A program made the position numbers and the translations under genes. From Astrocystis sublimbata (Eukaryota; Ascomycota; Sordariomycetes; Xylariales; Xylariaceae): DNA of 64,000 nucleotides. The notes under the pieces are model-generated. The model worked only from the letters and a program-made list of their open reading frames with translations, had not been told where the DNA came from and searched no databases. Positions 1-64,000 of the stretch are shown piece after piece; positions within the stretch are counted from its first letter, which is position 1; every line of letters begins with the position of its first letter. The DNA is taken from positions 142,917 to 206,916 of the forward strand of contig JAJNNY010000061.1 of assembly GCA_022453515.1 (NCBI GenBank), given 5' to 3'.

Positions 1-621
1 AACCACAAGGAGAACTCAAACCTGCCGACACTGAAAGCCATCATTCTTGACTTCAGCGCCGTCAACAACGTTGACGTCACGTCGACACAGATGCTGATCG
101 ACGTCCGGAATCAGCTGGACCGGTACGCTGCGCCGAACGTCGTGGACTGGCACATGGCCTGCATTAACAATCGCTGGACAAAACGGGCGCTCGTGTCGGC
201 AGGTTTCGGCTACCCATCAGTGCGCGAAGACGGCATGCACTCGCGCTGGAAGTCCATCTTCAGCATTGCCGAGATTGGCGGTGTTCAATCCGCAGCCGCG
301 GCTGCCGAGCGCGAAGCGAACGAGAAAGAGCTCGCGATCACGCGGAGCAGAGTCGAGGATCCCGAGACTGGGCGAGCCGACAGAATCGAGCCGAGTGGCG
401 CCTCGAGCACCTCGGTCTCGGAATCCGTGTCCAAGGCTAAGAATATCGAGTCTAGGTCGCCTCGGAAGGCTCCTGTGCACGGTATCAACCGCCCCTTGTT
501 CCATGTGGACCTAACGAGCGCTCTGCAGAGCGCCATTACAAACGTCGAGGCTAGAGATGAGCTTCGGAGGGAACGTGAACACCACGACAGTACCTCTGCC
601 CCCTCGGTGTCAGACATATAG
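1..621 (+). CDS. SulP-family sulfate permease, C-terminal part (5' end outside window)
   Basis: The reading frame is open from base 1 and ends at the TAG at 619-621, giving about 206 residues. It opens inside a STAS domain: residues 13-25 read AIILDFSAVNNVD, followed by VTSTQMLIDVRNQLDRY, the usual strand-turn-helix of the cytoplasmic STAS domain of fungal sulfate permeases. After it come RWTKRALVSAGFGYPS and a low-complexity Ser/Glu/Arg-rich tail. SulP permeases are plasma-membrane sulfate/proton symporters that feed sulfur assimilation; the membrane segments must lie upstream of the window. The first ATG (91) is internal and is not the start. The family call is firm; substrate specificity is inferred from the family. 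Confidence 0.85.
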   Translation, partial: NHKENSNLPTLKAIILDFSAVNNVDVTSTQMLIDVRNQLDRYAAPNVVDWHMACINNRWTKRALVSAGFGYPSVREDGMHSRWKSIFSIAEIGGVQSAAAAAEREANEKELAITRSRVEDPETGRADRIEPSGASSTSVSESVSKAKNIESRSPRKAPVHGINRPLFHVDLTSALQSAITNVEARDELRREREHHDSTSAPSVSDI

Positions 622-2727
622 ATGAGCTCTAAACACTAGTGGCGGTCGGTTCTCAGTTACTTTCTCGGTCTATAATTTCATGTATGAAACCCATACATAT
701 CTTACATGCATATACGACATACATACACATACGTGGTCGGGCAGACCCCAGATATGCAGTCTTCGGTGTCTGCATTGGATGGGATGTCACGTTTTAGATA
801 GGTCATCGGTGTCAAAGGCTCATGTCGTAGTGACATTATGATATTGTTATTTTTACATAAACAAAAATTGTGGGATAATAGAGCAGGGGGCGGCGGTGGT
901 TTTCATATACCCATGTAGCATTTGATGATTCATGTTGATAGGAGGAAGGTTGGAGAGAACAGCTGGTAACGAGTCAATACTTTATCTGTGGCATTCTATT
1001 ACGACAACGATCCCATAGCCAAAAGTGTGACCACGACATCATGTTTTGTCCCAGTAAATGCATTCGGTTTTCATACAGTTGAGTGAACGTCTGTCTGTGT
1101 AAGCTGCTATTAGACAAATTCAGTTGGTGGGAGAGTATTGGCGAGGCACCCAAAGTGGTTCGGCTCAAGAGGTGACTTTCAACAGGGCATACGTGCATGC
1201 GAAAAGGTATTATAAATTATAAGTCTTGCTCAATTCCAAATTGCAAGTATACATCTGCTATCGTGCAACCTTTCCAGACAGAGTCTGGTGAGGTAAGAGA
1301 ATGTGCACACTCCCACCACAACATCCCTGTCTTATATATGTATAGACATATAGCGGTACATAGTAATATGGCATAGTTGTATATATATATATATTACCTC
1401 CGCAAGATCAACAATACTACTATTAGTACAGTACGATAACCGTCCCCCACCTTCACCTGACCGAGCAAGTATGTGCGCATCACCAAGTGTCGGCCGCGTT
1501 GCGCGACCAGTCGGCCGGTCAGCCTGGTCGCTTCTAAAATTGTCATTAGTTCCACATGACACCAACAGACTATTGCACTATCGCACTAGAATTGGTATTC
1601 GCAAAAACAACCACAACACATTGAAAAGAGCATTTATAGCTCTTTAGGTAAGTTCTTATTTATAGGTAAAAAGATGTTATGTATATGTGTAGGCCAGAGC
1701 AAGCCGGACCCACAGCTGGGGCTAATAGTAGCAAAAGGGTTGGGAAGGAGGCCGGCCAGGTGGTCGCCAGTTTGTAGCATACACCAATTATAGATATCGC
1801 ACTTCATCAGATTTGACAGGCAACAAGTTTTTGGGGTATCGAATTTGTTTTCGATTCGCTTATGTTCATCTTGTTATTAGCTGATTAGTTTTATTTTCAG
1901 ACGTTAGGTGAATTGAACATGGTCAGGGCTAGTTGGCTACCAGGTAGGTACCTACTTATCAAAGACCCCTCATCCCCTCCATGCCTAAACAATCATCGTA
2001 GTCGGTTCAAGTAAGGTATCTGGAATTTTCACACAGGTGTTCCTAGTGTCACATCACATGGAGGGCCAAAAGTAAGCAAGCAACCCCAACGGCGTTTGAC
2101 TTAAAAATACAAACTATTCTAATTGACCCCCTCCCCCTCCCCAAAAGTGCCTTTCCGGTGGCTGCGGCCCCATTATGGCCGGAAGGCTCGGGAACATAAC
2201 ATTCGAAGCCTTGTGGCAGCCGCATAGGTCGCGTAATATTTGAACAGCGCCGTCGCATTCTACAGGAAAAGGATAGAAGCAAGAGCAGGGTATCATTCGG
2301 AAGGCTTCGATGTTTCATTGCTGACCTAAAACGTGTGTTTTATCTAAAATCTTTGCTGTTTTACAGTGTTGTTTGGTCATAACTGTTCAATATCATCAAG
2401 ATATCTCAGAGAATTAAAGACCCCAAGGGGTCCACAGTGGTGGTGGGAAAGTGCGATATCCAAGATGACGTCGGCTTCCGGAGCTCGGTGTTAGGAAAAT
2501 CGGTAATGATAGAGGATTCTGAATGATGGACAAGAAAGAAAGGTTGAGCTGTCAAGTAAACTGAGCAGCGGAGTGGCTTGGTTCATGCCATTTTGCCGCT
2601 CGATGTCTGTTATTTGTTATAGAGAATCCAGTTCTTAAAGAGACATGCTGGCTCAGGTATGTTCTGGCCAATGTGTATCTATTGTGTATCTCACCAGTGA
2701 GAGCACAGTAAATGTAGCAAATCGAGC
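622..2727. other. Intergenic spacer, no gene recognised
   Basis: About 2.1 kb between the stop of the sulfate permease and the stop of the SWIM-finger gene. It is AT-rich with short TA/CATA runs (for example near 690-730 and 1378-1395) and one AGGTAGGTACCTAC motif near 1940. ORFs here are under 90 codons and show no recognisable protein character. It probably holds the 3' UTRs of the two converging genes. Confidence 0.6.
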
Positions 2728-4348
2728 CTATCTGATTCGCTTATGATAGCGGTCGTCGCCGTGACTTGTGCGCTTTCTAGAACTGCCCGCGGGTTCGGGT
2801 CCAGATATCGAGCCGGTGTCGCGAAGATGGGAGATAATGCGGCCGAGTTTGCTGCGATATGATCCATGCACGTTGGCCTGGACGAGTGATTGTTCGATTC
2901 GACTAAGATCAGGCAGCAGATGATTGACGTGCTCTGGTTGAAGCTCATCTAAGGTATCGAGAATGGAGTGAAGATGACCGGACTCGACGATGAGCTCGTT
3001 GAAGAGATTAAACTTTCTAGCTTCATCAGCTTGAGCACTGTCGTGACTGTCACTCCCATCCCTGGAATGCGTCGCGTTGCCGTCATCATTGCGGCTAATG
3101 ATTTGATCCAGGATATAGACTAAAGTGCTGGCTGCAGCACGTTGATCAAAATCGTCCAGCTTCCTCTCGGAGTGGATCATGATAGACCTGATCTGCTTCA
3201 ATATAGAATTGATCTGCTTCAGTATATCATTGAATGTCCGATAGCACCATGCCGGATCCTTCTGTAGTTCAGCCCGTTTGAGGTCCGTGGCTCTTCTATA
3301 TTCATCGAAGGCCTGCAGTGTTGCATCAGCCCGGTCTCTGAATCGCCGGAATCGTGGGTTCAGAGATCCATGATTTCGCATGGAGCCTAGGAAATATTCA
3401 AGAAGCGAGTCATTGGCGAGCAACATTCGGAATATGGTCTCCTCAAGATCGCCCTCCTTCACAACTTTCTTCCCCAGATGTTCGCCCGTGAGGTCGGGTC
3501 GATAGTCTCTGATGGGTTTTCCAGATAATGTAGCAAGGATTTCCCGAGCTGTCTGGATCCTCCGTGGCCTCGGGCCGTCGCCAGGTTTTATGTCGCACCT
3601 GAGGCTGTCGGCTAGTACATCAAAGTGGAAATCTTTGACGTAGTCACAAACATTGCCGTGTTCAGTTGTATAACCGTCTATCATCCAAGTGTAAGGATCA
3701 CTGGATAACGGTACGAGTTGGTTTAATATCTGATCACACAGCCAGAGTGTGTGTCGGCAGGGATGTCGGAGACCGGTAACTTGCCCACCGCCCCGGCATG
3801 AGCAACCAGGGCCATTGTGCCGGCTGCTTCTCCCATATGGGACTTTGACGTCTAGTCCTCACACAAGTCAGTGATTCTGCCAGAAATGTGACTGGTTTTG
3901 GGAGTTGCTACGTGTCCCAAGAATACATATCATACTCTCTGGGGAGGGGGGGGGGGAGGTCATGACTCCAGATTATGCCAAAAGGGGATGCGAATGATTT
4001 CAGCTGTAACTTACGATACTCTATGGTTTCCGAGACGAGGAAGACATATTCTTGCTCTCGAGATGAGCAGCCTCGAAACGCAAGCTTTGGTTTAGAAGGG
4101 TTGTCAGGAGTGGCCAGAGCCCTGATGACTGTGTCTCTTGTTCCAATATCAAGACCATGTACGGAATATCTCCTGCCAGAAGGAAATGTAGCGATACCAG
4201 TCGTCTCATCGAAGTCGATACTTGAGTCGATATCGGATTCATAAGCAGGCTCGGGCGATTCCTCCTCACGCTTTCGTTTGGGGGAGCCCCTCAGATTCGG
4301 CATGCTCTCAAGGGTCAGTTGGCTCATGCACTCAATGGGAAGGGACAT
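2728..4348 (-). CDS. SWIM-type zinc-finger protein, two exons
   Basis: Model: complement(join(2728..3857, 4015..4348)), 487 aa. Exon 1 ends at a GTAAGT donor (rc of 4009-4014). The acceptor TGTGAG lies at 3858-3859 behind a CTGAC branch-like site, and the codon split across the 157-bp intron becomes Arg112. Joining the exons creates C130-S-C132-x12-C145-R-H147, the CxCx(n)CxH pattern of SWIM zinc fingers, followed by TLWLCDQI, a helix commonly seen after the finger. The N-terminus has a basic/acidic nuclear-type stretch (SPKRKREEESPEPAYES); the C-terminal two thirds are helical and charged and end in RKRTSHGDDRYHKRIR. SWIM fingers bind DNA or protein partners; the specific role is unknown. 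The start was taken as the first ATG in frame (4348); the frame is open upstream only from a TTG. The intron holds a long C-run on the coding strand. Confidence 0.75.
3858..4014 (-). other. Intron of SWIM-finger gene with long C/G homopolymer run
   Basis: A GTAAGT...CTGACTTGTGTGAG intron of 157 bp. On the plus strand 3941-3958 is almost pure G (one A), so the coding strand has a long C-run that could act as a polypyrimidine tract. Removing the intron brings the second half of the zinc finger into frame. Confidence 0.7.
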
Positions 4349-6484
4349 CGACGAAGTTGATGTGAGAGTATGGTGGAGTCTTCTAGGACTTTCAAAATTT
4401 CCCGGAAAATGGCGATGCAGGTTATATATAGAGAAAAGCGGCGGATACGTGGACGACCAAGCTTCAACAACTTTATCATATGTCAAATAGATATAGATGA
4501 ATGAACGGCATGAGCAAAAGCAGGCCCATTATCGAGGCCGTCTTCTTGGCTACCTATGTTGTCCATCACCTCAGGCGAGACAACAGTCACCGTGGGCTCG
4601 GTACCCCTTGTCAGAGCAAGGGCGATGCTCCTTGGGGCCCCAGTAGAAGGTGGGATAGACATAGTGCCAACGAGGCACAGGGTGCGTCAGAACGATGGTT
4701 TCGACAGCCCAAGAAAGGCGAAGCACGTATATGGAGGCATCAACGTATATGGCTAGCGCAAGACGGCTTTTGGGGGGGGGGGGGGCATTGCCAGTGAGAC
4801 GTCAGCAAAGATGAGCAATTAGTTGATGGCTGGGCAAGTTTGCTGTATAGCCCGAGCCGGCGCGCACTGCGGTTGACGAGGTTCTGAACAGATGCAGAGC
4901 ACGAGCATGTAGATCGTCTGAAGTTGTTGCGTGCAGCGATCTAGCCTACCATGCTCGCCATGCACTCAGCATCGGGCTAAAGCAAAGCATATGCATGCAA
5001 AACCACACAGAATACCTACCTACCCTTCAGCCACTTGATGCAGTGCAAGACGGGGATTGTGGTTGGCCCGTAAGCGGTGGCCGACACGGCCGCATGTGCT
5101 GTTTCTCGAGGACAGCAGACACAGACAGGCAGTGTGGGAAATAGATGGTCGCTTACCAAGGACAATAAGCATGTGGAGAGGAGACATCTAATTCTTATGC
5201 CACGCATTTAAATGATATGCCCGTTCTGTCCCGCTTTTCTTGTCCCTACCTCTACCTAAACGATCCCCTGGCCCCTACCCTCGCCTACCTACCTCCTTAG
5301 GCACCTAGGCACGCTAGGGCTAGGTAGGTGCAGTGCAGGCCCTCGTGCAGGCCCTCTAGGCAGGTCATGGTTCGCGGAGGAGGTAGCCCTAGAGATAGCC
5401 CTGAGGTATAAAGAGCCGGTGGTGGCCCCCCCGACCTGGGCTTGTGTCCATGGTCGGTCCATGGCTGGCCGCCGATTTGGCTGCAAAGCCTCAGACCAGG
5501 CCGCCCAAACGGCGGCCAGCACCACTTATACCACCCACGATACCACTCGTCACACACGGATGCCAGTCGCACGCGGCCCGTTCATGCGGCCCAAAACGCG
5601 CTGGCCCAAGGCTGTTTTCTACCCTCTGCTGCTTTGCTCGCTCTACCTACCTAATGCTCCCTTCGCTCTGTTCTCTCCGTCCCTCTCACCCCCGTCAACT
5701 CCCCGGACGAAATGGGCTTCTGGGTTCAACTGAGGGCGCCCATGGTCGAAATTGCGTCAATCGTGGCTCTTGACTTCGTGCATCGTGTCGTAGCCAGTGA
5801 TGCGATGCGCTTTTTTCCAGGGACCGTCCCGACATCGCGGATAGCCGATTCACCACGACGTCACACTTAGCCCAATGTGGTCAAATGCCCTCGGTCTGTA
5901 CATATGATCCGTTGTTTCCACGCATCGTGCACCGTCTGGCCTTTCTCCAAGGTTCACCTTTTACCCTTCACGCAAGGCACACTTTCTTGGGCACGGCTCA
6001 GTGCTGTCGCTATCAGGCCAAATCGTCTCGGGTGACACGGCCGGCGTATCGTGCATCGTGCATCGTGCATGACTTGCGATTGTGCCAGAGCATGTTTGGT
6101 AGGTGGCAGTCGAATGGTCCCAGACTCGGGACTGACTGCCCAAACCCTCACCTGAGAGTCCATCGTCTACTATTGAATGACTCGCCTCGGTCTGTGCGGG
6201 ATACGACTTATTCAAGCTGGTGCAGTGAGGTACGGTAGGTGTACGTACTCGGTTTGCTACCTTTTCTGAGTCCGGCGCATGACTGGCAGTCTGGATGAGT
6301 TGTTGTTGTTGCGCAGTTATTATACTTCTAACCTGGACGCATTACTCACATGGCGAAAATCAATCTGCGCCCCCTTTTATTCACCCGTCACCCGCTTGAT
6401 ATGGCTCATCATAGCTGCTTGTCCAGCTGAACCACACAGGTTTTACAGGCTGGCCAAACCAACTCACATATTGACCGCACTCCA
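4349..6484. other. Intergenic spacer with homopolymer and short tandem repeats
   Basis: Lies upstream of the SWIM-finger gene. It contains a run of 14 G at 4772-4785, TACCTACC/CCTAGG motifs near 5020-5040 and 5285-5330, and three tandem CGTGCAT units at 6050-6070. The ORFs at 5289-5773 overlap in several frames and are compositional (GC-rich, CT-rich). No gene is recognised. Confidence 0.55.
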
Positions 6485-6739
6485 CTACTCGTATATCGAC
6501 CTCTCATCAATGCCGAGGAAGTGGACAAAGTCCATTGAGCTGGTGCAGTTTGAGGCGTCATTGGGAGACGCTTTATCGCTATCAGAACCAACAGCCGGCG
6601 AAAATGAGTGACTCTTGTCAATCTGCTGGTGAATCACCCGCACACAAGATTTGAGGTCATTAATGATGTGCTCATCAACGCTGTCAAGCTTGAAGCTAAC
6701 ATGCCTGAGATCGGTGTCTCGAGACAACAGTGAACTCAT
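6485..6739 (-). CDS. Small hypothetical ORF (84 aa from ATG)
   Basis: Open frame downstream of, and on the same strand as, the kinase-like gene. From the ATG at 6739 it gives 84 residues beginning MSSLLSRDTDLRHVSF and containing DSVDEHIINDLKSCVRVIHQQ, which looks like an amphipathic helix with normal codon character. The frame is open further upstream to about 6823, but only from a TTG. It could be the last exon of a small gene, a remnant of a gene whose 5' part is lost, or chance. No family is recognised. Confidence 0.25.
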   Translation of the reverse strand: MSSLLSRDTDLRHVSFKLDSVDEHIINDLKSCVRVIHQQIDKSHSFSPAVGSDSDKASPNDASNCTSSMDFVHFLGIDERSIYE

Positions 6740-6965
6740 TTGCCTGACCGCAAAATTATTGCTGATTTCATGTATCGGTCCTTCATAGAGAGAGGGAGGG
6801 GGGAGAGAGGGAGAGCAATGCAAAAGTATCTATTAGATTCTCATTTCCTTGTACGAGGCTGCCCCCCTTAAGGATCTAAATGATTGGAAAAAAAACGCCG
6901 ATGTGGGCTACCCAAATGCCGCTCATAGATCTATGCCGTGCGGTGACATTAGAGTTTCCTACGAT

Positions 6966-8750
6966 CTATGTTTCGATGTCTAGTTTATCCAACATTCCCA
7001 AGAGAGAGGTGAGAACTTCTGCTAGCCGCGGCCTGTTGTAGTAGTTCTCGTTCCAGATTCCTTGTTTCCGCAGGCTATCCCTTTCGTCTAGGAACTCTTC
7101 TGCCCACTTGAGTTCAGCGGTCCAGTATTCCATGGCCGCGACCCGGACTTGATCAGAGTCCTGCTCCTCCCCGAGCTTGTGACGCAGCATGAGATGGCTC
7201 TGCTGCCTCACGATGACGCTGCCGAGATTCTGTCGCCTCCCCCGCGTGCACCGGTCGATTAGCTCCCTCAACGCCGGCGGAGTCCGCTCATAACTGGGAA
7301 ACTCGAGGTTGGACTCCCATCGGTATGATTGCCACACGGCAGCCTTCTGCGGCCCGCTCATGCCCTCGAAGATGCACCACATCAGCCGCCCAAGCATGTA
7401 GACCTCGGCCAGCTCCTGCTCCTCGGGGCTCAGGGCAACCCACGATGCATTGTATCCATCTTTGGGGTTGGTGTATCGATCTACCTGAAGCTGGTCGTAG
7501 TCGGGCACCAAGCGTCTCATGATCTCCTGGTACTTCAAGGCCACCTCGTCCGGCATTCGCTCATCTGCAGCAATCAGGCGCATGTATTCGATCGCATTGA
7601 CTTCGGGCGCTGCAAACTCACACCACACCCCTCGTTGCTCGAAATCCACCATGACGATGTCAAAGTCCTTGGACGTCACGAGATTATCGAGGCGGAGATC
7701 CGGGTAATAAGTCGACGAGCGGGTCCGCAAGTGTTCAAGGGCTTGAGTCACCTGGATGCACCACTTGAGCTGGTTCTTTGGCCGCAGGCGATCGTAGATG
7801 CGGAGCTGAGGCAGGAGGTCTCGAAGACTACCTTGCTGGTGGTAGAAAGTGGTGAACCCCACAATGGCATGCTTGCCGCCAAAGCTGCACACCTTTCTGA
7901 CGAGATGGATGGGTCGCGAGATGATGTTGGCGTGCGGCTCCACGGTGCAGAGCGTCTTCAGCTCGTGGTAGAGATACTTGACTTCGCTCACCAAGGCCTT
8001 GAAGATGAAGAGCTGACCCTGGATGCGAACGAGGCAGACGCTATCATGTAAAACAGCCACAACGTGCACGTCGAAGAAGTCAATGACCTGGATAGCCTGC
8101 AACGTAGCTGTCCCCCATAGTGAAGTCAGCGTTTTGAGAGAAAGCAGCTGCAGCTCGAGGTTATGGTTCGGGCCGACGTGAATTTCGACTTGGCGAGTGT
8201 CCAGAGACAGTCTCTCGAATACCAGGCGTGATCCGAAAGGCTTCGACTTATAGAATTCCTCGAAAGCATCCAGATCCTTGAAAGTAGACCGGGTCCAGAT
8301 TTGAAGAGCACGAATAATGTGCCTCGTGACCGCGAGCTTCGACAACCTGGCGGCATCCTTGGTGTGGAATGCCTTGTGGAGTTCGAGTTGTTCTCGAATA
8401 TGCGATGGCTGATTCTCCGGGATGAAAACATCCATCCGCATGGGCGGCACCTTGGAGAGGCAGACCGGGACGGCATAATACTGGGTCCCCAAGCCGGTGC
8501 ATCCGTCAATCCGCCACAGCGGGCAATCGGGAAGATCGAGGCTGTCTATCCTGTTTTTGGGGTTTAAGAAGGATTCCTCCCATGGTGGTTGAACCGTGGC
8601 CTCCGCATGTGGCACTTTCTCTCCTGCTGGCTGGAGAAAGGCTGCAGTAGGGTGGACCACCTCCTCAATTGTCCGCTGGGACAGGTCCATGATGTGTACG
8701 CAGCCAGGCCGCCCGGGTCTGCCGAATTTGTGGACAGTGGGGGCGAGCAA
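6966..8750 (-). CDS. Protein kinase-like protein with altered catalytic loop, intronless
   Basis: A single ORF of 594 aa starting at ATG 8750 (a second in-frame ATG lies 20 codons downstream). The N-terminal 200 residues have no recognised domain. The C-terminal 330 residues follow the kinase fold. LFIFKA (about 250) may carry the ATP-anchoring Lys. YYPDLRLDNLV (about 346-356) stands where HRDLKxxN is expected, keeping the catalytic Asp and Asn but with Tyr-Pro in place of His-Arg. VDFEQ (about 366) replaces DFG, and AAPEV keeps the APE motif. The missing Gly of DFG and the changed HRD suggest weak or no phosphotransfer, or an atypical mechanism. Such kinase-like proteins are frequent and poorly characterised in filamentous fungi. 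Identity as a kinase fold is a motif-based judgement; the function is unknown. Confidence 0.7.
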   Translation of the reverse strand: MLAPTVHKFGRPGRPGCVHIMDLSQRTIEEVVHPTAAFLQPAGEKVPHAEATVQPPWEESFLNPKNRIDSLDLPDCPLWRIDGCTGLGTQYYAVPVCLSKVPPMRMDVFIPENQPSHIREQLELHKAFHTKDAARLSKLAVTRHIIRALQIWTRSTFKDLDAFEEFYKSKPFGSRLVFERLSLDTRQVEIHVGPNHNLELQLLSLKTLTSLWGTATLQAIQVIDFFDVHVVAVLHDSVCLVRIQGQLFIFKALVSEVKYLYHELKTLCTVEPHANIISRPIHLVRKVCSFGGKHAIVGFTTFYHQQGSLRDLLPQLRIYDRLRPKNQLKWCIQVTQALEHLRTRSSTYYPDLRLDNLVTSKDFDIVMVDFEQRGVWCEFAAPEVNAIEYMRLIAADERMPDEVALKYQEIMRRLVPDYDQLQVDRYTNPKDGYNASWVALSPEEQELAEVYMLGRLMWCIFEGMSGPQKAAVWQSYRWESNLEFPSYERTPPALRELIDRCTRGRRQNLGSVIVRQQSHLMLRHKLGEEQDSDQVRVAAMEYWTAELKWAEEFLDERDSLRKQGIWNENYYNRPRLAEVLTSLLGMLDKLDIET

Positions 8751-11700
8751 GTCTAGTTGAGAAAGAAGAAGAAATGCTGGGATAGAAACTCTCCGTTTTG
8801 AAGAGGTGTAGGACTGAGCCGTAAAAATAGTAGTGACAATCTCGGAATGGCATTTGATACTAGCGAGTTACAGTCGTGCTTTGTTTGTCCCAGAAAATTA
8901 AGCCGAGCCGGTTATTGGTGATAGATCACTTTTCTTAAGAAAACAAACGGCGTGAATGTTGGATAGTGCTTGGCCGGAAAGACGCATCCTACAATGGAGA
9001 CTGACAATTCCCAAGCTGCAGCAGCGTGTGGCCGTCGGCAGCAACCCGGTGGCTGCACACGTTTCGAGGTACATCATACATGCGCTACCCAGGTCTCACT
9101 GGCTGGCACTGCCGGTGTTGCTCGATCGGATGAACACTGGATTGCTGCTGTAGCATGAATATCCAATTTCATATAGCCGCTGTTCCAGGGCGCGATAATT
9201 TCCAGTTGCTTCGTGCGCTTCTCCGGCGCTGCCAGGTGCCTTGGGTATGCACGCATCAACAACAACAACAACACTGCGCTGCTCGCCAGTATAAGGCCGT
9301 GTTGCTGGATGGTGGATGGTGGATGGTGGATGATGGATGCTGAATGCTGAATACTGAACGCTGATTCCTCGAAACCTGCCCTGCCCGTTGTAGACATGTC
9401 GGCAGTCATGTCGTTCTGCAGGGAGGATGCCCGAGGACAAGGACGAGGGCTACACTCCTGACACACTCGGTGCAATGTATCTAGCACATGAGCGACGCAG
9501 GCATGGTGACCGGTGCGCCACTGTGCAGGAAGCATAAACCACAATGGCGATGGAGGCGATGAGGAGAGCCGGACGCGAGGGCACGCGATTGGTTCATAGC
9601 TTTGCTTGATTTCGACCGGTGGGAGTAGCGCGGGTGCTTTTGCTGTGTTGCGTGACACCGGGAGACGAACACTATGGCTAGCATCACTGACCGGTAAGAG
9701 GTCGTTCGTGATGGGGTAGGGTTTTTGAGTCAGCTACCACAGAGCAGAGTGCCTGTTCAGGCCCGGTGCAGTAAACTACTGTACTAGCACTGCACTGGAA
9801 TTCGCTAAACCTCCAGTACAGCACCTTGGCGCCCGAGTCCCGCAGAAATTCGATATTGCCATGACTTGGAAGACGACCGTCTTGAGGTCAACCGTCTACC
9901 GAGCAGCTGAGGTCGATGAAAGGCCGAGTGCAATGCGACGCAATGCGACCCATTTTCGCAGCACCGAAGAACACCTCCCCCTCTCTCTCCGTCATTTTGT
10001 GCGTGTGCGTGTTTGTAAGATTCGTGGTTGTGTAATTGTGTGATTGCGTGTGATTGCGTATGTGTGTGTGTGTAAGTGAGTGTAAGTGCGTGTAAGTGTG
10101 TGCGCGTGTCTGAGTGATCGAAATCTTTTCCTCATCTCCATCTCTATCTTCATCACGCTTCCTCCATCTGCTATTCGGGCACCATCGACGAATCGCATAA
10201 TGAACCAAAAGGCAACCACGGCAGGAGTCGGGGAAATAATGCAATAAAGTAATCTAGCGTCGTATTTATCGTCAGCTTAGATAACAGTCAACATCTTGCC
10301 TCCAAATGGAATGCTGGATTTGCTTGGTTGGGCGTTGGGCTGCTTACCTTTTGGGACAGTACGGGTAACCATAACCATACTCTGTCGAACTGGGGTAGAG
10401 GTTCATCGACCCAACATCTGACTCACCCTGTCATCACCACCAGTGCGCATCCCTCCCTCTTGTCGGCTGATTCTGATTCAGCGCCATTATGAAATACAAT
10501 ATATGTAAGGCATGTCTAGCCGATTGGCCACATGGCCATCCTTGGAAGTGGAAGAACCAGACTCTTCAACGTCCGTATAGAGGTGATGAGATCTAGAGTC
10601 TCAAAGCCGTCGAATGATGTTATGGGAAACACATAGCAACGCGTAGGAACCTAAAAGACTGATCCGTCAAGCTATACTCACCTTTCCTCGGCCCTCCCAT
10701 CTCCCATGTTTGATTCCTCGTTGCCAGATGTGCGCCTCCGCCGGGATTTGTAAATTGCAAGAGGGAAGGGGGAGGGCACTTAGACAAGCAACGAATAATC
10801 AACACAGAGCGAACATGATTACATGTCAGCGGTACGAGTACAGAGATACTACACTACCTAGGTAGTTCATACCTACATAAATCACTGGGACTATCCAGCA
10901 AAACTTGACATCAATAACGCGGGGGTATGGGAAATAATGCAGTATGGTTGGATATTTACTCCATGGACAGAAGTACACAGTCGGAGTTGATACGAAAGAG
11001 TGAGTGCTGAGTGGACAGGTAAGTAATCAATGCAAACTTCATACACATCGGACTAAAACTTTGAGAGCAGTTTCATCATCTCGACCTGGGTTAGTGAAGC
11101 TAGGTCTTGTTATTACACACCCACACACGGGTATTTGTAGTTGTGGGCGTGAATGATGTAGCACCCCGCGTTCTTTCAAACAACACGGCACTTGGATTTG
11201 GGTAGAGGCTCATGCGGACTGCCATCGAAGACCCGATCGCTTGGGTCTAGACATCATGATATAGTCTTCGCAATGTGAAATACCGAAGACGACGATTGAA
11301 TATTCGTACCTTTAGGTAGGTAGGGATCTCCTTGCTCTATGCCACGTGGTGTAAGCTATTCGGTCTATTAGTGAGCCAGTCTGTTGGATCGCACGGGTAT
11401 CCTTACAAAGCTAAAGCAACTATCAATGTACCTACCTCATGTTAGATGGGCAGATGTTGCTGCATTAGCCAGGTACGTATTGACGTACTCATATACTCCA
11501 CGCAATGAGCCAAAACAGCGAACACCAATAGCGCTGTTAGGAATCGAATCCAACTCACTAATCGTATTTGTGTATGGCCACTGGCAGACTGCTTCATCTG
11601 CTGAGCTTTCATGTGATGGCGAACGCTCTGTTTATTCCAGACCAGCTGGTTCTTGCAGCCATTTACCGCCTGTGGTAAGTGGTCTTCTGCCAACAACTGT

Positions 11701-14297
11701 ACTCTCAGCTATGTGCGTCTGTGTTGACAACCTCTTACACAAATATCGGATATTGAAGGCTGAAAGGGGAAAGGGAGAAGGATACTCCAGCTTTCGGAAT
11801 ACTTGTGGGGTAGGGCAGAAGCCCAAAACGGGCTCACAGAGATCTTGGCCAGAAGTGGGTGAGCATCGAGTCGTGGTCGGTTCCTGGTAGATATGCGTAA
11901 GCTACGTCTGGGGAGGCTTGGGCAGAAGTTGGGGAGGCTGTTCCCGTCCCCCCACGCACGGAGGACCGTTCGAATCCAGCACACCGAACCGTATCCTTGG
12001 CATAGCCTCTGAACCCTGAACATTGCATGCATACATACTTACCGAGCCTACCTGCAAAAGAGCGGAATAATAAATCACAGCTCCAGCCACCGAATCGATA
12101 GAGTGCATGCACATGTAAGATCAACGTCGCGTTGTATGACATTTGCTTATTTCGAATTCGCCTAAGTAGTGAAGGCAAGAGGTAATCAGCCCGCCTAGTG
12201 ACGCGGTGCAACTCATCCTTCCACCCAATTCTCTTCACGTGCTTATTACATGCAGAGGATTTTGGTCATTCGGTGAGAATGCAAGCACAGCAACGACTTG
12301 AGGTCGAGCACAAGTCTAGAGTGTTCTGGGCCCTGATTGGTTCATTAACAACTCGGTGAAAGCCTTCTTGAATCAATGAATATGGAGTGATGCTCTCCAC
12401 GACTGGAGGATGTCACCGAGCTGTTATGTAGTCCCTTGTTCACCAGGGTGATCGTTGCTTACCTCTACGCAATATATGGCACATGACATAGCTGCGGTCT
12501 ACTAGTAGTAATCATGACATTTCGGACGGAAGACGAGGCGTCCACATCCAACTTCGACGACTAGCTCGAGAGCCGGAAACAATGTTCGCGGTGCCCAAAC
12601 AAGCATGTTGCTTGGGGCAGCACCCCAACACGGCCCGTGTATTGGCGTTTCCCCCTCATGGATCATAAGAGGTTCACGAACCTGTGCCACGCAAATGCTG
12701 GGAGCCAATCTACAAGGAATCCTCGTCGTGCGCTAGGCAGGAGCTTGCCTCAAAGGGTAGGGGGGTGCAATAGAGCAACCCTGGCAAGGCGAGCCAGGCC
12801 AATTCTCGACGATACGGCCATCGTGGAAGGTCGCTCGGATAGGCAAGCATGTGCCGCAGCCTCCCAACCCGTTCTGACGTGAGCCGTGGTTTTGCTATCT
12901 CACGCGTCCTTCATCACAGCGAACGAGTAAATTCTCACCCTCCCTGCGTGGGTTTGGGTTCAGGGCAACCAGACGACAGGCGGGGTATGGATGTCTTGTC
13001 TGTATGCTAGGTATGTAAGAGCCACATACAAGCTCACGTCAGGTAAGAGTGACCGGACCAATACCAACACTTGGAATGTGTTGTTCGGGAAAAGAAAAGG
13101 AGATGGAAAGTAAGCTGGTCGATGGATCGATCACCTAGCACGTATGTAGGTAGGTCGGTTAGCTATGGAATATACTTGTGTATCATACCAAGCCTCAGGA
13201 CAAGCGCACGGTAGTGCATAGGGCGGCTAGGACGGGTTTTCAATGGGTACGATGACGGAGAGGGAAACATCTGGATCTCGCCAGCGCCGACGTTGAGGGG
13301 ACATGAGATTGATATTGGTTGAACCGGTCGCCTTGAATTCGCTAGGCTGGACGTGGGAGTATACTGGCACTTGCACACTTGCACTTGCACTGGCACATAC
13401 ATCATAGTAGTACTGTAGTACAGGTAGGGAGTACGCATTTTGTTTCTGCTAAGCTACTAAGGTACCTTAGGTTATGTAGGTATTCATCTACCGCCACTTG
13501 TAAGTGGTGTGGTGTCTTTAACTGCATGACAATATTAATTAGTGCCCCTTGGCCCCCCTTCTTCTCTGTCAAGGGCCAATCCGGGCCCGCAGACCATGCT
13601 GGAAGCGGATTAGCTACGGATGATTAATGCTCGGACCGTGCTGGCGGAGCTAAAATACCACGCTTTTCGCGGGCAGGGGACGGTAAGTGGATGCATCTTC
13701 TTTCCCGTTTCTGGACATGTCCTCATGCTGCATCTCTGCATCTCGCGCCCAGGCAGTCCAATTACAGAGACCTGAGACGTTCTCGGCCGATTGTAGCTGC
13801 ATTCGTGCCATACCACGGAGTATGTCGTTGCCTTTTGGGCTGGCAAGCTGCGAGGAAGGGCCGCGCTGTCGCAGGTGGTGGTATAGTCACTTGACCAAAC
13901 CCGTCGCCCGTGGCTGCGTGATTTGCCTGATCGTTGCGTTGCATGAAGCCGGCCCCACCAGTGAGGTAGTTAGCACTGAGCAGTAGGTACCTACCTAGGC
14001 CCCTAGGTGCCTAGTGGTGCTCTGTAGTAGGAGGCGAGGGATGTGTTAGTTGTTCCGCGGGACATCAGTGCATTCCATCCCGTCTTGTTCGCCCCATCAC
14101 AATCGTCGCCCCGACTACCATGTGAGTACTCTCTGCCACTCCCACCCGAGCCGTCCACTCTCAGCTTCTGCTCGCCCACCCCTCGACGACCCCCCGGTCT
14201 GCCCCAGAATGTTCCCCAGGACGACTAGGTACCGTTAGAGGTCGGGCTCCTGTGGTGCGACCTCTCGTGCCTGCTCTCGTCTCGTCCATACGTCAGT

Positions 14298-14329
14298 GCA
14301 GCATCAGCATCAGCATCAGCATCAGCATC
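14298..14329. repeat. AGCATC hexanucleotide microsatellite
   Basis: About five perfect tandem copies of AGCATC, then a degenerate copy (TCTGCAT). Read directly from the sequence. Confidence 0.9.
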
Positions 14330-14806
14330 TGCATGGCTGACCGTGTTCCCGGCGCAAAGGCCTCAGCCTCGGCTCTGCCCTGCTCCTGCAGACTCCTGGT
14401 CAGAACCTGGCGTCGCTCCATACCGCTCTTGGCGACTGCTGACAGAGTAACGGTCGAGGGTTAGTGTGCCTAGTCCTGCGCGCGCATAGGATCCGCCTAA
14501 TGCCATTCGTGGCTTCGGTCGCGGGCACTCAAACAGAGGCATTTTGCAGTTTGGAGACACAACCTGGCCCGACTGGCTGCGACGTGATTGCAGGACGGGT
14601 ACCGTAGGCGTGGGAGCAACAGGCTCGCGAGCAGGCTCTCTGCCCTTCGCCTGTCCAGTCGCAGTGTACGGAGTAGTGTGTGAATGTAGAAATGGGAACC
14701 AGACGAGCCTGAATACCACCAGCGCGTTATATCCCATCCCCAGGATTGCCCCCCCTCCCCGACCATGACCCTGTCAACCCGTATGCCTATCACCCACGAC
14801 AGAATA

Positions 14807-14858
14807 AGGACCATGGGCCAAGGACCGTGGGCCGTGGACCGTGGGCCGTGGACCGTCG
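14807..14858. repeat. Minisatellite with ~14-bp unit GGACCGTGGGCCGT
   Basis: Three to four imperfect head-to-tail copies of a GGACC(G/A)TGGGCC(G/A) unit. No coding interpretation fits. Confidence 0.8.
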
Positions 14859-15604
14859 AGGAAGCTCTCGGACCCTCTCCTCATCCTCGTATGGTCGTAG
14901 TGTGCTACATTGCGCTGCCGTTCGTATACACTAACACTAACAACAGCCTCAGCATGTCACGTCTCTCTCTCTCTCACTCTCCGCGATCCTCGTACTCTCT
15001 CACCATTGGCACGTGTGCGCTCTCTCCGCACTGATCTGCTCTGGTTTGACTGGCTTGTCTGGCCTGTCTGGTGATTATTCCTCGGCGGCGGGACAGCACG
15101 GACTGGTTCGGTTTGATAATCCTGCGCACGACGAAAGCGACAAAGTCCGTTAGCTGCGCTGCGAGAGGGAAATTCCGACTTCGTCAGTCCACCCCTCTTT
15201 AAACCGGTCAAGCCTCCGGCTCAACGGCCGCTGTGATTCTCTTCACCGAGTCGTCTCGTCGAACACAGTCCCGTCCTCGTGTCTTCCAATCATTGCCTAT
15301 TCCGCCCTCGTTGCCGGCAGCACGGCGTGCCCGTTTCTTTTCATGATCTGGCCTCCCCTGGCTTCTCGCGCATCCACACCCGCAGCCTAAGTCTAAACCC
15401 AAGCCCCCAAGCCCAAGCAAGTCCAAGCCCAGGCAAGCCCACGTTCACTCACGCCCACGCCCATCCACGTTATCTATTACCTAGGGACCTCAAACTTGCT
15501 AGCAGGTAGGCTACCCGCGTAAGCAGTTTCAGTTCTGGCACGCCGGGACGTCAGTCCTCTTTGCTTGGGCGACACCTCACGCACAGCGCAGGATAACACG
15601 TCCC

Positions 15605-15695
15605 ATACGGTACGGTACGGGTACGGGTACGGTATTGGCGGTGCGGTCTGGTGCGGTGCGGTACGGTAAGGTACGGTACGATACAGTACAGTACA
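15605..15695. repeat. TACGG-type pentanucleotide repeat tract
   Basis: Degenerate repetition of TACGG, GGTACGGG and GTGCGG units ending in ATACAGTACAGTACA. A simple-sequence expansion in the upstream region of the Zn2Cys6 regulator. Confidence 0.8.
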
Positions 15696-16106
15696 TCCCG
15701 TCACATCTATACCTACTGGTGCAGAAGGCCAAAGCACACACAGCACAGCACCAACACATCCATTTACATACATACATAATAGCACAGCGCAACACAGCGC
15801 AGCGCAGCACGACGCAGCAGCACGTCAGAGTGTCGGCAGCACGACGCGGCGGGGATCGATCGAGCAAGTACAGCAAAGCACAGCACGCTGCTGTTGCATC
15901 TGTTGCACCTGTCGCATTTTAGCTCGACCACCCCCGGCTCCCCCTTGTGAAGCAATGACACTCGTGAGACGCTGATACCTACGTACGTACGGGGCGTCTC
16001 TCTCAACCCACCCCCCTCTAATCTTGGACGAGGCGCCGCGTTCGCCCTGACGTATCAGTGCTGCTGCTGGTACAACTGGTGCCCGCGCTGCCGCTCCAGG
16101 TCCGGC

Positions 16107-16192
16107 CTTGCTTGCTTGCCTGCCTGCCTGCCTGCCTGCCTGCTTGCTCGCTTGCCTGCTTGCCTGCTTGCTTGCCTGCTTGCCTGCCTTAC
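16107..16192. repeat. TGCC/TGCT tetranucleotide repeat
   Basis: About 20 tandem CTGC-like tetramers, perfect TGCC in the first part and alternating TGCT/TGCC after it, 330 bp before the presumed start codon of the next gene. Confidence 0.85.
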
Positions 16193-16521
16193 CTTCTTGC
16201 TGCTCCTGCTGCTGCTGTCACCGCCGCTGCTAGGCGTTGCGTTGCTGGTGCTGGTGCTGGCACTGGTGCTGCTATAGCGCCTGCTCATCGCCAGATGTGC
16301 AGGTCGATCCGCGCCAAAGTGCATGCCTTGCTTTTTGCACTGTTAGGATATTTACCTTGTCCAACACACCTTCTATAAACGTACCTCGTCGAGTAGGTAA
16401 CGCACGATGGTAAGATCTTCCTGTCATATTCATCTGGCTGCGTTCCGCCCCATACGACATCTTTTTGCATAAGCCCTCGCCGGTGTACAGGCTATTGACC
16501 CGTTGACAGAATAATTCTAAT

Positions 16522-19236
16522 TTGAGAAAACGCCGCCCTCATGGCCACGAGGGTGCCCCTGCGGTACCCGTGGCCCTTGATCCTTCGTACCCTGCTACAT
16601 CTGCCAGTGTGTCTCCCCCCGAGCACCTCTCGCATAATGAGATAAATATACTTGCCCAGGCTGCTGCCATCCTCCGTTGTCCAGTCTCCCAGCTGTATAG
16701 CCTTGATAATCGAGGTTCTAGTCTCCCACATCTCTACACCCCAATTTCATCCTATAGTGTCTCCTCCAAGAGGCCACGTCTGAGCACAGACTTAACCACA
16801 ATGCCGCCCCAAGAGAAACCGCCAGTTGTCGAGCAGGATGTCTCTGGCCACCCGGAAGACGAGTTCATGTTACCCGTCGGAGCATCTCGTCTAACACAGT
16901 ACCTGGCCGGCTTCTCGATGTGTGCACCTTGCGTAACATGTGGCCCTCAAGGTCTGTAGCTATAGCCCTCGGTCACGGTAATGCTATTAGCATGCTAAAT
17001 TCCACTTAGGTTACGCCAGTATACCGGCAACTAGTCCATACGACTACAATGAGACAAGGCCCTACATGGATAGCAAACATCAGCATTCTCATTCCATGCC
17101 CGGCGCAATCTCTCAGGAATCGCCCGGCCTACTCCAGGGTAACAATCACATGGTCCACCAGCAGACGTTCGGTGGTTACACTGGCTTACAACCAAGCCGA
17201 TCGATGAGTACCGATCAATGGAACGTTCAATCTGCCGCCGCTCGCGAAGGGATGGTGTACCCTGGACCTGTGCCTCAAGGATATCCAGTGCAGCCGGGGA
17301 TGCAGTCCACTTCGCCTATATCACCCGGCAATCAGACCGCTGGGGTTCAGAACATGAACATAGCTTTGTCATCTGAAGGACGAGATGGCTCTAAGGTGAC
17401 GTATGGCACCATCCGGGTAGACATACACACCGATATCCACGGGAGACATGTAAATGCGTCGCGCGCGTTAGACTTTGTGCCATCCCACCAGAGACCGCCC
17501 CCGGTACGAAGGGGGCCGTTTAAAAATAAGGATGACAGGGAACGAACGGCCGAAACAAGACGAATCGGCAGCTGCATTCGCTGCCGAATGCAACGAATAC
17601 GCGTAAGACAATCTTGTCATAGCCTTTGGTGCTTGGTTTTGTATGATCTGACACTTTGCTTTTGCTGACGTTGGTCACTAGTGCGAGACGAATCCAGACG
17701 ATAAAGCTGGTACTTGTATGACCTGCCTGCGGGTGTCGAACGTGAAGGTCTGGCGAATGCCTTGTCTTCGATACAAGATCACAGATGTGCGCCTCTTCAA
17801 GCCAGGGCAGGTGAAAGGACACGAATGGACGCGACGCTGGGTTGAAGGTGTTCCGGATGATATTCTGCATTGGGCATCGACAGAAACCCGCAGAGTCAGG
17901 GTGACTGAAGGATACACCGAACACGCAGTCGAGCTCCGAGTAAGGCAATTTGTGCCACAGGACGGCGACTCACTTCAACGATCGTGGGTTCATAATGGCG
18001 TGAGGAAGTGGGTCACCATACCGGCGTTCGCAATCGTAAATCTCGAGGAGGCAAAGAGCGCCTATTCAGCTTATATCAGTCGTAGCCTTCCGGAATGTTG
18101 CAAGAAGATATTGTGGGGCAAGGACAAATTGCTAAGGGCGACCTACGTAATGGCTCTGAAGGTGGAACGGGACCCAACGGCAACTGATAGCGAGAAAGAA
18201 CTGTTGAACAAGGCGTTGCAGTTGTGGATGGCTGTTCGCATGACGACCAAGTCCACCGTCATCGTGGGCGAAGAGACGCTGGGAATGGCTACCGACATCA
18301 TGGACGAGACCAGCCCCTTGCAAGGGAAGATACCACTCCCGCCAGTCATGGGGGCACAGATCGAATTGGTTCTCATCCACCAGATCCAGTCCAGCTTACG
18401 ACGGGAAATGCTCGAGAATCTGCAGACCATTACACAGGCCAATAAGCAGCATACGTGGTTCACGACGTATCTCATAACTTTCATTTTACTGCACAACGTA
18501 GCTCTTCTATGTCAGCATGATGCCAGTTATGCTCGCAAGCATGGAATTCAGGTGAGTCGGCCCCTCTAGATTTAGGCCGAAGCGCCACGGCCTTGATGGC
18601 AATGGCGTACAGACCCGGACAAGTAACTGACCTTCGAACCTCAAGTCTCGTTTTGCAAGAGAGGACATGGTCAGAGAATACCAGTTGGGTAAGACTTGTT
18701 TCACCTCTCCCACCCAGCACGATGACGTCTAACGTCCGACCAGGCGCGAACATTTTATTGGCGTATTTCCATTATTGCAACAAAGGTACGAGGCACACTC
18801 GAGGGCCTGAGGGTCTTGTTCGGCAAACTTCAGAACGATATGTTAACAAACAATAGGCATATACCCATTCTCCCCAGAGTGCAAGGAGCAGGACTTGAAG
18901 ACATTGGCCGCACTTAGCGAGATGAAGTCTCAGTTCATCAGACAAACCAAAGCTCATGTGGAGAGGCAAAGTAAGTTGGTTATCCATACAGAGACAAAGT
19001 ACAGCCGACCTAGTTGAGCCCTTATAATGAGGGGGTGGGTGCATATGCACATGTGTTGTTGGTGGTGCAGCGAGCCGTTTGGGGGAAAGGGTATGCACAC
19101 AGAACAAGCTACTGACAAGACACTCTTCATAGGGAAAACATGGGCCAAAGTTCGGGAGAGTAACGATTATGAGCACGATTTTTTCTATATAAGCCAGCTG
19201 TACGAGGAGAGCTGGATGCCGCAGCCAACGATTTGA
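16522..19236 (+). CDS. Zn(II)2Cys6 transcription factor with mid-protein zinc cluster, seven exons
   Basis: Model: join(16522..16951, 17010..17602, 17682..18551, 18646..18688, 18744..18785, 18857..18970, 19133..19236), 731 aa with every phase consistent. Most introns have GTAAG/GTGAG-like donors and CTGAC or CTAAY-like branch sites; the first uses a weaker GTCTGT donor and is the least certain. The binuclear cluster is split by intron 2: C332-x2-C335-x6-C342-x10-C353-x2-C356-x12-C369, followed by LRYKITDVRLFKPGQ, a conserved sequence after the last Cys in one fungal subfamily. The N-terminal 330 residues are Ser/Pro/Gln-rich and disordered-looking; the C-terminal half is helical and has a hydrophobic segment near HTWFTTYLITFILLHNVALL. 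The protein should be a nuclear DNA-binding regulator; its targets are unknown. An additional 5' exon cannot be excluded. Confidence 0.8.
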
Positions 19237-21323
19237 GTTGCCGTTCCAGCCCACACCCCCTTCGCACTACGCGTACACTAGCTCCACGAGAAACGAGATC
19301 TACATTGGAGAAATATAGGATACCCATTTAGGAAACGACTAGCGTAGAGTATTACTGATATTACGGAGGTTCATTACTGAGGTTCCAGCCAGCTCAGAAG
19401 AGCAAAGGCTTGGCTCGTTTTCGGATCGCACGCACATTGCATGCATGCAGCACCGAGACGGTGGCGTGAACCGGGCTGTAGCCTGTAGGCTGGGTGCCTA
19501 AGGAAATTTACGAGTTGGGGGGACTGAATCACCAATACTATGTGTTCAACGGCTCATGGAATTGTTTGCTTGTGTGCCGTTATCCCCAGCCAACCCGAGC
19601 GACTCATGCTCGTACCCGAGTCGTAAGAGAGATGATTGACCAGTCATGCTTCCATGCCATCCGCACCTGTACTAGATTTCCTGCGACGGCCCGCCTACGC
19701 CCATTCTGCTCGATGGGCCAACATGTGGTTCGGAACCCATTCCTACACTAACAACGCTTCCACTGACCCGGTTACAGGGGAAGAGGGACGAGGTCTGACC
19801 AGGTACTATACAAGGATGCACATATCATACTACCAAAAGACTACCAACCACTAGTATGTAATCCTCCCTCCGTCTAGTCACCAGAATCGACGTTATCGGT
19901 CTGTAACTACATACGCCCGTAGTAGTGTTTGCGTTTCACGTGTGGCTGTCCTTCCGTTGCCGTTTCACTTGCGTCCGCCTTCGCCTTCGCGAGCACTTGT
20001 CTTGTGCCTGTCTGGCCCAAACTCCACCATCTTCCCGATATAGGATAGTTATGCTGTTAGCTCACACCCCACAATTATGTCTGGATATTGCAGATCACTA
20101 GATACCGTGCTGCAGGGGACAATGATTTGTGATGTCCGGACCTGTCCGGGCTTAATCCGATGGGACTGAGTTAGCTTCCCTCGACAGGCTATCCTGTGCC
20201 GATGGCAGTTGAATGCATGGAGCAGGGAGAAGCTAGTAGAGAGATCATACCTCAGGTCCAGCTACTTGGGTAAGCAGGAGTGGAGCCAGAGATGAGATTG
20301 GCAAGCCAAATTGTGACAAGTTCGCTGTGCCCCCGGCTAGATGCTTGCTGCTACTTACGTTGAAGGGTAGTTCATCTCAATGTGACGCTGAACCCGTCCC
20401 CGGCGTATTGGTAAAAAAAAAAAAAATGAAGCTAGTCCAGGGTCTCTATATTACGAGCCTCATATCTTACCACCGATATCGAGCTTGCGTATGCCCGCCC
20501 CTTTGCCCTATTCGGTCCTGGTTGGGCCTGGTATTGTTGCGGCTCAGAAAGAGGCCCTTGGTGAGTTTGTGCGACTCTAAACCCTCACACAACTTTCCAC
20601 AACATGCCACCCAGACCTGGTATGTTCTCGTGCAGCGACACATAACGTAGTCTGTCATCTCCCGGGGAATCGACAGCTATTGTCTCATAGCGCCATCATC
20701 GGAGGGGGTGTCGATGGATGAAGGGTTGGGCTCCAACGATGCTGCCAGGTCTGTCGTTTGTCCTACACAACGTCTGACATTAGTCGGCCACCACCAGGTC
20801 ACTTAGCTGTGTTCCCGTCCTCACCTTTGCTTTGTTGTCTAACAGCGGGAGCACTGGGCGGATGAGTACAGACTGGAACCTCGTCACTTCCCGATTCTAC
20901 GCCAGCCTCACTCTGAGATCCATGTGACAGTGGCTCTCTGTCTGTTGCCGCAACAGACTGTCTGCCATATATGAACCATGGAGTCGCTCTTCGAATAGAA
21001 CCTACAACTTACTTACTAATTCCGAGTCTTCCACACTTTTTGTGCTCACGACTCCCCGAGCACTCTACAAGAATATCAAGCCGATCTGCCCCTGTGTTAT
21101 CCATCTATAGATGCATTAGCTGTTGGGACAGCTTTGCTCCATCAATTGACGTCTCCCGTCTTATCTATCTACACTTAACCCCTGCGCACAAAACTCAACC
21201 AACATCTGGCTCACTTGCCACTACTTGGAAGTCTCTGCTAGGCTGGATTGCTTTCACTACCTGCCCACAATTCCTATTGGCCTCGATCTCGTCACCAAGA
21301 CGAGAACATACTCCAACCGCCAA
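19237..21323. other. Intergenic spacer before the TauD gene
   Basis: 2.1 kb, no gene recognised. It contains an A13 run near 20413-20425 and several unrelated short ORFs. ORF 20971-21435 overlaps the 5' part of the dioxygenase gene in another frame and is a shadow. The dioxygenase promoter is expected in the last few hundred bases, where AT-rich, CT-rich sequence is seen, but no clear TATA box was fixed. Confidence 0.5.
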
Positions 21324-22773
21324 ATGGGGGACTTCCATGTTGCAGGGCCGGTGCTTGCCCCGGGCCTTAGCAATGTCGGCCTTTCGTTGCCAACCCACCC
21401 TTCGCTGTGCTCAACGGCTAGCCAGGATCATCTAGTTGATCTGCCCAACGGTTATCCAGTCCGGATGTGTCACCCAATGGCCTGGACCCCAGAACAGTTT
21501 GTGGGCGAAGCCAGTTACGTTTACCGCCTATCCATGGCAGAGAAGACTGAATTAAGCCGGGCCAAGGATGGCTTCAAAGGTACCCACGCATTCGTAGATC
21601 ATTTTTGGATATCTGGTGTCGAAGCACATGCTGATGGTACTTATCTTCTAGCTCAGGAGCTGGATGGGAACATGGTTAGCCAGGAGAACTTCCCTCTGCC
21701 GACCCTTGGTCCGAAACTGCAGGCTCTAGGTAAAAACATCTATGGCGGCTTGGGCTTTCATGTCATCCGCGGTCTCGATCCACGAGAGTATTCCGTGGAA
21801 GATCTTGCTATAATCCGGCTGGGAGTCCAGGCATACATCGCCGAACAATGCGGCCGCCAAGATCACCGCGGGAACATGCTAGGTATTTATACCATCCGGT
21901 GCCGTCTCAAGGGAGGCTCCAGCTAACGCGGGATAGTACACATCGTGGCCGATAACACATCGGAGGTCAAACTTGGCCACCACCGCCATTCCACGTCCGC
22001 TATTGTATGCGTCTCTCAACCAAACAGTATAAGTAATTGGATCGCAACTAATCAGTATTGCTACGCAGTCATTCCACAATGAGGAATCCGGTGACGTGAT
22101 AAGTTGGCTGACCCGCGGCACGTCAAAGACCGGAGGCAGGTGTATCATTGCTCCTGTTTATACGATCTATAACATACTTGCAGCCCATCGCCCAGATGTT
22201 ATCCGCACTCTCACCAAGTCTGATTGGCCTGTTGCGCTGTAAGCCCATCCCTGTTCACCCCCTCTGCCCAGGTGCTGTCTGTGTCTGGCCAAGACAAAAG
22301 ATGATGAGTGTCGCTAACACGGTGCCAGCCCGCGCTTCCAGTGCCGTCCGTTGATGTTCTACCACGAGTCCAAACTAATCATGAACTTTGGCCGCACGCC
22401 TCTGCTGGGCAATGCCACACACCCCCGACCAGAGCATCTCCCTCAGCTCAGTGACCGCCAGTTGGAGGCCCTGAACCTGGTGGAGGCCATCGCCCAGGCG
22501 CTCCAGATGGAGATCAAGACGTGCAGTGGCGACATGCATTTCATCAACAATTTCACAATCTTGCACAGGCGGGAGGGGTTCGTCGATGGTGCATCGCCGG
22601 ATGAAAAGCGCCATCTAGTCCGCATGCGACTGCGGAGCGCGAGTATGGGGTGGTCCATCCCAGAAAGTCTCCACCAGGAATGGACAGATGCATTTGCAGA
22701 GCATGGTCCCAAGACGTGGCACTTGGAGCCGATGCCCGGGGACGCGTTCCCACTGCGCAAGTACACAAACTAA
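21324..22773 (+). CDS. TauD/TfdA-family Fe(II)/2-oxoglutarate dioxygenase, five exons
   Basis: Model: join(21324..21579, 21652..21882, 21937..22004, 22069..22238, 22329..22773), 389 aa. The first intron is 72 bp without an in-frame stop, so it reads through; removing it gives FKAQELDGNMV, which fits the family. Typical elements are HPMAWTPEQFVGEASYVYRL, FPLPTLGPKLQ, GLGFHVIRGLDP, and DVISWLTRGT..GGRCIIAP. Metal ligands are predicted as H188-x-E190 (FHNEE; most TauD proteins have HxD) and H321 (FTILHRREGF), and the 2OG-binding Arg as about R340 (RHLVRMRLRS). The enzyme would be a cytosolic oxygenase hydroxylating a small substrate; the substrate cannot be read from sequence. Neighbours give no pathway context, although a Zn2Cys6 gene lies 2 kb upstream on the same strand. 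The start is the first in-frame ATG. Confidence 0.85.
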
Positions 22774-22948
22774 TGGTGGCACAGTCCAGTCACCGACTAG
22801 CTTCGGCTACCCGCCAACTAGGCAAGATGAGAGCATCATCATCATGGAGTTCAGGTGTGAAAAACAAGATTCAGGGTTCAAGGTTCTAGGTTCTCTCTCC
22901 CCAGGTTTACAGAGCTTACGATTAGGAAAGGGGGGAAAACATCGTGGT

Positions 22949-22952
<4 letters not shown>

Positions 22953-22987
<35 letters not shown>

Positions 22988-23004
22988 TGTGTGTGTGTGT
23001 GTGT
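22953..23004. repeat. Compound (GA)n(GT)n microsatellite
   Basis: About 16 GA units followed directly by about 10 GT units, 180 bp after the dioxygenase stop codon, probably in or near its 3' UTR. Confidence 0.95.
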
Positions 23005-25279
23005 TTAATGAATTGTCTGCAGTACTTAATGATAGCATAGCTGGGGAATTCAACACTGGCAATTTCCTGGCATTGTTCCTCTATTCTTTCGGCCCCCAGT
23101 GGCTTGATTGACGACAGCATGTGTGTGGCGGCGGTGAGGGTGCGTGCGTGTCATGAGTTGCACCCTTTTTTCAATTCTTAGGCATCCACGGCGCTGTATG
23201 GTCGTCATGTAAGTTTATTCAGCCCGGTTCTTGGCACCGGGGCCGGTCAGGGTGCCTACAGCCAGAATGGTAAAGCCCAGAAAACAAGATCTAGATGTCA
23301 TGTACGAAGACGAACTAGACCTGCTTAGGGGCTACCTTAGGCCACCTCCCTCACTCCGATGTTGTACATGGCATGCATCATGCGTATGCCTAGGCATCCA
23401 GGGTGAGAATGGTCCAAGTCGAAACCAGCAACGCAAGGTACTTCGACCAGACCAGCATCAAGCGCGCTTGTGAGAATAAATGTCTCCTCATGGTATCAGC
23501 CAACGACGCCAGAAGGTTTTACTGGTATTGGTAATGATAGCCGGGCTGGGCACGTCCACATCTAGTACAGAATGCCTATCCTTGGTAGGCTTACATCTGA
23601 GCCCCTGAAGCCCTTCCTTCCTTCAGCATCTTGACGCCAGATCGGCCAGAGAAAGACTATGTGATGCTACTGCGGGCTGACATGGACGATCTTTCTCATG
23701 AGAGCGCCGTAGAGTCGTAGCCGACGGGCGAGGTCGCCGTCCGTTCAAGGATCAGGTGTCATCCACCATCCATCTACTATGTACATACCTGCGATAGATA
23801 TCTACTCGTCCTACTAGACCACAAGACCAGAAGACCATAGTACACCACGATTCCGATAACGAGACACCCATTTCCGAATACCTGGTTTGCCCAGCGACCC
23901 TTCCCAAGCTAAGAATGACCCTGGTGTAGATAAAATTGACGGAATCTATCTATATAAGCCATTGCGCTCCACGACTTGGTCCTTTCCCGAGGTTCAACTG
24001 AAAACCCCCTGTTCTGTTCCACCGCGGATCCGTACGTGTTCAGTCATACATGCACATTATCGGCTGTCTGTCTTATCAGAAACCAAACTCAGTCCTACCA
24101 AGGATCAAAACGCTGCATCTTTGTTGGGCGCTTGCTTCTCGCAGTAAACCTAGGTGCGCAAGTACGCGTAGTTACCTACTAGCAAGTGGGCAGGTATCGT
24201 TCTGCCAGTATATGCGCAAGGTACGAGTACTCGTAAGTAGATTCGAGTATGCACTAGCTACATGTAGCTACATGTAGCTCAGTGAATTATAGCATGCGAT
24301 GTCGAAAATCCTACACTAATGTAATTCTCCACAGCGCCAGCTGCAGGACGTTCGGTCTGGCATGCTAACAAGGTTTACCCAAGCGACGGCGTGGTAGTCT
24401 CATTTACCAGCTGGCCTAATTATAGTTAATTACCCAGTAGCTGATCAAACTAGATTATCGAATGCTCAGGTTAGGTAAGTATCTCGTTGATGTGGTCAGC
24501 TAGTCACGTTACGACGGTTGACCGGTGTAGACATTTAGACCAGAAGGGGTGTTCATATGCATACATGCATACATTGGCATCCCGATATGCTGTAGTTTTG
24601 GAACCAAGCAAATCAACTTCCTCGAAGCCCTTCATGGCCTAAGCTGGATCGATCCCTAGCACGCTCCTTTAGGTAGGGAGTTCGGTTGCTATTGGCCGGG
24701 GCCCAGAACATAAAAGGTTTATCCCTGGTAAAGGATTCCCTGCCAACTTAGAAATGATGCCGAGTACCTCGCGTTACGAGCTACCTGAGTATCGTAACCT
24801 TCTACGGCTAAGTCGCCGTCGATGCTCGATCGGTACCTTCGAATCGACATTGGAGACGAGGAGATGCTTCCTTCAAGCGATCACTATGATGATGGCCACA
24901 TACGCCAGAAGTACTCGTAGTACGTACACTACCACGCTCGCCACGTTAGATGCAGGATCCGTCAGACCCTTCAATCAGCATGCATCTAATGACTTACACC
25001 GGCGATATCATTGTCTGTGTCCTACCCATAGCGGCACAGCAACTAAGTTCGCGCAGGACGTACTCGTACTGGTCAATTAGGGTGGAACCCTAAAGCACCT
25101 ACATCGACTTAGGTATGTACCCAGATACTTACTTAGCTACGTATATCTCATCGAGATGCCACTAAGGAACTACCCGCCGGTGCCGTCGTAAATACGCCCT
25201 TTCACCTACGTGTACTTGGGGTGGTCGCATATACGTCTCACGAACAGAGATAACAAGAGCGGCTCAGCTATCATGTGTC

Positions 25280-25281
<2 letters not shown>

Positions 25282-25311
<30 letters not shown>
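25282..25311. repeat. (CA)n microsatellite
   Basis: An uninterrupted run of about 14 CA dinucleotides in gene-poor DNA. Confidence 0.95.
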
Positions 25312-25313
<2 letters not shown>

Positions 25314-28300
25314 TACAATTGGTCTCGACAATTTCATCTTCGCATGGAATTTACTTTTTATCTATGAGGTCTCATGACGTAAGATGGCGCAGATGACATA
25401 TAACGCTGGTGTGTGTGCAGGCCGCACGCATACTACGCTGCCTACTTTGCCTACTTAGACCTACCTACGCGCCACATTTGATCAATTCGTCGCTTCTTCA
25501 CCCAATTTGGGACGGTGAGCTGAGGTCTGATGCGCAGCAAAAGAACCTACTCAATATGGTTACTTATACTCGTGCACACAGTATCAATATTTGTCTGAGC
25601 ACCTTCACCGGAGGCCCGCCCGGATCCGCGGTGCCAAGATGGGCGGGAAATGTGCCTATGATATGCGAAGAACCATGTACCGTACCACAGATCGATTGTT
25701 CACGTGTTTCTTCGACTATTATCTCATCTCACTTCGTCATTCGTTGAAGTCGCAGATGCATACCTACTGATGCCGCTCATTCAACATTCGATCTACTCGT
25801 AGCGATGTCGGTGTTGATGTGCGGGCATGGGTATATTCCGTGCCAACTTTCAAAGTCTTGTTTGTGTGCCAAATATACCGGGATAACGTGCCGTGATCTT
25901 ATTTCTTTTTGCATATTTGAGTGTCTTTTGTTTTTTTCGAGATACATACCGACCTGCCTACGCTAGGTAAGCAGGTGAATTGGCTACGTCGAGCCCAACA
26001 GCGTCATGGGGTTCAACCCGCAAGATCATGCTGCAGCCTACATACCTCACATACACGTACCGCTCGTCAACCGGTGGAGGTGGACATTTTCCGAGCCTCA
26101 ACTACCAGATCCATTCGAAATCATATCATATGATCACGCATCTTGACCTGCAGACGAAATCTTGGAACGGCTTTCATCCGTTTCTTCCGACTTTGGTCGT
26201 CATATTTGTATCGCCATATCTGGGGACTCGAGATACCCACAAATGCAATGCACATCAGGACGAGGATCTCGAACTCGGGGAATAAGCAAGCACTTCACAG
26301 CAGGCGAGGGCACGCACAGCGTCGCTAGCTCCACTCCCAATTTGACACCTTGCCGTCGCAGAATAGGAAAGTCTGTTGCATTAGTAGTCTTGTTTTCGCC
26401 TCACCTAGGTGTCTTGCAAGGCGTTCTCCATACGTAAAGAGACTAAGGCAAGGGCCTTCGTTAGCTCTGGCCTTATTGGGCGTTCAAGTAGATGATTGCG
26501 AAATCAGGATCGCGATGTTGCAGGCGCTGAGCTCATCTTGCGAGTGTTTGTGTGCAGCTAGCTAGCTCTACATATGTTGGTTCGGGCAGGGGCCCAAGGT
26601 TGAATCTAGGTGCTCTAGTGATTACAATGTGAATGTGTCGGTGAGTGTGTGTGTGTTTCATGGATCTAGACTCCGGCTTCCCTGATCTATCGTGGCTGGA
26701 TTATGCGACCTCTACACATGGTGCCACTAGGCGGTACAACTCCAGTGTGTTACTACTGCAATGCGGGAAGTATTAAGCATAAAGCTTTACCATGAGCCTG
26801 CAGGTGGGTGCCCCCCAGCAAACCGAACGCCCTACCTACGTGTCTCGCGTGTGAACCATCTACCAGGATAATCGACAATGGAGATCTCTTCGTATATGGG
26901 AAGGCGTATGCTTGTCTGGGGTTAGACCTGACGTTAGCATCATGCTGTCGCGTGCCATCCGGATGGAACAATACATCGACGTCAAAGCTAACTATATTAC
27001 ACGAAACATAGTATGCGAGCACCGTGTATAGTCTCCGCAACCAGCACAGAATGGCGATCGAGAAGGAGCTTGTTTCTATACATACTATAAAAGCGGTCAG
27101 GCGATATGATATGTTCATGTCTGTCAATCCGCTGCAGGTAAAAACTTCACTCACCGGTACGTGGCCTCCCGATGACTTACAGGCTAAGGCTAATTAAGTC
27201 TCTCCTGCGTTGATGATCAACGGTACACGGTGGGAGAGCATTGTAATTGAAGAACTCGCAAGGTCTATGTAGGCGTAAATGTATTCCACCACGTTGCGCC
27301 AGCACCCCTCGATAGGTATTGTCTAAAGTTAGGGGTTGGACCAGGATAACACAACGTGGCTTCTTTCATCACAAATGATTTTTATCTATGATATTGTGAC
27401 CGTCAAAATCTTAAACCATGTTTTGGCAAATTAGCTAAGTTCAACAGCAATTCCTGACAGTGACGGAGTCTATGACTAGCGACACACTCCTGACCAGGCC
27501 CGTCGGTCCTAGTCAGGAGATGGAAGGTGAGTAAGTATACATCCAAGCCAAGACATTACAATTTGCTCCTCCTCTATGCTCATAGTCTTCGACAGGTTGA
27601 ACCGTGTGACTATGTGTTGAGCAGAAAATGTTTCAGATATCAATTTGGCATGCCACGCCATGACAGGCCATTTCACCAAGTACCTAGACCAATTTGTCTT
27701 ATTTTGCCCAATGTTTGTCTGCAATAACACTCGAAAAGCAAAGATACCAGCCGACAGAACCAAGCGCAATTATGCATATAATTCAGCTGGGAAGTTTGGG
27801 CGCCACAGCGCCGGAGCGAGGTTCCGCGGCTTGGTCCCTGGCTCTTCACGGCATGGGCAAATGTACCATGCCTTTAACTAACGGCAGATACGCGTTAGCC
27901 GCTGACCATTTCGTGGTTTTGAATACAAGGGGTTTGATGCAAGACTTCCTGTTGACACACCGGCGCCAAAGTATCCCAGCCGTAAGGCCAGCGCACTCAG
28001 TATTTTCACTTCCGTAAGAATCAATCTTCTCGTGAGACCGTGAGACCCAGTGGTTGAACCCCGCGTGCAACGCCAGGGTCGTACGGTGCTAATTATCGAA
28101 TCACAAACAAAAGCCAAGTGGGTGGATCAGCATAGGAAGGAAGTGCCATGCTTTGACGCGGCTTATGTGGCAATACTACCTGCTCAGTTATCCAGCCCCT
28201 GGCCGCCACAAGCGGTCCAAGGAAAGGAAATCAGAGTCCTGGCAGAGTGCCAAAATATACCCAAGGCCCAAGACGAACGAATATCAAGCTACGGACCAAT

Positions 28301-30237
28301 TACTGTCTGGTTTCAAATTCTGTCCGTGTGTCCGTGGAGTTGTTCTTTCTGCTCCAATACTTCAGGATTCTCCACGAATGAAGAACAGACAGGTTGCTCA
28401 TGACGACCCGCCCACGGAAACTGCTCGAAGACCAAAAGAAACCGAAACGGCGACATTCCAGACAACCAGAGAAGCGATCACTAGATTGTGGCTTGGGCCG
28501 ATGCTAAGGATGACGCGTGGTGCCTCCAAATGTGAATCTGCTTACAAACACCACAGGCGACCAAAAGAGTATCAACGCTCCTTGATTTCGATGTGCTTAA
28601 CCCACCCAACGATTCTACGCGATTCCTGCCGAATACCACCAGGAAACCTTGCGAATGCGGCGAACTTTCACACCGAGTCACACGTGGCCTGACCAAGCAA
28701 GCATCTATTGCTACCCGATTCTGCGTCACACGGCAGCTTGCCTCGAGCCGTTGCCACACTACTACACATCGATCTTGTACTCCAAGCTCGGACCTCCTCT
28801 GTTCATACCTACGACTCCGGCACGCGGGTGCAATACGACTTGTCCGCTCGATCCACCCATATCAGCCACTTCTAGGTGAATGAAGCAGACAGGGCTTTTT
28901 GCAACTCACAGGTCCGGGTCTAGCCGATGGCTCCTTTCCCAGCCTCTACCGTAAGCCTCACCATCAGGATACGCGTAGATTCCCAGATTCCGATGGTCGG
29001 CTCGAGCGGAGGCAGCGGACTCGAGTATGGATGGATCGAATCCAATTCAAGCCCCAACAATGTGAATCGAAGGGTAAAGAAGAGGAAAACTGGATGACAC
29101 CAAGAAATATTGATCTCAGCGACCACGCTGTGAGATTTTAACAAGATATTGTTTGCGTGGACAAGGAATCCCAGGAGCGCGTATTTTGTGACAAGTTGAG
29201 CTTGGTAACCCCATCATACCATTGATCAGGTAGGTTATATTCAAGCTTGAAGTGTGCCTATGTCTGGTGGTGTTGTCAAGACTCGTAAGTTAGTAATTAC
29301 CCGTGGCAATACGGTCATAGATATCGTCACTGTTGTGATGAGTAAATTGGTGCTTTGTATTGAATAATATCGCCGTAAAACTGATTTTGACCGTGCAATT
29401 TTGCTGTTCAAGGCGACTGCTAATAATACTTAGGATATAATTGTACAAAACTCTTCATATTTCAGTCTTTATGGTGGTATATGAAATCACTCTTTTTAAT
29501 CTACTTCCATTTAATTACATGTTACCATGCTGGAGCATAAAGTCAAGGCTGACCCAAGATGATAATATTCAATCACCAACCAGAGAACAGAAACTAGTTC
29601 TAAATTGGCTGTACAACGTCCACGGATATCCAAGTGGTGGGAGATGAGGTAATATTGGTATTGACTTTTGTAAAATACACATTTCCGGCCAGCACTTTTT
29701 CAGTCATTTATTCTGGTGAATATTCCATTTGTACCCAGTTTACAACCTCAAACCCCAACGCCTAAGGAAGAAGGCTCGTTTGTTAGCAGTTGAGGACCCC
29801 TCTCGCATGTCAGAAAAATGGGGACATTTCGGTAATTATAATCAAGACAAACACCCCGTCCGTATAGATCGAGGGGGTTTTATTTTTCTGTCTGGGGCAC
29901 CGAATTCTTTAACGCGGATAGTTCGCTACGACAGCCTTCATCTCTTGTGGGTTATCAACTAGAGTAAACAACTTATGTAACACTAACTTGAGTGTAGGCA
30001 ACCTAAAGGTTAGCTCTGGACGCAGCTGCCTTAAGGCCCCTGGAAACTGCCGCGCCGGTCAAGAGTTTTTACTCTGATTATCAGGCTTTATAGATGGAGA
30101 GGGTAGATTTTCTTCATTTTCTTTTACATGAGATCGTAACGTTTTGCAGACTCTAAAATTTCCACTCCGTGTCAAATGCTTTTGCACCAGAGTGAAGGAG
30201 TATAGTAGTAGCCAAGTAGTCAAATAGAATAGTAGGG

Positions 30238-30382
30238 GTCAGGTGTCAATTCTATTGATTCCTGGGCTCTCCCATTCAGTGGGAGCCGCCCAGCCCTTAT
30301 ATACACAGATCTAGTAGCCCAAACAGCCCCTACAGGGGAGCCCCTAGGTCATGGTGAAGCCCATGCTACGGTGACACCTGAC
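30238..30382. mobile_element. Short element with 11-bp inverted ends (solo LTR or MITE candidate)
   Basis: The ends GTCAGGTGTCA (30238-30248) and TGACACCTGAC (30372-30382) are perfect inverted repeats. The inside is GC-richer than its surroundings and holds a TATATA-like box (near 30298) and a short GGAGCC...GGGGAGCCCC palindromic region. Read as TGTCA...TGACA (30244-30376), it has the TG..CA ends of a solo LTR. No clear target-site duplication is seen, so the class is open. Confidence 0.4.
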
Positions 30383-30839
30383 ATTCCGTGTGTCAACTTG
30401 TGGTTGTTATCATTAGACACGTTGACAGCAATACTTACCACATGAAGAACCGAACTCATTTTTCTCACTTGATTAATCAACGAGATTTCGGTCCGCACGA
30501 AATGATATTGTAATAGCTTGCAAAGTTTCCACCCTCACCGGTAAACAGATGGGAATGGGGCGGTCCAGTGATGGAAGTAAATTGTCATTATTCATAACAA
30601 AGATCATTAACACGCTACATTACAACCATTTCATCTCTAGGCTTCGTTGTGTATAAAGAGACACATATAAAAGTTCCCAATGGCCAAAAGTTGGCAAGAT
30701 TCACGTAAATAATATCTCGAACAAGGAAAAGAAACCAACTGTTCGTTTTCGTCCTTACATCGAACCTCGCCTATGACTTCCCAGCACTATATATGAGAAT
30801 CAAACCAACATCGGGCTTTCTAGTCGAGGCATGGCCTGA

Positions 30840-33664
30840 CTACTCGAGGTTCGGCAAGTCCCAGCCGTCCATAGACGACAAGGCATCCAGACTGTCAAAG
30901 TTGACTTCAGGGGGTATTTGGTTGGGGTTGTCAGGACTCGCATGCGAATGCCCACTGTGCGGAAACAGGAACAGTTGCGGATCCGATACAGCGGTCGGGG
31001 TCTGTGGAACATTATTCATGCTCCAGGCATTGAAGCCGGCTTGCCAATTCACGCCATCTTTTAAATACCATTCGTGGCCGTCAGCTACGAATGCGGAGTT
31101 TTGTGTCACTGGTTGCGTTGCAACCTGGGACGACAGTCCCCGTGAACTTTCTCCGGTTCGATTGGTTGTTGTGAAAGGAACATAAGGTTGAGAATAATGG
31201 GGTATCGCTTCGTTGATCGATGATGGTTGCCAATGTGCGGAAGTGAGACGTCCAAAGTCCACTGCTGGCTTCACGGTAGCCGCCGAGTCATTCATCATTT
31301 GTCTCGTTGATGGGGGTTGTGCATGAAAGCCCTGCGAGGGCAACATGGTGCTGGTGACCACATCACGAGGCGAGCTTGTTTGAGGCATTCCAGAGGGCGT
31401 TTGAGTTGGCGATGAAGGTATGATGTGATTTGGGGGACTCTGGGATTCGTATCTCCGTCCAGGTGACGGTGTATTCTTGGTCGTCAAGTTGGTGGCGATA
31501 AAGGTGTGTGAGCGAGGAGTGGGAACATCAGAGGTATTGAACGTGCCCCATCGCTCATCCGTTCGTTGTAGGACCTGGGCAGCCTCATCGGGCAGGTCGA
31601 CTTTCCATTTCCGAGAGAGAACGCTCAGAATACTGAGCGCTCTGCGCCCACATAGCCAATCCTCGGAGATTTCTTCCAGATGCTTGATGCCGTGTATGAT
31701 ATCCCTCTTCGCGGTTTTTTCTGGCAAGTTTAATAAGTGGATGGTGCAGGCCGAGTGCAGCATATATACAGCAATATTGCAGATCTGGCGCAGATTATAT
31801 ATCTTCTTGTACAGACGCATTAATTTAGAGATAGCTCCAGCGTTCGCAGTGCATATTCTCCGAGGGGAAACGTGCGGTGGCAAGGGTGAGGCCTTTGGGG
31901 CATAACGAAGGAATGGCCGAAATAAGTGTATATACTGAAGATGGAAAAACATGCTAGCGATTGTTCAGTATACACATGTCCCAGTCGAGGAACCGGATCC
32001 GTACCGCAAACTTACTGCATCAAAATGACATTCGGCAATTGGCCCTCTTTAGGTTGGAGTTCGGCAGGCAATTGTTTGTGCCACTCTTCAAGACGACGGT
32101 GCAGTTCGCTCAATTTCTTCAACTCGATGGATTTCCCACTCGACCGCCCTATGTGACTAGGGTGATAGAAAAAGAGAAGAAGATCGCTGCTGATCTCACA
32201 CAACGTAGACATCTGCAGTCCGATTGTACGGGTCCGCGCTGGCTGTCGGGAGCTCTCGTCAAATCCCGCGTCTGTGTAGGGCGACCAGCCTTCGGCGTCC
32301 TCTTCCGGGAAAACATCGTATTTAGGGACACTGTACGAGTTTTTGGGAAGCTGGGGTAGCCGGCCCATGTAGTTGGACCAGCACTTGTCGAACAGGAAAC
32401 AGCCCCAGAAGGTGACACGTCGCGCATCGATTTCCTTCTCGTCGAGATTTTCAAGGTCGCCATTGACACCGCCGAGATTTAGGTTAAGCCCCAGATCTTG
32501 GGCCATCCTGAAGCTCATTCCACTGTAAACCCAGCCTTTCGCCTCGCGGCCACAGCCCGCTTCTCGGACAGACATCAATGCTAAGGCTTGGACAGTAGTC
32601 AAACGAGGCTTTTCGTACTCGTCATTGTCGATTATGAGTCGCTTCGCCTCGCCGAAGAAATGATCTCCCTTGGTCCAGCTGTCACCGACGATTGCATAAG
32701 CGCTAGCGACGTTGGTGAAGTGGCAACCCAGGGCGAGCATGGCGTTCACAAGCAAGGACGAGCAGTATGTCGTCTTGTGCGAGTCGACGTGCCGCTTGCC
32801 CCGAAAGAAATCCCTGTAGAACAAGCTGCGGGACAGAGTAGTGAAGTAGGGATAGTGCCAGTTGAAGTACATGTTGAGAAGATGGGTGACAACGTCGGGG
32901 TCTTTCGTAACGTCAGACCAGCTGGTAACAGGGTCGACATCCGCATCGTCCACGTCCGTAGGCTGCAGCTCGTTGGCAGGCGCGCCCAGCACATCCCAGT
33001 GGATGAGATGAGATGTACCGCCGATGAAGCGGGTGGTGCCATTTTCGACTCGCAACTCGCCCATTTTGCGCGCCAGGTCTCTCTCGCCCTCGACGGGTAT
33101 GTCGGTCGTGTAGTCCTGGGCGGCCTCGTCTTGAAGGTCGGCGCCGATGAAGCTTCGGTTTTGTATCGACTCGGCGACGGTATCCAGATCGTCACAGGTG
33201 CGGATCCGCTTGACAATGTCGTACACATCTTCCTCGGCGGCGTTCAGGATAGCCTCGACGATAATCTGGAGCGTGGGGTTGGAAGCCTTCATGCTGTCGG
33301 TCTTCTCTCGGTACACGCCTTTCCGCCGGTGGTCCGAGTTCGGATCGTAGACGCACTCGGTGCCATAGACGGACGCGCAGGCGGCGCAACTGGGGAGAGC
33401 GCCGTCGCATTTCGATTTACGTCGGCGACATGCTATGCATGCACTGCAGGCGGGAGAGAACATCAGCCATGACACGGCGACGAGGAGATAGGTTACATAC
33501 GTGCTCACACATTGGCGCTTTTGCAACGAAGGATCACCACCCCTCCTGGACTTCTTCTTAGCAAGAGGGGGAGGGGGAGGGGGAGGGGCGGCGGCGGCGG
33601 CGGGGTTGGCAGTCGTGGCTGGATAGTTGTGAGGTTGCAAGCTCGGCGTGGACGAGTGGTCCAT
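30840..33664 (-). CDS. Zn(II)2Cys6 transcription factor, NirA/NIT4-like, three exons
   Basis: Model: complement(join(30840..31953, 32016..33443, 33501..33664)), 901 aa, phases consistent (introns 57 and 62 bp, donors GTATGT and GTAAGT). The zinc cluster begins at residue 57 and straddles intron 1: C-x2-C-x6-C-x6-C-x2-C-x7-C, with RRRKSKCDG between the third and second Cys and VYDPNSDHRRKGVY after it. A proline run precedes the cluster. The middle region contains the fungal transcription-factor regulatory domain, with HLLNMYFNWHYPYF, SYRMAQDLGL-like GMSFRMAQDLGL, and RRVTFWGCFLFDKCWSNYMGR. The C-terminus is a Ser/Thr/Pro/Gln-rich, activation-type tail. Length and cluster resemble the nitrate-pathway regulator NirA of Aspergillus (about 890 aa), but many paralogues share this layout, so the nitrate role is only a possibility. 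The first ATG in frame is at 33664. Confidence 0.85.
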
Positions 33665-35472
33665 CTCGTAGGTTAAGGATTCGCAGTCGTATCGGGGCCT
33701 CGCCGGGCAGAGGGAGAGACGGCTAAGGCGGCGCAATTACGGCTGTCGCGGTCGCAGTTGCGGGACCGTACGTAAGAGCAAAACAGCCCCGCGGAAGGGT
33801 GTATTCTTGGACGCAGGTGATTCGGTGTTGTAAGTGGGAGGAGGTATGGGTGTTCTGCACGTACATAGTAGGTAGTGCTACAATGTGAACAAGGGCAGAG
33901 TACAAGGCGAGGTTCGAGATGTATATGATGTCTCTCTCAAGGCACATATACGAGTAGATCTTGGAGGTTTCTGACTGTGAAGTAGGTACTCTTCAGATTT
34001 CTAAGTTGTAATTACTATGTCAGTCAGTACGAGTAGGTACTACTGTAAGGTCAGATCAGATCTTCTAACCTGAGATGCTTAGCGGTTCCGCGTCTCGGCG
34101 AATAGCTGCATTCCTAAAGCAATCCTGCACCTACATACAGATACATATACACGCTACCTACCTAGCATAACTTGCGAGGTATCCCAGGTAGAGTAGGCCT
34201 TCACGGGCCTTGTTGTGTAGCGCCGAGGTACTGGTGGACGGTGGACGGCGGGCGGGGCCTTCCTGCGTATGCGTAGCACGGCACGCGACCCCACGGTTCG
34301 GCTTGGGCCATCCATCTAGGTAGGTACCTGCCGAGCCTGTCTGTACCTTCTTCCTAGGCATTTCTGATGCACCTGCCCTGCTGTTCGGCGAGCACTGTAG
34401 GTGCAAGTGGTGAACGTCATCTCAAAGTACTACCTACTACTATGTATGTACGTGGATATAGTATGAAGCAACGGCCACGTGCTTCACTTTCGGTGCCCAC
34501 CTGGCCAATTTACCTACCTAGCTGCGTTCGAATTATAGAACACCTATGTCAAGAAGCAGCAGTGGCTTCTCGGTGCATTTTCATGGCACATACGCCTACC
34601 CTACCCAAGTCTTAGGTATCTATCGACCTGATTTGATGCAGAGAGCGAGCGATCTTGAACACCAAGTTCGATGGTACCTGCCAGGTAGGTAGGTAGCATC
34701 CTACCTAGGCGGCGATAGGTAAGTAGAGGGGTCGGCGGGGCCTAAGTAGGCGGCTGGATAGCGGAGCCTCATGTAGGTAGTCTGTAGAGGCAGATACCTA
34801 CCTATGTAGGTGGCTTGGTCTGATCTGATTGGCTCTGGGCGAGGTCTCTGATATTTTTATGTACCTAGGCGAGCTAGGTACTGAAGAAGGGAGTCTGGAA
34901 GGGACCATGCTCGCCTGCAAGGCGCTCCCCACCTTCCTTCCTCGAGCCCACTGTATCTAGCCCAGCTGGGCAAGCACCGCCTGCACCGCATCCACCCCCC
35001 CAATTGTGCCGCTTCGATTCGTCGGATCCGCGAAGCTCTCTCTAGCTTTAGCGCGCCGTGTCGTTCGCAAAATATCTTTTCCCTTTCCTTCCTATCTCGC
35101 CCAGCATCGATCGATTCGCGCAGCTTCTCAGACGGGGAACTCGCATCAGAACTGCGACAAGACCGAGCCGATTAGAACCGGCGAGGAGAATTGGCACTTT
35201 GGTAAGCTCTCCCCTGCGTCTCTGGTAGTTACAATCCGAGCATCACCCCACATAGGTACCTACCTACTGCCCCCATGTCACCTATCTGCAAGGTAGGTAG
35301 CCTGCCTGCCTGCGTGATTCATCCGCGCCGACTTTTTCTTCTCTGCCCCTCCGGTTTTGTCCTTGGAGCATGTGACACTTTCCTCTGCGAAACTCTGCAT
35401 AGGCGCCAGTTTTTAACAAGTCGCCAGTGCTTCCAGTTTCCAACAACTGACCGAATCCCACAAGTCGCCAAA
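33665..35472. other. Divergent promoter region with dense TAGGTAGG motifs
   Basis: 1.8 kb between the divergent NirA-like and La genes. It carries at least seven CCTACCTA/TAGGTAGG clusters (34160, 34320, 34515, 34685, 34800, 34865, 35255). ORFs up to 96 codons are not supported. CT-rich sequence at 34960-35110 and the stretch before 35473 may be the La promoter and 5' UTR, possibly with a 5' UTR intron (GTAAGC at about 35202). Confidence 0.5.
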
Positions 35473-36828
35473 ATGAGCGATACTGATATCAAACCTGTCG
35501 AGGTCGCTGACCCTCCTGCTGTCGAAGTTCCAGAGGACAAGGCAGAGGACAAGACAGAAATCCTCGAGGAGGCCACGGCCACTGAGGCTTCCGAGGTTAA
35601 GGCCGCGGAGGAGCCCGCCAATGAGTCTACGACTGCAGAGAATGGCGTCACAAAGGATCAGGCCGAGGCCGAAGTCGCCGACGACGGCAAGCCATCCATC
35701 TTCAGACCACCACCTGGCATGCTTCGCGTGTCCGGTCCCCGCAGAGAAGTCAAGTTCGTCAAGTCCGATCCAGCTTCTCTCGCCGAGTCCGATGACCCCC
35801 ACGAGATACGCAAGCAGGTAGGGTCTTCCCTGATTCTGAAAACCGTGGTTCGCGTAGCTCACATCGTACCTTAGGTTGAATTCTACTTTGGTGACAGCAA
35901 CCTGCCCGAGGACAAGTTCTTGTGGGAGAAGGTTGGTGGCGAAGAAAACAAACCTGTGCCTCTTACTATGATCGCCAATTTCTCCCGCATGCGACGTTTC
36001 AAACCATACGAGGCTGTCGTCAAGGCTCTCAAGTCCAGTAACTTCCTTGTCATAGAGGGAGCCGAAGGCGAGGAAACCATTCGGAGAAAGAACGCGATAG
36101 ATACCGATAAGCGGAACAAGAGAGAAGAACGGAGTATCTATGCAAAGGGCTTTGGTGACGAATCCTCCTCCACCCAATTTGACATTGAGGCTTTCTTCAC
36201 ACAATATGGCCAGTTCGACTCAGTTCGTCTACGACGAGCGGAGGGCCTCGAGAAGGTATTCAAGGGGTCTGTCTTCGTGGAGTGGTCCGATAAAGATATC
36301 GCCGACAAGTTCATGGCCTTGGATCCTGCGCCCCAGTGGAAGGGGCACCCTCTACTCATCATGTGGAAGCTCGACTACATAAAACAGAAGTCTGAAGCCA
36401 TCCGTGACGGTAAGATCCCCGCCAGTACCCGTAAGTTTGGACGTGGGGCAAACCGGGGTCGTGGCAACCGAGGCAACGACCGAGGAGGGGACAGTAATGA
36501 CTGGAAGAAGCGCCGCGAACAAGACCAGAGGAACGGATTCGGTGATCGTCGTGACCAGCGCGGTGGTCGTGGTCGTGGTCGAGGCCGGGGTCGGGGCAAT
36601 TTCCGTGGCCGCGGCGGTGGACGCGATCACAACGATGCTCGCAACCAAGATGCCCCTGCTAAGCCAGCAGATGACGGACGCCCAAAAATCCACGTCAGCA
36701 AGGAGAGCGCAAAAGCACTAGAAGAAGAGAAGGGCAATGGCAAACGTGCCAGAGAGGACGACGCCTCAGCTGCCGAGCCTCCCGCCAAGAAAATCGATAC
36801 TAAAGAGGAATCGACTTCGACCACGTAG
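35473..36828 (+). CDS. La protein (RNA polymerase III transcript chaperone)
   Basis: Model: join(35473..35817, 35875..36828), 432 aa; the 57-bp intron interrupts the La motif between RKQ and VEFYFGDSNL. The acidic N-terminal 75 residues are followed by a La motif (about 90-185; VEFYFGDSNLPEDKFLW and MANFSRMRRF-like IANFSRMRRFKPYE are diagnostic). An RRM follows (about 200-285; RSIYAKGF as RNP2-like and KGSVFVEW as RNP1-like), then an Arg/Gly-rich RGG tail and a Lys/Arg-rich nuclear signal (PPAKKIDTKEE). La binds the UUU-OH 3' ends of pol III transcripts, guiding tRNA maturation in the nucleus. The start context is CAAAATGA. It converges with the MFS gene on the other strand. Confidence 0.93.
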
Positions 36829-37460
36829 GGCGGATTCAAACAGCTATGTCTCCCATCTACTGCCACTCTCGTGGCACATATAGATTGACCGTGTGCATGC
36901 ACTCGGGCAACACATACTTTACTGAGCTGTGGTGGCTTTGATACGAGCTACTGAAGCATCAACGACTCGGTGATGCCGTACACAAGTTAGACCCTGCTAC
37001 AAGGGCTACAAAAGGCGTTACAGTTCCAACTCCGTAACTATCCACGTTTGCCATGTATGGATGAAACCAGCGGCTTGCCATTATCATCATCCTCTACGGG
37101 TTCTCCTCAGGGACCAGGCATTTTCTGCCCCAGCTGGTTGCTCGTGGATCTAGGGCTTATACACACAAAATATGCTTTACCGGAAGTGCTGGCAGCAACT
37201 TCATGCTATCTACCTCGTCAAGTCCATAAATGAATTATTTGCCCTGTCTTCAGTTTTTCCAAGTGATACGTTTTAACCAAAGACCCTTTCAGCTTGTCCT
37301 ATCGGTTGCCATATAATGCCATATCTGACGACTGGATGTACATGCAACCAATACAATTCACCTTGTGTCTCATTCTTTGATATTCATGTGATATTGGGTA
37401 TATATCTTTCCCTACGGGTCTACTTTAACCAAAAAAAAAAAGATTACAAATGCACATAAA
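36829..37460. other. Convergent 3' intergenic region
   Basis: 632 bp between two converging stop codons (La and MFS). No gene is seen. It presumably holds both 3' UTRs; a run of 11 A at 37431-37441 lies just before the MFS stop. Confidence 0.6.
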
Positions 37461-39574
37461 CTAGGCCCCAGCCGCAAACGGACTCCTCTTCCGCAACGTC
37501 TCGCCATACCGCCATAACAAGAATGGCGCGGGAAAACCCAACACCACGCCCAGCAGTGCGAGAAGAGTGTTGCCCCACCCGTAGTTGAGGCTACCATACA
37601 GGGCCGGGGCGAAGAGCGGAAACCCGAAACCAGCCAGGGAACGGAAGACGGTCCCGGCAGCGACGGCCGAGGCGGCATAGCGCGTGTAAGTATCGACGAG
37701 GTAGGTCTGCAGGCACTGGAAGCTGATGACGGTGGCCGTGGCGAAGAGGAAGGCGCCGATGTTGGGCCATATCCAGTGTGTCTTGTTCTGCGCCGTCCAC
37801 CCGTACACGATGAGACCGACAGGCATCAGGACCGCGCCAGGAATCATCATGGGAACTCTGTACTCCGGCTTCCCTGCGCCGCCGTACCGCTTCTTCAGGG
37901 CCGCGTAGATCCGATCTTGTGCGGGGGCGCACGCCTGAGTGCCGACGAAGAAGCCGAGCCCGAGAGAGATGTAGTTGAGCCCACCGATGCCGATCGACTC
38001 ACCGTAGCCTTGGGGTTCGGGCGACGACCAGAGGGTCGGGAAGGATGTCAGCACGATGTAGATCAGCCCGTAGACGTACAGCATGTACAGGGCGATAGCC
38101 TGGACTATGACTTGTGTCGCGACCATGCGGAAGGGTCGGACGAGAGCGATGCGCAGTGCCTTACCGATGGTGCGGTCTGGGTTGTCGAACGGGGTATGCA
38201 GGGCCTTGTTACCGGTTTCCTTTATTAATTTGTTCTTCTTCCGGGTCAGGAGGACAGGGACGTAGGTCTCCTTGAGGAAGAAGACCCCCGCCCCCTGGAT
38301 CAGGGCGTCTGCGATCGTCGTCGCGTAGAAAGCCCATCTCCAGGTCGTGTATTGCGCAATGAATGCACCAGCGATGGGGCCGATGGCTGGGCCGAGGAGC
38401 GGTGCGAGACTGTAGATCGAAAGCGCCTTGCCTCGGTTCTCGGCATCAAACAGATCACTCAACACGCCGCCGCCGATGGCGAGGGGTGCTGAGCCCCCCA
38501 GTCCTGCGAGAAACCGAAATGCGATGAGCTGTTCTTTGGTGCGTGCGAGGCCGCAGCCCAGGTTGAAGAACAGGTAGATTAAGTTCACAAGCTGTAGGAC
38601 GAGGACCCGGCCGTATATCTCCGATAGCGGTCCCCATCTAAAGTCCGGATGAGTCAGTATCTAATTCTGTACAGACGAGGACGCAGGGAGGCGGCACGGA
38701 TGATAACGTACATCAAGGGGCCGACGGCGTAAGCAAGAACGAAAATGGATAATGTGAGATTCTTCTCAACTAAGGATGCGTCAGTCGGACATTTTCGAGG
38801 CCGAAAGGAATCGACTTCGGAGTATGTGGTGGAAACCTACAGTCTTGAGTGATGTGAAGGTCGTCGGCAATTGATCCCAAGGCGGGCGCCACAAGCGATG
38901 AAGATACAGGGGACTAGGGTACACATCATCAGCAATTGCCAAATTGAGCGTGATTTCTGAGGCTATGCCATCTTCGAAAAAGCCATTGACGAAAGACAAG
39001 ACTTAGTTAGACCTAGAGATCGGTCGCCTCCATACAACACACTGTGGCTCTGGACAGCACCTACAATTAGAGTAAATAAGGAAACAGTGAAAACTGCAGC
39101 CCACTTCCTGTAACATTGACGTTAACAAAATTGTATCGAAGTGTGCGCCACATGACGTCTTGGGAACCGAAAGACTCGAGCAACGTACTTAGAAAAGGCC
39201 CAGTTCTTGGGGATCTGAGGATCCTCAGGGCCGTTCCAGGTTACCAGGTTCGGATCGCTCGGATCTGGTGCCGTTGTGTCCACCACGACGAGCTCTGGCC
39301 CAAGCTCAGGATCTCGTGAATTTGCAAAGCCATCGCGAACTTCCAGTTCAGACACGGGTCGGGAGACTTGGGATACTGGCCGCGAGCGCCGCGGTTGATC
39401 TATCCGCCGGGAGGATGCTACGCTAGTGGCGGTGCTGATGCTGTCGACATCCGTATCTGTGTCGTCGTGGTGGTGCTTCTTCTCGATGTCGGCGAGATCG
39501 TTGGTCCGAGGCTCATTCTGTATCTGCTGCTCCTCAGAGCTGGGCCGTCGTTTTTCGTCGGCTTTGTCGTCCAT
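37461..39574 (-). CDS. MFS transporter, DHA1-like drug/polyamine-type, five exons
   Basis: Model: complement(join(37461..38637, 38712..38769, 38841..38913, 39065..39107, 39189..39574)), 578 aa, phases consistent. A long hydrophilic N-terminus (about 125 residues, His/Asp and Ser-rich) leads to PKNWAFSKKWAAVFTVSLFTLI, the start of the membrane part. Then come SSSLVAPALGSIADDLHITQ, LSIFVLAYAVGPL and WGPLSEIYGRVLVLQ, which is the DHA1 motif A region between helices 2 and 3. RFLAGLGGSAPLAIGGGVLSDLF, RGKALSIYSLAPLLGPAIGPIAGAFI and WRWAFY are the motif C region typical of fungal 12-helix drug:H+ antiporters. It should sit in the plasma or vacuolar membrane; the substrate is unknown. The N-terminal exons are very short, so automated models may miss them. 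The start is the first in-frame ATG after a stop-free stretch. Confidence 0.88.
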
Positions 39575-41473
39575 TTTTACAATGACGCCACCTGCAATCC
39601 TCAGTCCAGTGTACAAATTCGACCTGATGATAGCTTCACGGCTTGGACGATGGGGTTGCCTGTCACAATATTCCGTTTTGGGATGGATGTACAATACAAT
39701 GGATCTTCGCACCGGTCAACAAGACAATGACCAGGCTGAAGTGGGAGTATAACGGCAACGAAGGCTCTTTTAAACCACGTCGATGACTTGGTCTGGCCTG
39801 TAGGTATATGACTCCAATACGCTCGGAACCAGTAAGCGTCGGCTATGTTCGGACCATATGTAGGACCCCGTCAGATGAAGCGGCCAAATCGGCTCTGATC
39901 CTTCGCTCAAGAAATCAACGGTGAAGTTATTTGTCTATCTACCCTTGGCTTCAGGCTTCAAGGAGCTGGTCAGCAGATGGAGTGTCTGCATACTCCTGCC
40001 GGCTTTAAAGGCATTTGCAACCTGGAGTAAGGCGCGAAGCAGCGAGTCCTTTTGTGGAGATACATCCATGCCAGCCCAATGACACATGTTGCCGTACCTA
40101 CAGTACAAACTACCAAGCGAAAGTTTCCAAAGATATCGAAATTGTCGGTGTCGCGTAATACCAGATGAGTTGGGGATCGAATGCGGATCTAAAAAGTGGA
40201 GTTGGGACCTGAACAGCCAAACGGTGTTCGTGTAGAATCCGTGTAGAATCCGCTAAGCGTCGAGGCTCGGAAGCGAAACGGCTACGGGCAATTAGTTGTC
40301 GAGTTGTGCACGTTGACACCAGAGGTACCTACCTACCCAGTCACAAGTAATCTACCAGTACCTAGTAGTTTAAAGCCTGATTTCTGATACTTGGAAGTCT
40401 TTTGGTTACCAAGGTCCCTAGACATTGGAAGGCTCGAGTCGTTGGCTGTTTATTAATTCTGGACGATGTCTCTAGTATTCGGCGTTCCGGGCGGCGTTCC
40501 CCCCGTAAACAAGGCCTGTAGGTGTGGGGGATCTTTCTAGTCCATCTGCTTGAGGTTAGCTGGACGGTTTTAGTTTCCGCTTTCATTCTCGGCCGGAGAT
40601 TGAGTTGGCCGTGCACAAGACTATGTAACCCAGCGGGGTGGCACTTCGAGCCGGATGGAGGTTGCCTAGTGTTCCGAAGGTTGGCGAGGTCGGTCAGTCT
40701 TATGCAGATGACACGAACGATACAGATCTCCCAAGCTTCAAGGTTCCCGGATTTTAGAATATTCCTAGTCCTATAATTACATACCGACTTAGACTCGTAG
40801 TTGTCACTCGTCTGAGGTGCACTTTTGGTCTTGCCGAGATACCCCCGCAGAACGAAACCCGACAATTCTTGTAATCAATTTCCTGAATCGAGTCTTCAAA
40901 GTTTCTGACAATTTCTAACACTGACACTGAAATTGGGGAGCAAGTCGGAGGTGTCAAAATACTCGCTTTCAATGGGCCTGGATTAGGTACCTAATGTTGG
41001 TACTAGTATGGCAGTTCCAGTTATGAGCTGGGTTCCATGTGAGCAGGCGAGGCAGGTAAGTGGTAAGTTGTAACCTTACCCAGTGGCTTTCATTAGATGC
41101 AAGATGGGGAATATACCTGGCGAGATGGTAGGCCAGACAGCTTTGGAAATAGATGGCTCTCTGTGAGGGACTTACCCTAGGTACTGTACTAGGGGGCTAC
41201 ATGTAGGTAGGTCTAAGTAGCCTCCGCCAGCACCTTCACCTGGACAAGACCCCACCAAGCCCCCGCCCCCCCAATGCGGTCGGCGGGCATTCGACAGCTA
41301 GTTAGCACGTGACGGAGCCCATCCCAGAAATTTTTGGGATACCTACATCACGCACTGCGGATTGCCGATTCGAGGGTCGCGCGTCCTTGGCTCCAAGACA
41401 GCCAGCCGATCTTGAAGTGAGTGCGACTTGTCCAGGCTCGCCGTCGGACCACCACCACCACCAGCCCGCCACC
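39575..41473. other. Divergent promoter region between MFS and uS4m
   Basis: 1.9 kb with no supported gene. The ORF at 40362-40865 overlaps opposite-strand ORFs and lacks motifs. Short TACCTACC/TAGGTAGG motifs occur at 40325 and 41203. The last 200 bases before uS4m are C-rich. Confidence 0.55.
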
Positions 41474-42861
41474 ATGAAGCCCAGAAGATTTCACGGCCTG
41501 AAGCGGCCAGTAAGTCTCACACCCCCCACATCGAATTCGGGCCATCGCCGCCTCCGCCCAGACCGTCGCTGATAGCCATCGCGTGCACACAGAAACTGCG
41601 ACAGTCATGGAACAAGTACAACCTCTACAACATAGCCATGATGAGGGACCCCAGGATCGGCCAGAGCGACTCTGTCACCTTCTTCCAGCAGAAATGGAAA
41701 GCCAAGGGAATGCTGCGCACCTACCACGGCGAACACATCAACGAGAGCAAGTGGGAGCGCATGTTCAGCCGTCGCCTCCTGGGCGCCGTCAACATGCCCG
41801 CCGAGTACATGGCCCAGCACGACGGCTCCGAAATGGCCGCCGGGCGAGGCTCGGGAATAGATGAGGAGATTACAAACAAGCAAAGGGCAAAGACACCCGC
41901 CATCACACCCTACATGCAGATGACCTTTGCCCCCATGGAGAGGAGGCTGGACATCGCTGTGTTCCGCGCCATGTTCGCCAGCAGTGCGAGACAGGCGCGG
42001 CAGTTCTGCGTCCACGGCGCCGTCAAGGTCAACGGCAAGATCGTGCCTTACCCTGCTTATCGTCTCAACCCCGGTGATATGTTCCAGGTAGATCCTGACC
42101 GTGTCCTCTACGCAACTGGTCTGCCGAAACGACGCCCCCGCAAATTCAGACAACCATCCCAAGCTAGAAGAGAAGACGAAGAAGGAGAGGCCGCCACAGA
42201 AGAGAGCTCTGCGGCAGAGACCGAAGCGTCCGAGCCCGAAGCCCAAGCTGCCGAGGCTGAGCAAGACCCTGATACCACAGACGCACCCGAGCCCATCGCG
42301 GCTGACATGAAGCCCACACGGCTCCAGATCCAGCGCCTTACCGCGCAAGCGAAGTCCCTGCTTGCCGAATGGGATTCAAGCGTAACGCTGAAAAAGAGCC
42401 TGCGAAGTTTCATCAAAAATGCCAAACCCCTGCTCTCGCGCGCAGGCCGAGCCAACGCCTCGCCCACAGCAATAACCGACGAGCTTTCTACGCTTGTCGC
42501 TGAGCTCAATCTCGGGGTTGGCCAAGATAAAAAGGAAGCCAAGGAAGTCACATCCTCGGACCCAATCGACAGTCTGACCGATGCTGAGATGAAGACACTG
42601 GAGGAACGCATGGCAAAGCACATGCGCGAGGAAGAAGAGAACCCCTACGATCCTTCCAAGCCTTATGGTACACCCTGGAAGCCACGCCATTACATGTCTC
42701 CCTTCGCCTTCATCCCTCAGTACCTCGAGGTCAACCATAACATCTGCTCGGCCGTGTACCTGCGGCATCCCGTAGCGCGCAAGGGCTACGCCGAGGTCCC
42801 AACACCATATTCCGTCGACGTGAATCAGCTCGCCTTTAACTGGTATCTCAGAAGACGGTAG
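41474..42861 (+). CDS. Mitochondrial small ribosomal subunit protein uS4m (Nam9/MRPS4 family)
   Basis: Model: join(41474..41509, 41593..42861), 434 aa. A tiny 12-codon first exon (MKPRRFHGLKRP) in an excellent GCCACCATG context is spliced by GTAAGT to KLRQSWNKYNLYNI, the standard N-terminus of fungal mitochondrial S4. The S4 RNA-binding domain lies at about 129-190: RRLDIAVFRAMFASSARQAR, then VHGAVKVNGKIVPYPAYRLNPGD. A fungal-specific acidic, Ala/Glu-rich insertion follows (about 210-290). The conserved C-terminus has KPYGTPWKPRHYMSPFAFIP and SVDVNQLAFNWYLRRR. It is a primary 15S rRNA binder of the mitochondrial small subunit. The short first exon is easy to miss: the large ORF is open upstream but from a wrong ATG. 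Confidence 0.93.
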
Positions 42862-44448
42862 ACGGGTCTTATCGTCATTTATGAAACATCCCATAGTGAT
42901 GTTGATGGTGTTTCGGGATGCATAACAGAGGCCTCAGAGCCCCTCGATACACGCACTTCACCTCGGCCTCCATATACTAAACATACCGATATATTGCGGG
43001 CCTGTTCACTTGAGTACTAGAACATGTACTAATTAGAACTTTTATGGGTAGAGGGCAGGAGGGGAAGGGGAAAAGGGACGAAATCCATGTTGCAGCATCA
43101 TGACCCCGCCAACAATGTACCTACTCACCTATTTTCCCAACGGCCTGGACACGTTCTTGTCTGTGGTATGAGAAGACGATATGTATAAAATGTATCAATA
43201 CAAAAGTCAACCAACATTAAGACGTGGAACATGCGTGCCGATGAGGACGGGTCACTCACTACATTGCACACTCACCTATATGCGGTGATGCTGAGATGTT
43301 TTCAGTCATTCCCAAGCCCTGTTCTGAGGGCCGAGGGACCATATCGTCCGTCACCAATATCGTAATAAATGTATAGGTAGATATATATATTCTGGTTGTG
43401 ATTTTTAACCCCCCCCCCCCCCCCCCCCAACCCTGTTTCTCGATGTTGAGCTGAGCAACGCTGACTGCCCTCGTTTTCACGAGTTGTTTGAAGCCCAAAT
43501 GTACTCAACACCCACCCAGGATGTTGAGATTTACCATGGAATATCAGTTTTGCCCATGATACACTCACGGGACTTTAGAAACAGACTTCACTCAGTAAGG
43601 AATTGATTGGTTTACACAGTAGGTGCTTAGGCAAGGAAAGGAGAACACAGATGTTTTGTGACTAAAGAAACTAGAGCGCGGTAATATCGATAACCGGTGC
43701 GTTGTCAAGCACCACGAACACTCCCCTCAACTGATCGTAACAAGCCAACTGGACTTACGTATCAGCCAATCTGATGAGGCGAGCTATCCCTCCTAAAATA
43801 CAGGCATCTAGCAGCATGAATAATTCTGCTGCTAAACATTATCATTTTGTCCCTTTGCAACCCGCTCGCCCGTTCCTTACGCCCCGGTTATACGACCATG
43901 GAGCCCGATGGGCACGGAGATCGCCGATCTCGTGAGATATGTCGACTGAGCACACTAGCAAGCGAACAAGAGACCGTCAGGTATATCGAGAGATATGGCA
44001 GGGGAGTGTCCAGTCCCAAGGGCTTCTCCATAGACGCTGCGGCTTGATGCGCATCAGCCATGTGTCATAATTGCTTTCTCTCCGAGTATGAGTAGGAGAC
44101 GGGGCTCGAGCTAAGCAATAGGGATCTATGATGGTCGAAGAGACGCATTATTAATCTGCTGAACCTGACTAGCCCAAGTTTACCCTTTGGTGCAAGTTTT
44201 GAATTGGCTATTTGAAGCCATTCCCGAGGCACAGTATCCCCGTCATTTTGTACAACAATCGGCAATTGCCCAATTGCAATGGCTGTCCCGACATGATCTT
44301 CTTTTTGGGAGTATTAATTGAGAATTAAAAACAGAGGAGATGAATAGACATGGAGAAGTGAAGAAAAAAATGCGGCAGGCTGGTATAGAACAGGCATCAT
44401 CAAGGCTTGGGCGTGGCACGTATACTAGAGGAAGATGTTGCGTGAAGC
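42862..44448. other. Convergent intergenic region with C20 run
   Basis: 1.6 kb between the stops of uS4m and the septin. It contains a run of 20 C at 43409-43428 preceded by TA repeats. No gene is recognised. Confidence 0.6.
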
Positions 44449-46274
44449 CTAGCGTAGGGAGAAACCCTTGCGCTTGCCTTCCTTCTCTATAGGCTTGCCG
44501 CTCTCGACCCGGACTTTCTTGTCTTCGAGTTCTAACCGTTGTCGCTCCAACTGCTCCTTCATCTCGCGATGACGGGCGTATAACTCCTCTTCGCTCTGTT
44601 TCAGCTTGCTCTCTTTTTCTGAGACCTTCTGTTGGAAGACCATCTTCATCTCGGCCTCCATCTTCGCAAGCTTCTGTTCGTGAAGGGCACGTTCTTCCTC
44701 TTGCTTGACAGCAGGGTTGACTTCCTTGAAGACGCTGGGGTCTTGGGCAACACCCATAGCAGTAAGCTTGTCTGTTCGGTAGTTCTCGTACAGGTTGTTG
44801 TTCGTGTGCTCCTTGAGTTCTTCCATGTGTGTTCGAATGAGCATTTGGCGGAGTTTCACGAAATCACAGTGCTCCTCATTATCCACCTCGATGACACCCC
44901 AGGGGTAACGGCGGCCACGGACTTGACGTCCGTCAGCATTCGTGACCTCGTCATTGCTACCGACAACGGCAAAAGGCACTTTAGACATGATCTCATTGTT
45001 CTCGGCGATGGTTTCCTCATCATCTAACTCATAACGAGGGCCCTCGAAGATCTGGATACCGTGGTGTTTGATATCGGAGAGAATCTACGTATTACTGTCA
45101 GTACTAGGCCATAAAAGCAATATTACTGTGTCATCTTACTCGGGCCTTGAAGCTTGTGATCTCCTCATCGGTGAGAGTATCTGACTTGGCGATGACAGGA
45201 ATCAGGTTGACCTTGGTGTGCAGGCGCCGCATGACCTCGATGTCGAGAGGCTTCAATGAGTGACCAGTAGGCTGGATAAAGAACACACATGCGTGAATGC
45301 GGTTATCCACGATATTCGTGCGGTTGACCTTGTTCTCGCCATCAAGATAAGCGTCGTATCGCTGCTCGATGTTGTCGACAATAGGTCTCCAAGATTCATC
45401 GTTGTTGACAAAGTCACCAAAACCAGGCGTGTCAACGACGGTCAAACGAAGACGGACGCCGGCTTCCTCGATGTCGGCGCTGATTGACTGAATTGATACA
45501 GTCTTGGGTATTATGTCAAGGCTGGGTCCCTTTCGGTCCTTGGGAGGGTACAGCGAAGTGTTGAAGAGGGTGTTCACAAGAGTCGATTTTCCCAACCCAG
45601 ATTCACCTGAAATAAGTACCGTAAGTAGCTGGTCATTGATATCACGGTGCCATGGGATATTGGCTACGTACCAACAACCATAACATTGAAGTTGAACCCT
45701 TTTCGGACACTCTTGCGGTGCCATTGGTTGGGAAGATTCGCAAACCCGACGTAGCCAGTCAACTTTCTTCTAACAATGTTCTTGTTGTCATTGATGATTG
45801 GACCTGAAGAGCTGACTGTCGTCTTGATGTCAGAGACGTCGAGCGTTGGAGACGGGACCGAGGGTGCAAGCTGGACATCAGCCGGCACAGGCGACCCGTT
45901 CGTACCGTTTGCAGCTACCAAAAGTCAAGTTAGTCGCAGTTCTACACCTGTATGTCAAAACAGTTTTCCAGTCCGCCTATGCTCGAGTAGCAGGATGGCT
46001 AAATACCGGACATGGCCGCGGCATGGAACTCATCGTAGGAAATGGGCTTATGAGGTCCTAGTGAAGGAGTGTCCACGACCAGCATGCTTCTAAAGGGATG
46101 AATAGACGGCATCCCAATCTCCTGCCTGGGCATGCTGTTGGTCCTGACGGATAGGGGTGGCGTGCGGCTGGGTTCCCCGTGTTTGGTATAATCCGTCTCG
46201 GTCAGAACAGAGCCGCGGTCCAGGTGCACACTTCTGTTCCGTATCTTGCCGTGGCCGTTGAAAAATGGTGGCAT
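44449..46274 (-). CDS. Septin, Cdc3 class
   Basis: Model: complement(join(44449..45084, 45140..45606, 45672..45914, 46007..46274)), 537 aa, phases consistent. The N-terminal extension of about 145 residues precedes [21 protein letters not shown], the polybasic membrane-contact region before the GTPase core. G1 is GESGLGKST (about 171-179), G3 DTPGF, G4 AKSD (about 310). The septin-unique element reads [22 protein letters not shown]-terminal coiled coil (about 430-520, Glu/Lys-rich heptads) ends with KRKGFSLR. Septins form hetero-oligomeric filaments at septa and growing tips. Assignment to the Cdc3 class rests on [12 protein letters not shown], the coiled coil and length; it was not tested by phylogeny. 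The start of exon 1 (ATG 46274) is less certain than the rest. Confidence 0.9.
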
Positions 46275-49200
46275 GATATTGTGCAGATGCTTCGGTTGTA
46301 TGTTGTTTTTGGTTGTGGGAAAAGTTTTGCTCCTAACAATGGTCGACTATTCCAAAGAACCAAAAAGGAAACGCCAAAAAGAGATAGATCACCCCAAGAA
46401 ACGAGCGCGTTGGTGATGTTTCATCCAAGAAACCAGAGACATTTGTTGACCGAGCAGACGGGCCTCTGCGTCGCCCCGCTGGAACAGGCAGACGCGCGTC
46501 TCAGGTTGGTCAAACTGGAGTTCGGTGGGAAGCGACGATGTTGGGGTCCCAGTGTATTGCAGGTCCATTGGTGGTCCATTGGCGACAGCGACAGTTGCAG
46601 AAGAACATATGTGCTTACCCATTATGAATAATTCAAGGAATGTCGCGATCTAAAAGATGTGGCCACGGGGAAGGCGCGACGACAAATCCTACAAGGACAC
46701 AGAGAAGGTTAGCGTATATTCGACCATGTGGCTATTCGAGCAGTAGAGTGAGGTTGAAGATTCCGGTCGCGATGCGATACAGCGAATCAGTCGTCCACCG
46801 CAGCTCAAGTCGGCAGGCACATGTGCGGCACCACGGACAGTCCTCACTGCCCAAAGGCGCGTGAGGACGTCGCCAGCGAAGAGGTCATGCAGTAAAGTAG
46901 CCAGAAGGTGACAACATGCCGGGCGCCCGACGCGTGGCGGTCGCGACAGGTGCGGATAGGGATATTGGTCGTGGTTCACGTACCGAAACGATGATGCTGC
47001 TGCTTCCGACTCGCGTGTTGAGTCGTGTCAATAGCGTTGCAGGTCACTGGATACCGGGGAGAGGAGAACGAGCGATCTGGCGTTGTGATGGGGGAGGCAG
47101 GCGAGCAGGCAGGCAGGCAGGCAGTTGCGTGTGGTGATGGTGCTATCATGCCCCGAGTACCAGACAGACACGTAGTGAGTGAATGATTAAACTTTGGAAC
47201 TGCAGTCCAGTTCGAGCCGAAGGGGAAGAGAAGGAGTTGAACAAAATTAGGCCTGGATGGGATTGTGGATAAAGGAGATGATGGGATGCCCAGCCTGGTT
47301 TGTCTGTCTGGCTCGTCCTGGCACAATACCTACAGGCAGGGCACCTAAGCTGGTTAGGTACCTACTTGGACACCTTGGGTGAAAAATGAGCCGTCACAGC
47401 ACTAGCAGTTTACGGTACAGAACAGGATAGGTGTTGGGGGTAACCTGTCTGTAGGATACCTATGTAGGCAATTCATTACCGGATTCTAACTAGCCCGGAC
47501 AGGATCCGGATATACCTCGCTACCTCCATGTGAGGTCTCTGCACCGCTCAGGGTCCATTCCATGGGAGGATGAACCATATTTCCACTGGAAGAGACACCC
47601 GAACACCCAGAGGGAGGCCCCAACAGTGGGCATCCTCAGAGAGCGCAGCTACTGTGGGTATGTACCTACTTAGGTAAGTACGTTACATACACGTTCAGTA
47701 CCTACTGTACCTAGGTAGAGTTCAGTAGCTCAAAAGGGGCTCCTGGCGTTCCTGGCCCTGGCCAACTAATTTTTACTTTGAAATTCCCCTGTCCCCGATC
47801 ACAACTTAGCGTGCTGGGGGGTCCGGTGCTCCCCACAAGCAACCTGAGGCAGATTACACTACCAAGCTTTACTTACCGAATAATACTGTAGGTCTATTCT
47901 GTGAAGAAATAGATGCTGCATCTAGCTTTCTCTACCAGATACCGTAGGTCGGTATGTTAACTGACTTACATGTGCTCTCGTGAGGTACTTCCAGTGGTAG
48001 TATATTTGTGCAATTCAGAATAACCTGACCAGTTCAACAACCGGTCATACAATATACATGTACCTTTAGGTAGTATGTAAAAGTCACGTACCTAAGTACT
48101 CTAGAAGTAGTGTGATCATGGACACAAGGATCCGTGCTGCATGAGATGCAACAAAAAAGGCATGACGGCACGCCGAAGAAGCCCATGATTGGACAGCACT
48201 TCTCTGCAGCTCAAACCAAGAGCTTGCGCTACCCACCGTAATTAAATACTCAGAGATCACAGTACGCGTATACTACCAAGCAACCACACGATGCCACGAT
48301 GCCACGAACCCATCACCATGCTACATCATGCCGAAACTGCAACTCCGAGGACTTCACGATCTAAGACTACCAGCAGTCGAGAACAGGGCAACAGGTCCAA
48401 AGCCATGATAGTGCGAGTACGGCGTGCAGCTAGCACAGCTCCCCTGGGTGCTTGCACCAGGGACCTGCTGGACTTTGCTGTACCAATCCCCGCGTCTTCC
48501 ACGGATGGGTACATCAGGTAAGTACCTAGAGGTGGCTGTCGTTGCCCCTGGACCAATAGAACCCCAGGTGACTTCTATTGAAGAGGTTGTGCGGATGATG
48601 AAAATCATGCTGTAAACCTGGCGATTGCCTACCTACCTACCTAGTAGGAAGGCCGCAAACAATCGAGCATCGAGCAAATAAGCAAATAAGCACCTGGGAA
48701 GGTGGTCCGTTCTGCTTGCTGATGAAACGCGGGTAAATGAATGTCTTGTTTCAACAGAAACTCTGAATGACCGCAAGAGCTACTCGTACAGCAAGGCAAG
48801 TGCAAGTGCGAACACGGCCGCTTGGTCCTTTGTTCCCCCAAGCAGGCTATTAGGCACCGTCTTGGACAGTTGAATACATCCACGATGTAGGTCTGTAGGT
48901 CCCACGTGGTGTTGCCCAATTCTTCATACCTACCTACCTAGGTAGGTAATGTGATGTTAATGTACCTGTCCAGGAAATACCACATGCTGGGTTAGGTACC
49001 TAGGTACGCAGTCAAGAGGAAGCAGCAGGCGTGCAAGTAAATATAAACACTGATATTAGGTAGGTACGTTGTAATTATTACATACTAAGTAGCAAACGTA
49101 CTCGTAGGTGCATACCCGGGCATTCTCGTGTCCAGATGCAAATATGGCTGATGCCCTCGTATTTCTGCAGGGGTTCCCTGACTGGGCAATTGGGTGGGCA

Positions 49201-51318
49201 GCTAGCTGCAAACACACCTGACTAGGAGATAGGTATGGGGCATCGCAATTGGCTTGCATGGCACGTGAGATTAAACTTCATTGTCTGGTCTGGTCTGGTC
49301 TGGTCTTATACTCCAAACTTAGGATTAGATAAGGTAGCGCTCATCTCATAGGCGACAGCAATTCATTAGGTGTGTTAGACAGACAATCTGTTGATAAGCC
49401 AGCCTTCAATCTGCTCCAACCTACCTACCTAAGCTTCTTGCTTGAACCACTTGTCCATACATATCTTCGATTATCACGTCTATGCACCCGCAGCGGCTTG
49501 CTGCACTGACAGGCTGTCAGATCGTATCGGCCAATTGTCTTCGTTTTCTGGTCCCTTGTGACACATGTCACGCTCGACGAACGACGATACCCGACACCAA
49601 CTAGGTAGATGTTGAAAGCGATAACACAGGGCAGCCGTTCCCACATACCAGTGTCATAGTACGTAGTATACTGTACCATCCTAGGTTACTAGGTAGTCAA
49701 ATAGGATGCAATGTAGATATAAAGCATATGTGATAGTCTACCTACCAGACCATGTACGACCCAAACAACAACATCTCCTAGGTGTGTGTAGCCCTGATCG
49801 ACGTCAGAGATCAAACTACAGCGTCAAGCTAGCAAGCAACATATATTGTGACACGCCAAAGACTCGCCAATCAAACACCGCAAACTTACTCACATAACCC
49901 TGAGTCTAGCTGTTGCATTTTGTCGTCCCTTCGTTTCTCAACAAGGGGCTGCATGAGCATCTCAGTACCGAACGTGATTTGCGGTGGAAGAGTAATGTAA
50001 GTAGTAGATAGACACACAGGGAAACGTCGGACCGAACGCCGCCCACAAGTGCAGGGACGATCATCGAATCGGGCACCAGCAGCTCCATCGCAAAAACGGG
50101 TTCACGTACGAAGGTATTTACGAAGCATTTACAAAAAACCATGATGGCCAGATGGCCAGATGACCAGAGACTCTCTCAAAAGAAAAGAGAAGAAAAAAGA
50201 GGGCGGGGGGCATGATTACGGCACGAACACGACGGTAGCATCATTAACCGTAATCTTGAGCGGCTTGATCAAACGCGTCTACGACAGTGTCTCAGCCAGA
50301 CATTTTTTTTGGTACGGATATCAGTTTGAGACACACAGGCAGGGATGGCCGTGAGGCGACGCAAACGTGGCGCGTGTTGCGAAGGAAGTACTGCCGATGG
50401 TGCCTCTAGTTGAAAACAAATAACGTAGCTGTTCCGGCTAACATGACTTCGAGGAAGGACCATCCTCAACCCAGGACAGGCACGGGAAAGCCGTGCCATA
50501 AGCCACCCACTGGACAAGCACATGAGGTGTTTCCATATGATCATATAGATCTCCCGGCGGAGCACCGCCGCTGGCGAGAAACGGGGGGCCCGAACAAACC
50601 CCAAAGAAACCGAAGCGCAATGAGGCTCGGACAGACCATCACGAACACGCCCGGCTTCTGATATAGAAAACGGAGGCCAGCATGGCCCAGAAGTGGGTAA
50701 AGACAACGGGGTGATCCTTAATGAGACCTGGCTGCCCATGAGTCGGAATTCATTCATTGGATGTGCATTCTTGGCTGATTGCCCGACGCTTTGTCTAAGG
50801 TCTGATTTTTCGAGATAAGGTCTCAAATCGATGCTCTCGAACAAAATTATTTCGGTTCTCTCTTCAGCTCGAGCCTCGCAGACTTGGTATGCCGTACGGA
50901 TGTCGAGGGGAAATAGTATATGCTTGGACTCAAGGACTCAGGCGTGTTAAACTCGTTGACAGCGAGCCACTCCCCAAGAGCTGAATATCCGGGTTGATTG
51001 CAATCAGGTACAATCTCATATGCTTTATAGTAGTGGCAGTCTAGTATGACGATCACAGTGACAGAAGCATGGGAGAATGCCCACTCCCATATACGTTGAA
51101 GGGAAATAAAATACCTAAGCATCTTGGTACGTGAGGGGAATTGGGCAGCAATAGAGATATCAAGTCTACCCGAAGCCTCCCACCTCACAGGCGGGGTTTG
51201 CTCGCATCTAGCTATGCACATCCATTAGTTCCTTCTTGATTTTGAAGTAGGGGAAATCAAATCATGAAAAGTATGCGTCGACACATGTTGTCCAAGCTCG
51301 AACTACTTTTGGTTGCGC
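46275..51318. other. 5 kb spacer with simple repeats, no supported gene
   Basis: Upstream of the septin and extending to the mapped start of the left palindrome arm. It contains AGGC tetramers near 47098-47123, TGGTC x5 at 49284-49305, and many TACCTACCTAGGTAGG motifs (47355, 48625, 48925-48945, 49055). Minus-strand ORFs at 50269-50844 (191 codons) and 50847-51221 show no motifs or splice logic and are not called. Confidence 0.5.
49284..49305. repeat. TGGTC pentamer repeat
   Basis: Four to five perfect tandem copies of CTGGT in intergenic DNA. Confidence 0.9.
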
Positions 51319-51824
51319 TTTCGGGGATGGTAATCGTAGCAAGGCATACATGCTCACATAGAAGGAACAACGAACCGTTGACTTGAATCGTTTCACTGCA
51401 TGATCAATTCCCTAAACCACTTGCCGCAAGCACCTCCTTGTGTGTTATTTGGGTGAACCATCCGCAATTGCTACCGGCAGTGGGAATAAGCCCAGGATGG
51501 CCTTTGCAACAAGAACATGCCAATTTAAGTTGTCCGAGAGCTAGAGAACTCCCGATGAAGCAGGGCGTGTGGGACAATATTATGTTTTTGTAAAAGCGCA
51601 GTATCGCAATCCCGACACCGACCCAATGCATGAAGCTCAAAAAATATTTCCATCTTATTGTATTCTTATTCCCTAAAGCATGTATTTGGATGTACTTCAT
51701 TTGAAAGCGCCAATTTTCTCGTGTCCCAGTGGGTATATTTCACCCAGTTGTAGGCCCGATCACACTAAAATCCCATCCCATCCGAAGTAATGAAGCACGA
51801 GATATTGCGCCTCGGCGCCAGTGC

Positions 51825-52950
51825 TTATTGCCCGCCAGTGACGAAGTCAAACTGACGGTGTCCCACGGCAGAGTACTGCAGCGTGCAAAGTTAGTGATAT
51901 TTGTAAGTAATGAGCGTGACGGGTGTTTGTGTTTACTTACGCCCGGTACGAAAGCAGTGCCCCAGGGCTCGAGCCAGGTGTCTATATCACCATCCGCTTA
52001 GCATGTGCCAAAACATGTAAGATAGGCCATGTCAATGAACTTACCATAGGTAACCTCGGGCTTAGTCTGAGCGAACCAGGTAAAGGTCTTGTTCGTTCCA
52101 GAGAGAAGTTCCGTCTGCGGAAACTGCTTCGCAACAGCATCTGAATCTCGAAAGTCAGCTTATTATTGCCACCTGCATGGTCAAATCGAGGGTTCCAGGA
52201 ATTTGAAAACGATATGTTGGTCTGCATTCGATTATTGGAAATGATGTGAAATTTCCTACCATAAGACGACTGGGAAACACCGTTCACTGGGCCGCGGTAA
52301 TCCTGTCCAATACTCTGAACGATGACAGCTTCCTCGAGCTCGAAGTAATTGGCAATACTCGAGGACCCGTGCAGGGCGATGGACTATAAATTTTGCACAC
52401 TGAAGTCAGTAGTGTCCTTCGCAACCCCATGATTCAGGAGCTTGTGGATTTTCGCAAGCAGATGAGCCTACGATGACATTCCGCGCTTCTTGACGATATA
52501 TGCCCCGAGGGGAAATCGAAAACTCCGGCGGCTTACCTGAAAAACTTTCCGTACGCGTGAAGGCTCCCAGTCCTTCCCAGTGGGGTGTTCGCTCAGCCAC
52601 GTACGAGCACCGATGGCGCCGTCGATCTCGAAGCGCTTGTCTTTGCTAACCCAGCGCGAGCCGGGCGTCATGTCCCAGCCCAGGTCGTGCAACATGGTGG
52701 CGATCGCATGCACTTCGAGATCGACGTTCTTCTTCAAAGTTTCGTTGGCGTTGATCATGGCAGCACCGAACAGCCACGACCGCATCTGATGCGAGTACAA
52801 GTAGTCTGGGAACTCCTTGATCATGGCCTGGGTATCGCGCACGATCTGGGTGTCGATCACCTCGACTCCGGCTATCGTTGTCATGGGCTTAGAGGGGCAC
52901 GCAGCGGCCGCGACGGCTGTGGCCAAGGCAAGGAGGGAGAATAACTGCAT
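51825..52950 (-). CDS. Secreted HD-domain hydrolase-like protein, left-arm copy, five exons
   Basis: Model: complement(join(51825..51875, 51941..51981, 52045..52140, 52260..52383, 52537..52950)), 241 aa, mirrored exactly in the right arm. Residues 1-17 (MQLFSLLALATAVAAAA) form a classic signal peptide. H54 (YSHQMRSW), the H88-D89 pair (ATMLHDLGWD) and SIALHGSSSIANYF after intron 1 match the metal-binding HD superfamily layout seen in fungal cyanamide-hydratase-like proteins. The C-terminal exons give TFTWFAQTKPEVTY and DTWLEPWGTAFVPG. With the signal peptide it may act in the secretory pathway or outside the cell; the substrate is unknown. The one-base difference to the other copy lies in intron 1 (153 versus 152 bp) and does not affect the protein. 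Confidence 0.8.
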
Positions 52951-55335
52951 TTTGACGGGTTGGGGGTTACCGAGGCAGTAAGCGTATTGCAAGCAGAATT
53001 TGGTGATGTGATTAGAAGAAGAGGTGATGGTATAATCTTCCTGTTGCCTTTCAATGAACCTTTGAGACCTTATATACAAAATTCAGCCTCGATACCCCTC
53101 CATAAGATATCAGTGAGCCGTGAAGCGCATCACAGATGATTTCAAAGCACAGCCCACCAGGACTCATGGTTGACCCCCAGGTCGGACCGACCTTTCGCTT
53201 TCAGTATACTACAATTTGAAATCTTCAGAAGCTTGACAAACAGTATAACAACCTCTACCCTAGTAAACAGCCGGTCTTTGGCTCCTCTGTGGAAGGTGGA
53301 AGGTATACTGATACGCCTTATGTCTATCTGTGTTTTTTCTTCCAAATCATCATCTGGCTGACCATTTTCAACCGGGGAATACTTCAAGGATAGATAGTCA
53401 CCTCGCATATTTATAACATGCTGTATTAAGGTCTCCATTCCCTTTCGGGTCAATTTAGCCTTAGTCATCGTTGTATAGCTTGCGCAAAAGTGGTCGGAAC
53501 CGTTGAAGCACGCAGGTCTTGCCGTCACTTACCATGTTGCGGGTTAGGTATTGTTACGCCTCATGAGTGCATATGCACGTCCGTATTTGGCAACATTATC
53601 ATCAGCTATCTGGGGAAGTACCGCATTGGTCATCAACTTATGGCATGGTGGACGAGGTGGGCCTCTGGGGTAATGGAGTGTGCTATGGTAGCGAACTGAG
53701 TTAGCATAGCATATTACAGTCCGGCATTGAAGTTATCATCTGATCTGGTACTTTTGCCTTCCACCTTGAGATATCCATCCAATGTGTCGTGTGTCAGCAA
53801 GTCCAAATCCGGTGAAGACGATGTCAGAGCGTAGTATATATTGTTGCCCGCGTATCTGATGCAGAAAAAAAGACAACAGTTAACGCACAATGTTACAAGT
53901 TTTCATTTCGCTGTCAGACATGGCGAGGTGATAACTAGAGTGTAAAGGCTCGATTTGCTGGGTATGCTGCGTGGGGCGAAAAGTTCAGTGGAAGCATAAG
54001 CTTTTCGGCTATTTATCTGGAATATCCCGTTTGGACGCCGCCTGGCATGGTAGTATTCTGTTCTGAATGCGACCAATATACACGCATCGATATGGGTTTC
54101 GGTGACTGTACATGCATGAGCGAGATGCATGTCGCCAGCGAGCTTCCAAAGGTAAAACCTGGCATGGTGCGTGGAATGTAACTGGAATAGTGATAGTAGG
54201 AAAGGCTCATTTAGTTTTCACAATCCCTACCATGGTCCGGAGGTCGTTGACGTACGCATGTGCCTTCACATTTGAGCTTGTCCCTATGTAAAACACCATT
54301 TAATATTTCTGGTTACCTCCGCTAATACAGCCGAGTATGATAAGTCCGAAGGGGTCGCGATCATCTTTTCAAATCATTGTTAATCAGATGTGGTTTTGAA
54401 ATTGATCGTTATTGCGGCTAGATGGATCTCAACCGAGCACTACATGATGAGTACGTAGTGAACGAGTGGTGTTGTGAATGAATGCTTTATCGTGTTGGAC
54501 TGAGATTTCTAGTCTGCATTCATGACAGGTATTTGGGGGTACTGTAAGTACTCAATACGTAAAGAGCTAGAAAAGGAATGCTTGAAAACTTTCTGAAGGA
54601 AACGTTTGGTTATCACGTAAATCTCAGTCGACGAATGCGCGACATATAATTCTTAACCGGAAGGAATCTACCGGGCCTGCCACGAGTGCCTGTGCTTCTG
54701 TACGATAGCGAAGGCCTTCGCCCACCCCTGATGGAATCCCCAAAAGAGGCCTGGCATGTGATGACAATTGCTAAGAAGATATATGTTACAATTGATCCAC
54801 ATATTCACCGCACCGTAAAATACATGTAGGACATATTATTATGGAAGGTGGTCAAGCCTCGAATAGGCATGCGTGTCATGATGAGTTCCTGGGTCAAGCG
54901 CAAGCTGAGTGTCATTAGCATATTGATCTCAGCGGCGTGCAGCACAATCTACAAGCTTCGAAGTAGACGGGATGCAGCATTTTCACCGAGAACCCCTATA
55001 GTGTAAGAATTGAGAGTGGGTGTGATAACGCACATAAGATAATTCATTTGGGTAAGTAGGTAGGTATCAGCGAGCAGGTTGAATCAAGCGAGAAAAGGCT
55101 CGGGCCTCAAATGCAAAATGCGATACTGGCCGCTTTGGCCTTCGGCTATTCCAGCCTCAGTTTTTTTCTTCTTGTTTTTAATGATTTATTTGTTTTTAGC
55201 TCCGCATACTCCTTATCAGTACAAAATTCCACCCAGGAGTTCCTGCAAAGCCAGCAAAGGAAGTTACTGTACTGGATGAATATATTTCACATGCGTCCCT
55301 ATTTGTGTTTGTGGTCTAGTCAAGCAGACATCGGA
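52951..55335. other. Left-arm spacer between HD and PPR genes
   Basis: 2.4 kb. It holds the mirror of a possible small gene (see 61852-62178 on the right arm; here 53142-53468 on the minus strand) and of a possible coding exon (mirror of about 61468-61605). Otherwise no gene is recognised. AT-rich 3' flank of the PPR gene. Confidence 0.5.
53070..53077 (-). promoter_or_regulatory. TATA box of left HD-domain gene
   Basis: GTATATAA on the minus strand, about 120 bp before the ATG at 52950, followed by a CT-rich leader typical of fungal 5' UTRs. Confidence 0.55.
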
Positions 55336-57295
55336 TTAGGCAACTAGTGCTGTTGCCTTCAAAGGCTCTTCTTCAAATGACTCTACATGTGACACGGACG
55401 CTTCCAGATTGCTCGCATATTGTGCCTTTACGGACATCAACAATTTGATATCATCCTTGCTCAGTAATTGTCGTCGATGGCATTCTCCGAATAGGTTCCC
55501 AAACCTCGGGTCGCGGTTTTGAACGCATCGCCGCAGAAGAGCCATTGCCGAGTGTTTACTCATCCACCACGACTCAGGTATGTTGGAAGGCGACCGATCG
55601 CGCATCATCCCGAGGTAACGAAAAGCTGCATCATAATTGTATTGCATTGAACTGATTCGGATGAAATGGTCATAAATAGACTTGGTAGGCTTTAGAGAAA
55701 AGGCATCCATCTCGGCTTCAAGAAAACTCATAGATTTCTTTAGCGTGCAATGCTGCAGTAGAACATCGAAGGTTTCGAGGTCTGGCCCGGTTATGCAGAC
55801 CTGGCGAACGGTCCTGTACATATCAAAAGCAACTTTGAAGCCGCCGTGGGCCGCAGTGGCTTCCAAAACGACGTTGAAAGCGGCGGGTGGAACAGAGTAA
55901 TGCGCCTTCAGCTGGTGGAGAAGTGCAAGTGCTTGATCTGTCAGCTGCGAGGAATGGCGGAGCAACTGGAATATCGGTCGCGTAGTCGACAAGTCAGGAG
56001 AAAGGCCTGCCTTGGCCATTATGCAGAGGACGGTGAGCCCCTTGCGTAGATCATCATGCCGCAGGTGAACATGCATCAAAGCCTCGTAATGATGTAGACT
56101 CAGTTTCACCCCGCGGGCGGAGAGCACATGTATCGCCCCCATGGCTAAAGCCACGTCTCCGTGCATGGAGGCCGTATTCAGCACCCGCAGTAACACACCA
56201 TCAGGCGGGTGGATGTGGCTAGGTGCAACTGAATGGTCCCATACAAGTTTGACACCTGGGTAGAAGGCGTCCCTGCTGAACATATCGAGCAGAAACTGCC
56301 AGACATTCGGAGAGGGCGGGACGCGCTTCACGATATCGACTAGCCTCTGACGGTGCTTGAGTATGGCCATGGTTTCTTCATGGAAACCCAACTCACCAAA
56401 TGTGTAGAGGAATAAGTCAGACAGCCACGTGGGCACGTTGACGGGGGCTCTATTCAACTCCTCCAGTCTGGAAAAGGCCAACTCATACTGGCCGTCGCGT
56501 AGGAGGCCGATGATGATGTTGATCTCGGCACTCGGTGGCAAGGCGTACCATCGATTCATCATATCGTGGAGGACCTGCGCTCGCAGAAGGTAGTCGGGAT
56601 GAACGGCCGTCACCTGCATGGGGGAGGGGGGAGGATTAGCCGAAGGCTACCAAGAGCGAGCGAAGGGCTCAGGGGCTGACCTCGAGAAGGGCGTGGTATA
56701 TCTGTGGTGTCGTGGGGACACTGTGGCTATGGATCTCCCTAAGAAGCTGGGCGGCCACCTTGGCCGAGCCGTATTGCTTGCTGACATTGGCTTTGATCAG
56801 GCTTTCGTAGAGAGCGGCATTGGGCCTCTCCCGCCTCTGCGCCACGAGATACTCGACAAGCCGCGTGACGGGATGATAGGTGTCCTCTGCGCCCTGCAGC
56901 TCCTTCAGAGCAGCGTAGATGGTGCGGGTCGGTATTTTGTCCACCTTGGGATTGAAGTGCCGGAGCACGGCGTCGGGGATCCAGGGACTTCGCTTTGCCA
57001 ACCGTGCTAGGTAAGCGATGCGCGATTCTTCAGGGGTGTTTCTCTTCTTGGGCCCGGGCCCGGGCTCGGGCTTTTGCTCGGTATCGGGTTCGGTCGTGCG
57101 ATCGATCTCATGGTTGGTTGGCGCGGCGGCGAGGCTGTGTTGTCGTCGCCATTGAATACTGCGGCTGGCGAGCGACGGTGCTGATGGCGGGCGAGGGGTG
57201 GTCCATTGGTGGAATGGCTTGGAGAGTGTTGCGACGTCAATTAAGGGGCACAGGCACCGCCAAAGTCCGTCGACGACAATGCGATCTCGGGGCAT
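55336..57295 (-). CDS. Pentatricopeptide repeat (PPR)-like mitochondrial protein, intact left-arm copy
   Basis: Model: complement(join(55336..56613, 56681..57295)), 630 aa. The 67-bp intron (GTCAGC...CATGCAG) joins IYHALLE to VTAVHPDYLL. The N-terminus is basic and Arg/Ser-rich (SRSIQWRRQHSLAAAP), as expected for mitochondrial import. From about residue 110 the protein is a chain of helical hairpins of about 35 residues with PPR-type spacing, such as TRTIYAALKELQ, NAALYESLIKANVS, PPAAFNVVLEATAAHGGFKVAFDMYRTV and LETFDVLLQHCTLKK. Fungal PPR proteins act in organelle RNA stability or translation. The intact frame here, contrasted with the broken copy opposite, suggests this is the functional or correctly sequenced version. 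It points away from the hairpin centre, its ATG about 350 bp from the symmetry axis. Confidence 0.82.
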
Positions 57296-58026
57296 GGGTG
57301 TGGCTGGCTCATAGGGACGCCGGGCGCAAAAATCTGAAGCAATTCCATGATCAGACGGGACCTGCCAAGCCGGGATGTCTAAGTAAATACCTGAGATACA
57401 GGCGAGCCGGGGTACCTAGGTACTTGCACCTCCGTAGCGGGCGAGCCGGGGCCGTTAGTCCAATCCCACTTGGCCGCCAGCTGGGGTGGATCTCAGTCAC
57501 CTAAGGTACCTCTATGTAGCAGGGTTGGCAAATTAGTACGTACTAATTTTATACTACACTTTAGTATTTTAGTGACTACAGTGTAGTACGAGTACATACT
57601 ACAATTAGTACTGATCTTAGGTACTACACTTTAGTATGTACTAAATGTAGTATATTAATAGTGATTAATTGTAGTAATTAGTACATACTAAAGTGTAGTA
57701 CCTAAGATCAGTACTAATTGTAGTATGTACTCGTACTACACTGTAGTCACTAAAATACTAAAGTGTAGTATAAAATTAGTACGTACTAATTTGCCAACCC
57801 TGCTACATAGAGGTACCTTAGGTGACTGAGATCCACCCCAGCTGGCGGCCAAGTGGGATTGGACTAACGGCCCCGGCTCGCCCGCTACGGAGGTGCAAGT
57901 ACCTAGGTACCCCGGCTCGCCTGTATCTCAGGTATTTACTTAGACATCCCGGCTTGGCAGGTCCCGTCTGATCATGGAATTGCTTCAGATTTTTGCGCCC
58001 GGCGTCCCTATGAGCCAGCCACACCC
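57296..58026. promoter_or_regulatory. Shared head-to-head promoter region around the palindrome axis
   Basis: 731 bp between the two mirrored PPR start codons. Both promoters are the same sequence in opposite orientation, with the AT-rich hairpin in the middle. It includes GGTACCTAGGTAC-type motifs at 57411-57424 and their mirror. No other gene is seen; the 100-codon mirrored ORFs here are shadows. Confidence 0.5.
57520..57802. mobile_element. AT-rich 283-bp hairpin at palindrome centre, hAT-MITE candidate
   Basis: Stems 57520-57644 and 57678-57802 are perfect 125-bp inverted repeats around a 33-bp asymmetric loop (57645-57677). The ends read CAGGGTTGGCAA, like hAT-superfamily terminal repeats (CAGGGnTGGCAA type). 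The inside is dense in TAGTAC/GTACTA words and far more AT-rich than the flanks. The flanks are CTATGTAG and CTACATAG, which are mirror-paired rather than directly repeated, so no 8-bp target-site duplication is visible; this is expected if one true flank has been replaced by the other's mirror. The outer limits are set by the hAT-like end and the composition change, because pairing continues into the arms. Confidence 0.5.
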
Positions 58027-59985
58027 ATGCCCCGAGATCGCATTGTCGTCGACGGACTTTGGCGGTGCCTGTGCCCCTTAATTGACGTCGCAACACTCTC
58101 CAAGCCATTCCACAATGGACCACCCCTCGCCCGCCATCAGCACCGTCGCTCGCCAGCCGCAGTATTCAATGGCGACGACAACACAGCCTCGCCGCCGCGC
58201 CAACCAACCATGAGATCGATCGCACGACCGAACCCGATACCGAGCAAAAGCCCGAGCCCGGGCCCGGGCCCAAGAAGAGAAACACCCCTGAAGAATCGCG
58301 CATCGCTTACCTAGCACGGTTGGCAAAGCGAAGTCCCTGGATCCCCGACGCCGTGCTCCGGCACTTCAATCCCAAGGTGGACAAAATACCGACCCGCACC
58401 ATCTACGCTGCTCTGAAGGAGCTGCAGGGCGCAGAGGACACCTATCATCCCGTCACGCGGCTTGTCGAGTATCTCGTGGCGCAGAGGCGGGAGAGGCCCA
58501 ATGCCGCTCTCTACGAAAGCCTGATCAAAGCCAATGTCAGCAAGCAATACGGCTCGGCCAAGGTGGCCGCCCAGCTTCTTAGGGAGATCCATAGCCACAG
58601 TGTCCCCACGACACCACAGATATACCACGCCCTTCTCGAGGTCAGCCCCTGAGCCCTTCGCTCGCTCTTGGTAGCCTTCGGCTAATCCTCCCCCCTCCCC
58701 CATGCAGGTGACGGCCGTTCATCCCGACTACCTTCTGCGAGCGCAGGTCCTCCACGATATGATGAATCGATGGTACGCCTTGCCACCGAGTGCCGAGATC
58801 AACATCATCATCGGCCTCCTACGCGACGGCCAGTATGAGTTGGCCTTTTCCAGACTGGAGGAGTTGAATAGAGCCCCCGTCAACGTGCCCACGTGGCTGT
58901 CTGACTTATTCCTCTACACATTTGGTGAGTTGGGTTTCCATGAAGAAACCATGGCCATACTCAAGCACCGTCAGAGGCTAGTCGATATCGTGAAGCGCGT
59001 CCCGCCCTCTCCGAATGTCTGGCAGTTTCTGCTCGATATGTTCAGCAGGGACGCCTTCTACCCAGGTGTCAAACTTGTATGGGACCATTCAGTTGCACCT
59101 AGCCACATCCACCCGCCTGATGGTGTGTTACTGCGGGTGCTGAATACGGCCTCCATGCACGGAGACGTGGCTTTAGCCATGGGGGCGATACATGTGCTCT
59201 CCGCCCGCGGGGTGAAACTGAGTCTACATCATTACGAGGCTTTGATGCATGTTCACCTGCGGCATGATGATCTACGCAAGGGGCTCACCGTCCTCTGCAT
59301 AATGGCCAAGGCAGGCCTTTCTCCTGACTTGTCGACTACGCGACCGATATTCCAGTTGCTCCGCCATTCCTCGCAGCTGACAGATCAAGCACTTGCACTT
59401 CTCCACCAGCTGAAGGCGCATTACTCTGTTCCACCCGCCGCTTTCAACGTCGTTTTGGAAGCCACTGCGGCCCACGGCGGCTTCAAAGTTGCTTTTGATA
59501 TGTACAGGACCGTTCGCCAGGTCTGCATAACCGGGCCAGACCTCGAAACCTTCGATGTTCTACTGCAGCATTGCACGCTAAAGAAATCTATGAGTTTTCT
59601 TGAAGCCGAGATGGATGCCTTTTCTCTAAAGCCTACCAAGTCTATTTATGACCATTTCATCCGAATCAGTTCAATGCAATACAATTATGATGCAGCTTTT
59701 CGTTACCTCGGGATGATGCGCGATCGGTCGCCTTCCAACATACCTGAGTCGTGGTGGATGAGTAAACACTCGGCAATGGCTCTTCTGCGGCGATGCGTTC
59801 AAAACCGCGACCCGAGGTTTGGGAACCTATTCGGAGAATGCCATCGACGACAATTACTGAGCAAGGATGATATCAAATTGTTGATGTCCGTAAAGGCACA
59901 ATATGCGAGCAATCTGGAAGCGTCCGTGTCACATGTAGAGTCATTTGAAGAAGAGCCTTTGAAGGCAACAGCACTAGTTGCCTAA
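58027..59985 (+). pseudogene. PPR-like gene, right-arm copy, frameshifted
   Basis: Mirror of the left PPR gene: join(58027..58640, 58708..59985). One base is missing at 58113 (single C where the other copy has two G on its own strand). The frame therefore leaves the PPR protein after about residue 29 and stops at 58314, giving a 95-residue product. Exon 2 (58708-59985) is identical in translation to the left copy, so the break is recent or a sequencing error. No ATG lies between the frameshift and the intron in the original frame (an apparent start at 58320 is TTG). Confidence 0.75.
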
Positions 59986-61467
59986 TCCGATGTCTGCTTG
60001 ACTAGACCACAAACACAAATAGGGACGCATGTGAAATATATTCATCCAGTACAGTAACTTCCTTTGCTGGCTTTGCAGGAACTCCTGGGTGGAATTTTGT
60101 ACTGATAAGGAGTATGCGGAGCTAAAAACAAATAAATCATTAAAAACAAGAAGAAAAAAACTGAGGCTGGAATAGCCGAAGGCCAAAGCGGCCAGTATCG
60201 CATTTTGCATTTGAGGCCCGAGCCTTTTCTCGCTTGATTCAACCTGCTCGCTGATACCTACCTACTTACCCAAATGAATTATCTTATGTGCGTTATCACA
60301 CCCACTCTCAATTCTTACACTATAGGGGTTCTCGGTGAAAATGCTGCATCCCGTCTACTTCGAAGCTTGTAGATTGTGCTGCACGCCGCTGAGATCAATA
60401 TGCTAATGACACTCAGCTTGCGCTTGACCCAGGAACTCATCATGACACGCATGCCTATTCGAGGCTTGACCACCTTCCATAATAATATGTCCTACATGTA
60501 TTTTACGGTGCGGTGAATATGTGGATCAATTGTAACATATATCTTCTTAGCAATTGTCATCACATGCCAGGCCTCTTTTGGGGATTCCATCAGGGGTGGG
60601 CGAAGGCCTTCGCTATCGTACAGAAGCACAGGCACTCGTGGCAGGCCCGGTAGATTCCTTCCGGTTAAGAATTATATGTCGCGCATTCGTCGACTGAGAT
60701 TTACGTGATAACCAAACGTTTCCTTCAGAAAGTTTTCAAGCATTCCTTTTCTAGCTCTTTACGTATTGAGTACTTACAGTACCCCCAAATACCTGTCATG
60801 AATGCAGACTAGAAATCTCAGTCCAACACGATAAAGCATTCATTCACAACACCACTCGTTCACTACGTACTCATCATGTAGTGCTCGGTTGAGATCCATC
60901 TAGCCGCAATAACGATCAATTTCAAAACCACATCTGATTAACAATGATTTGAAAAGATGATCGCGACCCCTTCGGACTTATCATACTCGGCTGTATTAGC
61001 GGAGGTAACCAGAAATATTAAATGGTGTTTTACATAGGGACAAGCTCAAATGTGAAGGCACATGCGTACGTCAACGACCTCCGGACCATGGTAGGGATTG
61101 TGAAAACTAAATGAGCCTTTCCTACTATCACTATTCCAGTTACATTCCACGCACCATGCCAGGTTTACCTTTGGAAGCTCGCTGGCGACATGCATCTCGC
61201 TCATGCATGTACAGTCACCGAAACCCATATCGATGCGTGTATATTGGTCGCATTCAGAACAGAATACTACCATGCCAGGCGGCGTCCAAACGGGATATTC
61301 CAGATAAATAGCCGAAAAGCTTATGCTTCCACTGAACTTTTCGCCCCACGCAGCATACCCAGCAAATCGAGCCTTTACACTCTAGTTATCACCTCGCCAT
61401 GTCTGACAGCGAAATGAAAACTTGTAACATTGTGCGTTAACTGTTGTCTTTTTTTCTGCATCAGATA

Positions 61468-61605
61468 CGCGGGCAACAATATATACTACGCTCTGACATC
61501 GTCTTCACCGGATTTGGACTTGCTGACACACGACACATTGGATGGATATCTCAAGGTGGAAGGCAAAAGTACCAGATCAGATGATAACTTCAATGCCGGA
61601 CTGTA
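61468..61605 (+). other. Possible last coding exon of an unrecognised gene
   Basis: After a strong pyrimidine tract and acceptor (TTTTTTTCTGCATCAG) an open frame reads YAGNNIYYALTSSSPDLDLL and continues to a TAA at 61603-61605, about 45 residues with natural-looking composition. The preceding exon was not found. The left arm has the mirror copy. Confidence 0.25.
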
Positions 61606-61851
61606 ATATGCTATGCTAACTCAGTTCGCTACCATAGCACACTCCATTACCCCAGAGGCCCACCTCGTCCACCATGCCATAAGTTGATGACCAATGCGGT
61701 ACTTCCCCAGATAGCTGATGATAATGTTGCCAAATACGGACGTGCATATGCACTCATGAGGCGTAACAATACCTAACCCGCAACATGGTAAGTGACGGCA
61801 AGACCTGCGTGCTTCAACGGTTCCGACCACTTTTGCGCAAGCTATACAACG

Positions 61852-62178
61852 ATGACTAAGGCTAAATTGACCCGAAAGGGAATGGAGACCTTAATACAGC
61901 ATGTTATAAATATGCGAGGTGACTATCTATCCTTGAAGTATTCCCCGGTTGAAAATGGTCAGCCAGATGATGATTTGGAAGAAAAAACACAGATAGACAT
62001 AAGGCGTATCAGTATACCTTCCACCTTCCACAGAGGAGCCAAAGACCGGCTGTTTACTAGGGTAGAGGTTGTTATACTGTTTGTCAAGCTTCTGAAGATT
62101 TCAAATTGTAGTATACTGAAAGCGAAAGGTCGGTCCGACCTGGGGGTCAACCATGAGTCCTGGTGGGCTGTGCTTTGA
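61852..62178 (+). CDS. Small hypothetical ORF (108 aa), mirrored in left arm
   Basis: ATG at 61852 to the TGA at 62176-62178. It begins MTKAKLTRKGMETLIQHVIN and ends NHESWWAVL; composition is plausible, with a charged middle and a hydrophobic stretch (VEVVILFVKLLK). The frame is open further upstream only from a GTG. No family is recognised. It lies just upstream of the HD gene's TATA box, so it may be chance or a small neighbour. Confidence 0.3.
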   Translation: MTKAKLTRKGMETLIQHVINMRGDYLSLKYSPVENGQPDDDLEEKTQIDIRRISIPSTFHRGAKDRLFTRVEVVILFVKLLKISNCSILKAKGRSDLGVNHESWWAVL

Positions 62179-62242
62179 AATCATCTGTGATGCGCTTCAC
62201 GGCTCACTGATATCTTATGGAGGGGTATCGAGGCTGAATTTT

Positions 62243-62250
62243 GTATATAA
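62243..62250 (+). promoter_or_regulatory. TATA box of right HD-domain gene
   Basis: GTATATAA, 120 bp before the ATG at 62370, identical to the left-arm copy. Confidence 0.55.
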
Positions 62251-62369
62251 GGTCTCAAAGGTTCATTGAAAGGCAACAGGAAGATTATACCATCACCTCT
62301 TCTTCTAATCACATCACCAAATTCTGCTTGCAATACGCTTACTGCCTCGGTAACCCCCAACCCGTCAAA

Positions 62370-63494
62370 ATGCAGTTATTCTCCCTCCTTGCCTTGGCCA
62401 CAGCCGTCGCGGCCGCTGCGTGCCCCTCTAAGCCCATGACAACGATAGCCGGAGTCGAGGTGATCGACACCCAGATCGTGCGCGATACCCAGGCCATGAT
62501 CAAGGAGTTCCCAGACTACTTGTACTCGCATCAGATGCGGTCGTGGCTGTTCGGTGCTGCCATGATCAACGCCAACGAAACTTTGAAGAAGAACGTCGAT
62601 CTCGAAGTGCATGCGATCGCCACCATGTTGCACGACCTGGGCTGGGACATGACGCCCGGCTCGCGCTGGGTTAGCAAAGACAAGCGCTTCGAGATCGACG
62701 GCGCCATCGGTGCTCGTACGTGGCTGAGCGAACACCCCACTGGGAAGGACTGGGAGCCTTCACGCGTACGGAAAGTTTTTCAGGTAAGCCGCCGGAGTTT
62801 TCGATTTCCCCTCGGGGCATATATCGTCAAGAAGCGCGAATGTCATCGTAGGCTCATCTGCTTGCGAAAATCCACAAGCTCCTGAATCATGGGGTTGCGA
62901 AGGACACTACTGACTTCAGTGTGCAAAATTTATAGTCCATCGCCCTGCACGGGTCCTCGAGTATTGCCAATTACTTCGAGCTCGAGGAAGCTGTCATCGT
63001 TCAGAGTATTGGACAGGATTACCGCGGCCCAGTGAACGGTGTTTCCCAGTCGTCTTATGGTAGGAAATTTCACATCATTTCCAATAATCGAATGCAGACC
63101 AACATATCGTTTTCAAATTCCTGGAACCCTCGATTTGACCATGCAGGTGGCAATAATAAGCTGACTTTCGAGATTCAGATGCTGTTGCGAAGCAGTTTCC
63201 GCAGACGGAACTTCTCTCTGGAACGAACAAGACCTTTACCTGGTTCGCTCAGACTAAGCCCGAGGTTACCTATGGTAAGTTCATTGACATGGCCTATCTT
63301 ACATGTTTTGGCACATGCTAAGCGGATGGTGATATAGACACCTGGCTCGAGCCCTGGGGCACTGCTTTCGTACCGGGCGTAAGTAAACACAAACACCCGT
63401 CACGCTCATTACTTACAAATATCACTAACTTTGCACGCTGCAGTACTCTGCCGTGGGACACCGTCAGTTTGACTTCGTCACTGGCGGGCAATAA
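62370..63494 (+). CDS. Secreted HD-domain hydrolase-like protein, right-arm copy, five exons
   Basis: Model: join(62370..62783, 62936..63059, 63179..63274, 63338..63378, 63444..63494), 241 aa; all exons close in phase (introns 152, 119, 63, 65 bp). Same protein as the left-arm copy: signal peptide 1-17, H54, H88-D89, and a C-terminus ending GHRQFDFVTGGQ. Reading through intron 1 would give a 171-residue form ending in a short foreign tail, so intron retention would truncate the protein before its last HD-fold helices. The intact frame in both arms means neither copy shows decay. Confidence 0.8.
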
Positions 63495-64000
63495 GCACTG
63501 GCGCCGAGGCGCAATATCTCGTGCTTCATTACTTCGGATGGGATGGGATTTTAGTGTGATCGGGCCTACAACTGGGTGAAATATACCCACTGGGACACGA
63601 GAAAATTGGCGCTTTCAAATGAAGTACATCCAAATACATGCTTTAGGGAATAAGAATACAATAAGATGGAAATATTTTTTGAGCTTCATGCATTGGGTCG
63701 GTGTCGGGATTGCGATACTGCGCTTTTACAAAAACATAATATTGTCCCACACGCCCTGCTTCATCGGGAGTTCTCTAGCTCTCGGACAACTTAAATTGGC
63801 ATGTTCTTGTTGCAAAGGCCATCCTGGGCTTATTCCCACTGCCGGTAGCAATTGCGGATGGTTCACCCAAATAACACACAAGGAGGTGCTTGCGGCAAGT
63901 GGTTTAGGGAATTGATCATGCAGTGAAACGATTCAAGTCAACGGTTCGTTGTTCCTTCTATGTGAGCATGTATGCCTTGCTACGATTACCATCCCCGAAA
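63495..64000. other. Downstream flank of right HD gene
   Basis: 506 bp to the window end, mirrored at 51319-51824. A 98-codon ORF from ATG 63619 has a Cys/Trp-rich odd composition and no motif; it is not called as a gene. Confidence 0.5.

Follow-up and report, generated by a model that had tools for sequence, protein, structure and literature searches.

Our findings indicate that the giant palindrome closing the window analysed here, a stretch of 64,000 nucleotides of the Astrocystis sublimbata genome (189 contigs, 42.6 Mb) carried by the contig that we call C148 (C148:142917-206916), is very probably a fold-back artefact seated in the AT-rich hairpin of a hAT-like element. This reading draws on the overlap of C148 with other contigs of the locus, on a linear alternative through the same site, on an intact element with its TSD in that linear sequence, on a different fold in contig C84 and on the recurrence of folds at other copies of the element. 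The first-pass annotation had put forward a real giant palindrome, perhaps isochromosome-like, with a fold-back misassembly as the alternative; the former finds no support, since contig C176 crosses the axis without a second arm, while the latter is borne out by the contig end that coincides with the end of the arm and by the linear course of C176.

The inverted repeat itself was readily recovered by alignment, with the two arms (6326 and 6323 nt) and the 33-nt loop lying where they had been placed from the sequence alone (Table 1), and the likeness of the arms is far beyond chance. Only three columns differ in about 6.3 kb, every one of them a 1-base gap. At each of these sites a short run has one base fewer in arm 2, and both C176 and C84 have the base that arm 1 shows, so that all three differences appear as 1-base deletions confined to the terminal arm. 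Window base 64000 corresponds to base 206916 of C148, the final base of that contig, and arm 2 stops there. The suggestion of a possibly much larger palindrome, drawn from a match that persists up to the window end, thus fails; the contig stops exactly one arm-length beyond the axis, an outcome that the first-pass annotation had itself named as the mark of an assembly fold-back. Comparison with phage records gave no match.

Table 1. Coordinates of the features discussed in the text (window positions unless a contig is named)
Feature	Position	Strand	Remarks
Arm 1, judged genuine	51319..57644	+	Inside 46475-57675, 0 differences from C176
33-nt loop at the fold	57645..57677	.	C176 identical up to 57675, departs at 57676-57680
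Arm 2, judged artefactual	57678..64000	-	Reversed arm 1 minus three single bases; stops at the C148 end
Arm differences	52481/62838, 54154/61166, 57208/58113		1-base gap at each
Stretch common to the C176 and C84 ends	43282..57680	+	Both contigs stop exactly at 43282
Left 8-bp TSD	57512..57519	+	CTATGTAG; right copy visible in C176; C148 mirror is the left copy inverted
Left part of the element, truncated at the fold	57520..57677	+	Whole in C176:104245-105059; TIR CAGGGTTGGCAAATTAGT
Mirrored left end of the element	57678..57802	-	Very probably created by the fold
Complete elements	C176:104245-105059, C88:22185-22722, C146:1042888-1043766		AT-rich core, perfect 8-bp TSDs
PPR gene	55336..57415	-	ORFs 55336-56646 and 56669-57415; repetition in arm 2 judged artefactual
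HD-like ORF	52468..53082	-	Resembles the cyanamide-hydratase family, below cut-off; repetition in arm 2 judged artefactual

The contigs that share the arm provide the linear alternative. A 901-bp probe taken from the outer edge of the arm was found complete in C148, C176 and C84, together with a fourth match, again in C148, that is partial because the arm ends there. The end of C176 aligns in reverse orientation to window 43282-57680 over 14,406 positions with 99.85% identity. Differences occupy 23 columns. The last 3.2 kb of C176 account for 21 of them (43334-46474), the 11.2 kb from 46475 to 57675 contain none, and the remaining two, 57676 and 57680, mark the point at which C176 departs from the palindrome and passes the axis into other sequence without a second arm. 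C84 outscored C176 over 43300-46400, which fits with the tail of C176 as the error-rich one. The arm occurs once in the portion of C176 examined (85001-119291), and the flank beyond the axis (C176:102400-104240) has a single match genome-wide. The third contig, C84 (16,272 bp), tracks C176 beyond the axis of C148 and then folds about 235 bp further in, its arms being 96.4% alike with 43 mismatches and 71 gap openings, a divergence that is read-error-like. Hence the locus has no single fixed axis, with the folds of C148 and C84 some 235 bp apart and C176 unfolded. On the other side, window 40000-43280 matched the genome once, in C148, and therefore the shared stretch has one known left flank; searches of the genome contigs found none that joins a second left flank to 43282. 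One linear chromosome, formed by C148 followed by reversed C176, explains the contig ends seen.

In C176 the axis sits within an intact hAT-like element of 815 bp, bounded at both ends by the terminal inverted repeat CAGGGTTGGCAAATTAGT and on both sides by a perfect 8-bp TSD, CTATGTAG. The presence of the TSD on both sides shows that the flanks in C176 adjoined before insertion, and the intact element with its perfect TSD makes the order in C176 the ancestral one. The palindrome of C148, in turn, holds only the left end of the element and its TSD, twice and in mirror image. Identical 8-bp TSDs were seen in all three uninterrupted copies, namely those of C176 (CTATGTAG), C88 (CCTAGCCC) and C146 (GCCAGGTG). 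Members of the hAT superfamily are characterized by 8-bp TSDs and by terminal inverted repeats beginning with CAGGG, and we take the traits of the axis element to be those of hAT-type non-autonomous elements. It resembles such MITE-like elements in its TSDs and terminal inverted repeats and differs from them in a very AT-rich core (GC 0.13 over 250 bp starting near the axis in C176). In single-stranded form the element is far more prone to fold than its shuffled versions (z=-8.0, 20 shuffles). Left of the axis, the piece 57520-57661 can also fold on itself (z=-4.3), and a slightly shifted piece, 57560-57680, folds more weakly (z=-2.1, with 4 of 200 shuffles equally good).

We propose that reads or library molecules turned back within the AT-rich, hairpin-forming part of the 815-bp element, and that the assembler then extended C148 along the returning strand until support failed, at what is now the contig end, whereas the real chromosome passes from C148 through the element into reversed C176. 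The fold would have originated outside living cells, in library preparation, amplification or sequencing, where the AT-rich hairpin could have caused snap-back priming or a switch of strands; the evidence is at the level of the assembly. With 3 differences in 6.3 kb, arm 2 is a consensus of good quality, and the fold was therefore probably backed by several error-prone reads or by accurate ones, a point that weighs against an artefact. Three other sources of the fold were considered and discarded. The loop is no sequencing adapter, since its bases up to 57675 are present in C176 within ordinary sequence. The hAT transposase mechanism forms a hairpin on the flanking DNA, and a hairpin of that kind is out as well, the fold lying 125-158 bp inside the element, away from its edge. 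A chromosome-end structure was likewise discarded: TTAGGG is the telomere motif, and tandem TTAGGG units, even two in a row, are absent from the window, from the opening 10 kb of both C148 and C176 and from the final 4.3 kb of C176.

Folding at this element is not limited to the locus of the palindrome. A search with most of the element returned at least 50 matches, 29 candidates being scored. Five insertions were recognised through their TSD, those of C176/C148/C84, C88/C13, C146, C29/C35 and C85/C109, the TSD of the last two pairs being visible on one side only. Four of these five are interrupted within the element by the end of a contig or by a terminal fold, the exception being C146, which runs through it without a fold in the stretch examined. 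C13 opens with a terminal palindrome at 1-83 (90.5%), and the same insertion is linear in C88; C85 carries one at 1-627 with arms 95.6% alike, and its partner C109 stops 62 bp inside the element. Base 1 mirrors base 18989 in C29 and base 20164 in C35, which, for unbroken arms, gives lengths of about 9.5 and 10.1 kb, each palindrome having been seen in separate stretches. These two contigs represent one locus with two fold points, the arms of C35 are 97.3% alike, and their terminal palindromes are probably the same artefact. Including C27 (1-2569) and C171 (1-593), whose palindromes lie near a 270-bp repeat belonging to the element, terminal palindromes occur at the starts of C29, C35, C85, C27, C171 and C13. 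At a distance of up to 50 bp from the axis, the GC content was 0.11-0.27 in the nine cases measured, versus 0.51 for the window. The two locus pairs with a one-sided TSD are unlikely to be halves of a single insertion, for their TSDs differ (TAGTGTAC and TAGTTGTA); were they one, the count would become three of four insertions instead of four of five.

Under a model of random contig ends (378 ends in 42.6 Mb, with a 400-bp target), the chance of ends or folds at four of five insertions is p ~8e-10, or ~2e-7 when the insertion that led here is omitted, values that are only rough because folds were counted like contig ends; in C148, C29 and C35 the actual contig end is several kilobases away from the fold. 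Because the element search is what revealed the folded ends, they form a selected sample. As a weaker control, none of eight contig-end stretches of 2.5-10 kb each (L009, L010, L014, L015, L063, L064, L065 and L069) showed a terminal palindrome by inverted self-match, a comparison that folds further in would escape; control contig C108 contains one internal inverted pair of 153 bp (84%).

That the arm is a fixed inverted duplication in the main chromosome, or that the chromosome end is folded in an isochromosome-like manner, we regard as extremely unlikely. The arms are indeed long and nearly identical, the sequence left of the axis folds on itself as described above, the shifted piece more weakly, and in yeast, according to parts of one account, inverted repeats drive fold-back and dicentric rearrangements (PMC10164571). 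Against this stand the linear C176, which passes through the same site after 11.2 kb of identity, the two fold points of C148 and C84 at one locus, the confinement of the differences to arm 2, the end of the contig at the end of the arm, and the lack of TTAGGG runs of at least two units in the window, at the start of C148 and at either end of C176. Hardly credible at all is the notion of a true duplication of the arm, dispersed or segmental, with loci in C148, C176 and C84, the palindrome being one of these. The complete matches of the 901-bp probe in three contigs, along with the fourth, partial one in C148, could suggest it, but C176 and C84 both stop at 43282, a second left flank was found in no contig, 40000-43280 was matched once, and the contig ends fit one linear chromosome.

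A mosaic in which, in part of the nuclei of the culture, the AT-rich core of the element breaks and fold-back synthesis repairs the break, leaving linear and folded forms side by side, would accommodate the recurrence of folds at the core of the same element across several loci, as well as the coexistence of linear and folded contigs at two insertions (C176 with C148 and C84, and C88 with C13). The variation of the fold points among contigs of one locus, the divergence of the arms in the manner of read errors (96.4% in C84, 97.3% in C35 and 95.6% in C85) and the fold-back artefacts documented for long-read libraries in parts of the Breakinator report (PMC12870357) nevertheless make it very unlikely. 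We attach as small a probability to its corollary that the core of the element is a real fragile site in the living fungus, giving rise at several insertions to giant palindromes of varying axis beside intact chromosomes.

The preferred reading, a fold-back artefact, has close counterparts among known systems. Fold-back reads occur in long-read libraries, and fewer than half have searchable sequence at the fold, as stated in parts of the Breakinator paper, whose authors also warn of assembly-graph tangles arising from them (PMC12870357). Like the folds analysed here, those described in these parts are near-perfect palindromes in which the fold leaves little sequence unaligned, or none, are often adapter-free and affect sites covered unbroken by other sequence (PMC12870357); the present case differs in resting on assembly-level evidence and in the recurrence of folds in one AT-rich element family, and neither "at-rich" nor "hairpin" occurs in the main text of that paper. 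Parts of the Pacasus study report inverted repeats in 40-50% of the reads from amplified Arabidopsis samples, versus 0.5% in an unamplified control (PMC6218980). Such palindromes of whole-genome amplification are likewise inverted repeats, in their case created in amplified long-read libraries; the repeated folding in one element suggests here a sequence-dependent cause. The fold-back of yeast chromosomes at inverted repeats shares with our case, as far as parts of PMC10164571 describe it, the inverted repeats at the axis and an inverted-duplication outcome, and differs in that here a linear form exists and nothing points to a fold arising in cells. A literature search found no genome paper on Astrocystis sublimbata that mentions PacBio.

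Regarding the genes inside the arms, the PPR gene and the HD-like gene, each present twice in mirror image, most likely exist only once. The claimed PPR gene proved sound: its main ORF (55336-56646) matches PF23276 (E=7.1e-25), PF13041 and PF17177 in Pfam, and is 100% identical, across 98% of its own length, to a 630-aa NCBI protein from Astrocystis sublimbata (Xylariaceae). The ORF upstream of it (56669-57415) is without a Pfam match of its own and contains the start of that protein. The cluster to which the protein belongs has three members from three contigs, and in addition a shortened model derives from the error-rich 16,272-bp contig C84. As for the secreted HD gene of the first-pass annotation, membership of an HD family is plausible, and secretion is represented by a signal-peptide-like hydrophobic stretch following a Met, as judged by eye. 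This ORF matched the cyanamide-hydratase HD family TIGR03401 of NCBIfam with E=5.9e-7 and 29 bits, below the cut-off of 110; a Pfam search gave no match, and a search of solved structures returned matches at chance level only. A septin gene at window 44449-45769 on the minus strand (PF00735, E=1.4e-68 and 2.2e-40) falls in the stretch carried also at the ends of C176 and C84, and therefore probably has multiple annotations. Ordinary genes thus seem to be represented by spurious additional copies among the public proteins of the species. At several loci a transposon with an AT-rich hairpin can make a long-read assembly fold back, which imitates giant palindromes and breaks contigs; it is useful to check draft fungal genomes for this before any long palindrome is reported.

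Two further observations concern contigs related to the element. In C171 a 3-kb probe was found at 1000 (+), 22994 (-), 29390 (+) and 51410 (-), with 99-100% identity, and once in C27. Over C171:1-56000, units of some 14 kb follow one another in alternating orientation; their axes were computed to lie at roughly 13.5, 27.7 and 41.9 kb, and a fold is present at about base 297, a pattern that looks like serial fold-back and may also represent a dumbbell-ended linear molecule. The 270-bp repeat derived from the element (probe ~426-697) appeared with 92-96% identity in C171, C27, C43, C107, C108, C179 and C188, and in five of these seven contigs (C171, C27, C43, C108 and C188) it lies no more than about 3.5 kb from the end of the contig.
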